Origin: a virus
Strand: one strand, 5' to 3'
DNA: 39,671 bases
Virus record (IMG/VR): IMGVR_UViG_3300033148_006880
Location: 1 to 39,671 of that record
Position 1 is the stretch's first letter. The number at the start of each line of letters is the position of its first letter. The notes under the pieces are model-generated. The model had not been told where the DNA came from and did not search any database. It saw only the letters and a program-made list of their open reading frames with translations. Positions 1 through 39,671 of the stretch are shown here, piece after piece. The position numbers and the translations under genes are program-made.

Positions 1-888
1 ATTATCATAAGTTGCATTGAAAGTTGAATAAACATCTGTACTATTTAATAATAATTGAAGTGCATAAGTTGTATTTTGTGCTGGGATATAATCAAAGCAT
101 CCACTTCCAATACAAACCTCTGAAGTATTTAACCTATTAACAGTAGCATTATAATTTCCTGCATCTATGTTTTTATCTCTATGCCATGAATAGGGATCAA
201 CTTCCTGCCCTGATGGAACACCATACCCCCCAGCCATAGCAACCCAGTCAATATAATAATGATTATTAATTTTTCCACTACTTGATTTATATAATCTTAA
301 TTGAACAATGCCATTTTGAATATAATTTAGATTATTAAAAATAGGCAAAGTAACTACAACAAAATCTTCACTTGCAGAAAGAGAAGCTAAAGTATCCCAA
401 TTATTTGTATTATAATTCCATAACTGCCTTACTGGATAATCGCCTGATAAACTACTTGTTTTATATCTCATAATTCCTCTACTAAAACCTTCCACACCTG
501 TAAAATTAATTCTTAAATCTAATCCAGGACTTCCACTTTCTTCTGAAAAATTAAGTGTAACACTGTCATATTGAGCATCAGGATGCTGAGTATCAACTAA
601 ACTTCCTCCATCTATTATTCCTTTAATTGCTATTGATGAAGTTCCATTATAATATTTTGCAGATAATTTAGATTCATTAAAATCTAAAATATTTCCATCA
701 AAAATATTCCAGTTATCTGCTGAAGTCCAGTTAAATGAGCCATTGAACCAAAGTGCAATTAAATCACCTGTCATTGTATCTCCTGCAATATCTACAAATG
801 TATTTAGATCTGATTCTATATCTGCTTTATCTACATCAAAGATATGCTCTGGTCTTATCCATTCTATATTTCCTGAAGAATTTTGATA
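1..888 (-). CDS. Tail-fibre/adhesin-like protein, partial (3' end outside window)
   Basis: This frame is open from position 888 leftwards past the window edge. It contains the motif AGDTMTGDL, which recurs in tailed-phage fibre proteins, followed by a beta-rich segment with Asn-x-Ser/Thr sequons ending near a YYIDWVAM motif, like a jelly-roll or carbohydrate-binding domain. Three stop codons lie just upstream (nearest 889-891). The neighbouring 864-1976 gene runs into this one in the other frame with a 25-nt overlap, so this may be the C-terminal part of the same fibre joined by a frameshift. The only good internal start is the ATG at 774, preceded by AGGAGA, but that string also encodes the conserved GDTM motif and may be coincidental. 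Fibre role is an inference from motif and position at the distal end of the tail operon. Confidence 0.6.
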
Positions 889-1976
889 TCATTATCAGTT
901 TGATTTAATGATTGGTCGAAGGGGTTTCCTCCTCCCCCACCTGAGGTACTTAAATCTGTATTATTCCAATAAGCTCCAGATTCATTTACAATAAAACTTA
1001 CATCATTTTTATCTGTTGCATTAATTGTGGGACCTGTTCCCCAATTTTTAAACCACAACATTGCCCCATCTGCTATATTAATAAGATATTCTACAAATGT
1101 TCCTGTTTGAAAATAAGATTTATCTACTACACATGAACAAGTATATTCTGTTCCTCCAGCTTGATTGTAACATCCTCCAGCAGAGGCAGAGCAGCTATAA
1201 GTTCCAGATAAACTTCCAACAGAACAACTCCCACCATCATTCACTTCACAGCCTGTTCCTCCTCCATAAGCTGAAGCATCACAATTATAATAATTAGAAT
1301 CACAAACACACACACAAGATTGATTTATATTATTATGAGCTCCACCAGCACAATTTGTGGTTCCATAATCAACTTCACACCCATCTGTTGTAATGGGAGC
1401 AGTGCAATTAATATATCCAGGGTCACATTGGCAAACTCCTCCCCCCGAACCATCAACACATGTTCCTGTGTTATATCTGGTATGTTGTTTATTTCCTTCG
1501 CAATCAGAAGTTGAAGTTGATTCACATTTTGTATCACCATAACAATTATAATAATCACTTCTGCATAATCCACAATCTGTTTGAGCAGATTCATTTGACC
1601 ATTTGTTTGCTTTGCAAATTGAGGTTCTATGATTTGTTGTATAACAAGTTACATTTCTATTACACCACAGTCCCCCAGAGTTATCACAATGGGGTTCAGA
1701 TCCATCATAAGCATAACAATCAACTATAAATCCTGCGGGTAATCCAGACTGATAAGTATCCCCTGCTTGGCTTGTATCATCACCTCCAGGAGGATTTAAA
1801 GAACTCATATCATAACAATAAGTAACCCCTCCTGAATATCCACAAACCAAATTGCTTCCTGGACAAGTTTGGGCTTGATAATTATTTGGGCAATCAAGTG
1901 GATGGGCTTTCCAATTAGCTCCACTAACTAAACTAATCAAAAAGATTCCTAATACTAATAATAATAACTTTTTCAT
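864..1976 (-). CDS. Secreted Cys-rich surface/fibre protein
   Basis: The 370-aa product starts with a clear signal peptide (MKKLLLLVLGIFLISLVSGA). The ATG at 1976 lies directly after the previous gene's TAA and is preferred over an in-frame ATG at 1997, which would put seven residues before the signal. The mature part holds Cys-rich repeats of the type CDxxYxNC...GCEV (about residues 190-260), like EGF-type or adhesin modules in archaeal surface proteins, and several N-glycosylation sequons. The C-terminus is a Gly-rich linker and then FDQSLNQTDN, an opening typical of DPANN fibre-like proteins that normally continue much further. Here the frame stops at 864-866, just inside the downstream frame. 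Likely a virus-encoded, host-exported adhesin or a frameshifted fibre. No specific family recognised. Confidence 0.7.
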   Translation of the reverse strand: MKKLLLLVLGIFLISLVSGANWKAHPLDCPNNYQAQTCPGSNLVCGYSGGVTYCYDMSSLNPPGGDDTSQAGDTYQSGLPAGFIVDCYAYDGSEPHCDNSGGLWCNRNVTCYTTNHRTSICKANKWSNESAQTDCGLCRSDYYNCYGDTKCESTSTSDCEGNKQHTRYNTGTCVDGSGGGVCQCDPGYINCTAPITTDGCEVDYGTTNCAGGAHNNINQSCVCVCDSNYYNCDASAYGGGTGCEVNDGGSCSVGSLSGTYSCSASAGGCYNQAGGTEYTCSCVVDKSYFQTGTFVEYLINIADGAMLWFKNWGTGPTINATDKNDVSFIVNESGAYWNNTDLSTSGGGGGNPFDQSLNQTDNDIKILQEI

Positions 1977-1977
1977 T

Positions 1978-2667
1978 TTAATATGAACAGCAAGCATATG
2001 CTAAACTTGTTCCGCAATTTACACATCTTCCATCTCCCATTTCAGTTTTATTAAAATGCCAATAATTTCCTAAATAAATTCCAGCACTTCCATGAGTAAA
2101 ACCATTACAATCATTTACAGGCAAATCTGCTGGTGCATATTTTGGTGAACCCCCAATTATCCAAGCATCTCCAGTTACTCCTCTTCCCCCACCATTAGCA
2201 AACCAAGAAGCAATTTCAAATTCATTGCATACATGACTTCCTGAATAATTACTATCACAAATTACATTGGCACTTGCATACCCTCCTGCATTGGGAGTTT
2301 GAGTTCCTGTTGTTAAATTTACCTTTCTTGGATAGTAATATCTTGTAACATTAGACCAGTCTGTTGCTTGAATATATCCAAACACTTTGATATTATCTGC
2401 AAATGTTCCATTAGGATAAATATAGGCTCCGCCATCTACCCATTTGTCCCCTGCACCTCCTCCACCAGCAGGCCAGATATTTATACAGGTGTCATCATCC
2501 AGACAAATATAATGAAATGAAACATTTTCCCCAGAATAATTTGAAACATAATAATCTAATTTACCTGTAAAAGGATTATAAATTGTTTGGAATTGATAAG
2601 CTGATACAACCACAGCTAATAAAATTATGCTAATTACAAAATAAAGGTATTTAATTTTCATTTTCAT
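1978..2667 (-). CDS. Secreted protein with signal peptide and lectin-like Cys domain
   Basis: A 229-aa protein. The N-terminal hydrophobic segment (about residues 6-23) is a signal peptide or membrane anchor, followed by QTIYNPFTGKLDYY, a mature N-terminus style common in DPANN surface proteins. At least seven N-x-S/T sequons are visible. The C-terminal half (about residues 135-229) has spaced cysteines in the pattern CDSNYSGSHVCNEFE ... DCNGFT ... GRCVNCG ... ACC, resembling lectin-like domains of bacterial and archaeal surface proteins; that match is from memory. The ATG overlaps the stop of the 99-aa gene upstream (ATGA), and the next gene's ATG follows its TAA by two bases, so the three are coupled. 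Probably an exported, glycosylated adhesin rather than an ordinary tail protein. Confidence 0.7.
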   Translation of the reverse strand: MKMKIKYLYFVISIILLAVVVSAYQFQTIYNPFTGKLDYYVSNYSGENVSFHYICLDDDTCINIWPAGGGGAGDKWVDGGAYIYPNGTFADNIKVFGYIQATDWSNVTRYYYPRKVNLTTGTQTPNAGGYASANVICDSNYSGSHVCNEFEIASWFANGGGRGVTGDAWIIGGSPKYAPADLPVNDCNGFTHGSAGIYLGNYWHFNKTEMGDGRCVNCGTSLAYACCSY

Positions 2668-2963
2668 GAGTAACTATAAGATGCTTTTTCATCCCATTCC
2701 TTATCAAAATTTAAATTCCCATCTGCAAAATTTATTTCTGTAACATTTGTTCCTGAGTAAGTTAATTTTTTTATCTGCCATTTAGCTTCACTTGTTGCAG
2801 TTCCTGGTTTTGCCAAACCAATATACTCTACAAATCCTGAGGCATTGTATGCTAATCTTTGAATATATCCATCTAATATATTCAAAATTCTTTTTGCTTC
2901 TACAGCATTCTCGTAAGTATACTGCTCCTGGTCAGGAACAGCAACTTTATTGTTCATACTCAT
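2664..2963 (-). CDS. Small tail/baseplate-associated protein
   Basis: A 99-aa soluble protein. The second half (VEYIGLAKPG ... SEAKWQIKKLTYSG ... INFADGNLNFDKEWDEKASYSYS) has the look of a short conserved protein that phages carry beside fibre and baseplate genes, with a beta-rich C-terminal W-Q-I-K-K and ADGN...FD..W signature. It lies between the possible lysis genes and the secreted adhesins and overlaps the next gene by 4 nt. Function is inferred from this resemblance and context. The protein probably sits at the distal tail or mediates fibre attachment. Confidence 0.6.
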   Translation of the reverse strand: MSMNNKVAVPDQEQYTYENAVEAKRILNILDGYIQRLAYNASGFVEYIGLAKPGTATSEAKWQIKKLTYSGTNVTEINFADGNLNFDKEWDEKASYSYS

Positions 2964-2965
2964 TT

Positions 2966-3235
2966 TTATTCTAAAGCTTTTAAAACTTTCTTTCTTTTTT
3001 TGTTTGCTTGTTCAGCTTTAAGCAAAACATCTTTAAATGCTCTTGGTGGGTTGTCTTGGTGTATACTTTTCAAAACAGTTTTCTCATTTTGTCCAAGATA
3101 TTCATTTGTTATGTTCTCAAAAAACCAGTCTAACACTTCATAAACTTCAACCAAATGAAGTCTTAAAGTATTTACTGGAGATCCACCCCAATCAGGCCTA
3201 CTAACTTCAGCTCTAAGCTTCTTTATATCTTCCAT
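2966..3235 (-). CDS. Hypothetical protein
   Basis: An 89-aa charged, mostly helical protein with no signal or membrane segment and no family I recognise. The start follows a strong Shine-Dalgarno (AGGAGGC) about 7 nt upstream. It shares the leftward distal-tail operon with its neighbours. A C-terminal Lys-rich helix (KAEQANKKRKKVLKAL) is the only striking feature. Confidence 0.65.
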   Translation of the reverse strand: MEDIKKLRAEVSRPDWGGSPVNTLRLHLVEVYEVLDWFFENITNEYLGQNEKTVLKSIHQDNPPRAFKDVLLKAEQANKKRKKVLKALE

Positions 3236-3245
3236 TTTTTGCCTC

Positions 3246-3434
3246 CTATTTATTTTGAATCCAATTCTTGATAAAGTAGGAAATCAAACCAATTATTGGT
3301 GCTGTAATTCTATGATAATCTGCTGGGACCCAATTCTGCCATTCTCCTACTAAAAGGATTAAGGCAGGGACTCCCCAAACTATCAAAACATTCTTTATAG
3401 ACTTCCATACTCCAATTTTTATTTCATATGCCAT
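3246..3434 (-). CDS. Small membrane protein, holin-like candidate
   Basis: A 62-aa protein with two predicted membrane segments (about residues 16-29, VLIVWGVPALILLV, and 40-57, near RITAPIIGLISYFIKNW) and a charged tail. GGAGG lies 12 nt before the ATG. Size, two membrane spans and position beside two other tiny membrane proteins after the hub gene fit a holin or other lysis-membrane protein. No sequence signature proves it. Confidence 0.6.
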   Translation of the reverse strand: MAYEIKIGVWKSIKNVLIVWGVPALILLVGEWQNWVPADYHRITAPIIGLISYFIKNWIQNK

Positions 3435-3468
3435 GTTTTTATAACGCCTCCTTCATTTAATTAACTTT

Positions 3469-3633
3469 CTATTGAATAAGAATCTTTCCTACAGCAATAC
3501 TTATTATCCCAGCCATATAATAAATAATTCTTTTGATCCATTTAACATCAGATTGCAATCTTCCAACTTCATCATTCAAGACAGTAACATGTTCTGCTAT
3601 TATATCAATTTGTGTTTTTTCTTCATGGTTCAT
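3469..3633 (-). CDS. XhlA-like small membrane protein
   Basis: A 54-aa protein beginning MNHEEKTQIDIIAEHV. An N-terminal amphipathic helix that could form a coiled coil (to about residue 30, VLNDEVGRLQSDVKWIKR) is followed by one membrane span (IIYYMAGIISIAVGKILI). This layout matches the phage haemolysin XhlA family, which works with holins. GAGAAGGG lies just before the start, and the 5' end overlaps the upstream gene by 11 nt. Assignment is by architecture only. Confidence 0.6.
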   Translation of the reverse strand: MNHEEKTQIDIIAEHVTVLNDEVGRLQSDVKWIKRIIYYMAGIISIAVGKILIQ

Positions 3634-3820
3634 CCCTTCTCCAAAGTAGTTTAATCATTATAAAAGATCCAAATAAACACCAGATTATTTCTATAATTCT
3701 TATCGGAAGTCTTGGCTCAAATAATATAAAACAAGAATCAAAAGAATAAATCAAGAAAAATAAAACTATAAGCGTTGCTGATAATCCTACTGCTATCCCT
3801 ATTTGATTTATAAATTTCAT
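3623..3820 (-). CDS. Small two-span membrane protein
   Basis: A 65-aa protein with two hydrophobic segments (about residues 8-26 and 40-56) separated by a short polar loop and ending in a charged RRDEP tail. It overlaps the preceding hub gene by 4 nt (ATGA) and the XhlA-like gene by 11 nt. Together with the genes at 3246 and 3469 it forms a three-gene membrane-protein cluster that may be the lysis or egress module. Individual function unknown. Confidence 0.6.
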   Translation of the reverse strand: MKFINQIGIAVGLSATLIVLFFLIYSFDSCFILFEPRLPIRIIEIIWCLFGSFIMIKLLWRRDEP

Positions 3821-6800
3821 GTTTTTGATTCTATAAAGATCTGGCAGTGTGCGTCCGCCTCTATTCTCATATTTTTATTTGGTCTGAATTGAAGATTTAC
3901 CCATTTGCCTGCGCCAACTGCTGAGGCTTCAGTTGTGAGATCTATTTCTGTTTGATCTGTAGTGTAAGTTGCTTTTTTAGTCATGCTCTCCCCATCTTCT
4001 CCAGTATATAAATCAACTGAAGGATCTGTTAATTCTTCTTCTCTAATAGCATAAGTTGGAGCAGTAAAATCTATTCTTCCACCATGAATTTCATCTGTAT
4101 CATCAATTGTAGATGATTCAAGATAATAAACATAAGTTTCATTATCTATTGTAGCATTGCTAATTGAAGTATCTGCACTATCAAAATTTGCTGACGCCAT
4201 AACACCAGCAGCAGACCCGGCAATTTCTTCTCTACGCAAGCTCCATGTTTCAGCAGTTGCGCCAGCATTTCCATAAACTATAGCCCTCGTAACAACTGCG
4301 CCATCAGGTAGATCTACTGGGAAAAAGGCGGTATTTGCATTGTTTCCTGCCATAAAATAATTTCCTCCTCTTTGAAGATCATCCCCTTCTGCTGCCCCAC
4401 CGAATTCAGGCAGCCATCCACCACCAGGAATTGTGATATAATCTGCACCCCCTAAATGAGAGCTTCTAAAATCTTTTAATTTAAAATTAAGCAAAACTTT
4501 ATTTATTGCTACAGCTTCATTAGGAATAAAAAATCTTAAATTCAAATAGTGTGTAGAATCACAATTTTCTGCTTCATTAATCGCATAGATATTTGTAGAT
4601 CCTTGCATATACTTAGCCATAGCATTTGCATCTTCTCTTGCTTTATTCATTTGTTCAATAAATTCCAAACTTCTATTACTTACTTCTGTAGTTAATTTTA
4701 AGAATCCATAATTAGATTCAAATTCTTGTCCAACTATTCTATAATCTCCAGAAATATCTGCTTCACTATCTGTAACAGTTACATTATCCCCAATATTCAA
4801 ACCAGCGTCAGTAATTGGTTCATCTGATTCTATTTTTATTCTTATAATTGGAGTCTTCCTATCCATTAAATATCTTGAAGCAATTATTTCTAAAGTTTCT
4901 CTGTCTACGATTGTTTTGTCTATTAAAGTTTTATCCATTAGACCATAAACTTGAACTGAAGAACCAGTTTGAGCAGAATCTGTGGTATAATGCTGTTCTA
5001 TGTAACAACCTTTATTATGAGCTCGGGCAGTTGTTCCAACTCCTCTTGAACATCCTGTTAAAGTATTTGTTGAAATTCCAGCATAAGTTATTACCTCATC
5101 TGCCATTCTGGCGGAGCCTGTTGCATCAAAATCAGAACTATCAACTACAAGAACAGAAGTATCAGTTGAATCTATATTGGAATTTAAAAGACTACTTTGA
5201 GTTGAAGCAGCATAACAAGATGTAGATAATTGATTTATTCCATCACCATATCCTAATGCATGAACATAATTTACTAAGGAATTTATATCTTTTTCTTGAG
5301 AAGTTTTATGACAACTTGAAGTTAAGTCGAATGTTTTTTGAGAAGAAGTTTCTCCCTGATTTGAATCAAAATGTAAATAATCTGTATCATAATCATTAGA
5401 ACTTGTTTGACTTACCCACCAATAATAATCCAATGCTTCAGCAGTTTTTCCTAAAGCATTTAATCTATTTGCATATTCAAATCTTAAAGAAACATCTCCA
5501 TAATCTGTATCAAAAATTCCTGAAGAATGAGTTGTTAGGATGTCACTATTTATTTCTGTTACTACAGTCTGTGCAGATTCATTTGTATATTGAATTCTAT
5601 TATCTCCAGATTTAATAAATTCTTTGTCTAAAAGTTTAGATTCCATTCCAAATCCTTTAGCAATTACTTCAAATCCAGTAGAATATTCAATAGTTTGGAT
5701 TCTTCCTTTTAGAATCATATTTGTTCCTGCAAAAAATAGAACTTCTGCACCTTCTTTAAAATAAACCTTTTCAGTTGAATCAATATCATATATTTTAACT
5801 TCAAATTCAGACATTTGATTTTGTTTTTTGTTTACTCTAAAATATTCATAATGATTAAATTCAACCCATGTTCCACTATTATTAACCCAAAATGTATTTT
5901 TATCTGCTGTTCCACTTGCTCCTCCTGAATAAGAATAAACTTTAATTAAATCTAAACACATATCACTTCTATACCCATCCCCTGTTTCTCCTCTAAATCT
6001 TATTTTTTCAGTTCCAGAAGAAAAGGTAGATTTTACAAAAGTATAAGCAGATGTAGAATCTGCATGCTGTTGTCCGCTTGCACTCCATTGAGATGACCAA
6101 GAAGAACCATCATAAGATTCAAAGAATAAATCTCCCATATCTGCTCCAAACATATGATGATAAAATTCAATTTTTCCACCATCATTATATCCAGTACTCG
6201 TATCAAATTCTAAACTTGCAGTTTTATTAAAAGGACTGCTTGCTTCTGTAAAAATAAAATAATCTCCATTTGCTGCGCCAGTTGGTCCAGTATTATTAGA
6301 AGGAGTAGATCCAGTATCTCTTGTCCAATCTACATCATTTCCAGCAGAATTTGTCCAATCTCCAAAATCCGATTCAAAATCTTCAGTATATTGTAAAGAA
6401 TAATCAGGCTCTAATAAATAACTACTGAAAGTTTCAGTTAAAGTAGTTGAATCACTTAAAGCTAATGGATGAGTCTTAGGAGTTGTATGTTCAATTGAAA
6501 CAGAATCTGTTAAATTTGCTGTGTCACTTACAGAAACATCATGTGTTTCTCCGGTAAAAGGATAAGTCAATCCATCTCCATTATTCCATAATGATGAAAT
6601 CTCTTCTCCAGTTAAAGCCCTTGTCCATAATCCAACCTCATCTATTTTTCCTTCAAAAGAAAGATCAAAATCAAAATTAGCTCCTATAACCAGGGGTGAA
6701 GCACTTGTGTGAAGAGATTTTGAAGAACTTGGAACTGTAGTTGGAGATCCATCAAAATAAGTTTTAACTGTTGAACCATCATATGTAATAGCATAAAAAT

Positions 6801-7185
6801 GCCAATCAGTATCATCAACATCTATACCAGTATCATAATCACTTGCAAAAGAAGTAAATGTAAGGTCATCTCCACTTGTGATATAATAACCAAATGCATT
6901 TGCTGTTCCAGTTTTACCAATGGTAAATAAGATAACATCATTACTTAGAGTATCTCTTTTACACCAACCAGTAAGAGTTCTACTTTCAGATCCATCTATT
7001 CCTGTATCTGCATCAGTTACTATATAATCTCCAGTTCCATCAAAATCATAACCCCCACTAATTTTTCCACTTGAAGTATAAGTTGCTCCTGTAACTGATG
7101 CATCATTATTTCCCGTACTATCAGATTGTGATGAATTATTAGTATCTAATTTGAAATAAGATAATAAATTGTCTGTTAAAGCCAT
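3817..7185 (-). CDS. Baseplate hub / receptor-binding tail protein with LamG and MAM-like domains
   Basis: A 1122-aa multidomain tail protein. Residues about 5-205 form a LamG/concanavalin-A-like lectin domain (SYFKLDTNN at the start, GTGDYI, KIDEVGLWTRAL at the end). Two degenerate repeats follow (VSDTANLTDSVSIE, LSDSTTLTETF), then a MAM-like domain (about 265-420). From about residue 440 a hub-like part resembles siphovirus/myovirus tail hub proteins (EFEVKIYDID ... GRIQTIEY ... GDNVTVTDSEADISGDYRIVGQEFE). The C-terminal 270 residues are beta-rich. It sits directly after the 148-aa gene and before the membrane-protein cluster. The lectin domains suggest glycan binding on the host. Hub assignment is inferred from domain order and position downstream of the tape measure. 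Confidence 0.75.
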   Translation of the reverse strand: MALTDNLLSYFKLDTNNSSQSDSTGNNDASVTGATYTSSGKISGGYDFDGTGDYIVTDADTGIDGSESRTLTGWCKRDTLSNDVILFTIGKTGTANAFGYYITSGDDLTFTSFASDYDTGIDVDDTDWHFYAITYDGSTVKTYFDGSPTTVPSSSKSLHTSASPLVIGANFDFDLSFEGKIDEVGLWTRALTGEEISSLWNNGDGLTYPFTGETHDVSVSDTANLTDSVSIEHTTPKTHPLALSDSTTLTETFSSYLLEPDYSLQYTEDFESDFGDWTNSAGNDVDWTRDTGSTPSNNTGPTGAANGDYFIFTEASSPFNKTASLEFDTSTGYNDGGKIEFYHHMFGADMGDLFFESYDGSSWSSQWSASGQQHADSTSAYTFVKSTFSSGTEKIRFRGETGDGYRSDMCLDLIKVYSYSGGASGTADKNTFWVNNSGTWVEFNHYEYFRVNKKQNQMSEFEVKIYDIDSTEKVYFKEGAEVLFFAGTNMILKGRIQTIEYSTGFEVIAKGFGMESKLLDKEFIKSGDNRIQYTNESAQTVVTEINSDILTTHSSGIFDTDYGDVSLRFEYANRLNALGKTAEALDYYWWVSQTSSNDYDTDYLHFDSNQGETSSQKTFDLTSSCHKTSQEKDINSLVNYVHALGYGDGINQLSTSCYAASTQSSLLNSNIDSTDTSVLVVDSSDFDATGSARMADEVITYAGISTNTLTGCSRGVGTTARAHNKGCYIEQHYTTDSAQTGSSVQVYGLMDKTLIDKTIVDRETLEIIASRYLMDRKTPIIRIKIESDEPITDAGLNIGDNVTVTDSEADISGDYRIVGQEFESNYGFLKLTTEVSNRSLEFIEQMNKAREDANAMAKYMQGSTNIYAINEAENCDSTHYLNLRFFIPNEAVAINKVLLNFKLKDFRSSHLGGADYITIPGGGWLPEFGGAAEGDDLQRGGNYFMAGNNANTAFFPVDLPDGAVVTRAIVYGNAGATAETWSLRREEIAGSAAGVMASANFDSADTSISNATIDNETYVYYLESSTIDDTDEIHGGRIDFTAPTYAIREEELTDPSVDLYTGEDGESMTKKATYTTDQTEIDLTTEASAVGAGKWVNLQFRPNKNMRIEADAHCQIFIESKT

Positions 7186-7186
7186 C

Positions 7187-7626
7187 TTTCAATGGAATTA
7201 GCTTACAACTACATCATAGCCAATATTAACAGTATCTCCATCACTTGCAGTTGTTGCACTGAAAGTTGTTCGTGCTAACATATCACCTGTAGAACTACTA
7301 TTAAACACACCAGCTTCTGCAAAAACATTACTATCTGTAATGCTCATACTTGCAGTTAATCTTGCAGTGTCATCTGTTACTGTTGTAGTCTCTTGCGAAC
7401 CTGTCCCAGCTACTCTGTAAGTCTCTGCGATTAATGCACTTTGAGTTGCATTTGGTGCAGTATTATCTGTGCCAATTGCCAAATAATCAAATGCATCTTC
7501 ACCAATATCTTTCACTATCAAACCAGATACTACTGCTTTCCCAGCATTCATTATGGTATTTGGAACTACTTGATGAGATCTTTCTTCCCCATCTTCGCCC
7601 AAAACTGCGATATGAAATCTACCTTT
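7187..7626. repeat. Inverted repeat copy A (partner 17389-17828)
   Basis: This segment is repeated in opposite orientation at 17389-17828. By eye three stretches are identical: 88 nt (7539-7626 with 17389-17476), 58 nt (7448-7505 with 17510-17567) and 32 nt (7187-7218 with 17797-17828). The 32-nt stretch runs through the stop codon into the intergenic spacer. Between them the copies differ. It brackets about 10 kb of head and tail genes. Confidence 0.9.
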
Positions 7627-7644
7627 AAGATTTGCTTTTTCCAT
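7198..7644 (-). CDS. Tail-associated protein, paralogue A
   Basis: A 148-aa beta-rich protein, close paralogue of the gene at 17371-17817. The N-terminal 30 residues (from NLKGRFHIAVLGEDGEE to PNTIMNAG) and the C-terminus (DTVNIGYDVVVS) are identical. The middle is partly divergent. Motifs such as FDYLAIGTDNTAP, RLTASM and EAGVFNSSSTGDMLARTTFS recall small structural proteins found in many phage tail modules just before the fibre or hub gene. GGAGGT lies 6 nt before the ATG. It is followed at 12 nt by the hub/LamG gene, just as the other copy is followed by an adhesin gene. Probable role: virion or fibre-base component. Confidence 0.75.
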   Translation of the reverse strand: MEKANLKGRFHIAVLGEDGEERSHQVVPNTIMNAGKAVVSGLIVKDIGEDAFDYLAIGTDNTAPNATQSALIAETYRVAGTGSQETTTVTDDTARLTASMSITDSNVFAEAGVFNSSSTGDMLARTTFSATTASDGDTVNIGYDVVVS

Positions 7645-7671
7645 TTTTACCTCCAGATTTAATTTGAAACA

Positions 7672-8169
7672 TTATCTTTCGTCTCCTAAATATATAGCTA
7701 AATCAATTTCTATTCTTGCAACATCTATACTTGCAGAAGAAGTATCTGCTATATCTAATCCTAATGTTCTGGCTGGGTGTGCAATAAAATTAACTTCTTC
7801 CAAAAAAGCTTCTTGTGTTGCTGAACTAAAAGTCAAATTGTCTATTATTAGACTACTTAATGGTCCACCTCTTGCAGACATTGCTCTTAATTGCCATGCT
7901 TGCTGCCATGCTGAACTATCTGTTTGGTCTATTAACCAGCCACGAATTTTGATTGTATCTTCAATTTTCTTTAAATCTTTTACATAGTTTTTTCCTTCAT
8001 CAGAAGGACTTGCGTCTTGTGAAGCTTTACTTTGTGGCACTGGAGTTTTAATTAAACTCTTTTTTGTGTTTACTATTACATTATTAACTCCAGCTAAAGT
8101 TATTGTTGTTGACCCAGTATCTGTGTACCAATTTGAACTTGGAATTGTTTTAGTGATTGTAATTGCCAT
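7672..8169 (-). CDS. Putative distal tail/baseplate protein
   Basis: A 165-aa protein. The ATG at 8169 is chosen because AGGAGGTGA lies just upstream; a longer GTG-started frame would begin inside that Shine-Dalgarno. The sequence has the pattern of small tail proteins beginning with a short beta strand and containing KDLKKIEDTIKIRGWLID, then a Trp/Gln-rich helix and a beta-rich C-terminus. It lies between the tape measure and the hub region, where Dit-like or LysM-less baseplate proteins usually lie. Family assignment is inferred from position. Confidence 0.6.
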   Translation of the reverse strand: MAITITKTIPSSNWYTDTGSTTITLAGVNNVIVNTKKSLIKTPVPQSKASQDASPSDEGKNYVKDLKKIEDTIKIRGWLIDQTDSSAWQQAWQLRAMSARGGPLSSLIIDNLTFSSATQEAFLEEVNFIAHPARTLGLDIADTSSASIDVARIEIDLAIYLGDER

Positions 8170-8190
8170 TTTTTTCACCTCCTAATTTAA

Positions 8191-9495
8191 TCATATTATG
8201 CCTCTCCCTTGAGCGATTCGTTCAAAGTCTTTGGCCCAGTATTCATTTAATTTACTTGCCAACATTCTAACATCCATATCAGAATCTATTGTGGCATCAA
8301 TATAAACTGTTGGAGCAAACATAACTCCTGTAGTTGCTCTTCCTTTTGGAATTACTCTTTCACCTGCATGTAATATTGCTGGGCCTGTTCGAGTAACTAA
8401 TCCTCCTGTTTGAAATTTTGGCATTCTCCAACTAATCTCCTTTCCACCAAAAAATTTCTTAACTTTACTTGCTACCCATATTACTGCATCGATAATAACT
8501 TTAATAAAATTATAAATTAACTTCATTGCGCCTTTTGTAATAATTACCATTCCTTTACTTAAAGCTTTCCATGCATTATAAATAAAACTTATTGCTCCTT
8601 TAAATGCTTGAATAATTCCTTTTCTAACTAATTCAAAATCTCCTGTAAAAATTCCTCTAATTATTTTCAAAATTCCTTTAATAAAATTTATCATTCCTCT
8701 AAATGTAGCTTTAAAATGTGCAATAAATGCTCTAATGTCCGCCCTTATATTCATAAAATTAGATTTCCATGCTAACCAAACTGCTACAATTATAAGAATA
8801 ATTGCTCCAATAACAATTAAAATTGGACCAAGAGCACTTACAAACACTGCTGAAGCTGCTCCTAATTTTCCAAATAAACTAACACCTAATCCTTTCAGAG
8901 CATAAAAAAGCAACATCAGTTGTCCTCCAACTAACATGACTTTACCCAACACAGCCATAAATAAAACTCCTGCTCCGATTGCCATCTGCATTCCAGGAGA
9001 TAAATTCATAAAAGCATCAATTAATTTATAAATGAGAGGAGTAATTAATTGCATTATTGGTAATAAAACAATTGTCCAAGCACCACTTAACATGTCTGTT
9101 ACTCCAAATAATTGCATTTGTGTTCTAACTAAACCACCAAAAGCTCTGTCGAGTGCCATTCCTGCAAACATAATTCCTAACCATTCAAATTTAAATCTTC
9201 TACCTTTAATTGCTGCCTGACCAATTACTTGTCCATAAGATTGCATCTGGCCTGTTAATTTATTGACAACTTTTCCTCCCTCTTTCATTTCAAGAAAATT
9301 CATTTTTAAATGTTTATTCAATCCAGACATTTTTAAGCCAGTTATCTCTAAAGCTGCATCTACATTTCTCCAATCCTTCATACTTAAGCGCATTCTGTTT
9401 TGGAGTTTGTTAAATCCTCTTTCAGTTAATCCTAATTGCTGAAGCAATTGAGTCATATCTGCGCTTCCAACTACTCGTATTTCTTCGGTTGCCAT
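8191..9495 (-). CDS. Tail tape measure protein
   Basis: A 434-aa protein that sets tail length and is carried inside the tail tube. The N-terminal 110 residues are helical and charged. Long hydrophobic stretches follow (about residues 105-250), including GIMFAGMALDRAFGG, then repeated amphipathic helices with paired Phe/Ile (FRGMINFIKGILKIIRGIFTG). The C-terminal QTGGLVTRTGPAILHAGERVIPKG is a hallmark of tape measure proteins. At roughly 1.5 Angstrom per residue the tail would be short, about 65 nm. The ATG overlaps the stop of the upstream chaperone-like gene (TAATG). Confidence 0.88.
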   Translation of the reverse strand: MATEEIRVVGSADMTQLLQQLGLTERGFNKLQNRMRLSMKDWRNVDAALEITGLKMSGLNKHLKMNFLEMKEGGKVVNKLTGQMQSYGQVIGQAAIKGRRFKFEWLGIMFAGMALDRAFGGLVRTQMQLFGVTDMLSGAWTIVLLPIMQLITPLIYKLIDAFMNLSPGMQMAIGAGVLFMAVLGKVMLVGGQLMLLFYALKGLGVSLFGKLGAASAVFVSALGPILIVIGAIILIIVAVWLAWKSNFMNIRADIRAFIAHFKATFRGMINFIKGILKIIRGIFTGDFELVRKGIIQAFKGAISFIYNAWKALSKGMVIITKGAMKLIYNFIKVIIDAVIWVASKVKKFFGGKEISWRMPKFQTGGLVTRTGPAILHAGERVIPKGRATTGVMFAPTVYIDATIDSDMDVRMLASKLNEYWAKDFERIAQGRGII

Positions 9496-9704
9496 TATTT
9501 CTTAAACATTTTGTTCTCCCTTTTAATTTGTTTGTCTATTTCTTTCATGATTTCATTCACTAAAGGAATAGGCATTTTCAAAATTTCAGAATAAGGTTGA
9601 TGTCTAAATGACATGAGCCTATCTATGATTGTGACAATTTGATTATCCAAATCACCATGTTTCATTAATTCATCAATCCTTTTTGGTCTCATTTTCAAGT
9701 CCAT
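9495..9704 (-). CDS. Tail assembly chaperone, second frame
   Basis: A 69-aa helical protein just upstream of the tape measure, overlapping the preceding 95-aa gene by 32 nt in another frame. This two-gene overlapping pair is the usual layout of G/GT-type tail assembly chaperones. The frame is +1 (equivalently -2) relative to the first gene, and the overlap holds the A-run CCAAAAAGG. It may be made as a frameshift extension, or start alone at the ATG at 9704, which lacks a clear Shine-Dalgarno. Confidence 0.65.
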   Translation of the reverse strand: MDLKMRPKRIDELMKHGDLDNQIVTIIDRLMSFRHQPYSEILKMPIPLVNEIMKEIDKQIKRENKMFKK

Positions 9705-9960
9705 TAACTTCTTGTATTGCTTTGGTAATTTCTAACAGATGACTTATTCCTATTTTTTCTATTTCTTCATCTGTTGCGTCTGGAACTGCCTCTTTGAGAG
9801 TCAATTTGATAATCTCTTTCATTGAGGTTACTCTTTTTTCTGGATTCTCTAACTCTGCGAGTAAATCCATATTCTCAAATTTCAAAGGTTTAAATTCCAA
9901 CTCTACATCACCAATCTTACAAGTCTTACTTTTTCCGACAAGTTGACCTAATTTTGACAT
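9673..9960 (-). CDS. Tail assembly chaperone, first frame
   Basis: A 95-aa protein of the small tail-chaperone type: short N-terminal beta region (KIGDVELEFKPLKFENMDLL), then helices with EIIKLTLKEAVPDATDEEIEKI. Such proteins coat the tape measure during tail assembly. GGAGG lies 10 nt before the ATG, inside the end of the endonuclease gene upstream (13-nt overlap). Assignment rests on size, fold type and position two genes before the tape measure. Confidence 0.7.
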   Translation of the reverse strand: MSKLGQLVGKSKTCKIGDVELEFKPLKFENMDLLAELENPEKRVTSMKEIIKLTLKEAVPDATDEEIEKIGISHLLEITKAIQEVNGLENETKKD

Positions 9961-10589
9961 ATTGTTTTTTCCTCCAATTTATTTTTAAAAGAATGTAAAT
10001 CAAGTTCCTTGATTTCACACTCCCATAATCTAAGAACCTTAAAACCTTTTTCTAAAAGTTCTTTAGTTCTAATATGATCTTTATCTAATCCTATAGGATA
10101 TTTATGCCAATAATCCCCATCACATTCTATCACAAGATTCATTGAAGGAATTAAAATATCGCATTGATAACCATGCTCAATTTTCATATATTGGTGTGTA
10201 AAATATTCAATCCTTAATTGTTTAAGAAAGTTTTGAATTTTAATTTCTATTTTAGTATCTTTAACAGGAAGAATTTGTTTTGCTCTTGCTTTTTTAATCT
10301 TTTCAATAGTTTCTTTTAATAATTTTTTTCCTTTTAAAGCATCACTAATTTTCTCTCTACATTCTACTCTATGAGAAGAATTATTTATACTTATCTTTTT
10401 TTTGGTTTTATCAGATAACTTTCTTCCAGTTAATATAACACCAAAACATTTACAACTACAATATTTTGCATTTTTTCTATATGCTAAAAATCTTTTTTTA
10501 CAAACTCCACAAGTGTATTCTCTAAGATGTCTAATCTTATTTGATTTATATCCTTTAACAAATCTTCCCCTTGCATCTCTATCACTCAT
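9948..10589 (-). CDS. Free-standing homing-type endonuclease (zinc finger, NUMOD3-like, PD-(D/E)XK)
   Basis: A 213-aa protein. An N-terminal zinc finger (C27, C30, C44, C48) is followed by two NUMOD3-like DNA-binding motifs (about 55-66 and 84-98) and a C-terminal nuclease domain of the Vsr/DUF559/EDxHD type: CDILIPSMNLVIECDGDYWH, with D144, E155, D157 and H162. These are selfish endonucleases that cut related viral genomes lacking the insertion. It is inserted in the tail operon between a small gene and the first tail chaperone, in the same direction, overlapping both neighbours (8 nt and 13 nt). A GGAGG precedes its start. Not expected to be structural. Confidence 0.85.
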   Translation of the reverse strand: MSDRDARGRFVKGYKSNKIRHLREYTCGVCKKRFLAYRKNAKYCSCKCFGVILTGRKLSDKTKKKISINNSSHRVECREKISDALKGKKLLKETIEKIKKARAKQILPVKDTKIEIKIQNFLKQLRIEYFTHQYMKIEHGYQCDILIPSMNLVIECDGDYWHKYPIGLDKDHIRTKELLEKGFKVLRLWECEIKELDLHSFKNKLEEKTICQN

Positions 10590-10833
10590 TTTTTCCTCCG
10601 AATGTATTTAATTTTTTTGAATTTGATTTTAAAGGTTTGTCTACTTTTTCAAAAAGATTAAGTAACTGTTCATACTTCTCTTTGATTTTCATTAATTGAA
10701 TTATACCTACAAAATAAATATTACCATATTCTTCTTTACATAATTTCTTGAATTTCTTGAGCTCTCCGACTGGGATTTTTGTTACCTTGAAGTTTGTGGT
10801 TCTTCTGTTTTCTATTTCTTCAACAAAGTCCAT
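10582..10833 (-). CDS. Hypothetical small protein
   Basis: An 83-aa protein with the segment NFKVTKIPVGELKKFKKL, which looks like a short strand followed by helices, and a Lys-rich C-terminus. It might be a ribbon-helix-helix-type DNA-binding protein, but the match is weak. It lies between the tail tube gene and the homing endonuclease, so it is either a tail-completion protein or part of the endonuclease insertion. Confidence 0.6.
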   Translation of the reverse strand: MDFVEEIENRRTTNFKVTKIPVGELKKFKKLCKEEYGNIYFVGIIQLMKIKEKYEQLLNLFEKVDKPLKSNSKKLNTFGGKNE

Positions 10834-10842
10834 TAAGTTTCC

Positions 10843-11415
10843 TTAAAATTTAGTTGTAGATGTGTATGCACTTGCAGCACTCAATGTGCTATCAGTTCCA
10901 CATACTTCTTTCTTGAAATTGACAGTTCCATCCTTATCTTCGAATGCAGTTTTGAAAGTTACTGTAGCAGTCATATTCTCTCCAACATTTTGAGTCTTTT
11001 CACAAGAGACCATATTACATTCTGCGTAATATTCTCTGTAAGCCTCAGAACTTGAAGAAATTGCTTGACTTGCAGCAGTTATACCTGTTTGGTCAGTCCA
11101 AAGTAAAGCAACTCTATAATCAACTATAGAACTATCTGTAATGCTTGTGTCTGTCTGATTAGCTCCATGAAATGCCCAATCAAAGTCCTGATGACTTGTG
11201 ACTATCCCATCAAAACTAATTTCAAAATCTTCTCTTGCTCCATATCTTTTGATTGCTCCACCAAAAGTTTCATTAGACTCCATGTCAAAGTTTCCACCAG
11301 TCACATTTAGACTTGTAGTTTTTGTTCTCATTTGAACTGCTGTTCCACTTTCTGCAACAAATTCGATATAAGTATGGTCAAACCATCCTTGATTTTTTGT
11401 TAATGCATTAGCCAT
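10843..11415 (-). CDS. Major tail tube protein
   Basis: A 190-aa beta-rich protein of the size and position expected for the tail tube subunit. Features include KTTSLNVTGGNFDMESNETFGGAIKRYG, EDFEISFDGIVTS and a C-terminal VTFKTAFEDKDGTVNF strand, which fit the tail-tube beta-barrel pattern. It lies after the gp10-like connector and before the chaperone and tape measure genes. AGGT lies before the ATG. The N-terminal MANALTKNQG is typical of abundant virion proteins. Confidence 0.75.
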   Translation of the reverse strand: MANALTKNQGWFDHTYIEFVAESGTAVQMRTKTTSLNVTGGNFDMESNETFGGAIKRYGAREDFEISFDGIVTSHQDFDWAFHGANQTDTSITDSSIVDYRVALLWTDQTGITAASQAISSSSEAYREYYAECNMVSCEKTQNVGENMTATVTFKTAFEDKDGTVNFKKEVCGTDSTLSAASAYTSTTKF

Positions 11416-11431
11416 TTTTTTACCTCCATAT

Positions 11432-11860
11432 TTACCTTACCTTTCCAATCTTTTCAATATTATGGTGAATTGTGATACCTAATCTTTCAGTGAATTCTTG
11501 TTCTAATACTATTGCAGTTTTCTGCATGAAAAATAAACCTTCTGGTTTCTTTATTTTATAAGTTGGAAATACATTTGGATATTCTCCTGTGTCCCATAAT
11601 AAATGTATAGGCATAATATCTCCTACTGGATGAGAAGAAGTAATTACAAAAGAATTCATGTCAGGAAATTCTAATCTCATAGCCTGTCTTAATGCCCCTG
11701 TAAGATAAGGAGCTAAACTAAATGCATAATTAAATCCTAAGTGTCCTACTTCTTGAACTTTGTTTTGAGTGTCTGCTTTAATATCCTGTGCAGCTTTCTG
11801 GAATTTTCTTCTTATTCTTTCTATATCTTTAAATGCTCTATTAGTCATTTGAAATTTCAT
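11432..11860 (-). CDS. HK97 gp10-like head-tail/tail completion protein
   Basis: A 142-aa protein with a helical N-terminus and the motif APYLTGALRQAMRLEF, matching the AP-x-x-TG-x-L-R pattern of HK97 gp10-like proteins, then beta strands containing an HLLWDTGEYP segment. These proteins help join the tail to the connector. Its start overlaps the stop of the upstream gene by 4 nt. Confidence 0.72.
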   Translation of the reverse strand: MKFQMTNRAFKDIERIRRKFQKAAQDIKADTQNKVQEVGHLGFNYAFSLAPYLTGALRQAMRLEFPDMNSFVITSSHPVGDIMPIHLLWDTGEYPNVFPTYKIKKPEGLFFMQKTAIVLEQEFTERLGITIHHNIEKIGKVR

Positions 11861-12291
11861 ATTCTTACCTTTAAATCGATATTTATTTCTCTAAACAAAA
11901 CTTTTTTTCCTTTTTGATCTAATGTCCAGGAAATAGGAGAAGAAGTTAATTCTCTTGCTTTAAAATCTATGAGTTTGGTTCTATCTCTAAATAATTCTGC
12001 AATATCATCTGAAATTGTTTCTATCTCTGTTGGTTGGTCTGAATAAATTGTGATAATTGCTCTAAAGTTTTTTTGAGTTTTATCTCTATCAAATACAGGA
12101 TTATCTTCAAATAAATTAATTTTCAATGTAATGAAAGGATAACCTTCAAATCCTTTAGAATTAATATTTGGAAAACTTGCGTGGATCCAATTAGCTTTGT
12201 ATCTATCTTTTGGGTCAGAAAGATTATCTTTTAAAAAAGATTCAACTATATCAAAAGATTGGCTGTACAAATTTGCATTTGTAAGTGCCAT
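11857..12291 (-). CDS. Putative tail terminator/head-tail joining protein
   Basis: A 144-aa protein with mixed alpha/beta pattern: an N-terminal helix (SQSFDIVESFLKDNL), strands (YPFITLKINLFED, FRAIITIYSD), a central helix (IETISDDIAELFRD) and a final strand pair. This is the layout of tail terminator proteins. It sits between the connector and the gp10-like gene. Its ATG overlaps the TGA of the small Lys-rich gene (TGATG). Function is inferred from fold pattern and gene order. Confidence 0.62.
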   Translation of the reverse strand: MALTNANLYSQSFDIVESFLKDNLSDPKDRYKANWIHASFPNINSKGFEGYPFITLKINLFEDNPVFDRDKTQKNFRAIITIYSDQPTEIETISDDIAELFRDRTKLIDFKARELTSSPISWTLDQKGKKVLFREINIDLKVRI

Positions 12292-12425
12292 CAGCCCCTT
12301 CTTCGCTTATGAAAAGTTGCAGTTTTTGATTTATCTTCTGGCTTTTTTGGTTTTTCTTTTGTTGGTTCAACGATCTCTTCGAGTTTTTTTTCTTCTATTT
12401 TATTTTTATCTTTTTTCTTTTCCAT
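12291..12425 (-). CDS. Small Lys/Glu-rich protein
   Basis: A 44-aa basic peptide (starts MEKKKDKNKIEEKKLEEIVE, ends FHKRRRG). It is low-complexity and probably disordered. The stop overlaps the next gene's start by 1 nt and the spacing to the connector gene is 11 nt, so it looks like a true operon member. It may be a head-interior or connector accessory peptide, or may serve translational coupling. No family recognised. Confidence 0.5.
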   Translation of the reverse strand: MEKKKDKNKIEEKKLEEIVEPTKEKPKKPEDKSKTATFHKRRRG

Positions 12426-12436
12426 TTTTCTTCGAA

Positions 12437-13240
12437 TTATGGTTTATTAATATCAATTCTTTTAATTTTTCTTATTAATTCTTCTATTCTTTTATCAACT
12501 ACATCTAAATTAATTGGAGAAGAACTATCTCTTCCTTTAAAAATAGTTTGATACATTGTAGATTGAATCATCATTCGAGTAGCAAGTAAAGTAGCTAATT
12601 CTTTTACCATTTCGGGAGTCTCAGTATAACCATGAACATATGTTACTTTTAATCTATCCACTCCTTTGCTTGGTGGAAAATTATCTATCCATCTAAATCT
12701 TCCAACTTTTAAATCATCAGCGTTAGCTATAAAATCATTTCCTAATCCTTGTGTGCTTGAACTCCAAGAAGGTGCATCTCCTACATTTTTAGTATTAACC
12801 TGCATTGAACTGATTGTAATTACAGGCCAGTGGGTTAAAAAATATTCATTTTGTGCTCTATCTTCCACATCTATATACTCTGTTGTAGAAGTTGTAGCAA
12901 AAATTCTTCCAGTAGAATTTGTTAAATACTCATCTGCTCTTTTTAAAATTTCTTGAACATAAGAATCGGGAATATCTGCATAAGAATAATCTGCTGTTAC
13001 AACATCCTCAGAACTTGCAGTTAAATTTGTGATCTCACCATCATCTAAATTTATTGTAGAAGTTGTGCAAACAGTTGAATCTGTATAAATTGTTGTAGAA
13101 TCAGTTATAACATTATCATGGTCTAAACTCCATGACGAAACAGAACCATCTCCTGTTCCAAGATTTTCAGCCCTCACTTTAGTATATGAGCCTTTTCCTA
13201 AACTCTTCCATAAATCTAAAGCTGTAATATAGGTTGCCAT
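12437..13240 (-). CDS. Head-tail connector (gp6-like adaptor)
   Basis: A 267-aa protein. The ATG at 13240 (MATYITALDLW) is preferred; an upstream in-frame ATG at 13333 would read through the end of the capsid gene and the T-rich tract. The middle and C-terminal parts match gp6-like adaptor proteins: ILKRADEYLTNSTGRIF, then RLKVTYVHGY and EMVKELATLLATRMM, a pattern shared by many phage connectors. An extra beta-rich insert (about residues 20-95) is unusual. It follows the capsid gene and precedes tail-joining genes. Confidence 0.75.
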   Translation of the reverse strand: MATYITALDLWKSLGKGSYTKVRAENLGTGDGSVSSWSLDHDNVITDSTTIYTDSTVCTTSTINLDDGEITNLTASSEDVVTADYSYADIPDSYVQEILKRADEYLTNSTGRIFATTSTTEYIDVEDRAQNEYFLTHWPVITISSMQVNTKNVGDAPSWSSSTQGLGNDFIANADDLKVGRFRWIDNFPPSKGVDRLKVTYVHGYTETPEMVKELATLLATRMMIQSTMYQTIFKGRDSSSPINLDVVDKRIEELIRKIKRIDINKP

Positions 13241-13269
13241 TTTATCTTCGATAAAAGTCCTTTCAATCT

Positions 13270-13305
13270 CTAAATAAAAAAAATAAGAGAAAAAAATAAA
13301 AAAAT
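13270..13305 (-). terminator. T-rich terminator-like tract after the capsid gene
   Basis: On the minus strand the capsid stop is followed by T7-A-T7 then CTCTTA and T8. Archaeal terminators are mostly T-runs of this kind, and no strong hairpin is needed. It could uncouple abundant capsid transcripts from the rest of the operon. The tract is very like the one at 35251-35292. Confidence 0.6.
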
Positions 13306-14277
13306 TTAATCTATGATTCCCCGAATCAAACAATAAGCATTCGCATACTTAATTGCAAAAGCGAGTCTCATTGTGGTCTGATATTTGTTCACATCAGTAT
13401 TAATGTCATAATCTGTTTTCCAGATAAATCCTCTTCTTTCACCAAGTATTCCAAACATTTTACTCTTTGCAATTATTGCATCACTTGCATTAGCTGTAGC
13501 GGATTTGTAGTTCAAGTTTGTAGGTAACTGTGTAGTTGTTTTAACTTTTGTTCCCATTAAAGTAGCAGTTACACCATCTCTTAATAAAGGACTTCCATAA
13601 GTCTCCATATTAAGGACTGGTCTTGTAGTGCTATCTGTTAATGCTTGCAATTGTCCAACTACCTTAGGATTCCAGTAAGATACATCTGGTTGGTCATGGT
13701 TATCACCTAATACTTCATAGATTGCTGCTCTTGGTGCAGCGATTGTTATCTGATCTCCAGTCAATGTTCCATCTGTTCCATCAGCTTGAGTCATACCAGT
13801 ATTTCCAAGTGCGTCTACTGCATTATTCATAGAAGAAGTCTCTCTTAGACCAACAAAGTGAGAACTTGTTGAGCTTGCATAGGTTCCACCATTTGCAATC
13901 TCTGAGTCTATTGCGTTAGCAATATCAAGACCCATTTGTTCTACTAACTCTGTAGCAACATTTACATTGTTATCTTCTAACAACTCTGTTGAAACTTCTG
14001 TCAATGCAGCAACTTTCTTTGCAGTTAAGGTAATTCTACCAAAACCTGGTTGAGATGCTGTTATTGTACCTAATTCATCAGGCCAACGAGCAGTTGTTCC
14101 ACTTGTAACTTTTGGAATGTATCGAGTTAAGCTACCCATTTGTCTGACATCCAAGTCAGGATAAAAGACAGCTTTAGCTTGAACTAATGCCAAAAGTCTA
14201 TTACTGAATTCAGTTGGGACTACATATGCTCCACTTGAGTTTGACGCCTCATTTAAGGCTTTCATAATGTCTGCCAT
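13306..14277 (-). CDS. Major capsid protein, HK97 fold
   Basis: A 323-aa protein of the phage major capsid (HK97-like) family. N-terminal GAYVVPTEFSNRLLALVQ, then ITLTAKKVAALTEVSTELLED and a long spine-helix region (LVEQMGLDIANAIDSEIANG), and C-terminal FGILGERRGFIWKTDYDIN followed by TTMRLAFAIKYANAYCLIRG are all typical. There is no clear N-terminal delta domain; the acidic gene upstream probably supplies the scaffold. The start overlaps the upstream stop by one base and the gene is followed by a T-rich terminator-like tract. Confidence 0.9.
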   Translation of the reverse strand: MADIMKALNEASNSSGAYVVPTEFSNRLLALVQAKAVFYPDLDVRQMGSLTRYIPKVTSGTTARWPDELGTITASQPGFGRITLTAKKVAALTEVSTELLEDNNVNVATELVEQMGLDIANAIDSEIANGGTYASSTSSHFVGLRETSSMNNAVDALGNTGMTQADGTDGTLTGDQITIAAPRAAIYEVLGDNHDQPDVSYWNPKVVGQLQALTDSTTRPVLNMETYGSPLLRDGVTATLMGTKVKTTTQLPTNLNYKSATANASDAIIAKSKMFGILGERRGFIWKTDYDINTDVNKYQTTMRLAFAIKYANAYCLIRGIID

Positions 14278-14807
14278 TATGCTACCTCCAGGGTGGAGCC
14301 CATTTTTGGTTCTTCTTTAAATAAACCACACATCACAGCTAATTCACCAATACTTTTTTTCTTTAGTTCTTTCTGCACATCAACTTTTTCTTCAACTAAT
14401 CCTCTTTCTGGTTTTAAGCCCTCTTTAACAGCTTTGATTATGGCTGTTAAATCTTCAGTGCTTATAGATTTCTTTTCTGGTTCTTTCTCTTCTGTTTCTG
14501 TAGTCTCTGTAGTTTCTTCGCTTTTTGATTCGGATGATTCTTCTGCTTTCTCTTCGGGTTCCTTAGATTCCTCTTTAGATTCCTCTTCAGGTTTTTCTTC
14601 AGGTTCCTTAGATTCAGCAGATTCTTCACCTTCCATCTTTTTTGTCTCCAAATTTAATTCATCACCAACTAAAGCCTGTTCTCCCATTTCTGAAAGTGCT
14701 TTAACAAGTGAAAAATATGATTTATGTGCAGAAGGATAAACTGGTATCCCTACTGCTGAGGTTTCTAATAAGTTTATTTTTCCCCATAATTTTTTTAATT
14801 TTTTCAT
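14277..14807 (-). CDS. Acidic scaffold-like protein with protease C-terminal motif
   Basis: A 176-aa protein. The start at 14807 (MKKLKKLWGK) overlaps the protease stop as ATGA. The first 30 residues contain NLLETSAVGIPVYPSAH, which closely resembles the C-terminal strand motif of prohead proteases (LLEVSLVGVPANPEA type). The rest is Glu/Ser-rich and probably disordered (about residues 55-125), followed by a Lys/Glu helix, like a scaffold. The frame is -1 relative to the protease and is also open upstream to an ATG at 14831, so a frameshift fusion is possible. It most likely acts in capsid assembly with the protease and capsid protein. Confidence 0.65.
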   Translation of the reverse strand: MKKLKKLWGKINLLETSAVGIPVYPSAHKSYFSLVKALSEMGEQALVGDELNLETKKMEGEESAESKEPEEKPEEESKEESKEPEEKAEESSESKSEETTETTETEEKEPEKKSISTEDLTAIIKAVKEGLKPERGLVEEKVDVQKELKKKSIGELAVMCGLFKEEPKMGSTLEVA

Positions 14808-15589
14808 TTTCCAACCATCTTTGCTCCGCATTTAGGACAATTTCCACAAGGTTTCCCTTTTTCATGCTTTGCTTTATAACCACATTTTGGGCAGACACAA
14901 GAATCAGCTCCACCATCTCCTTGTTTCTCTCCACCAACTCCTTGACCTTCTCCTCTTGCTTTGTTAATTTTTGCTTCTTTTATTCCTTCTTCAATCTCTA
15001 CCATTTTTGGTTCTTCTACTGGATTTGCTCCAATAGAGAATCCAACAGGCATATCATTTTTGATATAGTTAAAAAATAAATCAGCATCAGGATGAGCTTC
15101 ATTTAATCTTAATGTAGCTTTTAAGTGATTTCCTTCTTGAACTGCATTAGTCCAAACACCCATTATTCCTTTCCATGTATAAGTTCCAGGATTTCCTGTT
15201 ACAGGATTTAATCCATGATCTGCAAACATAGGAATTGTTCCAGATTTATATTGTTTTATCATATCATCTATTGCATCTTGAGACATCATTTCATCTTGTC
15301 TATCACTTTCTAAACCAGAAACAATCACAGAAACAAATCTTTGTTTGGATTTAGTTCCTACACTTTTTAACATAACTTCTTCTTCCCAGCAATCATCAGC
15401 ATTACACACAAATTCAAAACTTTTCTTCGTTTTTTTGTATTGTGCTTGAGCTATTGCCCACATTTCAGATTCAGTATATTTCTTTTTAGTTTGAGGATTA
15501 ATTTTACCTCTAAGATTTCTTACTACAGCATCATGTATTTCATCAAGCTTTTTTGGAATTTTAGTCTCCTGCTTAAATATTGTAAGCAT
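14804..15589 (-). CDS. Prohead maturation protease (S78-like) with C-terminal zinc ribbon
   Basis: A 261-aa serine protease that would cleave scaffold and capsid during head maturation. Catalytic candidates are H125 in MFADHG and S185 in PVGFSIG, in the usual order and spacing. An N-terminal helical segment (about 14-55) precedes the fold. After residue 230 there is a zinc ribbon (C231, C233, C236, C248, C251, C254). The strand normally following the catalytic Ser (LLEVSLV-type) is absent here and found at the start of the next gene. First gene of the leftward morphogenesis operon, with a short leader from a TATA box at 15621-15631. Confidence 0.8.
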   Translation of the reverse strand: MLTIFKQETKIPKKLDEIHDAVVRNLRGKINPQTKKKYTESEMWAIAQAQYKKTKKSFEFVCNADDCWEEEVMLKSVGTKSKQRFVSVIVSGLESDRQDEMMSQDAIDDMIKQYKSGTIPMFADHGLNPVTGNPGTYTWKGIMGVWTNAVQEGNHLKATLRLNEAHPDADLFFNYIKNDMPVGFSIGANPVEEPKMVEIEEGIKEAKINKARGEGQGVGGEKQGDGGADSCVCPKCGYKAKHEKGKPCGNCPKCGAKMVGK

Positions 15590-15606
15590 TGCTTAGAACT
15601 TTTAAG
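15580..15606 (-). repeat. 27-nt motif at the protease start, repeated at 33978-34004
   Basis: On the minus strand this element reads CTTAAAAGTTCTAAGCAATG then CTTACAA. It overlaps the protease leader and start codon. 24 of 27 positions match the plus strand at 33978-34004 in the large intergenic region. The shared core contains AGCAATGCT. It could be a binding site for a viral regulator. Confidence 0.55.
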
Positions 15607-15620
15607 TATTTAGAGTATTT

Positions 15621-15631
15621 AAGTATATACT
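15621..15631 (-). promoter_or_regulatory. TATA-box promoter of the leftward morphogenesis operon
   Basis: The minus strand holds AGTATATACTT, centred about 37 nt before the protease ATG. Archaeal transcription starts about 25 nt downstream of the TATA centre, giving a leader of about 10 nt. It lies in the 68-bp space between divergent operons. Confidence 0.6.
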
Positions 15632-15674
15632 TTTTTTTATGGAAAAATAATATTTTATGGAAAGAAAAGCAAAA

Positions 15675-15683
15675 ATATATAAA
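15675..15683 (+). promoter_or_regulatory. TATA-box promoter of the portal operon
   Basis: ATATATAAA with A-rich bases upstream is centred 26 nt before the ATG at 15705. This is the spacing expected for a leaderless archaeal mRNA and supports that start over the in-frame ATG at 15657, which would lie upstream of the promoter. Confidence 0.65.
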
Positions 15684-15704
15684 CTATGGTGTGTTATACA
15701 AAAT

Positions 15705-17348
15705 ATGGTAAAAAAAGCCCAAAACAAACCAAAAATTACTAAAACTGCACATGTTAGGGGGTTAGAAATAGAGTATGTTCCGCATGCAAGCTGGGGTGGG
15801 ATAACAAAAGATATATTTACTTCTGAAGTAGGTGCAAATATAGAAGTTTTATACAATGTAGTTAAACATTGTCCTGAAGTTAATGCATGCTTTCTTGCAC
15901 AGATTGAAGATATTATGTCAGACTACTGGAGATTTACTCCTTTAACTCCTCAGGGAAAACCTGGAAAATCAGATAAAACAAACAAAGCAATTATAAAAAG
16001 AGCAGAAGAATTTGCAATAAAATCAGATTATTTTCATAAATTTGCAGATGCTGGTTGGGATGCACTTGTTACAGGAAATGGATATATTCTAAAATTAGCA
16101 GTAGACCAAGAGAAAGTTAAAAGCATTATGGAGAATGTGAGTTCTTACATGGCCAGAAAGATGGGTGTAAAAGTAAAAAAAGGAGATATAATCAAAGTCT
16201 TAAATCAAAAGCTTGATGATGAAGTTCCAACAGATTTGCAGGTTTTGAAAGCTTCAACAGTCAGAATTAATTTTGATAAGACTGGAGAAATTGCTTCATA
16301 TCAACAAGAAGCTCATGGAGAAAAAAGAGTTTACAAACCCCAAGATATAATCCATTTAAAAACAAACAGCATAGGCGGACAGCCATATGGATATTCAAGA
16401 CTTGAACCCTTACTTAGTGATATTGGAACATTAATTTTTGCTAAAGAATTTGCAGGAAAATATTTTGAAAATGATGGTATTCCTTATTTTATTTTCAAGA
16501 TGTTAGGAGAATCTCCAGGTGGAAGAAATTATAAATTACTTAAAAAAGAATTAAAAGATTTAAAAAAGAAAGGAGAAAAATATCGTTCTATGGTTTTAAC
16601 TGGAAATGTAGAATTTGACCAGGTAAATAAATTTAATAAAGATATGGAATTTGCAAAATTAATTGAGCATTTTACTGTTAATATTTTTGTGGGATTGGGA
16701 GTTCCTTCGCACAGAGTTCATTATGTTACCCAACAGAAAGATACTACTGCACAAAATGTAGGAAAGATTGAAACAGGATATTATAAAAGAATTGCTTTCA
16801 TTCAAAAAGGATGGGAGTTTATTCTTAACAAAAACTTATGGAATTTATTTAATGTTAAAAAAACTTTTAAGCGTTCTTATAAAATTGATGAAATGAGAGA
16901 AGCTGCAATAATTCAAATTTTAACACAAGCTGGTGCAATCACTATTGAAGAAGCAAGAGAAAGAATAGGCATGGATCCAGAGTTGCCTAAAGGAACAATG
17001 CCAAAAAGTGTAGGAGATGATAAAGGGATAGATTTCAAAAAAGATAAAAAAAGAGAACAAGGAATTGACCAAGAAGAAAAAAATACAATGGATAATAAAT
17101 TAAAAATGGTTAAAGGACTTACAGATATGGAAGTATCTTATCCTGATTTTATAGGGCTTGTAGAAGCAAAAGTAGGTCCAGAAAATTATACTAAAGCAAA
17201 AGTTCTTTATATTGAAACTGATACAGAATTTACTTTATTCTTTGCTGATGAAGGATGGAAATACAAAACAAAAGTAGATAAAAATTCAATTGATGTTGAA
17301 CAATTTAGGGTAGAATATTTAAGAAATTTTATAAAAATCTCACCATGA
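15705..17348 (+). CDS. Portal protein
   Basis: A 547-aa portal, the dodecameric ring through which DNA is packaged. Typical features: an N-terminal region with EVGANIEVLYNVVKHCPEVNACFLAQIEDI, the core AGWDALVTGNGYILKL, PQDIIHLKTNS and YGYSRLEPLLSDI, a long stem/crown region and IAFIQKGWEFILNKNLWNLF. A final 80-residue beta-rich domain after about residue 460 is an extension. The start at 15705 (MVKKAQNK) is chosen from the TATA spacing. Unusually, the portal is on the opposite strand to protease and capsid, and far upstream of the terminase in gene order. Confidence 0.88.
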   Translation: MVKKAQNKPKITKTAHVRGLEIEYVPHASWGGITKDIFTSEVGANIEVLYNVVKHCPEVNACFLAQIEDIMSDYWRFTPLTPQGKPGKSDKTNKAIIKRAEEFAIKSDYFHKFADAGWDALVTGNGYILKLAVDQEKVKSIMENVSSYMARKMGVKVKKGDIIKVLNQKLDDEVPTDLQVLKASTVRINFDKTGEIASYQQEAHGEKRVYKPQDIIHLKTNSIGGQPYGYSRLEPLLSDIGTLIFAKEFAGKYFENDGIPYFIFKMLGESPGGRNYKLLKKELKDLKKKGEKYRSMVLTGNVEFDQVNKFNKDMEFAKLIEHFTVNIFVGLGVPSHRVHYVTQQKDTTAQNVGKIETGYYKRIAFIQKGWEFILNKNLWNLFNVKKTFKRSYKIDEMREAAIIQILTQAGAITIEEARERIGMDPELPKGTMPKSVGDDKGIDFKKDKKREQGIDQEEKNTMDNKLKMVKGLTDMEVSYPDFIGLVEAKVGPENYTKAKVLYIETDTEFTLFFADEGWKYKTKVDKNSIDVEQFRVEYLRNFIKISP

Positions 17349-17370
17349 GATTAATATAGGAGGTATAAAA

Positions 17371-17817
17371 ATGGAAAGAACAAATCTGAAAGGTAGATTT
17401 CATATCGCAGTTTTGGGCGAAGATGGGGAAGAAAGATCTCATCAAGTAGTTCCAAATACCATAATGAATGCTGGGATAAAAGTAATAACTGGACTAATGT
17501 TGAAAGATGTTGGTGAAGATGCATTTGATTATTTGGCAATTGGCACAGATAATACTGCACCAAATGCTACAGATACGTCTATGGGCGCAGAAAAATATAG
17601 AGTTGAAGGAACAGGTTCTCAAGAAACTGATTCTGTAACAGACGACACTGCAAGATTGACTGGAAGTATTGCAATTACTTCAAGTATAAGTGTTCAAGAA
17701 GCTGGTGTTTTTAATAGTGATTCTGCTGGTGATATGTTAGCAAGAACTACTTTTAGTAGCGTAAGTGTCAATGATGGAGACACTGTAAATATTGGTTATG
17801 ATGTAGTTGTAAGCTAA
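17371..17817 (+). CDS. Tail-associated protein, paralogue B
   Basis: A 148-aa paralogue of 7198-7644 (same length, identical ends, differing in the middle, e.g. SIAITSSISVQEAGVFNSDSAG against SMSITDSNVFAEAGVFNSSS with spacing kept). AGGAGGT lies 6 nt before the ATG. It lies between portal and adhesin genes in the rightward operon. Long identical DNA stretches despite divergent centres suggest gene conversion or recent recombination between copies. Likely a virion surface or fibre-base protein. Confidence 0.75.
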   Translation: MERTNLKGRFHIAVLGEDGEERSHQVVPNTIMNAGIKVITGLMLKDVGEDAFDYLAIGTDNTAPNATDTSMGAEKYRVEGTGSQETDSVTDDTARLTGSIAITSSISVQEAGVFNSDSAGDMLARTTFSSVSVNDGDTVNIGYDVVVS

Positions 17818-17828
17818 TTCCATTGAAA
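17389..17828. repeat. Inverted repeat copy B (partner 7187-7626)
   Basis: Second arm of the inverted repeat described at 7187-7626. Identity includes the coding 5' end, a central block and the last codons plus the intergenic spacer up to the next gene. Homologous recombination between arms would invert about 10 kb. Confidence 0.9.
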
Positions 17829-17832
17829 TAGA

Positions 17833-18771
17833 ATGGCATTAGTCTTAGGAACAAATTGTGGATTTGTATCAGTAGTTCCAAGTGGGGACCCAGAACCACA
17901 ATATACTACAACTATTGATGATTATACTAAAGGTTTTTATGATACAACAACAGATGCAATTACAATTAAAGAAATGGGGTGGTATTGTGAGAATGCAACT
18001 GAAGAAGCTAATTTTGAAGTGGGAATTTTTAGTGATTCTGGAGAGAACTCTCCAGGAGATTTATTATTTTCAGAAACAGTTAATGCAAAAGGCACAGATG
18101 CAGGATGGAAAAGAGTTACAGGATTAAATTGGGAGTTATCAGCTACCACAAAATATTGGTTAGCTGTTCAATTAGATAATGTAAATACAACCACTACGAT
18201 TGGAAGGACTGTTCTACAAGGTCAATCAAGATTTTATAGTGATTCTGGTTCTACATCTTTAGAAGGTCCTGGAAGTATAGGTTCACCAGGTGTTTTATCT
18301 ATTTATGCAGTTTATGAAACAGCAGGAGAAACACACAATATTTCTAAAAGTGATACAACTTCTTTAAGTGATTCTATTTCAATAGAAGCAGATGTATTTT
18401 TAGGAATTTCTGAAACTGATACTCTTTCTTTTTCTGATAGTGTTAAAATAAATTTAGTTACTCAATTTAGTAAAACTGAAACTATTACTCTAACTGATAA
18501 AATTTATTTGGATGCACTTCAAACATTAGGCGTAAGCCAAACTGATACTTTAATTTTAACAGATAAAATTTCAATAATTTCTACAAAGATTTATCCAATT
18601 TCAGAATCAGACACAATAAATTTAAATGATACTGTTTTAATATCAAGAACAGTTGGAATTAAAATAGAAAGAGGAAATATGATGCCTTTTAAAGGAGAGT
18701 ATGCTAAAACAAGAATTGCACAAATGACCAAACCAACTAAAACTTTAATAAATGCAGGAGTAATAGAATGA
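17833..18771 (+). CDS. Repeat-containing surface/fibre protein
   Basis: A 312-aa protein. Residues about 1-165 form a beta-sandwich-like domain (KEMGWYCENATEEANFEVGIFS, WELSATTKYWLAVQLDN), similar to modules in phage and archaeal surface proteins. About residues 170-280 hold five copies of a repeat of roughly 25 residues with the pattern I-S-x-S/T-D-T-x-x-L-S/T-D-x-I/V-x-I. Two weaker copies occur in the hub protein at 3817-7185. The C-terminal 30 residues are basic. It follows paralogue B, as the LamG/hub gene follows paralogue A. Likely receptor-binding or decoration protein. Confidence 0.7.
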   Translation: MALVLGTNCGFVSVVPSGDPEPQYTTTIDDYTKGFYDTTTDAITIKEMGWYCENATEEANFEVGIFSDSGENSPGDLLFSETVNAKGTDAGWKRVTGLNWELSATTKYWLAVQLDNVNTTTTIGRTVLQGQSRFYSDSGSTSLEGPGSIGSPGVLSIYAVYETAGETHNISKSDTTSLSDSISIEADVFLGISETDTLSFSDSVKINLVTQFSKTETITLTDKIYLDALQTLGVSQTDTLILTDKISIISTKIYPISESDTINLNDTVLISRTVGIKIERGNMMPFKGEYAKTRIAQMTKPTKTLINAGVIE

Positions 18772-19001
18772 AAACAGGGAAATATGACTATCCAAATGAT
18801 GTAAGAGAAACTCTCAAGATAGATAGAAGGATAAGAGATGATTTTAATGAATTCTGTAAACTAAAAGGAATAATCAAAAGCAAACTAATTGAAAGGTTTT
18901 ATAGAAATATTCTAATAAGATTTCATGATGGTTCACTTGACGCCTCTGAAGCTAACTTTACCATAAATTTGCTGGCTGGCACGGTTCGCAAGAGCAAGTG
19001 A
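18768..19001 (+). CDS. Small ribbon-helix-helix-like protein
   Basis: A 77-aa protein with RETLKIDRRIRDDFNEFCKL and KSKLIERFYRNIL, matching the strand-helix-helix pattern of small DNA-binding regulators. It starts 4 nt inside the end of the adhesin gene (ATGA) and its last 69 nt overlap the terminase 3' end on the opposite strand. The convergent overlap could mean antisense effects between the two operons. Function is inferred. Confidence 0.6.
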   Translation: MKTGKYDYPNDVRETLKIDRRIRDDFNEFCKLKGIIKSKLIERFYRNILIRFHDGSLDASEANFTINLLAGTVRKSK

Positions 19002-20351
19002 GATTGCACAGTCATCATATTTCCCTGAACTAAATTTCTGTCTTGTTGTTTGTCCCACTCTTAAATCTGTTTTCAAAGTAATTTCAGATAGTTCTTTGAT
19101 TAATTGCTGTGTAAAAGCATAAGCTAAATCATCTTTTGAATTAGGCAAAGAAACTGCTAAATTTTCAAATTCTCTTCGTAAGTCAGTAAGCATATTTAAT
19201 TTTATGTCATAAGTAAATTTTATAATCTCTGCCCCAGCAAATTCTCTTTCTATGTCTCTTGATTGTTGATCTCCTATTCCTGTTCCATCCACTAAACATT
19301 TAACTGGTTTGAAATCTTCATATAATCTTCTAAACTTTTTTAATTGTTCTTCAAATGTATCTCTAAATCTTAATCCTTTGGCTAATCTTTTTCCATCTGC
19401 ATTTACTCCTAAAACAGTCATTACAGTATAATCTCCTTTAGGTGTTCTTGCAATATCATATCCAATATAATATCTTTCATCTTTTCTGCCAAAAGGAAGA
19501 AATCCTTCTTTGTTGGCTAATGCCTTGCTTGTTAATTCAAATGGGAACAAAGAATTTGCTGAACTAATGGGGATTAACATATACTCTTGTGTAAAAGGTA
19601 GTAATCCTAAATCTCTTTTAATTTTTGGAATACTTTTTTGGGTATCTGTATCATAATCTAACATTGTATATTTTTGAGACCATAAGGCTTTTCCATCTTT
19701 TTCTACAGGATATTCTTTAGTAAAATATTCATCGTTTTCTTGTAATTCTGCAAGTAAATCTGATTCAGATTTTTTAGTTCCAATTCCAATTATTCTTCCC
19801 ATCTTTATTTGAATTGCACCTAAAACTGCTGTCCAATAAATAGATTTATCTTCATATTCCCCTAATTCATCTAATAGAATCTCATCTGGGTGCCATGTTC
19901 TTATATTCTCATTATAAGGTTTGCATAAAAATAAACTTCCATTATTTAATTCTAACTCTGTTGCTCTCCAAATCATTTCTCTTGAATCTGGTGCAAATTG
20001 TTTAAGAATTTCATTGTCTAAAATCATACTTCTTATGATCTTTAAAACTTTTTTAGCTTGTGATTCTGTTTTAGAAACAATTAAAATTTCTCTTGGTCCT
20101 TGAAAGATTGCTTTCCATAATTCATAACCTGAAAAGAAATATGTTTTACCTGAACCCCTAAATGCAATAATTCCAACTCTTGGATATTTTTCTGCTAATT
20201 CATACCATTCTCGATGATAATCTGCTATATCAAATCCTAAAACATGTTTAGCAAAAAAAATATAATCTAAATAACAAGCAGATAAGAAATGTTCTATCTT
20301 ATTCTCTGAATAACCATCTGCTTTCTTCAACATGTCTGAAACATTTCTCAT
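18933..20351 (-). CDS. Terminase large subunit
   Basis: A 472-aa DNA-packaging motor. ATPase: Walker A-like IIAFRGSGKT (about residues 61-70) and Walker B ILLDE (158-162). Nuclease domain: GYDIAR (D299), CLVDGTG (D355) and KYDD (D446/D447), the usual three acidic positions of the RNase H-like fold. Length is normal for the family. It starts 2 nt after the stop of a glycosyltransferase and is therefore the last gene of the glycan operon, an unusual placement. Its 3' end overlaps the convergent gene 18768-19001. Confidence 0.92.
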   Translation of the reverse strand: MRNVSDMLKKADGYSENKIEHFLSACYLDYIFFAKHVLGFDIADYHREWYELAEKYPRVGIIAFRGSGKTYFFSGYELWKAIFQGPREILIVSKTESQAKKVLKIIRSMILDNEILKQFAPDSREMIWRATELELNNGSLFLCKPYNENIRTWHPDEILLDELGEYEDKSIYWTAVLGAIQIKMGRIIGIGTKKSESDLLAELQENDEYFTKEYPVEKDGKALWSQKYTMLDYDTDTQKSIPKIKRDLGLLPFTQEYMLIPISSANSLFPFELTSKALANKEGFLPFGRKDERYYIGYDIARTPKGDYTVMTVLGVNADGKRLAKGLRFRDTFEEQLKKFRRLYEDFKPVKCLVDGTGIGDQQSRDIEREFAGAEIIKFTYDIKLNMLTDLRREFENLAVSLPNSKDDLAYAFTQQLIKELSEITLKTDLRVGQTTRQKFSSGKYDDCAISLALANRASQQIYGKVSFRGVK

Positions 20352-20353
20352 TT

Positions 20354-21583
20354 TTATACATTTTCTTCAAATAGCTTTATCCACTGTTTAACTATTAAAT
20401 CCCAATCATAAGTTAATGCAAATTTTCTGCTATCTTCTGACATTTGTTTTAATAGTTTTTTTCCTGTTTTCCAGTCTTTATAATATTTTTCAAGTAATTC
20501 AACTATGTGTTTATCATCTGGAATAAAATTTTCAACTCCATTTGTTCCAAGTATTCCTACTGTTCTTCCATATTTATCTTTTTGCATATCAATTAGTTTG
20601 CCTGTACTTCCTGCTAATTCGGGTCCTGTTGTGTTATTACTCATTAAGATAGGTATTCCTGCTGATTGAGATTCAATTGCTGGCATGCCAAATCCTTCAC
20701 CCCCTGTAGGATACAAATAAACATCCATTAAATTATATATATCATTCATCTCTTTTGGAGAAATTGCTTGTCTTGCGATTATTCCTAAGTTCTCTTGTGT
20801 AAGCATGATCTTTTTACTTTCAAATAAAGATTGATTTGTTTCTCTTTCAAATTTCCAGATAAGTCCATCTATTACGCTGCCTCTTCCTTCTCCACCTGGG
20901 GGAGCAACATCAGTATGCAGCAATAAAACAATGTCATCTTTGTTTTTAGCAAAATTTGCAAAACCTTTAATTAAATAAGGAATCATTTTTCTTGTTTGAT
21001 TTCTTCCAACAAATCCACAAACAAATTTATCATTTATTCCATATCTTATTCTTAGACTCTCTTTATCTGCTTTTGGGAAATATGTTTTTGTATCTACACC
21101 TATTGGAATCATTTGCACATTTGGAACTTTGTTTTTTCTAAAAGTGCTTTCTCCAAATTTTGCCATAGTCAAGTTTATGTCTGCAACCATTAATATTTCA
21201 TCCCAATGTAATGCCCATTGATGACAATCTAATGGACAATACATAATCCATTTTCCACGCCATCCTCTTTTTCTTGCTTCATTTACTCCTTTAATAAAAC
21301 CAGACTGTTTTCCTATATCTGCCATTGTAATCAAAATTTTAGGTTCATATTTTTTTAAATAATAAAAAACAGTATCAAATCCAAAATCTACTTTTGCTCT
21401 TGGAAGTTTAATATAACCTTCTGCTGCTTTATGAGGTCTATCAGTATTCTGCCATCCAACATGATAGAACTCCCAATCAGGTTTTAATTTTACCCATCTT
21501 TTTAATAGATTATCCATTATGTTGCCATACCCTGTAGACATTTTTGTATTATCACTATAGCTTAAAATTCTTATTTTATCCAT
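20354..21583 (-). CDS. Glycosyltransferase, GT-B fold (GT4 family)
   Basis: A 409-aa glycosyltransferase. The N-terminal half has an acceptor-binding Rossmann pattern (ILSYSDNTKMSTGYGNIM). The C-terminal half has the nucleotide-sugar site, VCGFVGRNQTRKMIPYLIKG and PTGGEGFGMPAIESQSAG (E-x7-E type motif of GT4). No signal or membrane span, so it acts in the cytoplasm on a nucleotide-sugar donor. Its start overlaps a 40-aa gene and its stop touches the terminase start. One of three GT4 genes in this cassette. Substrate unknown. Confidence 0.85.
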   Translation of the reverse strand: MDKIRILSYSDNTKMSTGYGNIMDNLLKRWVKLKPDWEFYHVGWQNTDRPHKAAEGYIKLPRAKVDFGFDTVFYYLKKYEPKILITMADIGKQSGFIKGVNEARKRGWRGKWIMYCPLDCHQWALHWDEILMVADINLTMAKFGESTFRKNKVPNVQMIPIGVDTKTYFPKADKESLRIRYGINDKFVCGFVGRNQTRKMIPYLIKGFANFAKNKDDIVLLLHTDVAPPGGEGRGSVIDGLIWKFERETNQSLFESKKIMLTQENLGIIARQAISPKEMNDIYNLMDVYLYPTGGEGFGMPAIESQSAGIPILMSNNTTGPELAGSTGKLIDMQKDKYGRTVGILGTNGVENFIPDDKHIVELLEKYYKDWKTGKKLLKQMSEDSRKFALTYDWDLIVKQWIKLFEENV

Positions 21584-21693
21584 TTTTCAAAATGTTGATT
21601 TAAATTTATATTATCAGGAATCTCTGATTCTTTATAAACTAATCTAATTACTTCTTCCTTTCCTACTTGAGTTAAATCTTCCCAATATATCAT
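21571..21693 (-). CDS. Small hypothetical protein (40 aa)
   Basis: A 40-aa acidic peptide (MIYWEDLTQVGKEEVIRLVY at the start, ending EKWIK). It begins 3 nt after the stop of the methyltransferase and overlaps the next glycosyltransferase start by 13 nt, so the operon spacing supports translation. Possibly a truncated enzyme remnant or a coupling peptide. No family recognised. Confidence 0.5.
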   Translation of the reverse strand: MIYWEDLTQVGKEEVIRLVYKESEIPDNINLNQHFEKWIK

Positions 21694-21696
21694 TTT

Positions 21697-22419
21697 CTAT
21701 TTTCTTGCATGGAAACAGATCCTATGAAATTGATTATATTCAGATACCTGTTGAATATCTTTAAATCCTGCTGCTTTTAACATTGATTCTACAGCTGGAG
21801 GGTTAGGTCCAAAATAAGTGGTTGGGTCATCTACATAACTATCTGGGTCATTTGAATCAAAAATTAATTTCCCATCAGGATAAAAAGCCAAAGCAGGTCT
21901 TTTTACTTCTTTTAAATCTGAATGTGTTTCTAAAATTAGTAATCCACCTTTTTTGGTTATGTCATACATTACTTTGCACATTCCAAAAGGGTCTTCCATG
22001 TGATAAAGTATCCCCAAACAAAGAACTAAATCAAATTCTCCAATTCCTTTTAAGTCCATTACTTCCATTTCTTTGTCTTTAACTTTTGAATTAAGAATTT
22101 TTCTTGCAAAATTAAATCCTTTTTTTCCACTATGATAAAGTTCTGCCCTTTCATTTGCTTTCCAAGTTACTCCTTCTTTCCATTTATGGTTTATACTATC
22201 TACTGCTAAAACATCTGCACCTCTTCTTTCACATTCAAAAGAAAAGAAACCATCCCAAGCTCCTATATCTATTACTGTTTTTCCTTTTAAATTTGCTGGA
22301 AGTTTGATTGTTGCTAATTTTTCCATAGTAAAATCTTCTCCTCTTGTTTTGACTCCATCTAAGTCCATTTTATGCCACCATGTAATTTCTTGCATTTCTT
22401 TTAATTGTTCTGGATTCAT
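21697..22419 (-). CDS. SAM-dependent methyltransferase (CmoB-like class I)
   Basis: A 240-aa class I methyltransferase. Motif I is VIDIGAWDGFFSFECERRGA, with LAVDS at the end of strand 2, FDLVLCLGILYHMEDP for motif IV/V, and GGLLILETH. The pattern resembles CmoB-type and glycan-cluster methyltransferases. In this setting it likely methylates a sugar or a glycan end rather than tRNA. It overlaps the upstream GT4 gene by 4 nt and is followed by the 40-aa gene. Confidence 0.8.
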   Translation of the reverse strand: MNPEQLKEMQEITWWHKMDLDGVKTRGEDFTMEKLATIKLPANLKGKTVIDIGAWDGFFSFECERRGADVLAVDSINHKWKEGVTWKANERAELYHSGKKGFNFARKILNSKVKDKEMEVMDLKGIGEFDLVLCLGILYHMEDPFGMCKVMYDITKKGGLLILETHSDLKEVKRPALAFYPDGKLIFDSNDPDSYVDDPTTYFGPNPPAVESMLKAAGFKDIQQVSEYNQFHRICFHARK

Positions 22420-23486
22420 TTGATTGCCTCAAGAAGTTTGGTTGCTGTTAATTCCCAACTCCAGTTCTTTCTTATACCCTCTGAATTTCTAATTGCTTCT
22501 GGTCTTAAATCCTTTATATGCTCATAAGCTAATCTCATTTGTTTTTTTAAACTATTTAAATCGGGTTCAGCTAACATATTTCCTTCAGCATAAAATCTTT
22601 TATCTCCTTGTTTGACTGTTGGTGCATCTATCCAGAGAACACTATCTTTTCCTTTACAGAAATCCATATGTCCTGAATTTACATCTTTAGTCACAATTAC
22701 TGGCAAACCGCAGGCCATTGCGTTTATTATAGTCAATCCAAATGCTTCACCACGAGTAGGAGATACAAAGCAATCTGCATTTTGATAATATTTTACTAAC
22801 TCTTTTTCTGGAACATATTTATCATTGATTATTATTTTATCATTTGTATGTTTAAGAACTCCAAAAAGTTTTTGGTTGTAATCTATTTTTCCTTCCCAGA
22901 AAGTTCCAATTTTTAAAATAAGTTTTACATCTTCATCTTTGAATTCTTCATCAAATGCTTTAACTAAAAGGTCAGTTCCTTTTCTGTTTCCATCATTTCC
23001 CCAAGAATTAACTGAAAGAAAAGTAAAAGTAGGATTAGTAGGATTAGAATTAGGTTTATAAATTTCTGGATTTGTTCCATAAGGTATTACCTCAATTGGT
23101 CTTATTACATCATTCCATTTAAATAAGTTTTTTGTTGCTTCAGAAGGTGCAAATACTTTCTCAACTCTATTCATTAGTCTGTTCCAACCAGGGATTAATC
23201 TTGTCCCTTCATGCAGAAAAAATCCATAAAGTTTTCCAAATCCTTCATGCCAAAATTGAGGATAATCTGCAAATATTGTAACTAAATCTTTTTGAATTGG
23301 ATTAAAATTAATTGGCATGTTTAAATGGTCTAATCCTTTATTAAAATCATATCCATCATGCCAAATATCCGAACATTGAATTGAAATATCATCTCTTTTT
23401 AAATTAACAATCGCTTTAACTATTTCTCTATTTGCAGTTGATAATCCTGTTGGATTAAATACCACCCCTTTATAAAGAATTTTCAT
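22416..23486 (-). CDS. Glycosyltransferase, GT4 family
   Basis: A 356-aa GT-B glycosyltransferase. N-terminal GVVFNPTGLSTANREIVKAI, the linker IEVIPYGTNPEIY, then FLSVNSWGNDGNRKGTDLLVKAF and PTRGEAFGLTIINAMACGLP, the E-x7-E donor-binding motif, all fit GT4. It overlaps the nuclease gene upstream and the methyltransferase downstream by 4 nt each. Cytoplasmic; substrate not predictable. Confidence 0.85.
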   Translation of the reverse strand: MKILYKGVVFNPTGLSTANREIVKAIVNLKRDDISIQCSDIWHDGYDFNKGLDHLNMPINFNPIQKDLVTIFADYPQFWHEGFGKLYGFFLHEGTRLIPGWNRLMNRVEKVFAPSEATKNLFKWNDVIRPIEVIPYGTNPEIYKPNSNPTNPTFTFLSVNSWGNDGNRKGTDLLVKAFDEEFKDEDVKLILKIGTFWEGKIDYNQKLFGVLKHTNDKIIINDKYVPEKELVKYYQNADCFVSPTRGEAFGLTIINAMACGLPVIVTKDVNSGHMDFCKGKDSVLWIDAPTVKQGDKRFYAEGNMLAEPDLNSLKKQMRLAYEHIKDLRPEAIRNSEGIRKNWSWELTATKLLEAIK

Positions 23487-24118
23487 TTGAACTCCATGAA
23501 TTTTATTAAAAACTTTTTTCTTTTTTTACCAGTAATATCTTCATATTTATCTTGACTTGCAATTAATATCTTGCTAAATATATTATTATCTAAAAGCCAC
23601 TTACATTTAAGTTTTTCTTCTTTAGATAAATAACCATTAGATTTACATTCTATCCCTATAATAATAAAATTAGCATGAAGATGAGTCAAGGGATGCATTG
23701 GTTCTTTAATCCCTTTTGCATAATCAACTTCATAATCATTAATCATTCTTGGATGAGAATATCTATCATGTGGAGATTTATAACCTTTTTTTGATCCTTC
23801 ATACATCATACAAATAAAATCAGGAAATCCTGTGCTTGTTAATCTAAATCTTCCTTGTCTTGCTGGAATTAATTTTCCTTTCAAGATATTTTTACTACAA
23901 ACAACTGGATCCATGAACACACTTTTTTTAATTATCTCATCCTTAGACATTTCTTTTCCAATGGCATTACAGGTTACTTTTACTTCATTAAACTCAACAT
24001 TATTCTGCCACTTAGAAACAATCCATCCTTTAGATTCTAAATCTTTTCTGACTTTTGATTCAAATCTCATTCCTTTTGCTCTACAATATTTTCTGTTTAG
24101 TTTTTGTTTTTTTTCCAT
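23483..24118 (-). CDS. PD-(D/E)XK nuclease, resolvase/VRR-like
   Basis: A 211-aa protein with the core of a PD-(D/E)XK nuclease: GMRFESKVRKDLESKGW (E20), GFPDFICM (P99-D100) and GIECKSNG (E157-x-K159), followed by a helix and IFSKILIAS. The order resembles archaeal Holliday junction resolvases and VRR-NUC proteins, but with a long insert (about 105-150) between D100 and E157, so the assignment is cautious. It may resolve or trim branched viral DNA before packaging. It sits inside the sugar cassette and overlaps the next GT4 gene, so it is co-transcribed with it. Confidence 0.65.
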   Translation of the reverse strand: MEKKQKLNRKYCRAKGMRFESKVRKDLESKGWIVSKWQNNVEFNEVKVTCNAIGKEMSKDEIIKKSVFMDPVVCSKNILKGKLIPARQGRFRLTSTGFPDFICMMYEGSKKGYKSPHDRYSHPRMINDYEVDYAKGIKEPMHPLTHLHANFIIIGIECKSNGYLSKEEKLKCKWLLDNNIFSKILIASQDKYEDITGKKRKKFLIKFMEFK

Positions 24119-24165
24119 CTTTATCTTCTTTTCTTATTCTTTTAAATTTTTGATTATTTATTTTT

Positions 24166-24819
24166 TTAGGTTCTTTTAATTTCATTTGCTTTTTTTAAAT
24201 CTTCTAAAGTATTTATATTAAAATAATCTCCATCTAATTTATGAAATTTTACATCCCCTTTTGGAAATAAGTTTAATACATTTGTAAATTCTTTTGTTCT
24301 TGTTAAATGATAAAATATTGATGGTTTAGCCATGTATATTCCTAATCCAAGTAAAGGTAGTAAATTATTTATATCTTTTGGTTTTTCTATTGCTTTATAA
24401 TCTTTTGTAATTCCATATGAAGGTTTAATCAATTCTTTATCTTTTACTTCTTTAACTCCAAAAAGACATTCAAGATTATAAACTTCAAAATGCTTTTTCA
24501 TTCCATTTAAGTCTCCAAGATAAATTATATCTCCCAAGATAATACAAACATCTTCAGCTACTTTTGCAATAGAAATTGCATTTGCTAATCCTTTTTGTTC
24601 ATTTTGCTGTGTATAAATTAAAGCCAGACCTAAATAATCATCTCCAATCGCTTTTCTAATTGTTTCTCCATGCTGGATTATATACACTTTTTTTATTCCT
24701 AATTCTAAAAAGTTTTGTAAGATATGCTCAATAATTGGTTTTCCATTTACTTTAAAAAGTGCTTTGCATTGATTTCTTATTCTTGTGCCTGCTCCTGCCG
24801 CAGGAATAATTCCAATCAT
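24166..24819 (-). CDS. Sugar-phosphate nucleotidyltransferase
   Basis: A 217-aa nucleotidyltransferase that would activate a sugar phosphate with an NTP. The signature IIPAAGAGTRIRNQCKALFKVNGKPIIE covers the G-x-G-T-R loop and catalytic Lys, and CIILGDIIYLG holds the metal-binding Asp. It is shorter than RmlA or GlmU, with only the catalytic domain. It overlaps the epimerase upstream by 4 nt and probably supplies the nucleotide sugar used by this cassette. Exact sugar unknown. Confidence 0.83.
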   Translation of the reverse strand: MIGIIPAAGAGTRIRNQCKALFKVNGKPIIEHILQNFLELGIKKVYIIQHGETIRKAIGDDYLGLALIYTQQNEQKGLANAISIAKVAEDVCIILGDIIYLGDLNGMKKHFEVYNLECLFGVKEVKDKELIKPSYGITKDYKAIEKPKDINNLLPLLGLGIYMAKPSIFYHLTRTKEFTNVLNLFPKGDVKFHKLDGDYFNINTLEDLKKANEIKRT

Positions 24820-25820
24820 AGTATCTCCTTATTTTCTTGAATCCATTTAGTTATTCTTTTGAGTCCTTCATCTGGAAGAATTTTAGGTTTCCAACCAAAA
24901 TCTTTATATGCTTTTTTATAATCACAAACAAAATAATACATATCTCCAAATCTTTTAGGTTCAAATTTAATATCTTGATTATTTGTCACTTTTAGTTTAG
25001 TTAAACATTCTCCTAATGAAATAGAATTTTCCATTCCACCACCAATGTTATAAATTCCTGTTTTTCCTTTTTGATACCACATTTCAAATGCTCTTGCTAC
25101 ATCTTCTGCGTATAGAATATCTCTTACTTGTTTGTCTGTTCCAAATATTGTAATTGGTTTGTTCATTATGGTTCTAATTGCAAAGTTTGCTACCCATCCA
25201 TGATTCATCCCACCAAATTGCCTTTCTCCATACATTCCTGTTAATCTAAAAGAGGCAGTTCTTATTTTGTAAGTTTCTGCATAAGTTTGAGTGTATAATT
25301 CTGTTGCTCTTTTGCTTACATGCAAAGGAGTTAAATCTCCATCCAGGATTGGTCTATCTTCATCAAATTCTGGTTCATAACTTTCAAATCTTGTTTCTTT
25401 TTCTATTAAACCTTCATTTCCTTCATTTCCATAAACATGAATTGTTGAACAATTAACAAAAGGTATTTTTAATTTTCTTGCAACTTCTAACATACAAACT
25501 GTTCCTTTAATGTTATTATCCATATCATAATAAGGATGTTCAATAGCTAAAGTCATAGCTGGTTGTGCAGCACAATGAATTATAAAATCGACATCAAAAT
25601 CTGAAGGAAGAACCATCCTACAATCTTGTTTTCTAAATTCTACACCTATTTTTTTGAGAAAATCTAAATTATGCTTTCTTACTTTTTCTGCATCATATTC
25701 CTTGCTTAATTCAAAATCTGTTAGATTATCAATTCCAACAACTTCCCACTTTTTCTTTTTAAAATAATCTGCTACATGAGTTCCTAAAAATCCTGCCACT
25801 CCTGTAATTAAAACCCTCAT
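24816..25820 (-). CDS. NAD-dependent sugar epimerase/dehydratase (SDR), catalytic Tyr replaced
   Basis: A 334-aa extended SDR. The Rossmann loop G7-x-x-G10-x-x-G13 (ITGVAGFLGTH), HCAAQPAMTLA, a long specificity region and DKQVRDILYAEDVARA resemble CDP-paratose 2-epimerase-like enzymes. The usual YxxxK active site is LxxxK here: LHVSK, residues 166-170, with Lys170 kept and Tyr replaced by Leu. The enzyme may use another base or do a different reaction. It sits between the B12 radical-SAM enzyme and the nucleotidyltransferase, with 4-nt overlaps to both. Confidence 0.78.
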   Translation of the reverse strand: MRVLITGVAGFLGTHVADYFKKKKWEVVGIDNLTDFELSKEYDAEKVRKHNLDFLKKIGVEFRKQDCRMVLPSDFDVDFIIHCAAQPAMTLAIEHPYYDMDNNIKGTVCMLEVARKLKIPFVNCSTIHVYGNEGNEGLIEKETRFESYEPEFDEDRPILDGDLTPLHVSKRATELYTQTYAETYKIRTASFRLTGMYGERQFGGMNHGWVANFAIRTIMNKPITIFGTDKQVRDILYAEDVARAFEMWYQKGKTGIYNIGGGMENSISLGECLTKLKVTNNQDIKFEPKRFGDMYYFVCDYKKAYKDFGWKPKILPDEGLKRITKWIQENKEIL

Positions 25821-27055
25821 ATTGTTATTGCCTCCATTTCATCTCTATTTTTTATTTCTAAATCTTTAAAATATCCCATTTTTATAAATTTTTTTTGAAT
25901 TAATCTTAATTCTTCTTCACTAAAGTCACATAAAGGAATTGGTGTTCTAAAGAAATTTAATTGTGAAAAATCTACATCTGGTTTTTCTTTTAAATCTTCC
26001 CACATCTTTGTTCCAGGAAGAGGAGTAGTGATACAAACCCCTACACCCCCATCTATATCATTTTCTGTAATGAATTTTCTTGTTTTGTTTAAATCTTCTA
26101 ATGTTTCTCCAGGCCCACCAATCATAACAGTTCCATTTGCCTTTATTCCAGCTTCTCTGCAAAGTTTAATTGAATCTTCATTTTGTTTGACTGTCACTTG
26201 TTTGTTATAAATATCTAACATTCTTTGACTTCCACTTTCCCATCCAAAAGTAATTTGATAACAACCAGCATTTTTTGCAATTTTTAAAGTTTTTATATCT
26301 ATATTATTTACTCTTGAATTTGCACCCCAAACTATGTTTATTCTTTTTTCAATAAGCAATTTACTAATATTAATTACTCTCTCTTTATTAACAAAAAAAT
26401 TATCTTCTATAAAGAATATTGCGTTTACTTGATATTTTTCAATTAGATATTCTATTTCTTTGACTGTTCTTTCTGGAGAATTAGCTCTATACTTTAAATT
26501 TTTGAAAGAATTATGACAGAAAGTGCAATTATAAGGACAACCCCTACTCGTAAGAATATTTGCAATTCTTTTCCCAACAATCTTTAAAAGTGGTGTTTGT
26601 TTAAAATAAAATTCCATATGAACTAAATCATAAGCAGGAATAGGAATTTCATCTAAGTCATTTATTATTTCTCCTTTGATTATTCCTGTTAAATTTTCAT
26701 CAATTATCTTTTTAAATGCTTTTTCTCCTTCTCCTACCACAACTGCATCTGCGTGTTCTAATGCCTCTTTGGGTCTAATTGACGCATGAACTCCACCAAT
26801 GACTACTTTACAACCAAGTGATTTTGCATAATCTGCACAATTATAACAATCTTCACTTGTGGGTGTGGTTCCTGTTACTCCCACTATATCTGGTTTAATA
26901 ACAGACAAATCAAGTAAGTTGTCTCCTGCTACTCTGTCTAAAATTTTTATGTTAGGATAAAATTGTCTTAAATATGCTGCAAGAATTGTTAAGCCTGTTG
27001 GCTGGGCTCCAGGATACATAAATTCATTCGTTGGGTTTACTAATACGATACGCAT
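25817..27055 (-). CDS. B12-binding-domain radical SAM enzyme
   Basis: A 412-aa protein. Residues 1-130 look like a cobalamin-binding Rossmann domain (RIVLVNPTNEFMYPGAQPTG, DIVGVTGTT, VVIGGVHASIRP, ADAVVVGEGE). The radical SAM domain follows with C173-x3-C177-x2-C180 in SRGCPYNCTFC, FIEDNFFV, and AGCYQITFGWESGSQRMLD. Such enzymes methylate or rearrange unactivated carbons, often in lipid, glycan or secondary metabolism. The gene overlaps the GT4 gene upstream by 32 nt. It likely makes an unusual sugar or lipid modification. Substrate unknown. Confidence 0.85.
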   Translation of the reverse strand: MRIVLVNPTNEFMYPGAQPTGLTILAAYLRQFYPNIKILDRVAGDNLLDLSVIKPDIVGVTGTTPTSEDCYNCADYAKSLGCKVVIGGVHASIRPKEALEHADAVVVGEGEKAFKKIIDENLTGIIKGEIINDLDEIPIPAYDLVHMEFYFKQTPLLKIVGKRIANILTSRGCPYNCTFCHNSFKNLKYRANSPERTVKEIEYLIEKYQVNAIFFIEDNFFVNKERVINISKLLIEKRINIVWGANSRVNNIDIKTLKIAKNAGCYQITFGWESGSQRMLDIYNKQVTVKQNEDSIKLCREAGIKANGTVMIGGPGETLEDLNKTRKFITENDIDGGVGVCITTPLPGTKMWEDLKEKPDVDFSQLNFFRTPIPLCDFSEEELRLIQKKFIKMGYFKDLEIKNRDEMEAITI

Positions 27056-28049
27056 TAAACACCTCCAACATTTTTTCTGAAAATTTATCCCAAGAAAGAT
27101 TATCTTTTACCCATTTTGAATTTTCTGCTCTTTTATTTTCTTTTTCTTCTAAAATATACTTAACAAAATCGTCATCTGTTTTGCAAACATATCCTACATC
27201 ATTTTCAACGAATACTGAACTACAAGTTGCTTCTTCACTTATAAAGACTGGCAAACCAGCACTCATAGCTTCAAAAGGGCTTAACCAACTGCCTTGAGAT
27301 TTAACTGGGAAAATCGCAGCATGACATTTGTGATATAATACCTTAACATTTTCTCTATCTGAGAAATCTATTATCTCAATATCAGATTTAAGATTATATT
27401 CCTCTATTTTGGCTCTAACTTGATTTAGGTAACTTGTTGCTTTTCCAACTAACTTTAATTTTGCATTTGGGATTTTTTCTTTTAATTTTTTGAATATTTC
27501 AATAGTTCTTAATTGATTTTTATTATCTGCTATAAAACCAACTTGAATTAATGTAAAATCATCAAATTTCTTTGTATTTTGTTTTTTAAAAAATTCATAA
27601 TCAATTCCATAATGAATTATTTTACTGTCTACATTATAAAGTTTATCTATTCTTTCTTTGTTGAATTGGTCTGCAACAATTACTTTGAAATTTTTAACCA
27701 TTTGTTTTTCTAAGTCTTTTGGTTCTGGATTTTGTAAATGTGGTGGTTCATTGCACATCCAGACTACTTTTGCTCTTCGAGGATAAGTCATCATATATCC
27801 TGGTTCATTGTGAATATTTATTACATCAAAATCTGGGATAATCTCTTGCACAAAGTAATTTAAGTGTTCAAGACTATCACATTTGATTATCCTTGCTTCT
27901 TTTAAGGCATTTCTAACTTCATCACATAATTCATAACAAATAATTGAAACTTCATGATGTTTATCAGTCAAATAGTTTGCTAATTTGACAATTACTCTTT
28001 CTGCACCACCATATATCCACAAACTTGGGTTTATGATAAGAATTTTCAT
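27024..28049 (-). CDS. Glycosyltransferase, GT4 family
   Basis: A 341-aa GT-B glycosyltransferase. The N-terminus ILIINPSLWIYGGAERVIVKLANYL is the classic GGAE acceptor loop of GT4. The middle has KIIHYGIDYEFF and TLIQVGFIADNKNQ, and the donor site is WLSPFEAMSAGLP, with the first Glu of the usual E-x7-E motif not obvious. Cytoplasmic. First intact glycosyltransferase of the leftward cassette; a broken methyltransferase gene and two hairpins lie upstream. Confidence 0.83.
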   Translation of the reverse strand: MKILIINPSLWIYGGAERVIVKLANYLTDKHHEVSIICYELCDEVRNALKEARIIKCDSLEHLNYFVQEIIPDFDVINIHNEPGYMMTYPRRAKVVWMCNEPPHLQNPEPKDLEKQMVKNFKVIVADQFNKERIDKLYNVDSKIIHYGIDYEFFKKQNTKKFDDFTLIQVGFIADNKNQLRTIEIFKKLKEKIPNAKLKLVGKATSYLNQVRAKIEEYNLKSDIEIIDFSDRENVKVLYHKCHAAIFPVKSQGSWLSPFEAMSAGLPVFISEEATCSSVFVENDVGYVCKTDDDFVKYILEEKENKRAENSKWVKDNLSWDKFSEKMLEVFNAYRISKPNE

Positions 28050-28067
28050 ATAATTATCGCAAGGATA

Positions 28068-28104
28068 CCCATGCTTTTAAGCTTGGGAGGAATTGCGAAC
28101 CTCC
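28068..28104. repeat. Two tandem hairpins at the 3' border of the broken methyltransferase
   Basis: Hairpin 1 (28068-28087) is CCCATGC-TTTTAA-GCTTGGG with one mismatch. Hairpin 2 (28086-28104) is GGAGG-AATTGCGAA-CCTCC, followed by T6 on the plus strand. The context AAGGATACCC just before is repeated as AAGATACCC at 28597. Such paired hairpins resemble ends of IS200/IS605-type elements, though no transposase is present. Confidence 0.55.
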
Positions 28105-28590
28105 TTTTTTAGTTTAACAAACATTAAATCTTTAGGTAGATTAAGTTTCCAACAAAACCAAGCAACTTGAAACCAAGCACCACTTCCTTTTCCTGAAGGA
28201 GTTATAAAATTTATCCTCTTGTTTGGAATAATTAATTGTATCCCATATTTTCTCTAATGCCGTTAAAGGAAGAAGTAATGCAAAGGGTTTTCCTAATTCA
28301 TAACACTTTCTCAAAAACTCTTCTTTAAGTGAATATGGAGGATTAGTTACAATGCAATCCCAATTCTTATTATCCCATTTAGAGTTTAAAAAATCCTCAA
28401 CCAACCCTATAACTTTCAAATCTTTTTCTTTATTCTCTTTTAGGTGTTTTGCTAAACTTCCTTTCCCCCAAGCACATTCCCAAATAGTCCAGCCTTCCTT
28501 TAAAAATGGAAGGAGAGGTTGTATTGCTTCCTTTGGAGTATAAAACTCATCTGGTCTTCCATTACTTTGTATTTGTAGTTTTTTTACCAT
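28077..28590 (-). pseudogene. Adenine DNA methyltransferase-like gene, frameshifted
   Basis: The intact part (from 28590) has DEFYTPKEAIQPLLPFLK, an SAM-binding-like WECAWGKGSLAKHL, and the catalytic motif CIVTNPPYSLKEEFLRKC, then FALLLPLTALE. After that the frame runs into KIWDTINYSKQED and stops at 28141. The +1 frame instead continues the family sequence: RKYGIQLIIPNKRINF, then TPSGKGSGAWFQVAW up to a stop at 28077. A small deletion after TALE (near 28250) therefore broke the gene. The 149-aa product might still be made but lacks the native C-terminus. Flanked by similar hairpin repeats at 28062-28104 and 28597-28623. Confidence 0.7.
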
Positions 28591-28594
28591 TTTC

Positions 28595-28623
28595 TTTAAG
28601 ATACCCTACCCTTTAGGATGTGG
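28595..28623. repeat. Imperfect direct repeat of the 28062 hairpin
   Basis: AAGATACCC-tac-CCTTTAGG-atg-TGGGA aligns with AAGGATACCC-atg-CTTTTAAG-c-TTGGGA at 28061-28088 and can form an imperfect CCC/GGG hairpin. It lies in the short gap between the radical-SAM gene and the broken methyltransferase, so that gene is flanked by two such repeats. Confidence 0.4.
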
Positions 28624-28630
28624 GAATATG

Positions 28631-29743
28631 TCATTTAAACAAAATGCACCTCTCACAAGCTTTATTTGGATGAATATAATCTTCCCAAAATTCATTTATA
28701 TCATTTTTTATAAGATTTCCAATAGAAGTCTCTCTCTGCCAGGGTCTATCGTTCTGTTCATTCATAGAACAACAATTTATCATAGTTCCATCAACAAAAA
28801 CAAAAGGCATTGTCCAGGCAGTGCAGTCTGTTTTGGGGATTGTTGGTGAAACAGTATCAACATTGAATGTAGCAATTAATCCTAAACTTTGTGCATGTTT
28901 TACTACATTCTTTTTTTCTTCTTCTGAGAGAGTTGTAATTTTATCTTTTATTTCTTTATAACCATGTAAAACCAAAGTAAACTGAACTTTTTTTACATCT
29001 ATATTTAAATTATCTATCATATCTAAATATTTTATCATTTCATGTTTGTTTTCTTTGCTTACAATGAAATGAAACCAAATTTCTGGAAAATAAGAATTTT
29101 TCTCTTTTTTATATGAATCTAAATATTTGATATTTCTAATTACTTTATCCCATTTGGCATTTACTCTAATTTTTTCATAAGTCTCTTTTGTTCCTGCATC
29201 TAAACTTACATATATTTTATCCATGCTTAAATCTACCATCTGTTTCATTTGTTCATCAGTTATAAAACTAAAGCTATCAAAATTCTCAACATAGATTCCT
29301 TTCTTTTTGATATACTCTAACATTTTAGGATATTCTGGATTACAATAAGATTCTCCAATTCCAGTCAAACCAATCCATTTAAGCTGGGGAAATTGGTCCA
29401 CTATCTTTTTAAAATCTTTGAAACTCATGTTCTTACTTTTCTCTTTCCAGTAAGTATGCTCGCACATAGAACATTTTAAATTGCAAACTGTAGAAACTTC
29501 AATTTCCATATAATGAGCTTGCATCTTCTTTTTGTAAAGAAATCTAATTAATTCTGGGTTCTGAGTCCAATATAATGTTCTAAAGTGAGTCCAATTATAA
29601 GTCCACTTTAATCCTTTCTTTTGATATACTGGAGAAATAAGATACTGTCTAAATGCTTCATTCGCTATTTCTGTTTCAATTTTATCTATTTCTTTGTCTG
29701 GGTGCATCCCACCGCGCATTTGATAATCTATAAAAGTATTCAT
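28631..29743 (-). CDS. Radical SAM protein with SPASM-like C-terminus
   Basis: A 370-aa radical SAM enzyme. The ATG at 29743 (MNTFIDYQMRGG) overlaps the stop of the preceding membrane-protein gene (ATGA) and has AGGAGG 11 nt upstream; a longer in-frame start would lie inside that gene. The [4Fe-4S] motif is C87-x3-C91-x2-C94 (STVCNLKCSMC), followed by IGLTGIGESYCNPEYPKMLEYI. The C-terminus has further cysteines (DCTAWTMPFVFVDGTMINCC and ACERC), typical of an auxiliary-cluster SPASM-type domain used in peptide, sugar or cofactor modification. Substrate unknown. Probably part of the surface-modification cassette. Confidence 0.83.
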   Translation of the reverse strand: MNTFIDYQMRGGMHPDKEIDKIETEIANEAFRQYLISPVYQKKGLKWTYNWTHFRTLYWTQNPELIRFLYKKKMQAHYMEIEVSTVCNLKCSMCEHTYWKEKSKNMSFKDFKKIVDQFPQLKWIGLTGIGESYCNPEYPKMLEYIKKKGIYVENFDSFSFITDEQMKQMVDLSMDKIYVSLDAGTKETYEKIRVNAKWDKVIRNIKYLDSYKKEKNSYFPEIWFHFIVSKENKHEMIKYLDMIDNLNIDVKKVQFTLVLHGYKEIKDKITTLSEEEKKNVVKHAQSLGLIATFNVDTVSPTIPKTDCTAWTMPFVFVDGTMINCCSMNEQNDRPWQRETSIGNLIKNDINEFWEDYIHPNKACERCILFK

Positions 29744-29877
29744 AAAAAACTCATTCCTCCTTTTAGTACCATCGCAAAAAATAAAATAGTTGTCCACCAT
29801 GCCCATCCAAAAGCAATTAAGATTATAGATATGCAAATTAGATCTAATGCCCCCATGATTGCACTTAGAATGTTCAT
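29740..29877 (-). CDS. Small membrane protein (45 aa)
   Basis: A 45-aa, almost wholly hydrophobic protein (MNILSAIMGALDLICISIIL then IAFGWAWWTTILFFAMVL), long enough for two short membrane helices. Its ATG overlaps the stop of the GMD-like gene and its TGA overlaps the radical-SAM start, so it is translationally coupled on both sides. May anchor or assist the modification enzymes at the membrane. No family recognised. Confidence 0.62.
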   Translation of the reverse strand: MNILSAIMGALDLICISIILIAFGWAWWTTILFFAMVLKGGMSFL

Positions 29878-30818
29878 TTATTTCTCCAATAATTTAGTAA
29901 ATCTAATAAAGTTTGTTCTATTGGGATTTGGGGTTTCCAACCTGTTTTTTCATAGAATTTTGTGTTATCTCCTAATAAGACAGGTAAATCACTTGGTCTT
30001 AACCGACTTGGATCTTTTATTAATTGAATGTTTATTTTACTGTAGGATAATAATTTTTTTAGTATATTCTTAATTGGATAAGCTTTACTTGAACAGATAT
30101 TATAAACTTCACCTGGTTCTCCTTTCTCTAAAGCTAACCAATAACCTTTTACCATATCTCTAACATCAGTAAAATCTCTTTCTGCATCTAAATTTCCAAC
30201 TTTGATTATCAGACTCTTTCTATCTTTTTCTATATCTGCAATTTGTTTTGCAAAAGTGGAACAAACAAAAACTTCTCCTCTTCTGGGTCCAGTATGGTTG
30301 AATCCTCTGGTTCTTACGATGTGCATGCCATAAGACTTAAAATATTGAAATGCAAGCAAATCTTGAGCAACTTTTGAAACACCATAAGGAGATAATGGTA
30401 ATAATTCTGTATCTTCTTTGATTGGCATCTCTTTTGCGTGTCCATATTCTTCAGAACTCCCAGCAATTTGTATTCTTGGTTTGTAATTGGGAATAGATCT
30501 TACAGCTTCAAATAAATTTAATTCTCCTATAATATTAGTATAAAGTGTGTGAGAAGGTTCAGTCCAAGATGCTTTTACGAAGGATTGAGCAGCTAAATGA
30601 AAAATATAGTCTGGTTTGACTTTTTTGATTATATCCCTAAAAGCAAATGCATCAGTTATATCACATTCATGGAGTATTAAAGAATTTTCTATTTCTTTGA
30701 TATTTTCTATCTGGCTTCGCCATCTTACTGTGCCATGAACTTCTGCTCCTTTAGATAATGCATACTCTGCTAAATGACTCCCACAAAATCCCGAGATGCC
30801 TGTCACCAAAACTTTCAT
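29874..30818 (-). CDS. gmd: GDP-mannose 4,6-dehydratase-like SDR
   Basis: A 314-aa extended SDR. NAD(P) loop TGISGFCGSH, catalytic Y145-x3-K149 in PYGVSK with GSSEEYG for the Ser/Thr part, and FNHTGPRRGEVFV plus VGNLDAERDFTDVRDMVKGY, the GMD/RMD-family signature. GMD makes GDP-4-keto-6-deoxymannose, the precursor of deoxy-sugars such as fucose, rhamnose or talose; RMD or GDP-talose enzymes are alternatives. It overlaps the thermosome gene by 4 nt. It probably feeds the glycosyltransferases downstream. Confidence 0.8.
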   Translation of the reverse strand: MKVLVTGISGFCGSHLAEYALSKGAEVHGTVRWRSQIENIKEIENSLILHECDITDAFAFRDIIKKVKPDYIFHLAAQSFVKASWTEPSHTLYTNIIGELNLFEAVRSIPNYKPRIQIAGSSEEYGHAKEMPIKEDTELLPLSPYGVSKVAQDLLAFQYFKSYGMHIVRTRGFNHTGPRRGEVFVCSTFAKQIADIEKDRKSLIIKVGNLDAERDFTDVRDMVKGYWLALEKGEPGEVYNICSSKAYPIKNILKKLLSYSKINIQLIKDPSRLRPSDLPVLLGDNTKFYEKTGWKPQIPIEQTLLDLLNYWRNK

Positions 30819-32221
30819 TTTTTTTCTCCAATTAGTAATTTATCTGTTTTGAGTATTAAATTTGCAACATTTGTAGCAGAGTTGATTGCATGAATTTTAA
30901 CTAAAACTGGTTCGACTATTCCTCTTTCTTTTGCATCTGAAAATCCACCAACAGTATTCATATCTACACCTAAATTTGGATTCTCTTTGTGCATTGTTTT
31001 AAGTAAAGTCAAAACCTGAATTGAATCAAGCCCACAATTTTCAGCAATTATTAAAGGAATAGACTCTAAACTTTCAGCAAATTTTTCTATAGCGAGTTGT
31101 TCTTTTCCTCCAATCGATTCTGCAATTCTGTATAAATGATTAGCTAATTCAATTTCTATTGCTCCTGCGCCGATTACTTGGTCTATATTGTGTTTCAACA
31201 AAGAGATTACATCATGAACTGCTCTTTCTATTTCATCTAAAGTTTGGATTGTAGGCCCTTTTAAGACTAAAGTTTCATAATCTCCATAAACATAGATTTG
31301 ATTTGGTTTTTTATATTTTATTTTTCCTTCAGTAGAATAAATATTATCTATATTAGAAGTAGCTATTATGTTTAATGCTTTGCAAATTCCATCTATATTT
31401 TCTCTTTGGATTATTACTATTCCTGTAATCCCTTTTTCTGTTAAATAACTTTCAAATTCTGGGTTTGTATCTGTATAAAACAAACAATCAATTTTTTGTT
31501 CAACTAATTTATCTACTATTTCTCTTTTATATTTTCTGTCATACAAATTCATTTCTTCCAAACCTTTAGCAGAATTGACTTGCACATTACTTGCTTCCAC
31601 ATTAGTTCGATAATCTAAAACTGCAATTTTTCCAGAAACTTCATCTTTCATACGTTCATTTAGAGTAAATCCATCGAAAACATATCCTTTAAAAATTTCA
31701 GACTTAATTGGGTCAGAATTAGGCAATTTATGAATTTTTAGATTTTCAAAATCTTTTACCTTTAAAATCAAACTTTTTAGAATATTTACTAAATCTTTTG
31801 AAATTTTAGAACCAAATGCAGTTTCAATAATTTTTTGTTTATCTCCTTTTTCTTTTAATTCTCCAAGTAGTTTGATTGATTCTATTTTAGCAAGTGAATA
31901 TCCATTCATGATTGTAGTTGGGTGAATTCCTCTATTAAGCAATGTTAAAGCATTGTCTAACAATTGTCCAGAAAGAATTACAGCAGTAGAAGTTCCGTCG
32001 CCTATTGCTTCATCTTGACTTTTTGCTAATTCTTTAAATAAATTGACTATTGGATCGTCTATGTTTATTTTGTTTATTATTGTATATCCATCATTTGTAA
32101 AGATTGTATGTTTGTCTATTACAGCTTTATTCATTCCGCGCGGTCCAAGTGTAGACCTAATCAAATCGCAGAAATTTACTGCTGCCTGTATATGTGCATA
32201 TTTATTTTCTTCCAATTTCAT
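30815..32221 (-). CDS. Group II chaperonin (thermosome) subunit, viral
   Basis: A 468-aa thermosome/CCT-family chaperonin, shorter than the usual 520-550. Nucleotide-site motifs are present: RSTLGPRGMNKAV (22-34), TNDGYTI (42-48), AIGDGTSTAV (72-81), VIGAGAIEIELA, and near the end NTVGGFSDAKERGIVEPVLV. The canonical GDGTT is GDGTS and GGGAIE is GAGAIE. Both termini are trimmed, including the usual Gly/Met-rich C-terminal tail. Archaeal thermosomes fold cytosolic proteins in a ring; a viral copy could fold capsid or tail proteins, by analogy with phage GroEL-like proteins. It overlaps the MT-A70 gene by 20 nt and the GMD gene by 4 nt. Confidence 0.88.
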   Translation of the reverse strand: MKLEENKYAHIQAAVNFCDLIRSTLGPRGMNKAVIDKHTIFTNDGYTIINKINIDDPIVNLFKELAKSQDEAIGDGTSTAVILSGQLLDNALTLLNRGIHPTTIMNGYSLAKIESIKLLGELKEKGDKQKIIETAFGSKISKDLVNILKSLILKVKDFENLKIHKLPNSDPIKSEIFKGYVFDGFTLNERMKDEVSGKIAVLDYRTNVEASNVQVNSAKGLEEMNLYDRKYKREIVDKLVEQKIDCLFYTDTNPEFESYLTEKGITGIVIIQRENIDGICKALNIIATSNIDNIYSTEGKIKYKKPNQIYVYGDYETLVLKGPTIQTLDEIERAVHDVISLLKHNIDQVIGAGAIEIELANHLYRIAESIGGKEQLAIEKFAESLESIPLIIAENCGLDSIQVLTLLKTMHKENPNLGVDMNTVGGFSDAKERGIVEPVLVKIHAINSATNVANLILKTDKLLIGEKK

Positions 32222-33065
32222 TCCCCCAACTTACCCAATTTTTTCTTTCCTTTCTACTAAATAATTCAATGTAATTTTGATTTGGAAACCATTTTTCTAT
32301 TAATTCATAAATTACTTCAGGTTTTTTAGAATGTTCTGTTCTCTTTTCCACAATAATTGAAGATACTCTTAATGATTCTTCTGGTGGACTTACTTTTCCT
32401 TTTACTCCAACTAATAATAATTCATGTTGTCCTCTAAACCAATATCCCATTCCAATTATTTCTTTATCCCAAATGGCATGAGTTTTATATTCAAATCCCC
32501 ATTCATTCATTACTTCTAATGCCTCTCTTAGTTTTGGTGCTGTTGCCCATAAGAATAATACAGTGTTATTTTTAGGTAAATCTTTAATGAGTTTTCCATT
32601 AGAATCTTCATAGTCTCTTATTTCTTCAAAAGTTAAAGTCTTATATTTTTTTTCTATTTTTCTGCTTTCTGTTTCTGAGAAATCATATTTCCAAGGTGGG
32701 TCTGCATAAATTATATCAAATGTTCCTGCGGGGATTGGTTCAAATTGGACGCTGGCGTCCGTTTTGTGACCCCATACATTAGCAAGTTTTTCGGGGTGTT
32801 GATAGATATGAATAAATCTTCTTGCAGTTCTATCTGAAAATTCTAATTCTTCTTCAATCCAAGGAATCCAATCTCCATGAGGTAATGATTTTTTAACTTT
32901 AAATAATTCTTCACCAATTTCTATAAAATTTTTGTTAGTGTTTTCTTTTAATTTTAAGATTTTTTGTTTAGATTCTCTTAATTCTTCTTTAGACATTTCT
33001 TTTTCTTTTTCCTTCTCTTTCTCTTTTCTTTTATCCATCATTTCTAAAACTTGTTTGCCATTCAT
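32202..33065 (-). CDS. MT-A70 family adenine methyltransferase with DUF3102-like N-terminus
   Basis: A 287-aa protein. A Lys/Glu-rich N-terminus is followed by a DUF3102-like helical region (about 30-92, FIEIGEELFKVKKSLPHG, RTARRFIHIYQH). The catalytic MT-A70 domain has DIIYADPPWKYDF (DPPW at 122-125), then VLFLWATAPKLREALEVM and HELLLVGVKG. It would methylate adenine N6 in viral DNA, likely to evade restriction or mark genomes. It is in the early-type operon after the regulators and overlaps its neighbours by 4 nt and 20 nt. Confidence 0.85.
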   Translation of the reverse strand: MNGKQVLEMMDKRKEKEKEKEKEMSKEELRESKQKILKLKENTNKNFIEIGEELFKVKKSLPHGDWIPWIEEELEFSDRTARRFIHIYQHPEKLANVWGHKTDASVQFEPIPAGTFDIIYADPPWKYDFSETESRKIEKKYKTLTFEEIRDYEDSNGKLIKDLPKNNTVLFLWATAPKLREALEVMNEWGFEYKTHAIWDKEIIGMGYWFRGQHELLLVGVKGKVSPPEESLRVSSIIVEKRTEHSKKPEVIYELIEKWFPNQNYIELFSRKERKNWVSWGNEIGRK

Positions 33066-33379
33066 TTTGAATTAAACTCTTTTCCTCCAGAATCTTTAGT
33101 GCGATTAAAAACCGCAACTTCACCATAATTTATATCTAAATTCAATTTATCTATTTCTTTTAATTGCCAATAAGATACTCCCCCATCAAGAATTTTTTTT
33201 CCATATCTATTGCACTGTGCAAATTTAAGAAATAAAGATAAATTTGTGGTATCTCTTTCTCCATCTTTATCTTTAGCCCAAGAAGTATTAAATATAACAA
33301 AATCAAGCAAGTTTATTTTTTTTGATTCTAATTCTTTTTCAATTTTTTGTTTTTCTTCTTCCTTTGTTATAATTTCCAT
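33062..33379 (-). CDS. Hypothetical protein
   Basis: A 105-aa protein with an N-terminal charged helix (KEEEKQKIEKELESKKINLL), the segment FAQCNRYGKKILDGGVSYWQLKEI, and a Gly/Asn-rich end. No family recognised. It overlaps the RHH-like gene upstream by 41 nt and the methyltransferase by 4 nt, so it is part of this operon. Confidence 0.65.
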   Translation of the reverse strand: MEIITKEEEKQKIEKELESKKINLLDFVIFNTSWAKDKDGERDTTNLSLFLKFAQCNRYGKKILDGGVSYWQLKEIDKLNLDINYGEVAVFNRTKDSGGKEFNSK

Positions 33380-33515
33380 TTTTATGTTCCTCTATTATTT
33401 TTCTTAAAGCTTTACTAAAGTTCCCTTTTTTAGCTCTTGGGTCTGATATTTTCTTTGCTAACTCAAACACATATTCTATGTTAGATGGTGATAATATCAC
33501 TTTTTTGATCATCAT
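33339..33515 (-). CDS. Small RHH-like/antitoxin-type regulator
   Basis: A 58-aa protein (start MMIKKVILSPSNIEYVFELA) with a short basic strand followed by two helices (EYVFELAKKI, FSKALRKIIEEH) and a basic tail, the plan of ribbon-helix-helix DNA-binding proteins. It overlaps the 3' part of the AbrB-like gene by 35 nt in another frame and the next gene by 41 nt, so three genes share coding DNA here. Likely a viral regulator. Confidence 0.55.
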   Translation of the reverse strand: MMIKKVILSPSNIEYVFELAKKISDPRAKKGNFSKALRKIIEEHKNGNYNKGRRKTKN

Positions 33516-33750
33516 GAGTCTCCTTAGGAGCGACAGAGTCAGGATTCACCTCATCTTTGGGAATCTGCGAAGAGATAATAATCATATTTCTATAAGGAAC
33601 AAACTCCATAACTAATTCAGTTTGTCTGGTCCATTCTAATTCATCTATCCATTTTTTAGGTATAACTAAAACATGATTATGACCAGAGAAAAGTAATTTC
33701 TTTTTCTTAACAACTTTCTTAATTAAATTCATAATATAACTAATAATCAC
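33481..33750 (-). CDS. AbrB/SpoVT-like transition-state regulator
   Basis: An 89-aa protein. The N-terminal two-thirds fit the swapped-hairpin AbrB domain: KKKKLLFSGHNHVLVIPKKW, then MEFVPYRNMIIISSQIP. The last 25 residues are acidic and disordered. The start at 33750 (MIISYIMNLIKK) is favoured because a TATA box sits about 25 nt upstream, implying a leaderless mRNA; an ATG at 33732 is an alternative. First gene of the long leftward early/glycan operon, so it is a candidate auto-regulator of it. Confidence 0.75.
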   Translation of the reverse strand: MIISYIMNLIKKVVKKKKLLFSGHNHVLVIPKKWIDELEWTRQTELVMEFVPYRNMIIISSQIPKDEVNPDSVAPKETHDDQKSDIITI

Positions 33751-33770
33751 TTCTTTAAATACTTTTCGGT

Positions 33771-33778
33771 TTTATATA
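33771..33778 (-). promoter_or_regulatory. TATA-box promoter of the leftward early/glycan operon
   Basis: TATATAAA on the minus strand is centred about 25 nt before the ATG at 33750, the spacing of a leaderless archaeal start. Confidence 0.6.
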
Positions 33779-33977
33779 GTATTTTATGACTAAAATACCA
33801 CTACCTAATTCGGGGTTTTTGTTACACATAAACTTTTTTCTAAAAATTATCTACAAATTTTAGAGTTACTAAGTAGTTGATATGACTTTCTTTAGGATTG
33901 TAAGCCCTACCTATGTATAGTATACGCATAATGTTAATTATACGAACCTTTTACACATAAGGTATTACACAGTAACG

Positions 33978-34004
33978 CTTAAAAGTTATTAGCAATGCTT
34001 AAAA
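33978..34004 (+). repeat. 27-nt motif shared with the protease promoter
   Basis: CTTAAAAGTTATTAGCAATG followed by CTTAAAA, matching 24 of 27 positions of the minus strand at 15580-15606. It sits among other direct repeats in the divergent intergenic region, and part of it (CTTAAAAGTT) repeats again right after. Possible binding site of a common viral regulator. Confidence 0.55.
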
Positions 34005-34426
34005 GTTTTAATCATACTTAACAAAAAGGAACTATTATACAAATAAGAGGAACTAATGCAAATAAGAGGAACATATGTTTATTAATTCTTATTGTGTCTA
34101 TTGTTTGCCTTCGGCGAGGACATGGTGCCATGCAAGAGAGTATATACTAATATATATTTATTGTACAATCCCTCTGCTTGGGGTATTACTCTATACCTAT
34201 ATACATGCCCTTATATGTATAAACTACATAGTGACTATACTATTGTAAACACTTGCGAAAGACTTAAAAAGGATAAATTCCTCTTAATACCAAGTAAACG
34301 GAGCTTATACTCCGTCATGCTGATGTAAAAATCAAATTTCATAAGGAAAAATGAAATTAATAAACTACATAAAAAACCTTTTTCGCAGAAGTGAATTGAA
34401 ATGGGATAAGAAAAAGAGAGATTGGG

Positions 34427-34433
34427 TTTTATA
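34427..34433 (+). promoter_or_regulatory. TATA-like promoter of the rightward small-gene operon
   Basis: TTTTATA inside GGGTTTTATACCC is centred 25 nt before the ATG at 34455, again the leaderless spacing. Confidence 0.45.
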
Positions 34434-34454
34434 CCCTTTCTCCTTTATATTCAA

Positions 34455-34613
34455 ATGAAAGAAAATAAATTATTAATCATTGCTGGAATAATCTTTATAA
34501 GTGGACTTGTAGAGTTTGTTATAACTGATTATTTGGCTGTCGCCGTTGCTATGGTTTGCTTTTGGACTACCGTAATGAGCTGGGTTATAATCAAATGTTT
34601 AAAATGCAAATAA
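34455..34613 (+). CDS. Small membrane protein (52 aa)
   Basis: MKENKLLIIAGIIFISGLVE followed by a second hydrophobic stretch (DYLAVAVAMVCFWTTVMSWVII) and a Cys/Lys-rich tail (KCLKCK). Two membrane spans. The ATG at 34455 is favoured by the upstream TATA-like box; a TTG at 34422 is less likely. It overlaps the next gene by 10 nt. First gene of the rightward early-type operon; function unknown. Confidence 0.6.
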   Translation: MKENKLLIIAGIIFISGLVEFVITDYLAVAVAMVCFWTTVMSWVIIKCLKCK

Positions 34614-34750
34614 CAAAATTTAATGCAGAACAGGAATATAAGAAAGAACTAAGAGAAGGAACTATAAACACTTGTTCAACTCCTCATTATGATAGTTTTA
34701 TAGAATATTGCAATATGCTCAAAGACATGGGTTTTGAGATAATTAAATAA
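34604..34750 (+). CDS. Hypothetical small protein (48 aa)
   Basis: A 48-aa soluble protein beginning MQITKFNAEQEYKKELREG, mostly helical, with two cysteines. It starts inside the end of the membrane-protein gene. An in-frame ATG at 34595 would add MFK. No family recognised. Confidence 0.5.
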   Translation: MQITKFNAEQEYKKELREGTINTCSTPHYDSFIEYCNMLKDMGFEIIK

Positions 34751-34773
34751 TCAAAAAATGTAATGAGGTAAAA

Positions 34774-35148
34774 ATGGACAAAGAAATAGAAGATAAGAAA
34801 AAAAAGTTAAGAAAACAACTAAAAGACGCTGGTTATAATGTTTATGTATTCAGTAGCTTTAATGGTGTGAATTGGGATAACTCTCAAAGCAAAAACTTTA
34901 TTTTGGCTTTTGTAGATAAAAGAGATAATAGTATAATGCAGTTAAACCCAATTTATCTTAAAAATCTTGGATTTGATACACACTATAAAAAAGAACAAGC
35001 AGATAGAGGTCTATTTTATGATGGTGTTTTAGGTATGAGCAGGGCGTTTAATATTGTTTATAATTTAAGTTCGTGGCTTTTCAAAGGAACAAAAGAAGAA
35101 AAAGAAAATAGGAATAAAGACGCTGGTTATGTATTAAATCGCAGATAA
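34774..35148 (+). CDS. Hypothetical protein
   Basis: A 124-aa protein with an N-terminal charged helix (EDKKKKLRKQLKDAGYNVYV), then a Ser/Asn-rich middle (SSFNGVNWDNSQSKNFILAF) and a C-terminal charged segment. TGAGGT lies 6 nt before the ATG, a good Shine-Dalgarno. No family recognised. Member of the rightward early-type operon. Confidence 0.68.
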   Translation: MDKEIEDKKKKLRKQLKDAGYNVYVFSSFNGVNWDNSQSKNFILAFVDKRDNSIMQLNPIYLKNLGFDTHYKKEQADRGLFYDGVLGMSRAFNIVYNLSSWLFKGTKEEKENRNKDAGYVLNRR

Positions 35149-35176
35149 TACTCTAATTAAATTGTGAGGTGTTAAA

Positions 35177-35248
35177 ATGCAAGGTGAAACAGAACAAGAA
35201 GCTTCCACAGAAGAAAAAGAAACTTCTGAAGAAAAAAAAGAAGAATAA
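35177..35248 (+). CDS. Tiny acidic peptide (23 aa)
   Basis: MQGETEQEASTEEKETSEEK then KEE, a very acidic 23-residue peptide. GAGGTG lies 6 nt before the ATG and a terminator-like hairpin follows its stop, which supports real expression. Such acidic peptides can act as DNA mimics, but that is only a guess. Confidence 0.4.
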   Translation: MQGETEQEASTEEKETSEEKKEE

Positions 35249-35250
35249 AG

Positions 35251-35292
35251 AGAGATGAGTTATTTTTTATTTTTTTCTCTCTTTTTTTTATA
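35251..35292 (+). terminator. Hairpin plus T-tract terminator
   Basis: AGAGAGA (35250-35256) pairs with TCTCTCT (35276-35282 region) around a T-rich loop and is followed by T8. The tract T6-A-T7-CTCTC-T8 resembles the one after the capsid gene. An apparent open frame through it (start at 35255) would encode only a Phe/Leu-rich leader and is rejected in favour of the ATG at 35306. Confidence 0.6.
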
Positions 35293-35305
35293 TTCAACAA
35301 TCAAA

Positions 35306-35461
35306 ATGAATCATAAAAAACAATTAATTAAAGAATTTGAAGGAATGAAAGATTTAGCAGAATTAAAAGCTTTAAGCAAGTATAGTTTAGAGAACCCCTT
35401 AACAGATAAGCAATATAATAGAATGATGTTTTTAAAAAATAATTTATTGAAAGGAGGTTAA
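35306..35461 (+). CDS. Hypothetical small protein (51 aa)
   Basis: A 51-aa helical protein (MNHKKQLIKEFEGMKDLAEL at the start, ending NNLLKGG). The ATG at 35306 is preferred because the longer frame runs back through the terminator. The 3' end carries the Shine-Dalgarno (AAAGGAGG) of the next gene, which starts 1 nt after the stop. Confidence 0.5.
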   Translation: MNHKKQLIKEFEGMKDLAELKALSKYSLENPLTDKQYNRMMFLKNNLLKGG

Positions 35462-35462
35462 A

Positions 35463-35564
35463 ATGATGATTAAATGGACTAAAGAAGAAAAAAGAAGAGT
35501 TGTTTTAGATGAGGGTACAGAGATTGTTATAGGAACTATAAGCATTAAAGATAAAAATGAATAA
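35463..35564 (+). CDS. Hypothetical small protein (33 aa)
   Basis: A 33-aa protein starting MMIKWTKEEKRRVVLDEGTE, with a Trp and charged helix then a beta-like VIGTISIKDK. AAGGAGG lies 6 nt before the ATG. Its stop overlaps the next gene by 8 nt. No family recognised. Confidence 0.5.
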   Translation: MMIKWTKEEKRRVVLDEGTEIVIGTISIKDKNE

Positions 35565-35724
35565 TCTGACAAGAGAAGCAACAACACACACAAAGATGAA
35601 ACCTTTTGATAATAAAGATTGGAGAAATACTGAAAAGATAGAAGTTGTTTTTATTATTGAAACAGATACAGAAAAAAGAAGTTTTAAAGGTTTAATTGAT
35701 TTATCTGGAATTATTAAAAAATGA
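35557..35724 (+). CDS. Hypothetical small protein (55 aa)
   Basis: A 55-aa protein starting MNNLTREATTHTKMKPFDNK, with a C-terminal beta/helix stretch (KIEVVFIIETDTEKRSFKGL). Linked by 8-nt and 4-nt overlaps to its neighbours. No family recognised. Confidence 0.5.
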   Translation: MNNLTREATTHTKMKPFDNKDWRNTEKIEVVFIIETDTEKRSFKGLIDLSGIIKK

Positions 35725-35846
35725 AAATCAAACAATTTGAAGAAGCAATAAAAAAAGATGATTTTGCAATAGGTGACAGTTTTTGGATTGATAAATGGGA
35801 ATTTGAAGTAGTTGATACTAATCTATGGGAAGATACAGAAGTTTAA
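35721..35846 (+). CDS. Hypothetical small acidic protein (41 aa)
   Basis: A 41-aa protein starting MKIKQFEEAIKKDDFAIGDS, then FWIDKWEFEVVDTNLWEDTE, rich in Trp and acidic residues. It starts with ATGA overlap on the upstream stop. No family recognised. Confidence 0.48.
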   Translation: MKIKQFEEAIKKDDFAIGDSFWIDKWEFEVVDTNLWEDTEV

Positions 35847-35847
35847 A

Positions 35848-35988
35848 ATGAAATATAAAGCATATTGGAAAACAGAACCAGAAATAGAAATAGAAAAAAT
35901 AGAAGATTTAGAACAAGCAGAAGAAGATATGTTAATTAATATTTCTATGAATATTAGTGATTTTATAGCTTTTGAAGAAGATAAATAA
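35848..35988 (+). CDS. Hypothetical small acidic protein (46 aa)
   Basis: A 46-aa acidic protein starting MKYKAYWKTEPEIEIEKIED, then a helical EQAEEDMLINISMNISDF. It begins 1 nt after the stop upstream. No family recognised. Confidence 0.48.
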   Translation: MKYKAYWKTEPEIEIEKIEDLEQAEEDMLINISMNISDFIAFEEDK

Positions 35989-35989
35989 A

Positions 35990-36154
35990 ATGAACGAAAA
36001 TGATTTAGTGAAACATATTGAAAATTGTGAAAGTTGTCGAGTATTAGAGGATTTAAGAGATAAACTTAATGACTATGTTAAGTTAAGGATCAAGGATGTT
36101 TTTGCTTGTATAGATGTCGCGCAGATAGAGTGTTTTAATAATCAAAATGAATGA
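35990..36154 (+). CDS. Small zinc-finger-like protein (54 aa)
   Basis: A 54-aa protein with H9-x3-C13-x2-C16 (LVKHIENCESCRVLEDL), an HCC zinc-binding pattern like that of anti-sigma or other small zinc proteins, followed by a helix. The ATG at 35990 is closest to the upstream stop (1-nt gap). Possibly DNA- or RNA-polymerase-interacting; function unknown. Confidence 0.52.
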   Translation: MNENDLVKHIENCESCRVLEDLRDKLNDYVKLRIKDVFACIDVAQIECFNNQNE

Positions 36155-36299
36155 TTTAAAGCAACTACAAGAAGATGAAATAAGTATACATCAAGAACTA
36201 TTGAAATACGTTAAAAGAGAAGGAACTAAAAAGTTTTTTGAAGTTTTAAAGCAATACATAGACAATCAAATAGAGTTAGAAAAACACTGCAATCAATAA
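36147..36299 (+). CDS. Hypothetical small helical protein (50 aa)
   Basis: A 50-aa protein (MNDLKQLQEDEISIHQELLK then KKFFEVLKQYIDNQIELEKH), all helical and charged. It overlaps the zinc-finger-like gene by 8 nt and is followed by a T-rich terminator-like tract. No family recognised. Confidence 0.5.
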   Translation: MNDLKQLQEDEISIHQELLKYVKREGTKKFFEVLKQYIDNQIELEKHCNQ

Positions 36300-36321
36300 T
36301 TTTTATTTTTTTTATTATTTT
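36297..36321 (+). terminator. T-rich terminator-like tract
   Basis: After the stop the plus strand has T5-A-T8-A-TT-A-T4, the third T-rich tract of this type in the window. It separates the string of small genes from the RuvB-like gene, whose own GAGGTG lies just after. Confidence 0.45.
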
Positions 36322-36331
36322 GAGGTGAAAA

Positions 36332-37477
36332 ATGAGAAATTGGAATATAGCAACACAAAGCTATTATGAAGAAGTGAAAGAGAAAATAGGTGAAATTCTT
36401 TTAAAACCCAAGTTTAAGGATGTGGTTTATTCAGAAAAACAAGAAGAATTTATTAAATTAGTCTTAGAAAAGATTAGATTAGGTGAACAAATTAATTTGT
36501 TATTTAGTGGCTATGCTGGAACAGGAAAGACTTATTCAGCTATGATGATAGCAGTTGAAACTGAACGTCCATTTGTTTATATGGCAGGTAATCAAAGTAA
36601 ATTAAAGATTTTAGAGATTTTAAACAATTTAAAAGATAATTCGATTGTATGTATTGATGAAATACACGGTATGAGAGATAATGTAGCAGAGTTGATTTAT
36701 CCTGTAATTGAATATGGCGAACTATATATTGATGGTGGAAAAAAGAAATTAAACGCAATTTTTATATGCACCACTACAGAACCCGAAGGTTTACCTAAAC
36801 CACTACAAGACAGATTAATGAGAATAGAATTTGATGAACCAAACGAACAAATGACCAAACAGATTTTAAATAAAATGAAGTTAGACAAAGAATGTATCAC
36901 TTATCTAATAAGGTATACCCTTAATATTAGAATTTTAAAGAAATTGATTAAATATATGGATATGTATGGAAAAAGAGATAAAAATAATTTGATTAAAGTG
37001 TTCCGCATGATGAAAATAAATATTTATAGTGGATTATCTAATGAACAGGAAGAGTACATTAATTACTTAAAGAAAGTGGGAAGATCCGGAGTAAGAAATA
37101 TTGGTTTAGTGTTGCGTAGAAGTGAGAATTATATTAAATTAGATATAGAACCTGATTTAATACGCAAAGGAATGATTTTGATCACAAGTAGAGGAAGAGA
37201 GTTAGCACCTAACTTCATTAAGAATGAGGATTTACTCAAAGAAGAACAGAAATATCACACAGATAAAACAATAGATGAGATAGAATTAGCAAGACAATAT
37301 CTAAATGATCATCCAGAGATAAAAGAAAAGTTTAGTGGTAGATATTTTGAATTAACTCAATTTATTGCAGATAAAATAGTAGAAGGAATTTCTCCAGATG
37401 AAATAGACATAGAAAGCTGGGGGAACGACAAGGAAATCAAAGACTCATTTAAGGATAACTATCTTGAAGAATTATAG
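36332..37477 (+). CDS. RuvB-like AAA+ ATPase (Holliday junction motor-like)
   Basis: A 381-aa AAA+ ATPase. Walker A is GYAGTGKT (60-67), Walker B is IVCIDE (105-110) with IH following, sensor and arginine-finger region CTTTEPEGLPKPLQDRLMR (147-164), and sensor 2 around R200. After the ATPase a winged-helix-like segment (about 231-293) with GLSNEQEEYINYLKKVG, EPDLIRKGMILITSRGRELA resembles the DNA-binding C-terminal domain of bacterial RuvB. A further 80-residue acidic tail is unusual. RuvB moves Holliday junctions in bacteria; archaeal hosts normally lack it. Strong GAGGTG Shine-Dalgarno. It may act in viral recombination-dependent replication. Confidence 0.8.
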   Translation: MRNWNIATQSYYEEVKEKIGEILLKPKFKDVVYSEKQEEFIKLVLEKIRLGEQINLLFSGYAGTGKTYSAMMIAVETERPFVYMAGNQSKLKILEILNNLKDNSIVCIDEIHGMRDNVAELIYPVIEYGELYIDGGKKKLNAIFICTTTEPEGLPKPLQDRLMRIEFDEPNEQMTKQILNKMKLDKECITYLIRYTLNIRILKKLIKYMDMYGKRDKNNLIKVFRMMKINIYSGLSNEQEEYINYLKKVGRSGVRNIGLVLRRSENYIKLDIEPDLIRKGMILITSRGRELAPNFIKNEDLLKEEQKYHTDKTIDEIELARQYLNDHPEIKEKFSGRYFELTQFIADKIVEGISPDEIDIESWGNDKEIKDSFKDNYLEEL

Positions 37478-37500
37478 AAACATTTATAAATTACTTATTC

Positions 37501-37572
37501 ATGAATTCTGGAAGAATAGATGGAAAAAAGATTTATAAAAAAATAGAACAGGAATTAAGGGAAAATCATTAA
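37501..37572 (+). CDS. Tiny basic peptide (23 aa), uncertain
   Basis: MNSGRIDGKKIYKKIEQELR then ENH. It has no clear Shine-Dalgarno, ends just before the convergent gene at 37574, and may be random. Listed because it fills the gap and its codon use fits neighbouring small genes. Confidence 0.3.
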   Translation: MNSGRIDGKKIYKKIEQELRENH

Positions 37573-37573
37573 T

Positions 37574-37777
37574 TTAATTTCTTTTATATTTTCTATTTGC
37601 TTTCATTTCTCTAACAGTTTTTAGATAATTTTTGTGAGTAATATATCTTGGACATAATGTAAAAATATCTGAATAACATCTTACTAAATTTCCTCTATCT
37701 GAACATTCTCTAAATGAGCATTTAACCAACTCAAGTTCTACCTGCTCAACTGTCCTTTCTAATGGTTGATTATCCAT
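37574..37777 (-). CDS. Small Cys-rich zinc-binding protein
   Basis: A 67-aa protein with C20, C25, C34 and C42 (KCSFRECSDRGNLVRCYSDI), a likely single zinc site, then a basic C-terminus. Such small Cys-rich proteins are common in archaeal genomes and viruses. It overlaps the upstream HTH gene by 8 nt. Function unknown. Confidence 0.6.
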   Translation of the reverse strand: MDNQPLERTVEQVELELVKCSFRECSDRGNLVRCYSDIFTLCPRYITHKNYLKTVREMKANRKYKRN

Positions 37778-38369
37778 TTGACTCTCTTAATCTTTTTCTT
37801 TTTATAATTTTGATTAAACCCTGCTTCTCTGCAGAATGAAATAATTTTGGTATTACATTTTGAATATTTTGAGTTAATTGAACTATATTCTGTTCAAATT
37901 TAATAGAACCACCTGTTTTTAACTTCCCTGTTACTTTATCAACATGCTTAACTAATTCTAAAATCCTATCTGCTGTCTTTAAAAGGGCATCATGAACTTT
38001 AAACTGAATTTTAAAAGAGTGATTACATTTAGGACATGAAACTGTTTTTTCCTTATATTCTGGGTTCTCTTTTATGTCATAAAATACCTTCCAGATTTCA
38101 GAAGTTAAAGTATTTATTTGACTTAAAGTATTAAAATATGTTTCTCTTAATTTTGAATTAAAATTCTTTTGATGTGTCCTTGCATAACTATACATTTTGT
38201 GTTTAGCTCTTCTTAGAAAATCTCCTGTATTTAAAGGCGTTAAATCACTTCCATATTCTTCATTTAATTTATCAGCAATAGCAGCAGCAGACAACCCTTC
38301 AACACTTAATCGAATAGCTTTCTTCTGTGCATTTTCTCCCAATTCCTCTAATTTACCCTTAAATGTCAT
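37770..38369 (-). CDS. HTH protein, possible terminase small subunit
   Basis: A 199-aa protein. The N-terminal HTH-like region (KKAIRLSVEGLSAAAIADKL) is followed by long helices and a CxxC (SCPKCNHSF), then a basic C-terminus (RKRLRESNG). Small terminase subunits have this plan: N-terminal HTH, helical oligomerisation core. It is far from the large terminase and the match is not specific, so transcription regulator remains possible. A TATA box 26 nt before its ATG implies its own leaderless promoter. Confidence 0.5.
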   Translation of the reverse strand: MTFKGKLEELGENAQKKAIRLSVEGLSAAAIADKLNEEYGSDLTPLNTGDFLRRAKHKMYSYARTHQKNFNSKLRETYFNTLSQINTLTSEIWKVFYDIKENPEYKEKTVSCPKCNHSFKIQFKVHDALLKTADRILELVKHVDKVTGKLKTGGSIKFEQNIVQLTQNIQNVIPKLFHSAEKQGLIKIIKRKRLRESNG

Positions 38370-38390
38370 AGAAAATAAAAGACTTCAAAG

Positions 38391-38399
38391 TATATATTT
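38391..38399 (-). promoter_or_regulatory. TATA-box promoter of the HTH gene
   Basis: AAATATATA on the minus strand is centred 26 nt before the ATG at 38369, again a leaderless spacing; a second internal promoter within the leftward operon. Confidence 0.55.
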
Positions 38400-38403
38400 C
38401 TTT

Positions 38404-38559
38404 CTATTCAAATTCTTTTAATAATTTAATGACTGCTCTTAATTCCATTACTAATTGATGAATTACATTAGGATGAAAAATAGATTCATCTTCACAAAGG
38501 GTATAAAACAATTGATTTTTCCTTTTTTCAAGATTTTGCTTTAATTCTTTGATATTCAT
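38404..38559 (-). CDS. Hypothetical small helical protein (51 aa)
   Basis: A 51-aa protein (MNIKELKQNLEKRKNQLFYT, then helices to ELRAVIKLLKEFE), probably coiled-coil. The ATG overlaps the stop of the SWIM gene upstream as ATGA. No family recognised. Confidence 0.5.
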   Translation of the reverse strand: MNIKELKQNLEKRKNQLFYTLCEDESIFHPNVIHQLVMELRAVIKLLKEFE

Positions 38560-38993
38560 TTGAAACCATCCAATTCTTTAGCTTTTCTTCTTTCCCAGTT
38601 CCATATCTTTAATTGTAATTTCAAAGCAAGGATGTGAGAACAAATTAGTCCTGGAATTTTCTGTATTTTAACTACTCTTTGATAAAACTGGCAATTACAT
38701 TCAAATTCTTGATTAGGTAAAGAATACATTTTATAAGTATTTTTATTGTATCCTTCAATTGGTTTACAAATATAATGTCCTTTTCCATCTATATCTTCAC
38801 TCTTTTTGATATAATCAATACAATTATGTTTAATGAATTGTTTAGCTTTTGCACGAATAGAATATGTTTTAAACTTTCCATCTTTCTCCAAGATTTCTAA
38901 TTGCTTGTAAGTGTTTGACCATTTCACTACAGTGCCAGAAGTAAGTTCTTTTGGTTCTTCTTCTTTTTCCCAATCTGGATTTACAAAGATCAT
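38556..38993 (-). CDS. SWIM zinc-finger protein
   Basis: A 145-aa protein with a SWIM motif C99-x-C101-x16-C118-x-H120 (FECNCQFYQRVVKIQKIP then GLICSHILAL). SWIM domains bind DNA or proteins and occur in archaeal and viral recombination or transposition factors. The N-terminal part (about 1-90) is a beta-rich extension. It lies in a cluster of small zinc proteins. Specific role unknown. Confidence 0.78.
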   Translation of the reverse strand: MIFVNPDWEKEEEPKELTSGTVVKWSNTYKQLEILEKDGKFKTYSIRAKAKQFIKHNCIDYIKKSEDIDGKGHYICKPIEGYNKNTYKMYSLPNQEFECNCQFYQRVVKIQKIPGLICSHILALKLQLKIWNWERRKAKELDGFK

Positions 38994-39133
38994 TTTCTTT
39001 CTTTCCTATTTTGTTTAGATTTTAAAGCGCAATATTCTCTACAACATAAATGGCAACAAAATAATTTATCCATTCTGCTTGTTTTAAATTCTTTTCCACA
39101 GTTTAGGTTTTTACAAATTTTTGTGTATTTCAT
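38990..39133 (-). CDS. Small zinc-ribbon protein (47 aa)
   Basis: A 47-aa Cys-rich protein: C7, C12 then C26/C27, C30/C31 and C35 (KICKNLNCGKEFKTSR, LFCCHLCCREYC). Two zinc knuckles fit. Overlaps the SWIM gene start (ATGA) and the next gene in another frame by 23 nt. Confidence 0.58.
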   Translation of the reverse strand: MKYTKICKNLNCGKEFKTSRMDKLFCCHLCCREYCALKSKQNRKERK

Positions 39134-39224
39134 ATGATTCTCCTATTTTGTCTAATTCTTCTTTTTGTTTTTCTTTAGTATCATCTAATTCTCTTGCTAA
39201 TTCAGCTATATCTTGATCTCCCAT
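39111..39224 (-). CDS. Hypothetical small acidic protein (37 aa)
   Basis: A 37-aa charged helical peptide (MGDQDIAELARELDDTKEKQ then KEELDKI). AGAGGA lies just before the ATG. It overlaps the HNH-like gene (23 nt) and the zinc-ribbon gene. No family recognised. Confidence 0.42.
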   Translation of the reverse strand: MGDQDIAELARELDDTKEKQKEELDKIGESYEIHKNL

Positions 39225-39423
39225 CTTTCCTCTTTTTTTTGTGACTTTTCTTTGTGCATTTGGCATATTTTTTTCCTGCTTTCTTTCTGGGGGGATTCAT
39301 TCCATGTTTTTTATTATGACAGCTTCGACAAATATAAACAAAAGGTGGCTTATGATTGCCTATCTTACTATGCTTTGTCAAAAACTTAAATTCTTTGCAA
39401 CTTTTACAGAATCCAAATCTCAT
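39202..39423 (-). CDS. HNH-like small zinc protein
   Basis: A 73-aa protein with C6-x2-C9, LTKHSKIGNHKPPF (H18, H24) and YICRSCHNKKHG (C32, C35, H36, H40). This arrangement resembles small HNH-type nucleases or HNH-derived zinc ribbons of viruses. The C-terminal half is extremely basic (KKSHKKKRKDGRS), suggesting nucleic-acid binding. The full HNH catalytic triad is uncertain, so nuclease activity is not proven. Confidence 0.6.
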   Translation of the reverse strand: MRFGFCKSCKEFKFLTKHSKIGNHKPPFVYICRSCHNKKHGMNPPRKKAGKKYAKCTKKSHKKKRKDGRSRYS

Positions 39424-39438
39424 ATTATTATTTTAGTT

Positions 39439-39564
39439 TTAAATGAATTTTTCATTTTTCTTTAATTTCTCCAATTCCTCGCACTCAATCCCATTAACAT
39501 AACATCCCCCAAGTTTTCCACATTGCTTCCCCTTATGTTTACATTCTCTTATTTTTATTTCCAT
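39439..39564 (-). CDS. Small Cys-rich protein (41 aa)
   Basis: A 41-aa protein with C8, C15, C21 and C28 (IRECKHKGKQCGKLGGCYVN, then GIECEELEKL), a likely single zinc-binding peptide. It lies between the partial gene at the window end and the HNH-like gene. No family recognised. Confidence 0.45.
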   Translation of the reverse strand: MEIKIRECKHKGKQCGKLGGCYVNGIECEELEKLKKNEKFI

Positions 39565-39579
39565 GTTCTTATAACCTAT

Positions 39580-39671
39580 TTAATCAACAACTTCAAACAA
39601 ATCGCTTCCAGTAATTTCCTGCTTCTGCTTTTTTGTGACTTTTGTTTTGTAGTAAATACAATTTAAATCAG
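39580..39671 (-). CDS. C-terminal end of an unidentified gene (partial)
   Basis: A frame open from the window edge to a TAA at 39580-39582 encodes about 29 residues ending KKQKQEITGSDLFEVVD. The acidic, hydrophobic end looks like a real protein C-terminus of this operon. Too short to identify; two other frames also stop nearby. Confidence 0.4.
   Translation of the reverse strand, partial: DLNCIYYKTKVTKKQKQEITGSDLFEVVD

Follow-up and report, generated by a model that had tools for sequence, protein, structure and literature searches.

The window, which is the whole 39,671-nucleotide stretch analysed (positions 1-39,671 of virus record IMGVR_UViG_3300033148_006880), carries a glycan-synthesis locus whose genes all lie on the minus strand. 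From its downstream to its upstream edge, the locus comprises the following genes:

18933-20351, minus strand: large terminase (TerL), downstream edge of the locus (Terminase_6N 2.1e-7, Terminase_6C, PHROG 38 2.8e-39)
20354-21583, minus strand: GT20354, GT4-like GT-B glycosyltransferase (Glycos_transf_1 1.4e-11)
21697-22419, minus strand: class I SAM-dependent methyltransferase, candidate glycan methylase (Methyltransf_9/23; TIGR04290 84.7 bits, cut-off 300)
22416-23486, minus strand: GT22416, second conserved GT4 glycosyltransferase (Glyco_trans_1_4 4.6e-16)
23483-24118, minus strand: PD-(D/E)XK-like nuclease, boundary of the variable cassette (no Pfam match; motif read by eye)
24166-24819, minus strand: sugar-1-phosphate nucleotidyltransferase (NTP_transferase 1e-11; best NCBIfam AglF, 90 bits, cut-off 400)
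24816-25820, minus strand: extended SDR without the catalytic Tyr (Epimerase 1e-43; best PDB match CDP-tyvelose 2-epimerase)
25817-27055, minus strand: radical SAM enzyme with a B12-binding domain (Radical_SAM 2.5e-27, B12-binding 6.5e-15)
27024-28049, minus strand: GT27024, third GT4 glycosyltransferase (Glycos_transf_1 1.6e-23)
28141-28590, minus strand: short ORF resembling adenine-specific DNA methylases, an insertion within the cassette (weak N6_Mtase/EcoRI_methylase matches below cut-off)
28631-29743, minus strand: SPASM/Twitch-type radical SAM enzyme (Radical_SAM 8.4e-15)
29874-30818, minus strand: extended SDR of the GMD/RMD family (GDP_Man_Dehyd 1.9e-84)
30815-32221, minus strand: virus-encoded group II chaperonin, marking the upstream limit of the locus (Cpn60_TCP1 1.8e-96)

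All genes named in the initial annotation were recovered at or near their positions with the expected Pfam families, and its central proposal, that the virus carries a glycan cassette in physical linkage with its terminase gene, was borne out by these families and by a frame recurring in relatives. Its gene list omitted the PD-(D/E)XK-like nuclease and the DNA-methylase fragment, and its block, correctly bounded by TerL, runs on upstream into the chaperonin gene. The tight packing with 4-nt overlaps that it described holds at four junctions inside 18933-30818 and at the GMD/chaperonin junction at the edge, whereas the remaining junctions within that interval have gaps of 2-130 nt or, once, a 32-nt overlap. 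Nucleotide-sugar enzymes and glycosyltransferases are encoded on the viral genome itself, as in a glycan biosynthesis locus. An MT-A70 DNA methylase is also present at 32202-33065, near the glycosyltransferases.

Comparison with related viral contigs revealed a fixed frame, consisting of the chaperonin, often the RMD/GMD-type SDR, GT22416, often the methyltransferase, GT20354, and then TerL. This order is repeated in many independent contigs and is not due to chance. TerL is 52-86% identical among relatives from many metagenomes. Directly upstream of it, separated in the window by 2 nt, GT20354 adjoins TerL in 24 of 24 relatives, small insertions aside, and its EX7E motif is present in all 28 sequences (28/28). 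The nearest solved structure of GT20354 is chlorovirus B736L (3oy2), both by profile (2e-14) and by a Foldseek search with a predicted model of pLDDT 90 (E 7e-21, TM 0.79), at only 18% identity; its retaining GT4 type, GT-B fold, EX7E motif and relationship to B736L in sequence and model place it with the chlorovirus-type glycosyltransferases. GT22416 was found in every relative whose sequence extends that far, and its motif is EX7N, not EX7E, in 23 of 24. The methyltransferase is absent from some relatives and has counterparts (cluster c3) among the ORFs of 15. At the other end, the chaperonin, 47-76% identical in relatives, is thermosome-type in PDB comparison and matches Cpn60_TCP1 over its whole length, as expected of group II. 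The adjoining SDR, whose homologues in relatives (64-80%) immediately follow the chaperonin gene, had been called a GMD-like dehydratase. It does belong to the GMD/RMD family; however, its nearest match is RMD (2pk3, E=5e-85), ahead of the best GMD (1.5e-49), and it falls below the GMD equivalog cut-off (201 bits against 415). RMD is a GDP-4-keto-6-deoxymannose reductase.

Inside this frame the window carries what we term cassette A, in the order SPASM radical SAM enzyme, GT4, B12/radical SAM enzyme, Tyr-less SDR and nucleotidyltransferase. Both radical SAM enzymes combine a CxxxCxxC motif with a PF04055 match. In the SPASM enzyme, whose best PDB relative is BtrN, this motif and a C-terminal Cys are kept in 6/6 sequences, and the SPASM domain itself, at 20.0 bits, falls just short of its 21.5-bit cut-off. 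Its listed ORF extends to 29836 from a TTG, a start that is probably wrong because the homologues begin at an ATG corresponding to 29743. The B12/radical SAM enzyme has homologues of 47-56% identity in four other viral contigs, in one of which (L125) the middle Cys of the cluster motif is lost. Its best PDB relative is AprD4, annotated as an apramycin biosynthetic oxidoreductase, and its B12-binding Pfam domain is also matched by AprD4-like proteins. A deoxygenation of the AprD4/AprD3 kind by this enzyme and the SDR was considered and set aside, since the cluster motif differs and BchE/HpnJ models give better scores. That the B12-type enzyme may yield a methylated or rearranged sugar, as previously suggested, is unproven. 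The SDR, annotated earlier as epimerase-like, does fall in the Epimerase family but is missing the catalytic Tyr of YxxxK; in its place, aligned with PYGCSK of CDP-tyvelose epimerase, is a T-P-L-H-x-S-K motif invariant in 10/10 viral and cellular homologues, including L166 and H167. Its predicted model (pLDDT 71) was left out of the fold search. The motif of GT27024 is QX7E in seven of eight sequences and QX7D in the other. Homologues of the methylase-like ORF occur in different positions in G004 and G009, and the nuclease occupies the same place in six relatives, where its motif reads GTGFPDF...IGVEVKSNGYL.

The initial annotation asked whether related viruses carry the same set. The glycosyltransferase pair beside TerL is universal, whereas the genes for the radical SAM enzymes, the SDR and the nucleotidyltransferase make up just one of several interchangeable sets; what matters, therefore, is the polymorphism of the locus and not one fixed set. 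Only the frame is constant; its middle either has almost no genes or holds one of three or more gene sets that are unrelated to each other. Module B, for instance, contains LicD and a cytidylyltransferase. Module A recurs as a five-gene unit in divergent viruses (L122, L123, with a TerL of only 34% identity, and L125), and also in L124, without this TerL. The SPASM enzyme alone, used as query against the viral contigs, gave no match, and the relatives that carry it, which share under about 62% identity, surfaced through the TerL and B12/radical SAM searches. Module content changes independently of terminase phylogeny: module type required 9 changes on the TerL tree against a shuffled-label mean of 9.8, and a count as low arose in 72 of 200 shuffles. 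The window and its closest relatives carry different modules. Many relatives have HNH-like and PD-(D/E)XK-like nuclease ORFs at the edges of their modules. L034 and L041 keep GT20354 although they have hardly any sugar module, so this glycosyltransferase need not use the module product.

Relatives of the module were also found in archaeal chromosomes, in surface-glycan loci where SPASM, glycosyltransferase, SDR and nucleotidyltransferase genes form blocks without the B12/radical SAM enzyme. The SDR of these blocks is 49-56% identical to that of the window, Wzx-type flippases lie near the blocks in L148 and L150, and AglB in L150 only. The window's module is apparently derived from such loci. 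A Pacearchaeota origin of the SPASM enzyme (best match 5e-102), considered first, was not upheld, since closer relatives occur in another archaeal phylum (1e-148); none above the limit were found in a third. The SPASM donor, as judged from these matches, is thus not tied to the candidate host phylum. The best cellular match to the chaperonin, L046, proved to be a related-virus fragment binned in a Pacearchaeota MAG, with a chaperonin-RMD-TPP enzyme order and up to 89% identity. Among 371 genomes of the candidate phylum, the search for proviruses returned only distant TerLs, and a TerL profile scan of genome contigs, limited to two narrow patterns, found none. These are uncultured tailed viruses that probably infect archaea; their assignment to the Pacearchaeota phylum is weak.

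We then considered the proteins that could receive a glycan. Three features of the window are relevant here:

864-1997, minus strand: exported Cys-rich adhesin-like protein with an N-terminal signal, possible acceptor
1978-2667, minus strand: exported adhesin-like protein with an N-terminal hydrophobic signal, candidate N-glycosylated acceptor
17833-18771, plus strand: decoration/fibre-like protein with a C-terminal motif (motif search)

In agreement with the initial annotation, exported viral proteins contain more N-glycosylation sequons than their composition predicts, with 123 against 57.4 expected (2.1-fold, z 10), whereas the reversed-motif control gave 48 against 57.9, and signal-less tail and head virion proteins gave 92 against 92.9 (0.99-fold). 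Of the two adhesins described as sequon-rich, the claim stands for 1978-2667 (7 against about 2.1 expected, p about 0.005-0.006) and not for 864-1997 alone (8 against about 5.6-5.7, p about 0.2 (0.17)). The ORF at 1-774, at the left edge of the window, has 11 against 4.6 (p 0.005). The window's capsid protein shows no excess (2 against 3.5 expected); chlorovirus glycosylation sites likewise differ from standard sequons (PMC4691112). The C-terminal motif of the decoration-like protein is common to proteins encoded between the two glycosyltransferase genes in four relatives, so that LamG/decoration genes lie between these genes; three of the relatives' proteins contain Laminin_G_3. Four of the six matches had served as seeds for this motif, and of the others only L040 (E 0.008) is independent, because L042 duplicates the protein of L031. 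STT3/AglB was found in none of 12 viral contigs and was present in three cellular comparison genomes, and the only ORFs with at least four hydrophobic segments encode tape-measure-like proteins, suggesting either that the glycan meets its acceptor in the cytoplasm or that host machinery is used.

The explanation we favour, at a probability of roughly one in two, is a modular virus-encoded glycan-synthesis locus that decorates virus-made proteins; the sugars, the acceptor and the benefit are what we infer. The nucleotidyltransferase would activate a sugar phosphate, which the SDR and the radical SAM enzymes could convert into an uncommon sugar, deoxygenated or changed in some other way, with the RMD-like SDR adding a GDP-6-deoxyhexose. 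The glycosyltransferases would then assemble these sugars into a short glycan in the cytoplasm. Its most likely targets would be virus-made proteins, namely virion decoration proteins directly, and/or the exported adhesins via a host lipid carrier, flippase and AglB. Swapping the module could thereby quickly alter the coat presented to receptors, hosts or competitors. Several observations weigh against this explanation: the sequon excess may arise simply because the host N-glycosylates exported proteins in general, GT20354 persists in L034 and L041 with next to no module, GT22416 and GT27024 depart from EX7E, the SDR has no catalytic Tyr, and cellular homologues in surface-glycan loci would equally suit host-surface modification.

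The last of these leads to the main rival, in which the cassette alters the lipid-linked or S-layer glycan of the host, masks a receptor and excludes superinfecting viruses, as serotype-converting phages do. Module A genes are grouped in cellular surface-glycan loci beside flippases and once beside AglB, lipid-linked glycan assembly typically involves GT4 enzymes and proteins like those of the AglF/Agl16-like NCBIfam matches (which score far under cut-off), the viruses have no flippase or oligosaccharyltransferase and would use those of the host, and module swapping fits receptor arms races. We nevertheless consider this rival possible but doubtful, since neither an integrase nor any lysogeny gene was recognised and the searches described above yielded no provirus, the conserved glycosyltransferases are located in the packaging/head region, and the nearest structure to GT20354 is a viral enzyme tied in the literature to capsid glycans.

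Other explanations fare worse. Homing nucleases at the slot edges might bring and lose sugar genes by chance, as passive cargo without consistent function; the HNH-like and PD-(D/E)XK-like ORFs at module edges and the rapid turnover of slot content are in line with this. It is nonetheless improbable, given that reading frames and catalytic motifs are maintained across divergent viruses, that the same five-gene set returns as a unit, and that the flanking glycosyltransferases are universal. Phage DNA glycosylation is established, and the proximity of glycosyltransferases and DNA methylases, such as the MT-A70 protein, might suggest that modified viral bases are glycosylated for protection from restriction; phage DNA glycosylation is also mentioned in PMC4691112. 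However, the thymidylate synthase/hydroxymethylase family (PF00303) that a T4-type system would include was found in none of 12 viral contigs, with positive controls, and on this ground the explanation was rejected as highly improbable. Known base-glucosylation sets are, moreover, much simpler than the sugar modules, whose cellular homologues lie in surface-glycan loci. Finally, the cassette genes have chromosomal homologues, and the initial annotation had itself raised the scenario of a host island misassembled beside viral genes. This can be regarded as excluded: the chaperonin, cassette, glycosyltransferase, TerL, portal and capsid junctions recur in many contigs with different metagenome identifiers, and GC is equally low throughout the window.

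If decoration of virus-made proteins is indeed the function, small tailed archaeal viruses own a modular system for changing their glycan. The comparison also places archaeal surface-glycan genes in both viruses and chromosomes. Virus-made glycans have so far been best documented in giant algal viruses, and exchangeable sugar loci in bacterial capsules. More tentatively, at slightly less than even odds, we propose an O-antigen-like polymorphic glycan locus in archaeal tailed viruses, with conserved flanks, formed by the chaperonin at one end and by two glycosyltransferases and the terminase at the other, between which whole sugar pathways are exchanged, including radical SAM chemistry from archaeal N-glycan loci. 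Replacement of the module would switch the glycan of the virus's own proteins or of its host, and type A would make a new sugar through its radical SAM pair and Tyr-less SDR. In its main text, a survey of archaeal tailed viruses (PMC8651126) contains none of the terms glycos-, sugar, epimerase or radical SAM.

Among known systems, the chloroviruses PBCV-1 and NY2A, which glycosylate their capsid, also encode nucleotide-sugar enzymes and glycosyltransferases, including a GMD with reductase activity, B736L and other glycosyltransferases, and join a methyltransferase to glycosyltransferases (PMC4691112). B736L, the nearest solved structure to GT20354, has been proposed to use GDP-D-rhamnose from the chlorovirus GMD (PMC4691112), and the window's RMD/GMD-type enzyme would likewise be expected to make a GDP-6-deoxyhexose. 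In contrast to the chloroviruses, the window represents a tailed virus with a far smaller genome, with radical SAM enzymes and a locus of whole-module swaps. Two bacterial phages offer parallels: Pontimonas phage phiPsal1 has a GT-MT-GT arrangement among its head genes, and Tetrasphaera phage TJE1 has a nucleotidyltransferase, an epimerase, a methyltransferase and a glycosyltransferase upstream of terL, although no radical SAM enzymes or chaperonin are annotated in the stretches compared. Capsid glycosyltransferases have also been proposed for mycobacteriophages. To our knowledge, no such phage glycosyltransferase/methyltransferase set has been documented to swap one module for another at a constant position. 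Archaeal Agl-type loci share the SPASM, glycosyltransferase, SDR and nucleotidyltransferase block, with a flippase and AglB nearby, whereas the virus carries neither of the latter and adds the B12/radical SAM enzyme and the frame genes. While the viral locus is tied to packaging genes and has no polymerase or flippase, it resembles bacterial O-antigen and capsule loci in its conserved flanks and swapped central sugar genes, and in the LicD and cytidylyltransferase of module B.

The genes in question form a minus-strand block running from 33,379 down to 18,933 of the 39,671-bp IMG/VR virus record, with the capsid, portal, tail and tape-measure genes coming after it. In transcription order the block encodes:

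1-4: group II chaperonin (30815-32221), RMD/GMD-type short-chain dehydrogenase (SDR), SPASM-type radical SAM enzyme, short DNA methylase-like ORF
5-8: GT4 glycosyltransferase (GT27024), B12-binding radical SAM enzyme, second SDR, nucleotidyltransferase
9-13: PD-(D/E)XK-like nuclease (assigned by visual inspection of its motif), GT4 (GT22416), methyltransferase, GT4 (GT20354), large terminase (TerL, 18933-20351)

The tight packing with 4-nt overlaps described in the initial annotation holds at four junctions within 18933-30818 and at the GMD/chaperonin junction; at the others the genes are 2 to 130 nt apart or, in one case, overlap by 32 nt. Elsewhere, an MT-A70-type methyltransferase is fused to a DUF3102 region (32202-33065), and the tail block contains a DUF559/Vsr-like endonuclease that bears a NUMOD3 motif (9948-10589). 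A 148-aa tail-fibre-like gene is duplicated in inverted orientation about 10 kb apart (7187-7649 and 17366-17828); its arms, 78-93% complementary, enclose the capsid/tail block and could permit inversion or gene conversion.

A TerL profile search retrieved 24 loci (52-86% identity) with many metagenome identifiers. In all 24 the GT20354 gene immediately precedes TerL, apart from a small insert between them in a few, and GT22416 lies upstream of GT20354 wherever the sequence extends that far; contigs followed further carry the chaperonin upstream and the portal and capsid genes downstream. The cassette is viral and not a misassembly, as this common frame across relatives from many metagenome identifiers rules out a misassembled host island. 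The thermosome-type chaperonin (~468 aa versus ~545 in cellular thermosomes) is present in every close-family relative whose sequence reaches its position. No full-length relative was found in 50,697 phage records, and the best cellular match among those listed, setting aside one likely viral contig, is 33% identical. The portal gene (window 15657-17348) runs opposite to TerL and the capsid genes in three cases, namely the window, G001 and G002, and in none of the other relatives. The TerL ORF reaches ~753 aa in L020 (G007:16043-18304) and L029, and L008, from the same virus as G007, has a second TerL C-terminus match after the first, which suggests insertion or partial duplication.

Clustering of ORFs revealed several different contents in the slot between the chaperonin and GT22416:

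Slot contents among related viral contigs
Set A: SPASM, GT, B12/radical SAM, SDR, nucleotidyltransferase (window, L032/L033, L040, L122, L123, L125); a small NrdG-like activase replaces the B12/radical SAM in L032, L033 and L040
Set B: GT2-like, radical SAM, unassigned protein c8, cytidylyltransferase, LicD-like, SPASM; optionally TPP enzyme plus aminotransferase, split transketolase, or TylF-type methyltransferase (G001, G002, G007, G009, G010, L027, L028, L031 and others)
Set C: a different B12/radical SAM, SDR, GT (G003, without SDR; L029; G004, whose contig starts within the set)
Near-empty: L034 (one GHMP kinase), L041

On a quick TerL tree with a long outgroup branch (L123), set labels require 9 changes against a shuffled mean of 9.8, and 72 of 200 shuffles are as low; the set A window clusters with the set B viruses G001 and G002 with full support, a trio independent of L123. 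Since several contents occur and their labels do not follow this tree, the middle of the slot is exchangeable. Stand-alone ORFs for HNH-like (NUMOD-like) and PD-(D/E)XK-like nucleases recur at sugar-module boundaries (G001, G002, G003, G007, G009, G010, L027, L030 and others), which suggests a means of module exchange. The B12/radical SAM enzyme of L125 (7020-8279) has lost the middle cysteine of CxxxCxxC (CPYKYTFC), uniquely among aligned homologues.

Several archaeal chromosomes strongly match a profile of the set A SPASM enzyme. Within glycan loci of three genomes, all from one archaeal phylum, the genes for SPASM, GT, SDR and nucleotidyltransferase proteins adjoin, collinear with set A or permuted. 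Two of these loci contain Wzx-type flippases, and one lies ~7 kb from the oligosaccharyltransferase gene AglB, by itself moderate evidence because that genome holds five STT3/AglB genes. Identity between the viral second SDR and the cellular SDRs is 49-56%, and they have in common an odd active site, in which the Tyr of YxxxK is replaced by an invariant Leu-His. Judging from the group II chaperonin and the apparent archaeal donors of set A, the host is probably archaeal; weak evidence points to a possible DPANN host. A 4.6-kb contig in a Pacearchaeota MAG (L046, JAFCDK010000046.1), a fragment of a related virus with chaperonin, RMD-like SDR, split TPP enzyme and the start of an aminotransferase, is a weak host clue.

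The exported adhesins had been described as sequon-rich, and pooled counts show such an excess. Eight exported adhesin-like proteins from four viruses, picked by eye from signal-bearing proteins with short acidic sequon-free membrane proteins left out, and including window 1-774 by position although no signal was detected there, contain 123 N-x-S/T sequons versus 57.4 in composition-preserving shuffles (z 10), with no excess of reversed or shifted motifs. All signal-like proteins together have 116 versus 57.7 (ratio 2.0), proteins without hydrophobic segments a ratio of 0.96, and 12 signal-less tail/head proteins 92 versus 92.9. ORF 1-774, likewise sequon-rich, begins 90 nt past the stop of 864-1997, and the two are possibly one protein split by a frameshift. 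Exported viral proteins are probably N-glycosylated, and host AglB is invoked because STT3 was not found in 12 viral contigs; this does not tie their N-glycosylation to a cassette-made glycan. Decoration proteins are other candidate acceptors, as LamG-type or other proteins encoded between the two conserved GT genes in G010, L034, L031 and L040 share a C-terminal motif with the product of window 17833-18771.

The best reading of these data, to which we give a probability of roughly one half, is that the virus encodes a modular glycan locus whose targets are proteins made by the virus. Its main rival, in which the cassette converts the host surface, is a distinctly less probable possibility. 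DNA modification by the cassette glycosyltransferases is unlikely, because no thymidylate synthase-family enzyme was found in the 12 contigs by a search whose controls were positive.

At the active sites, EX7E is intact in GT20354 in 28/28 sequences, whereas GT22416 has EX7N in 23/24 and GT27024 QX7E, once QX7D. The enzyme annotated as a GMD-like dehydratase turned out to be nearest to RMD. GT20354 is modelled confidently (pLDDT 90), and the solved structure closest to it, by both profile and fold, is chlorovirus B736L. Chlorovirus GMD makes GDP-D-rhamnose, for which B736L has been proposed as the transferase (PMC4691112). That the window combines an RMD-like enzyme with a B736L-like glycosyltransferase is a parallel to this scheme rather than proof.
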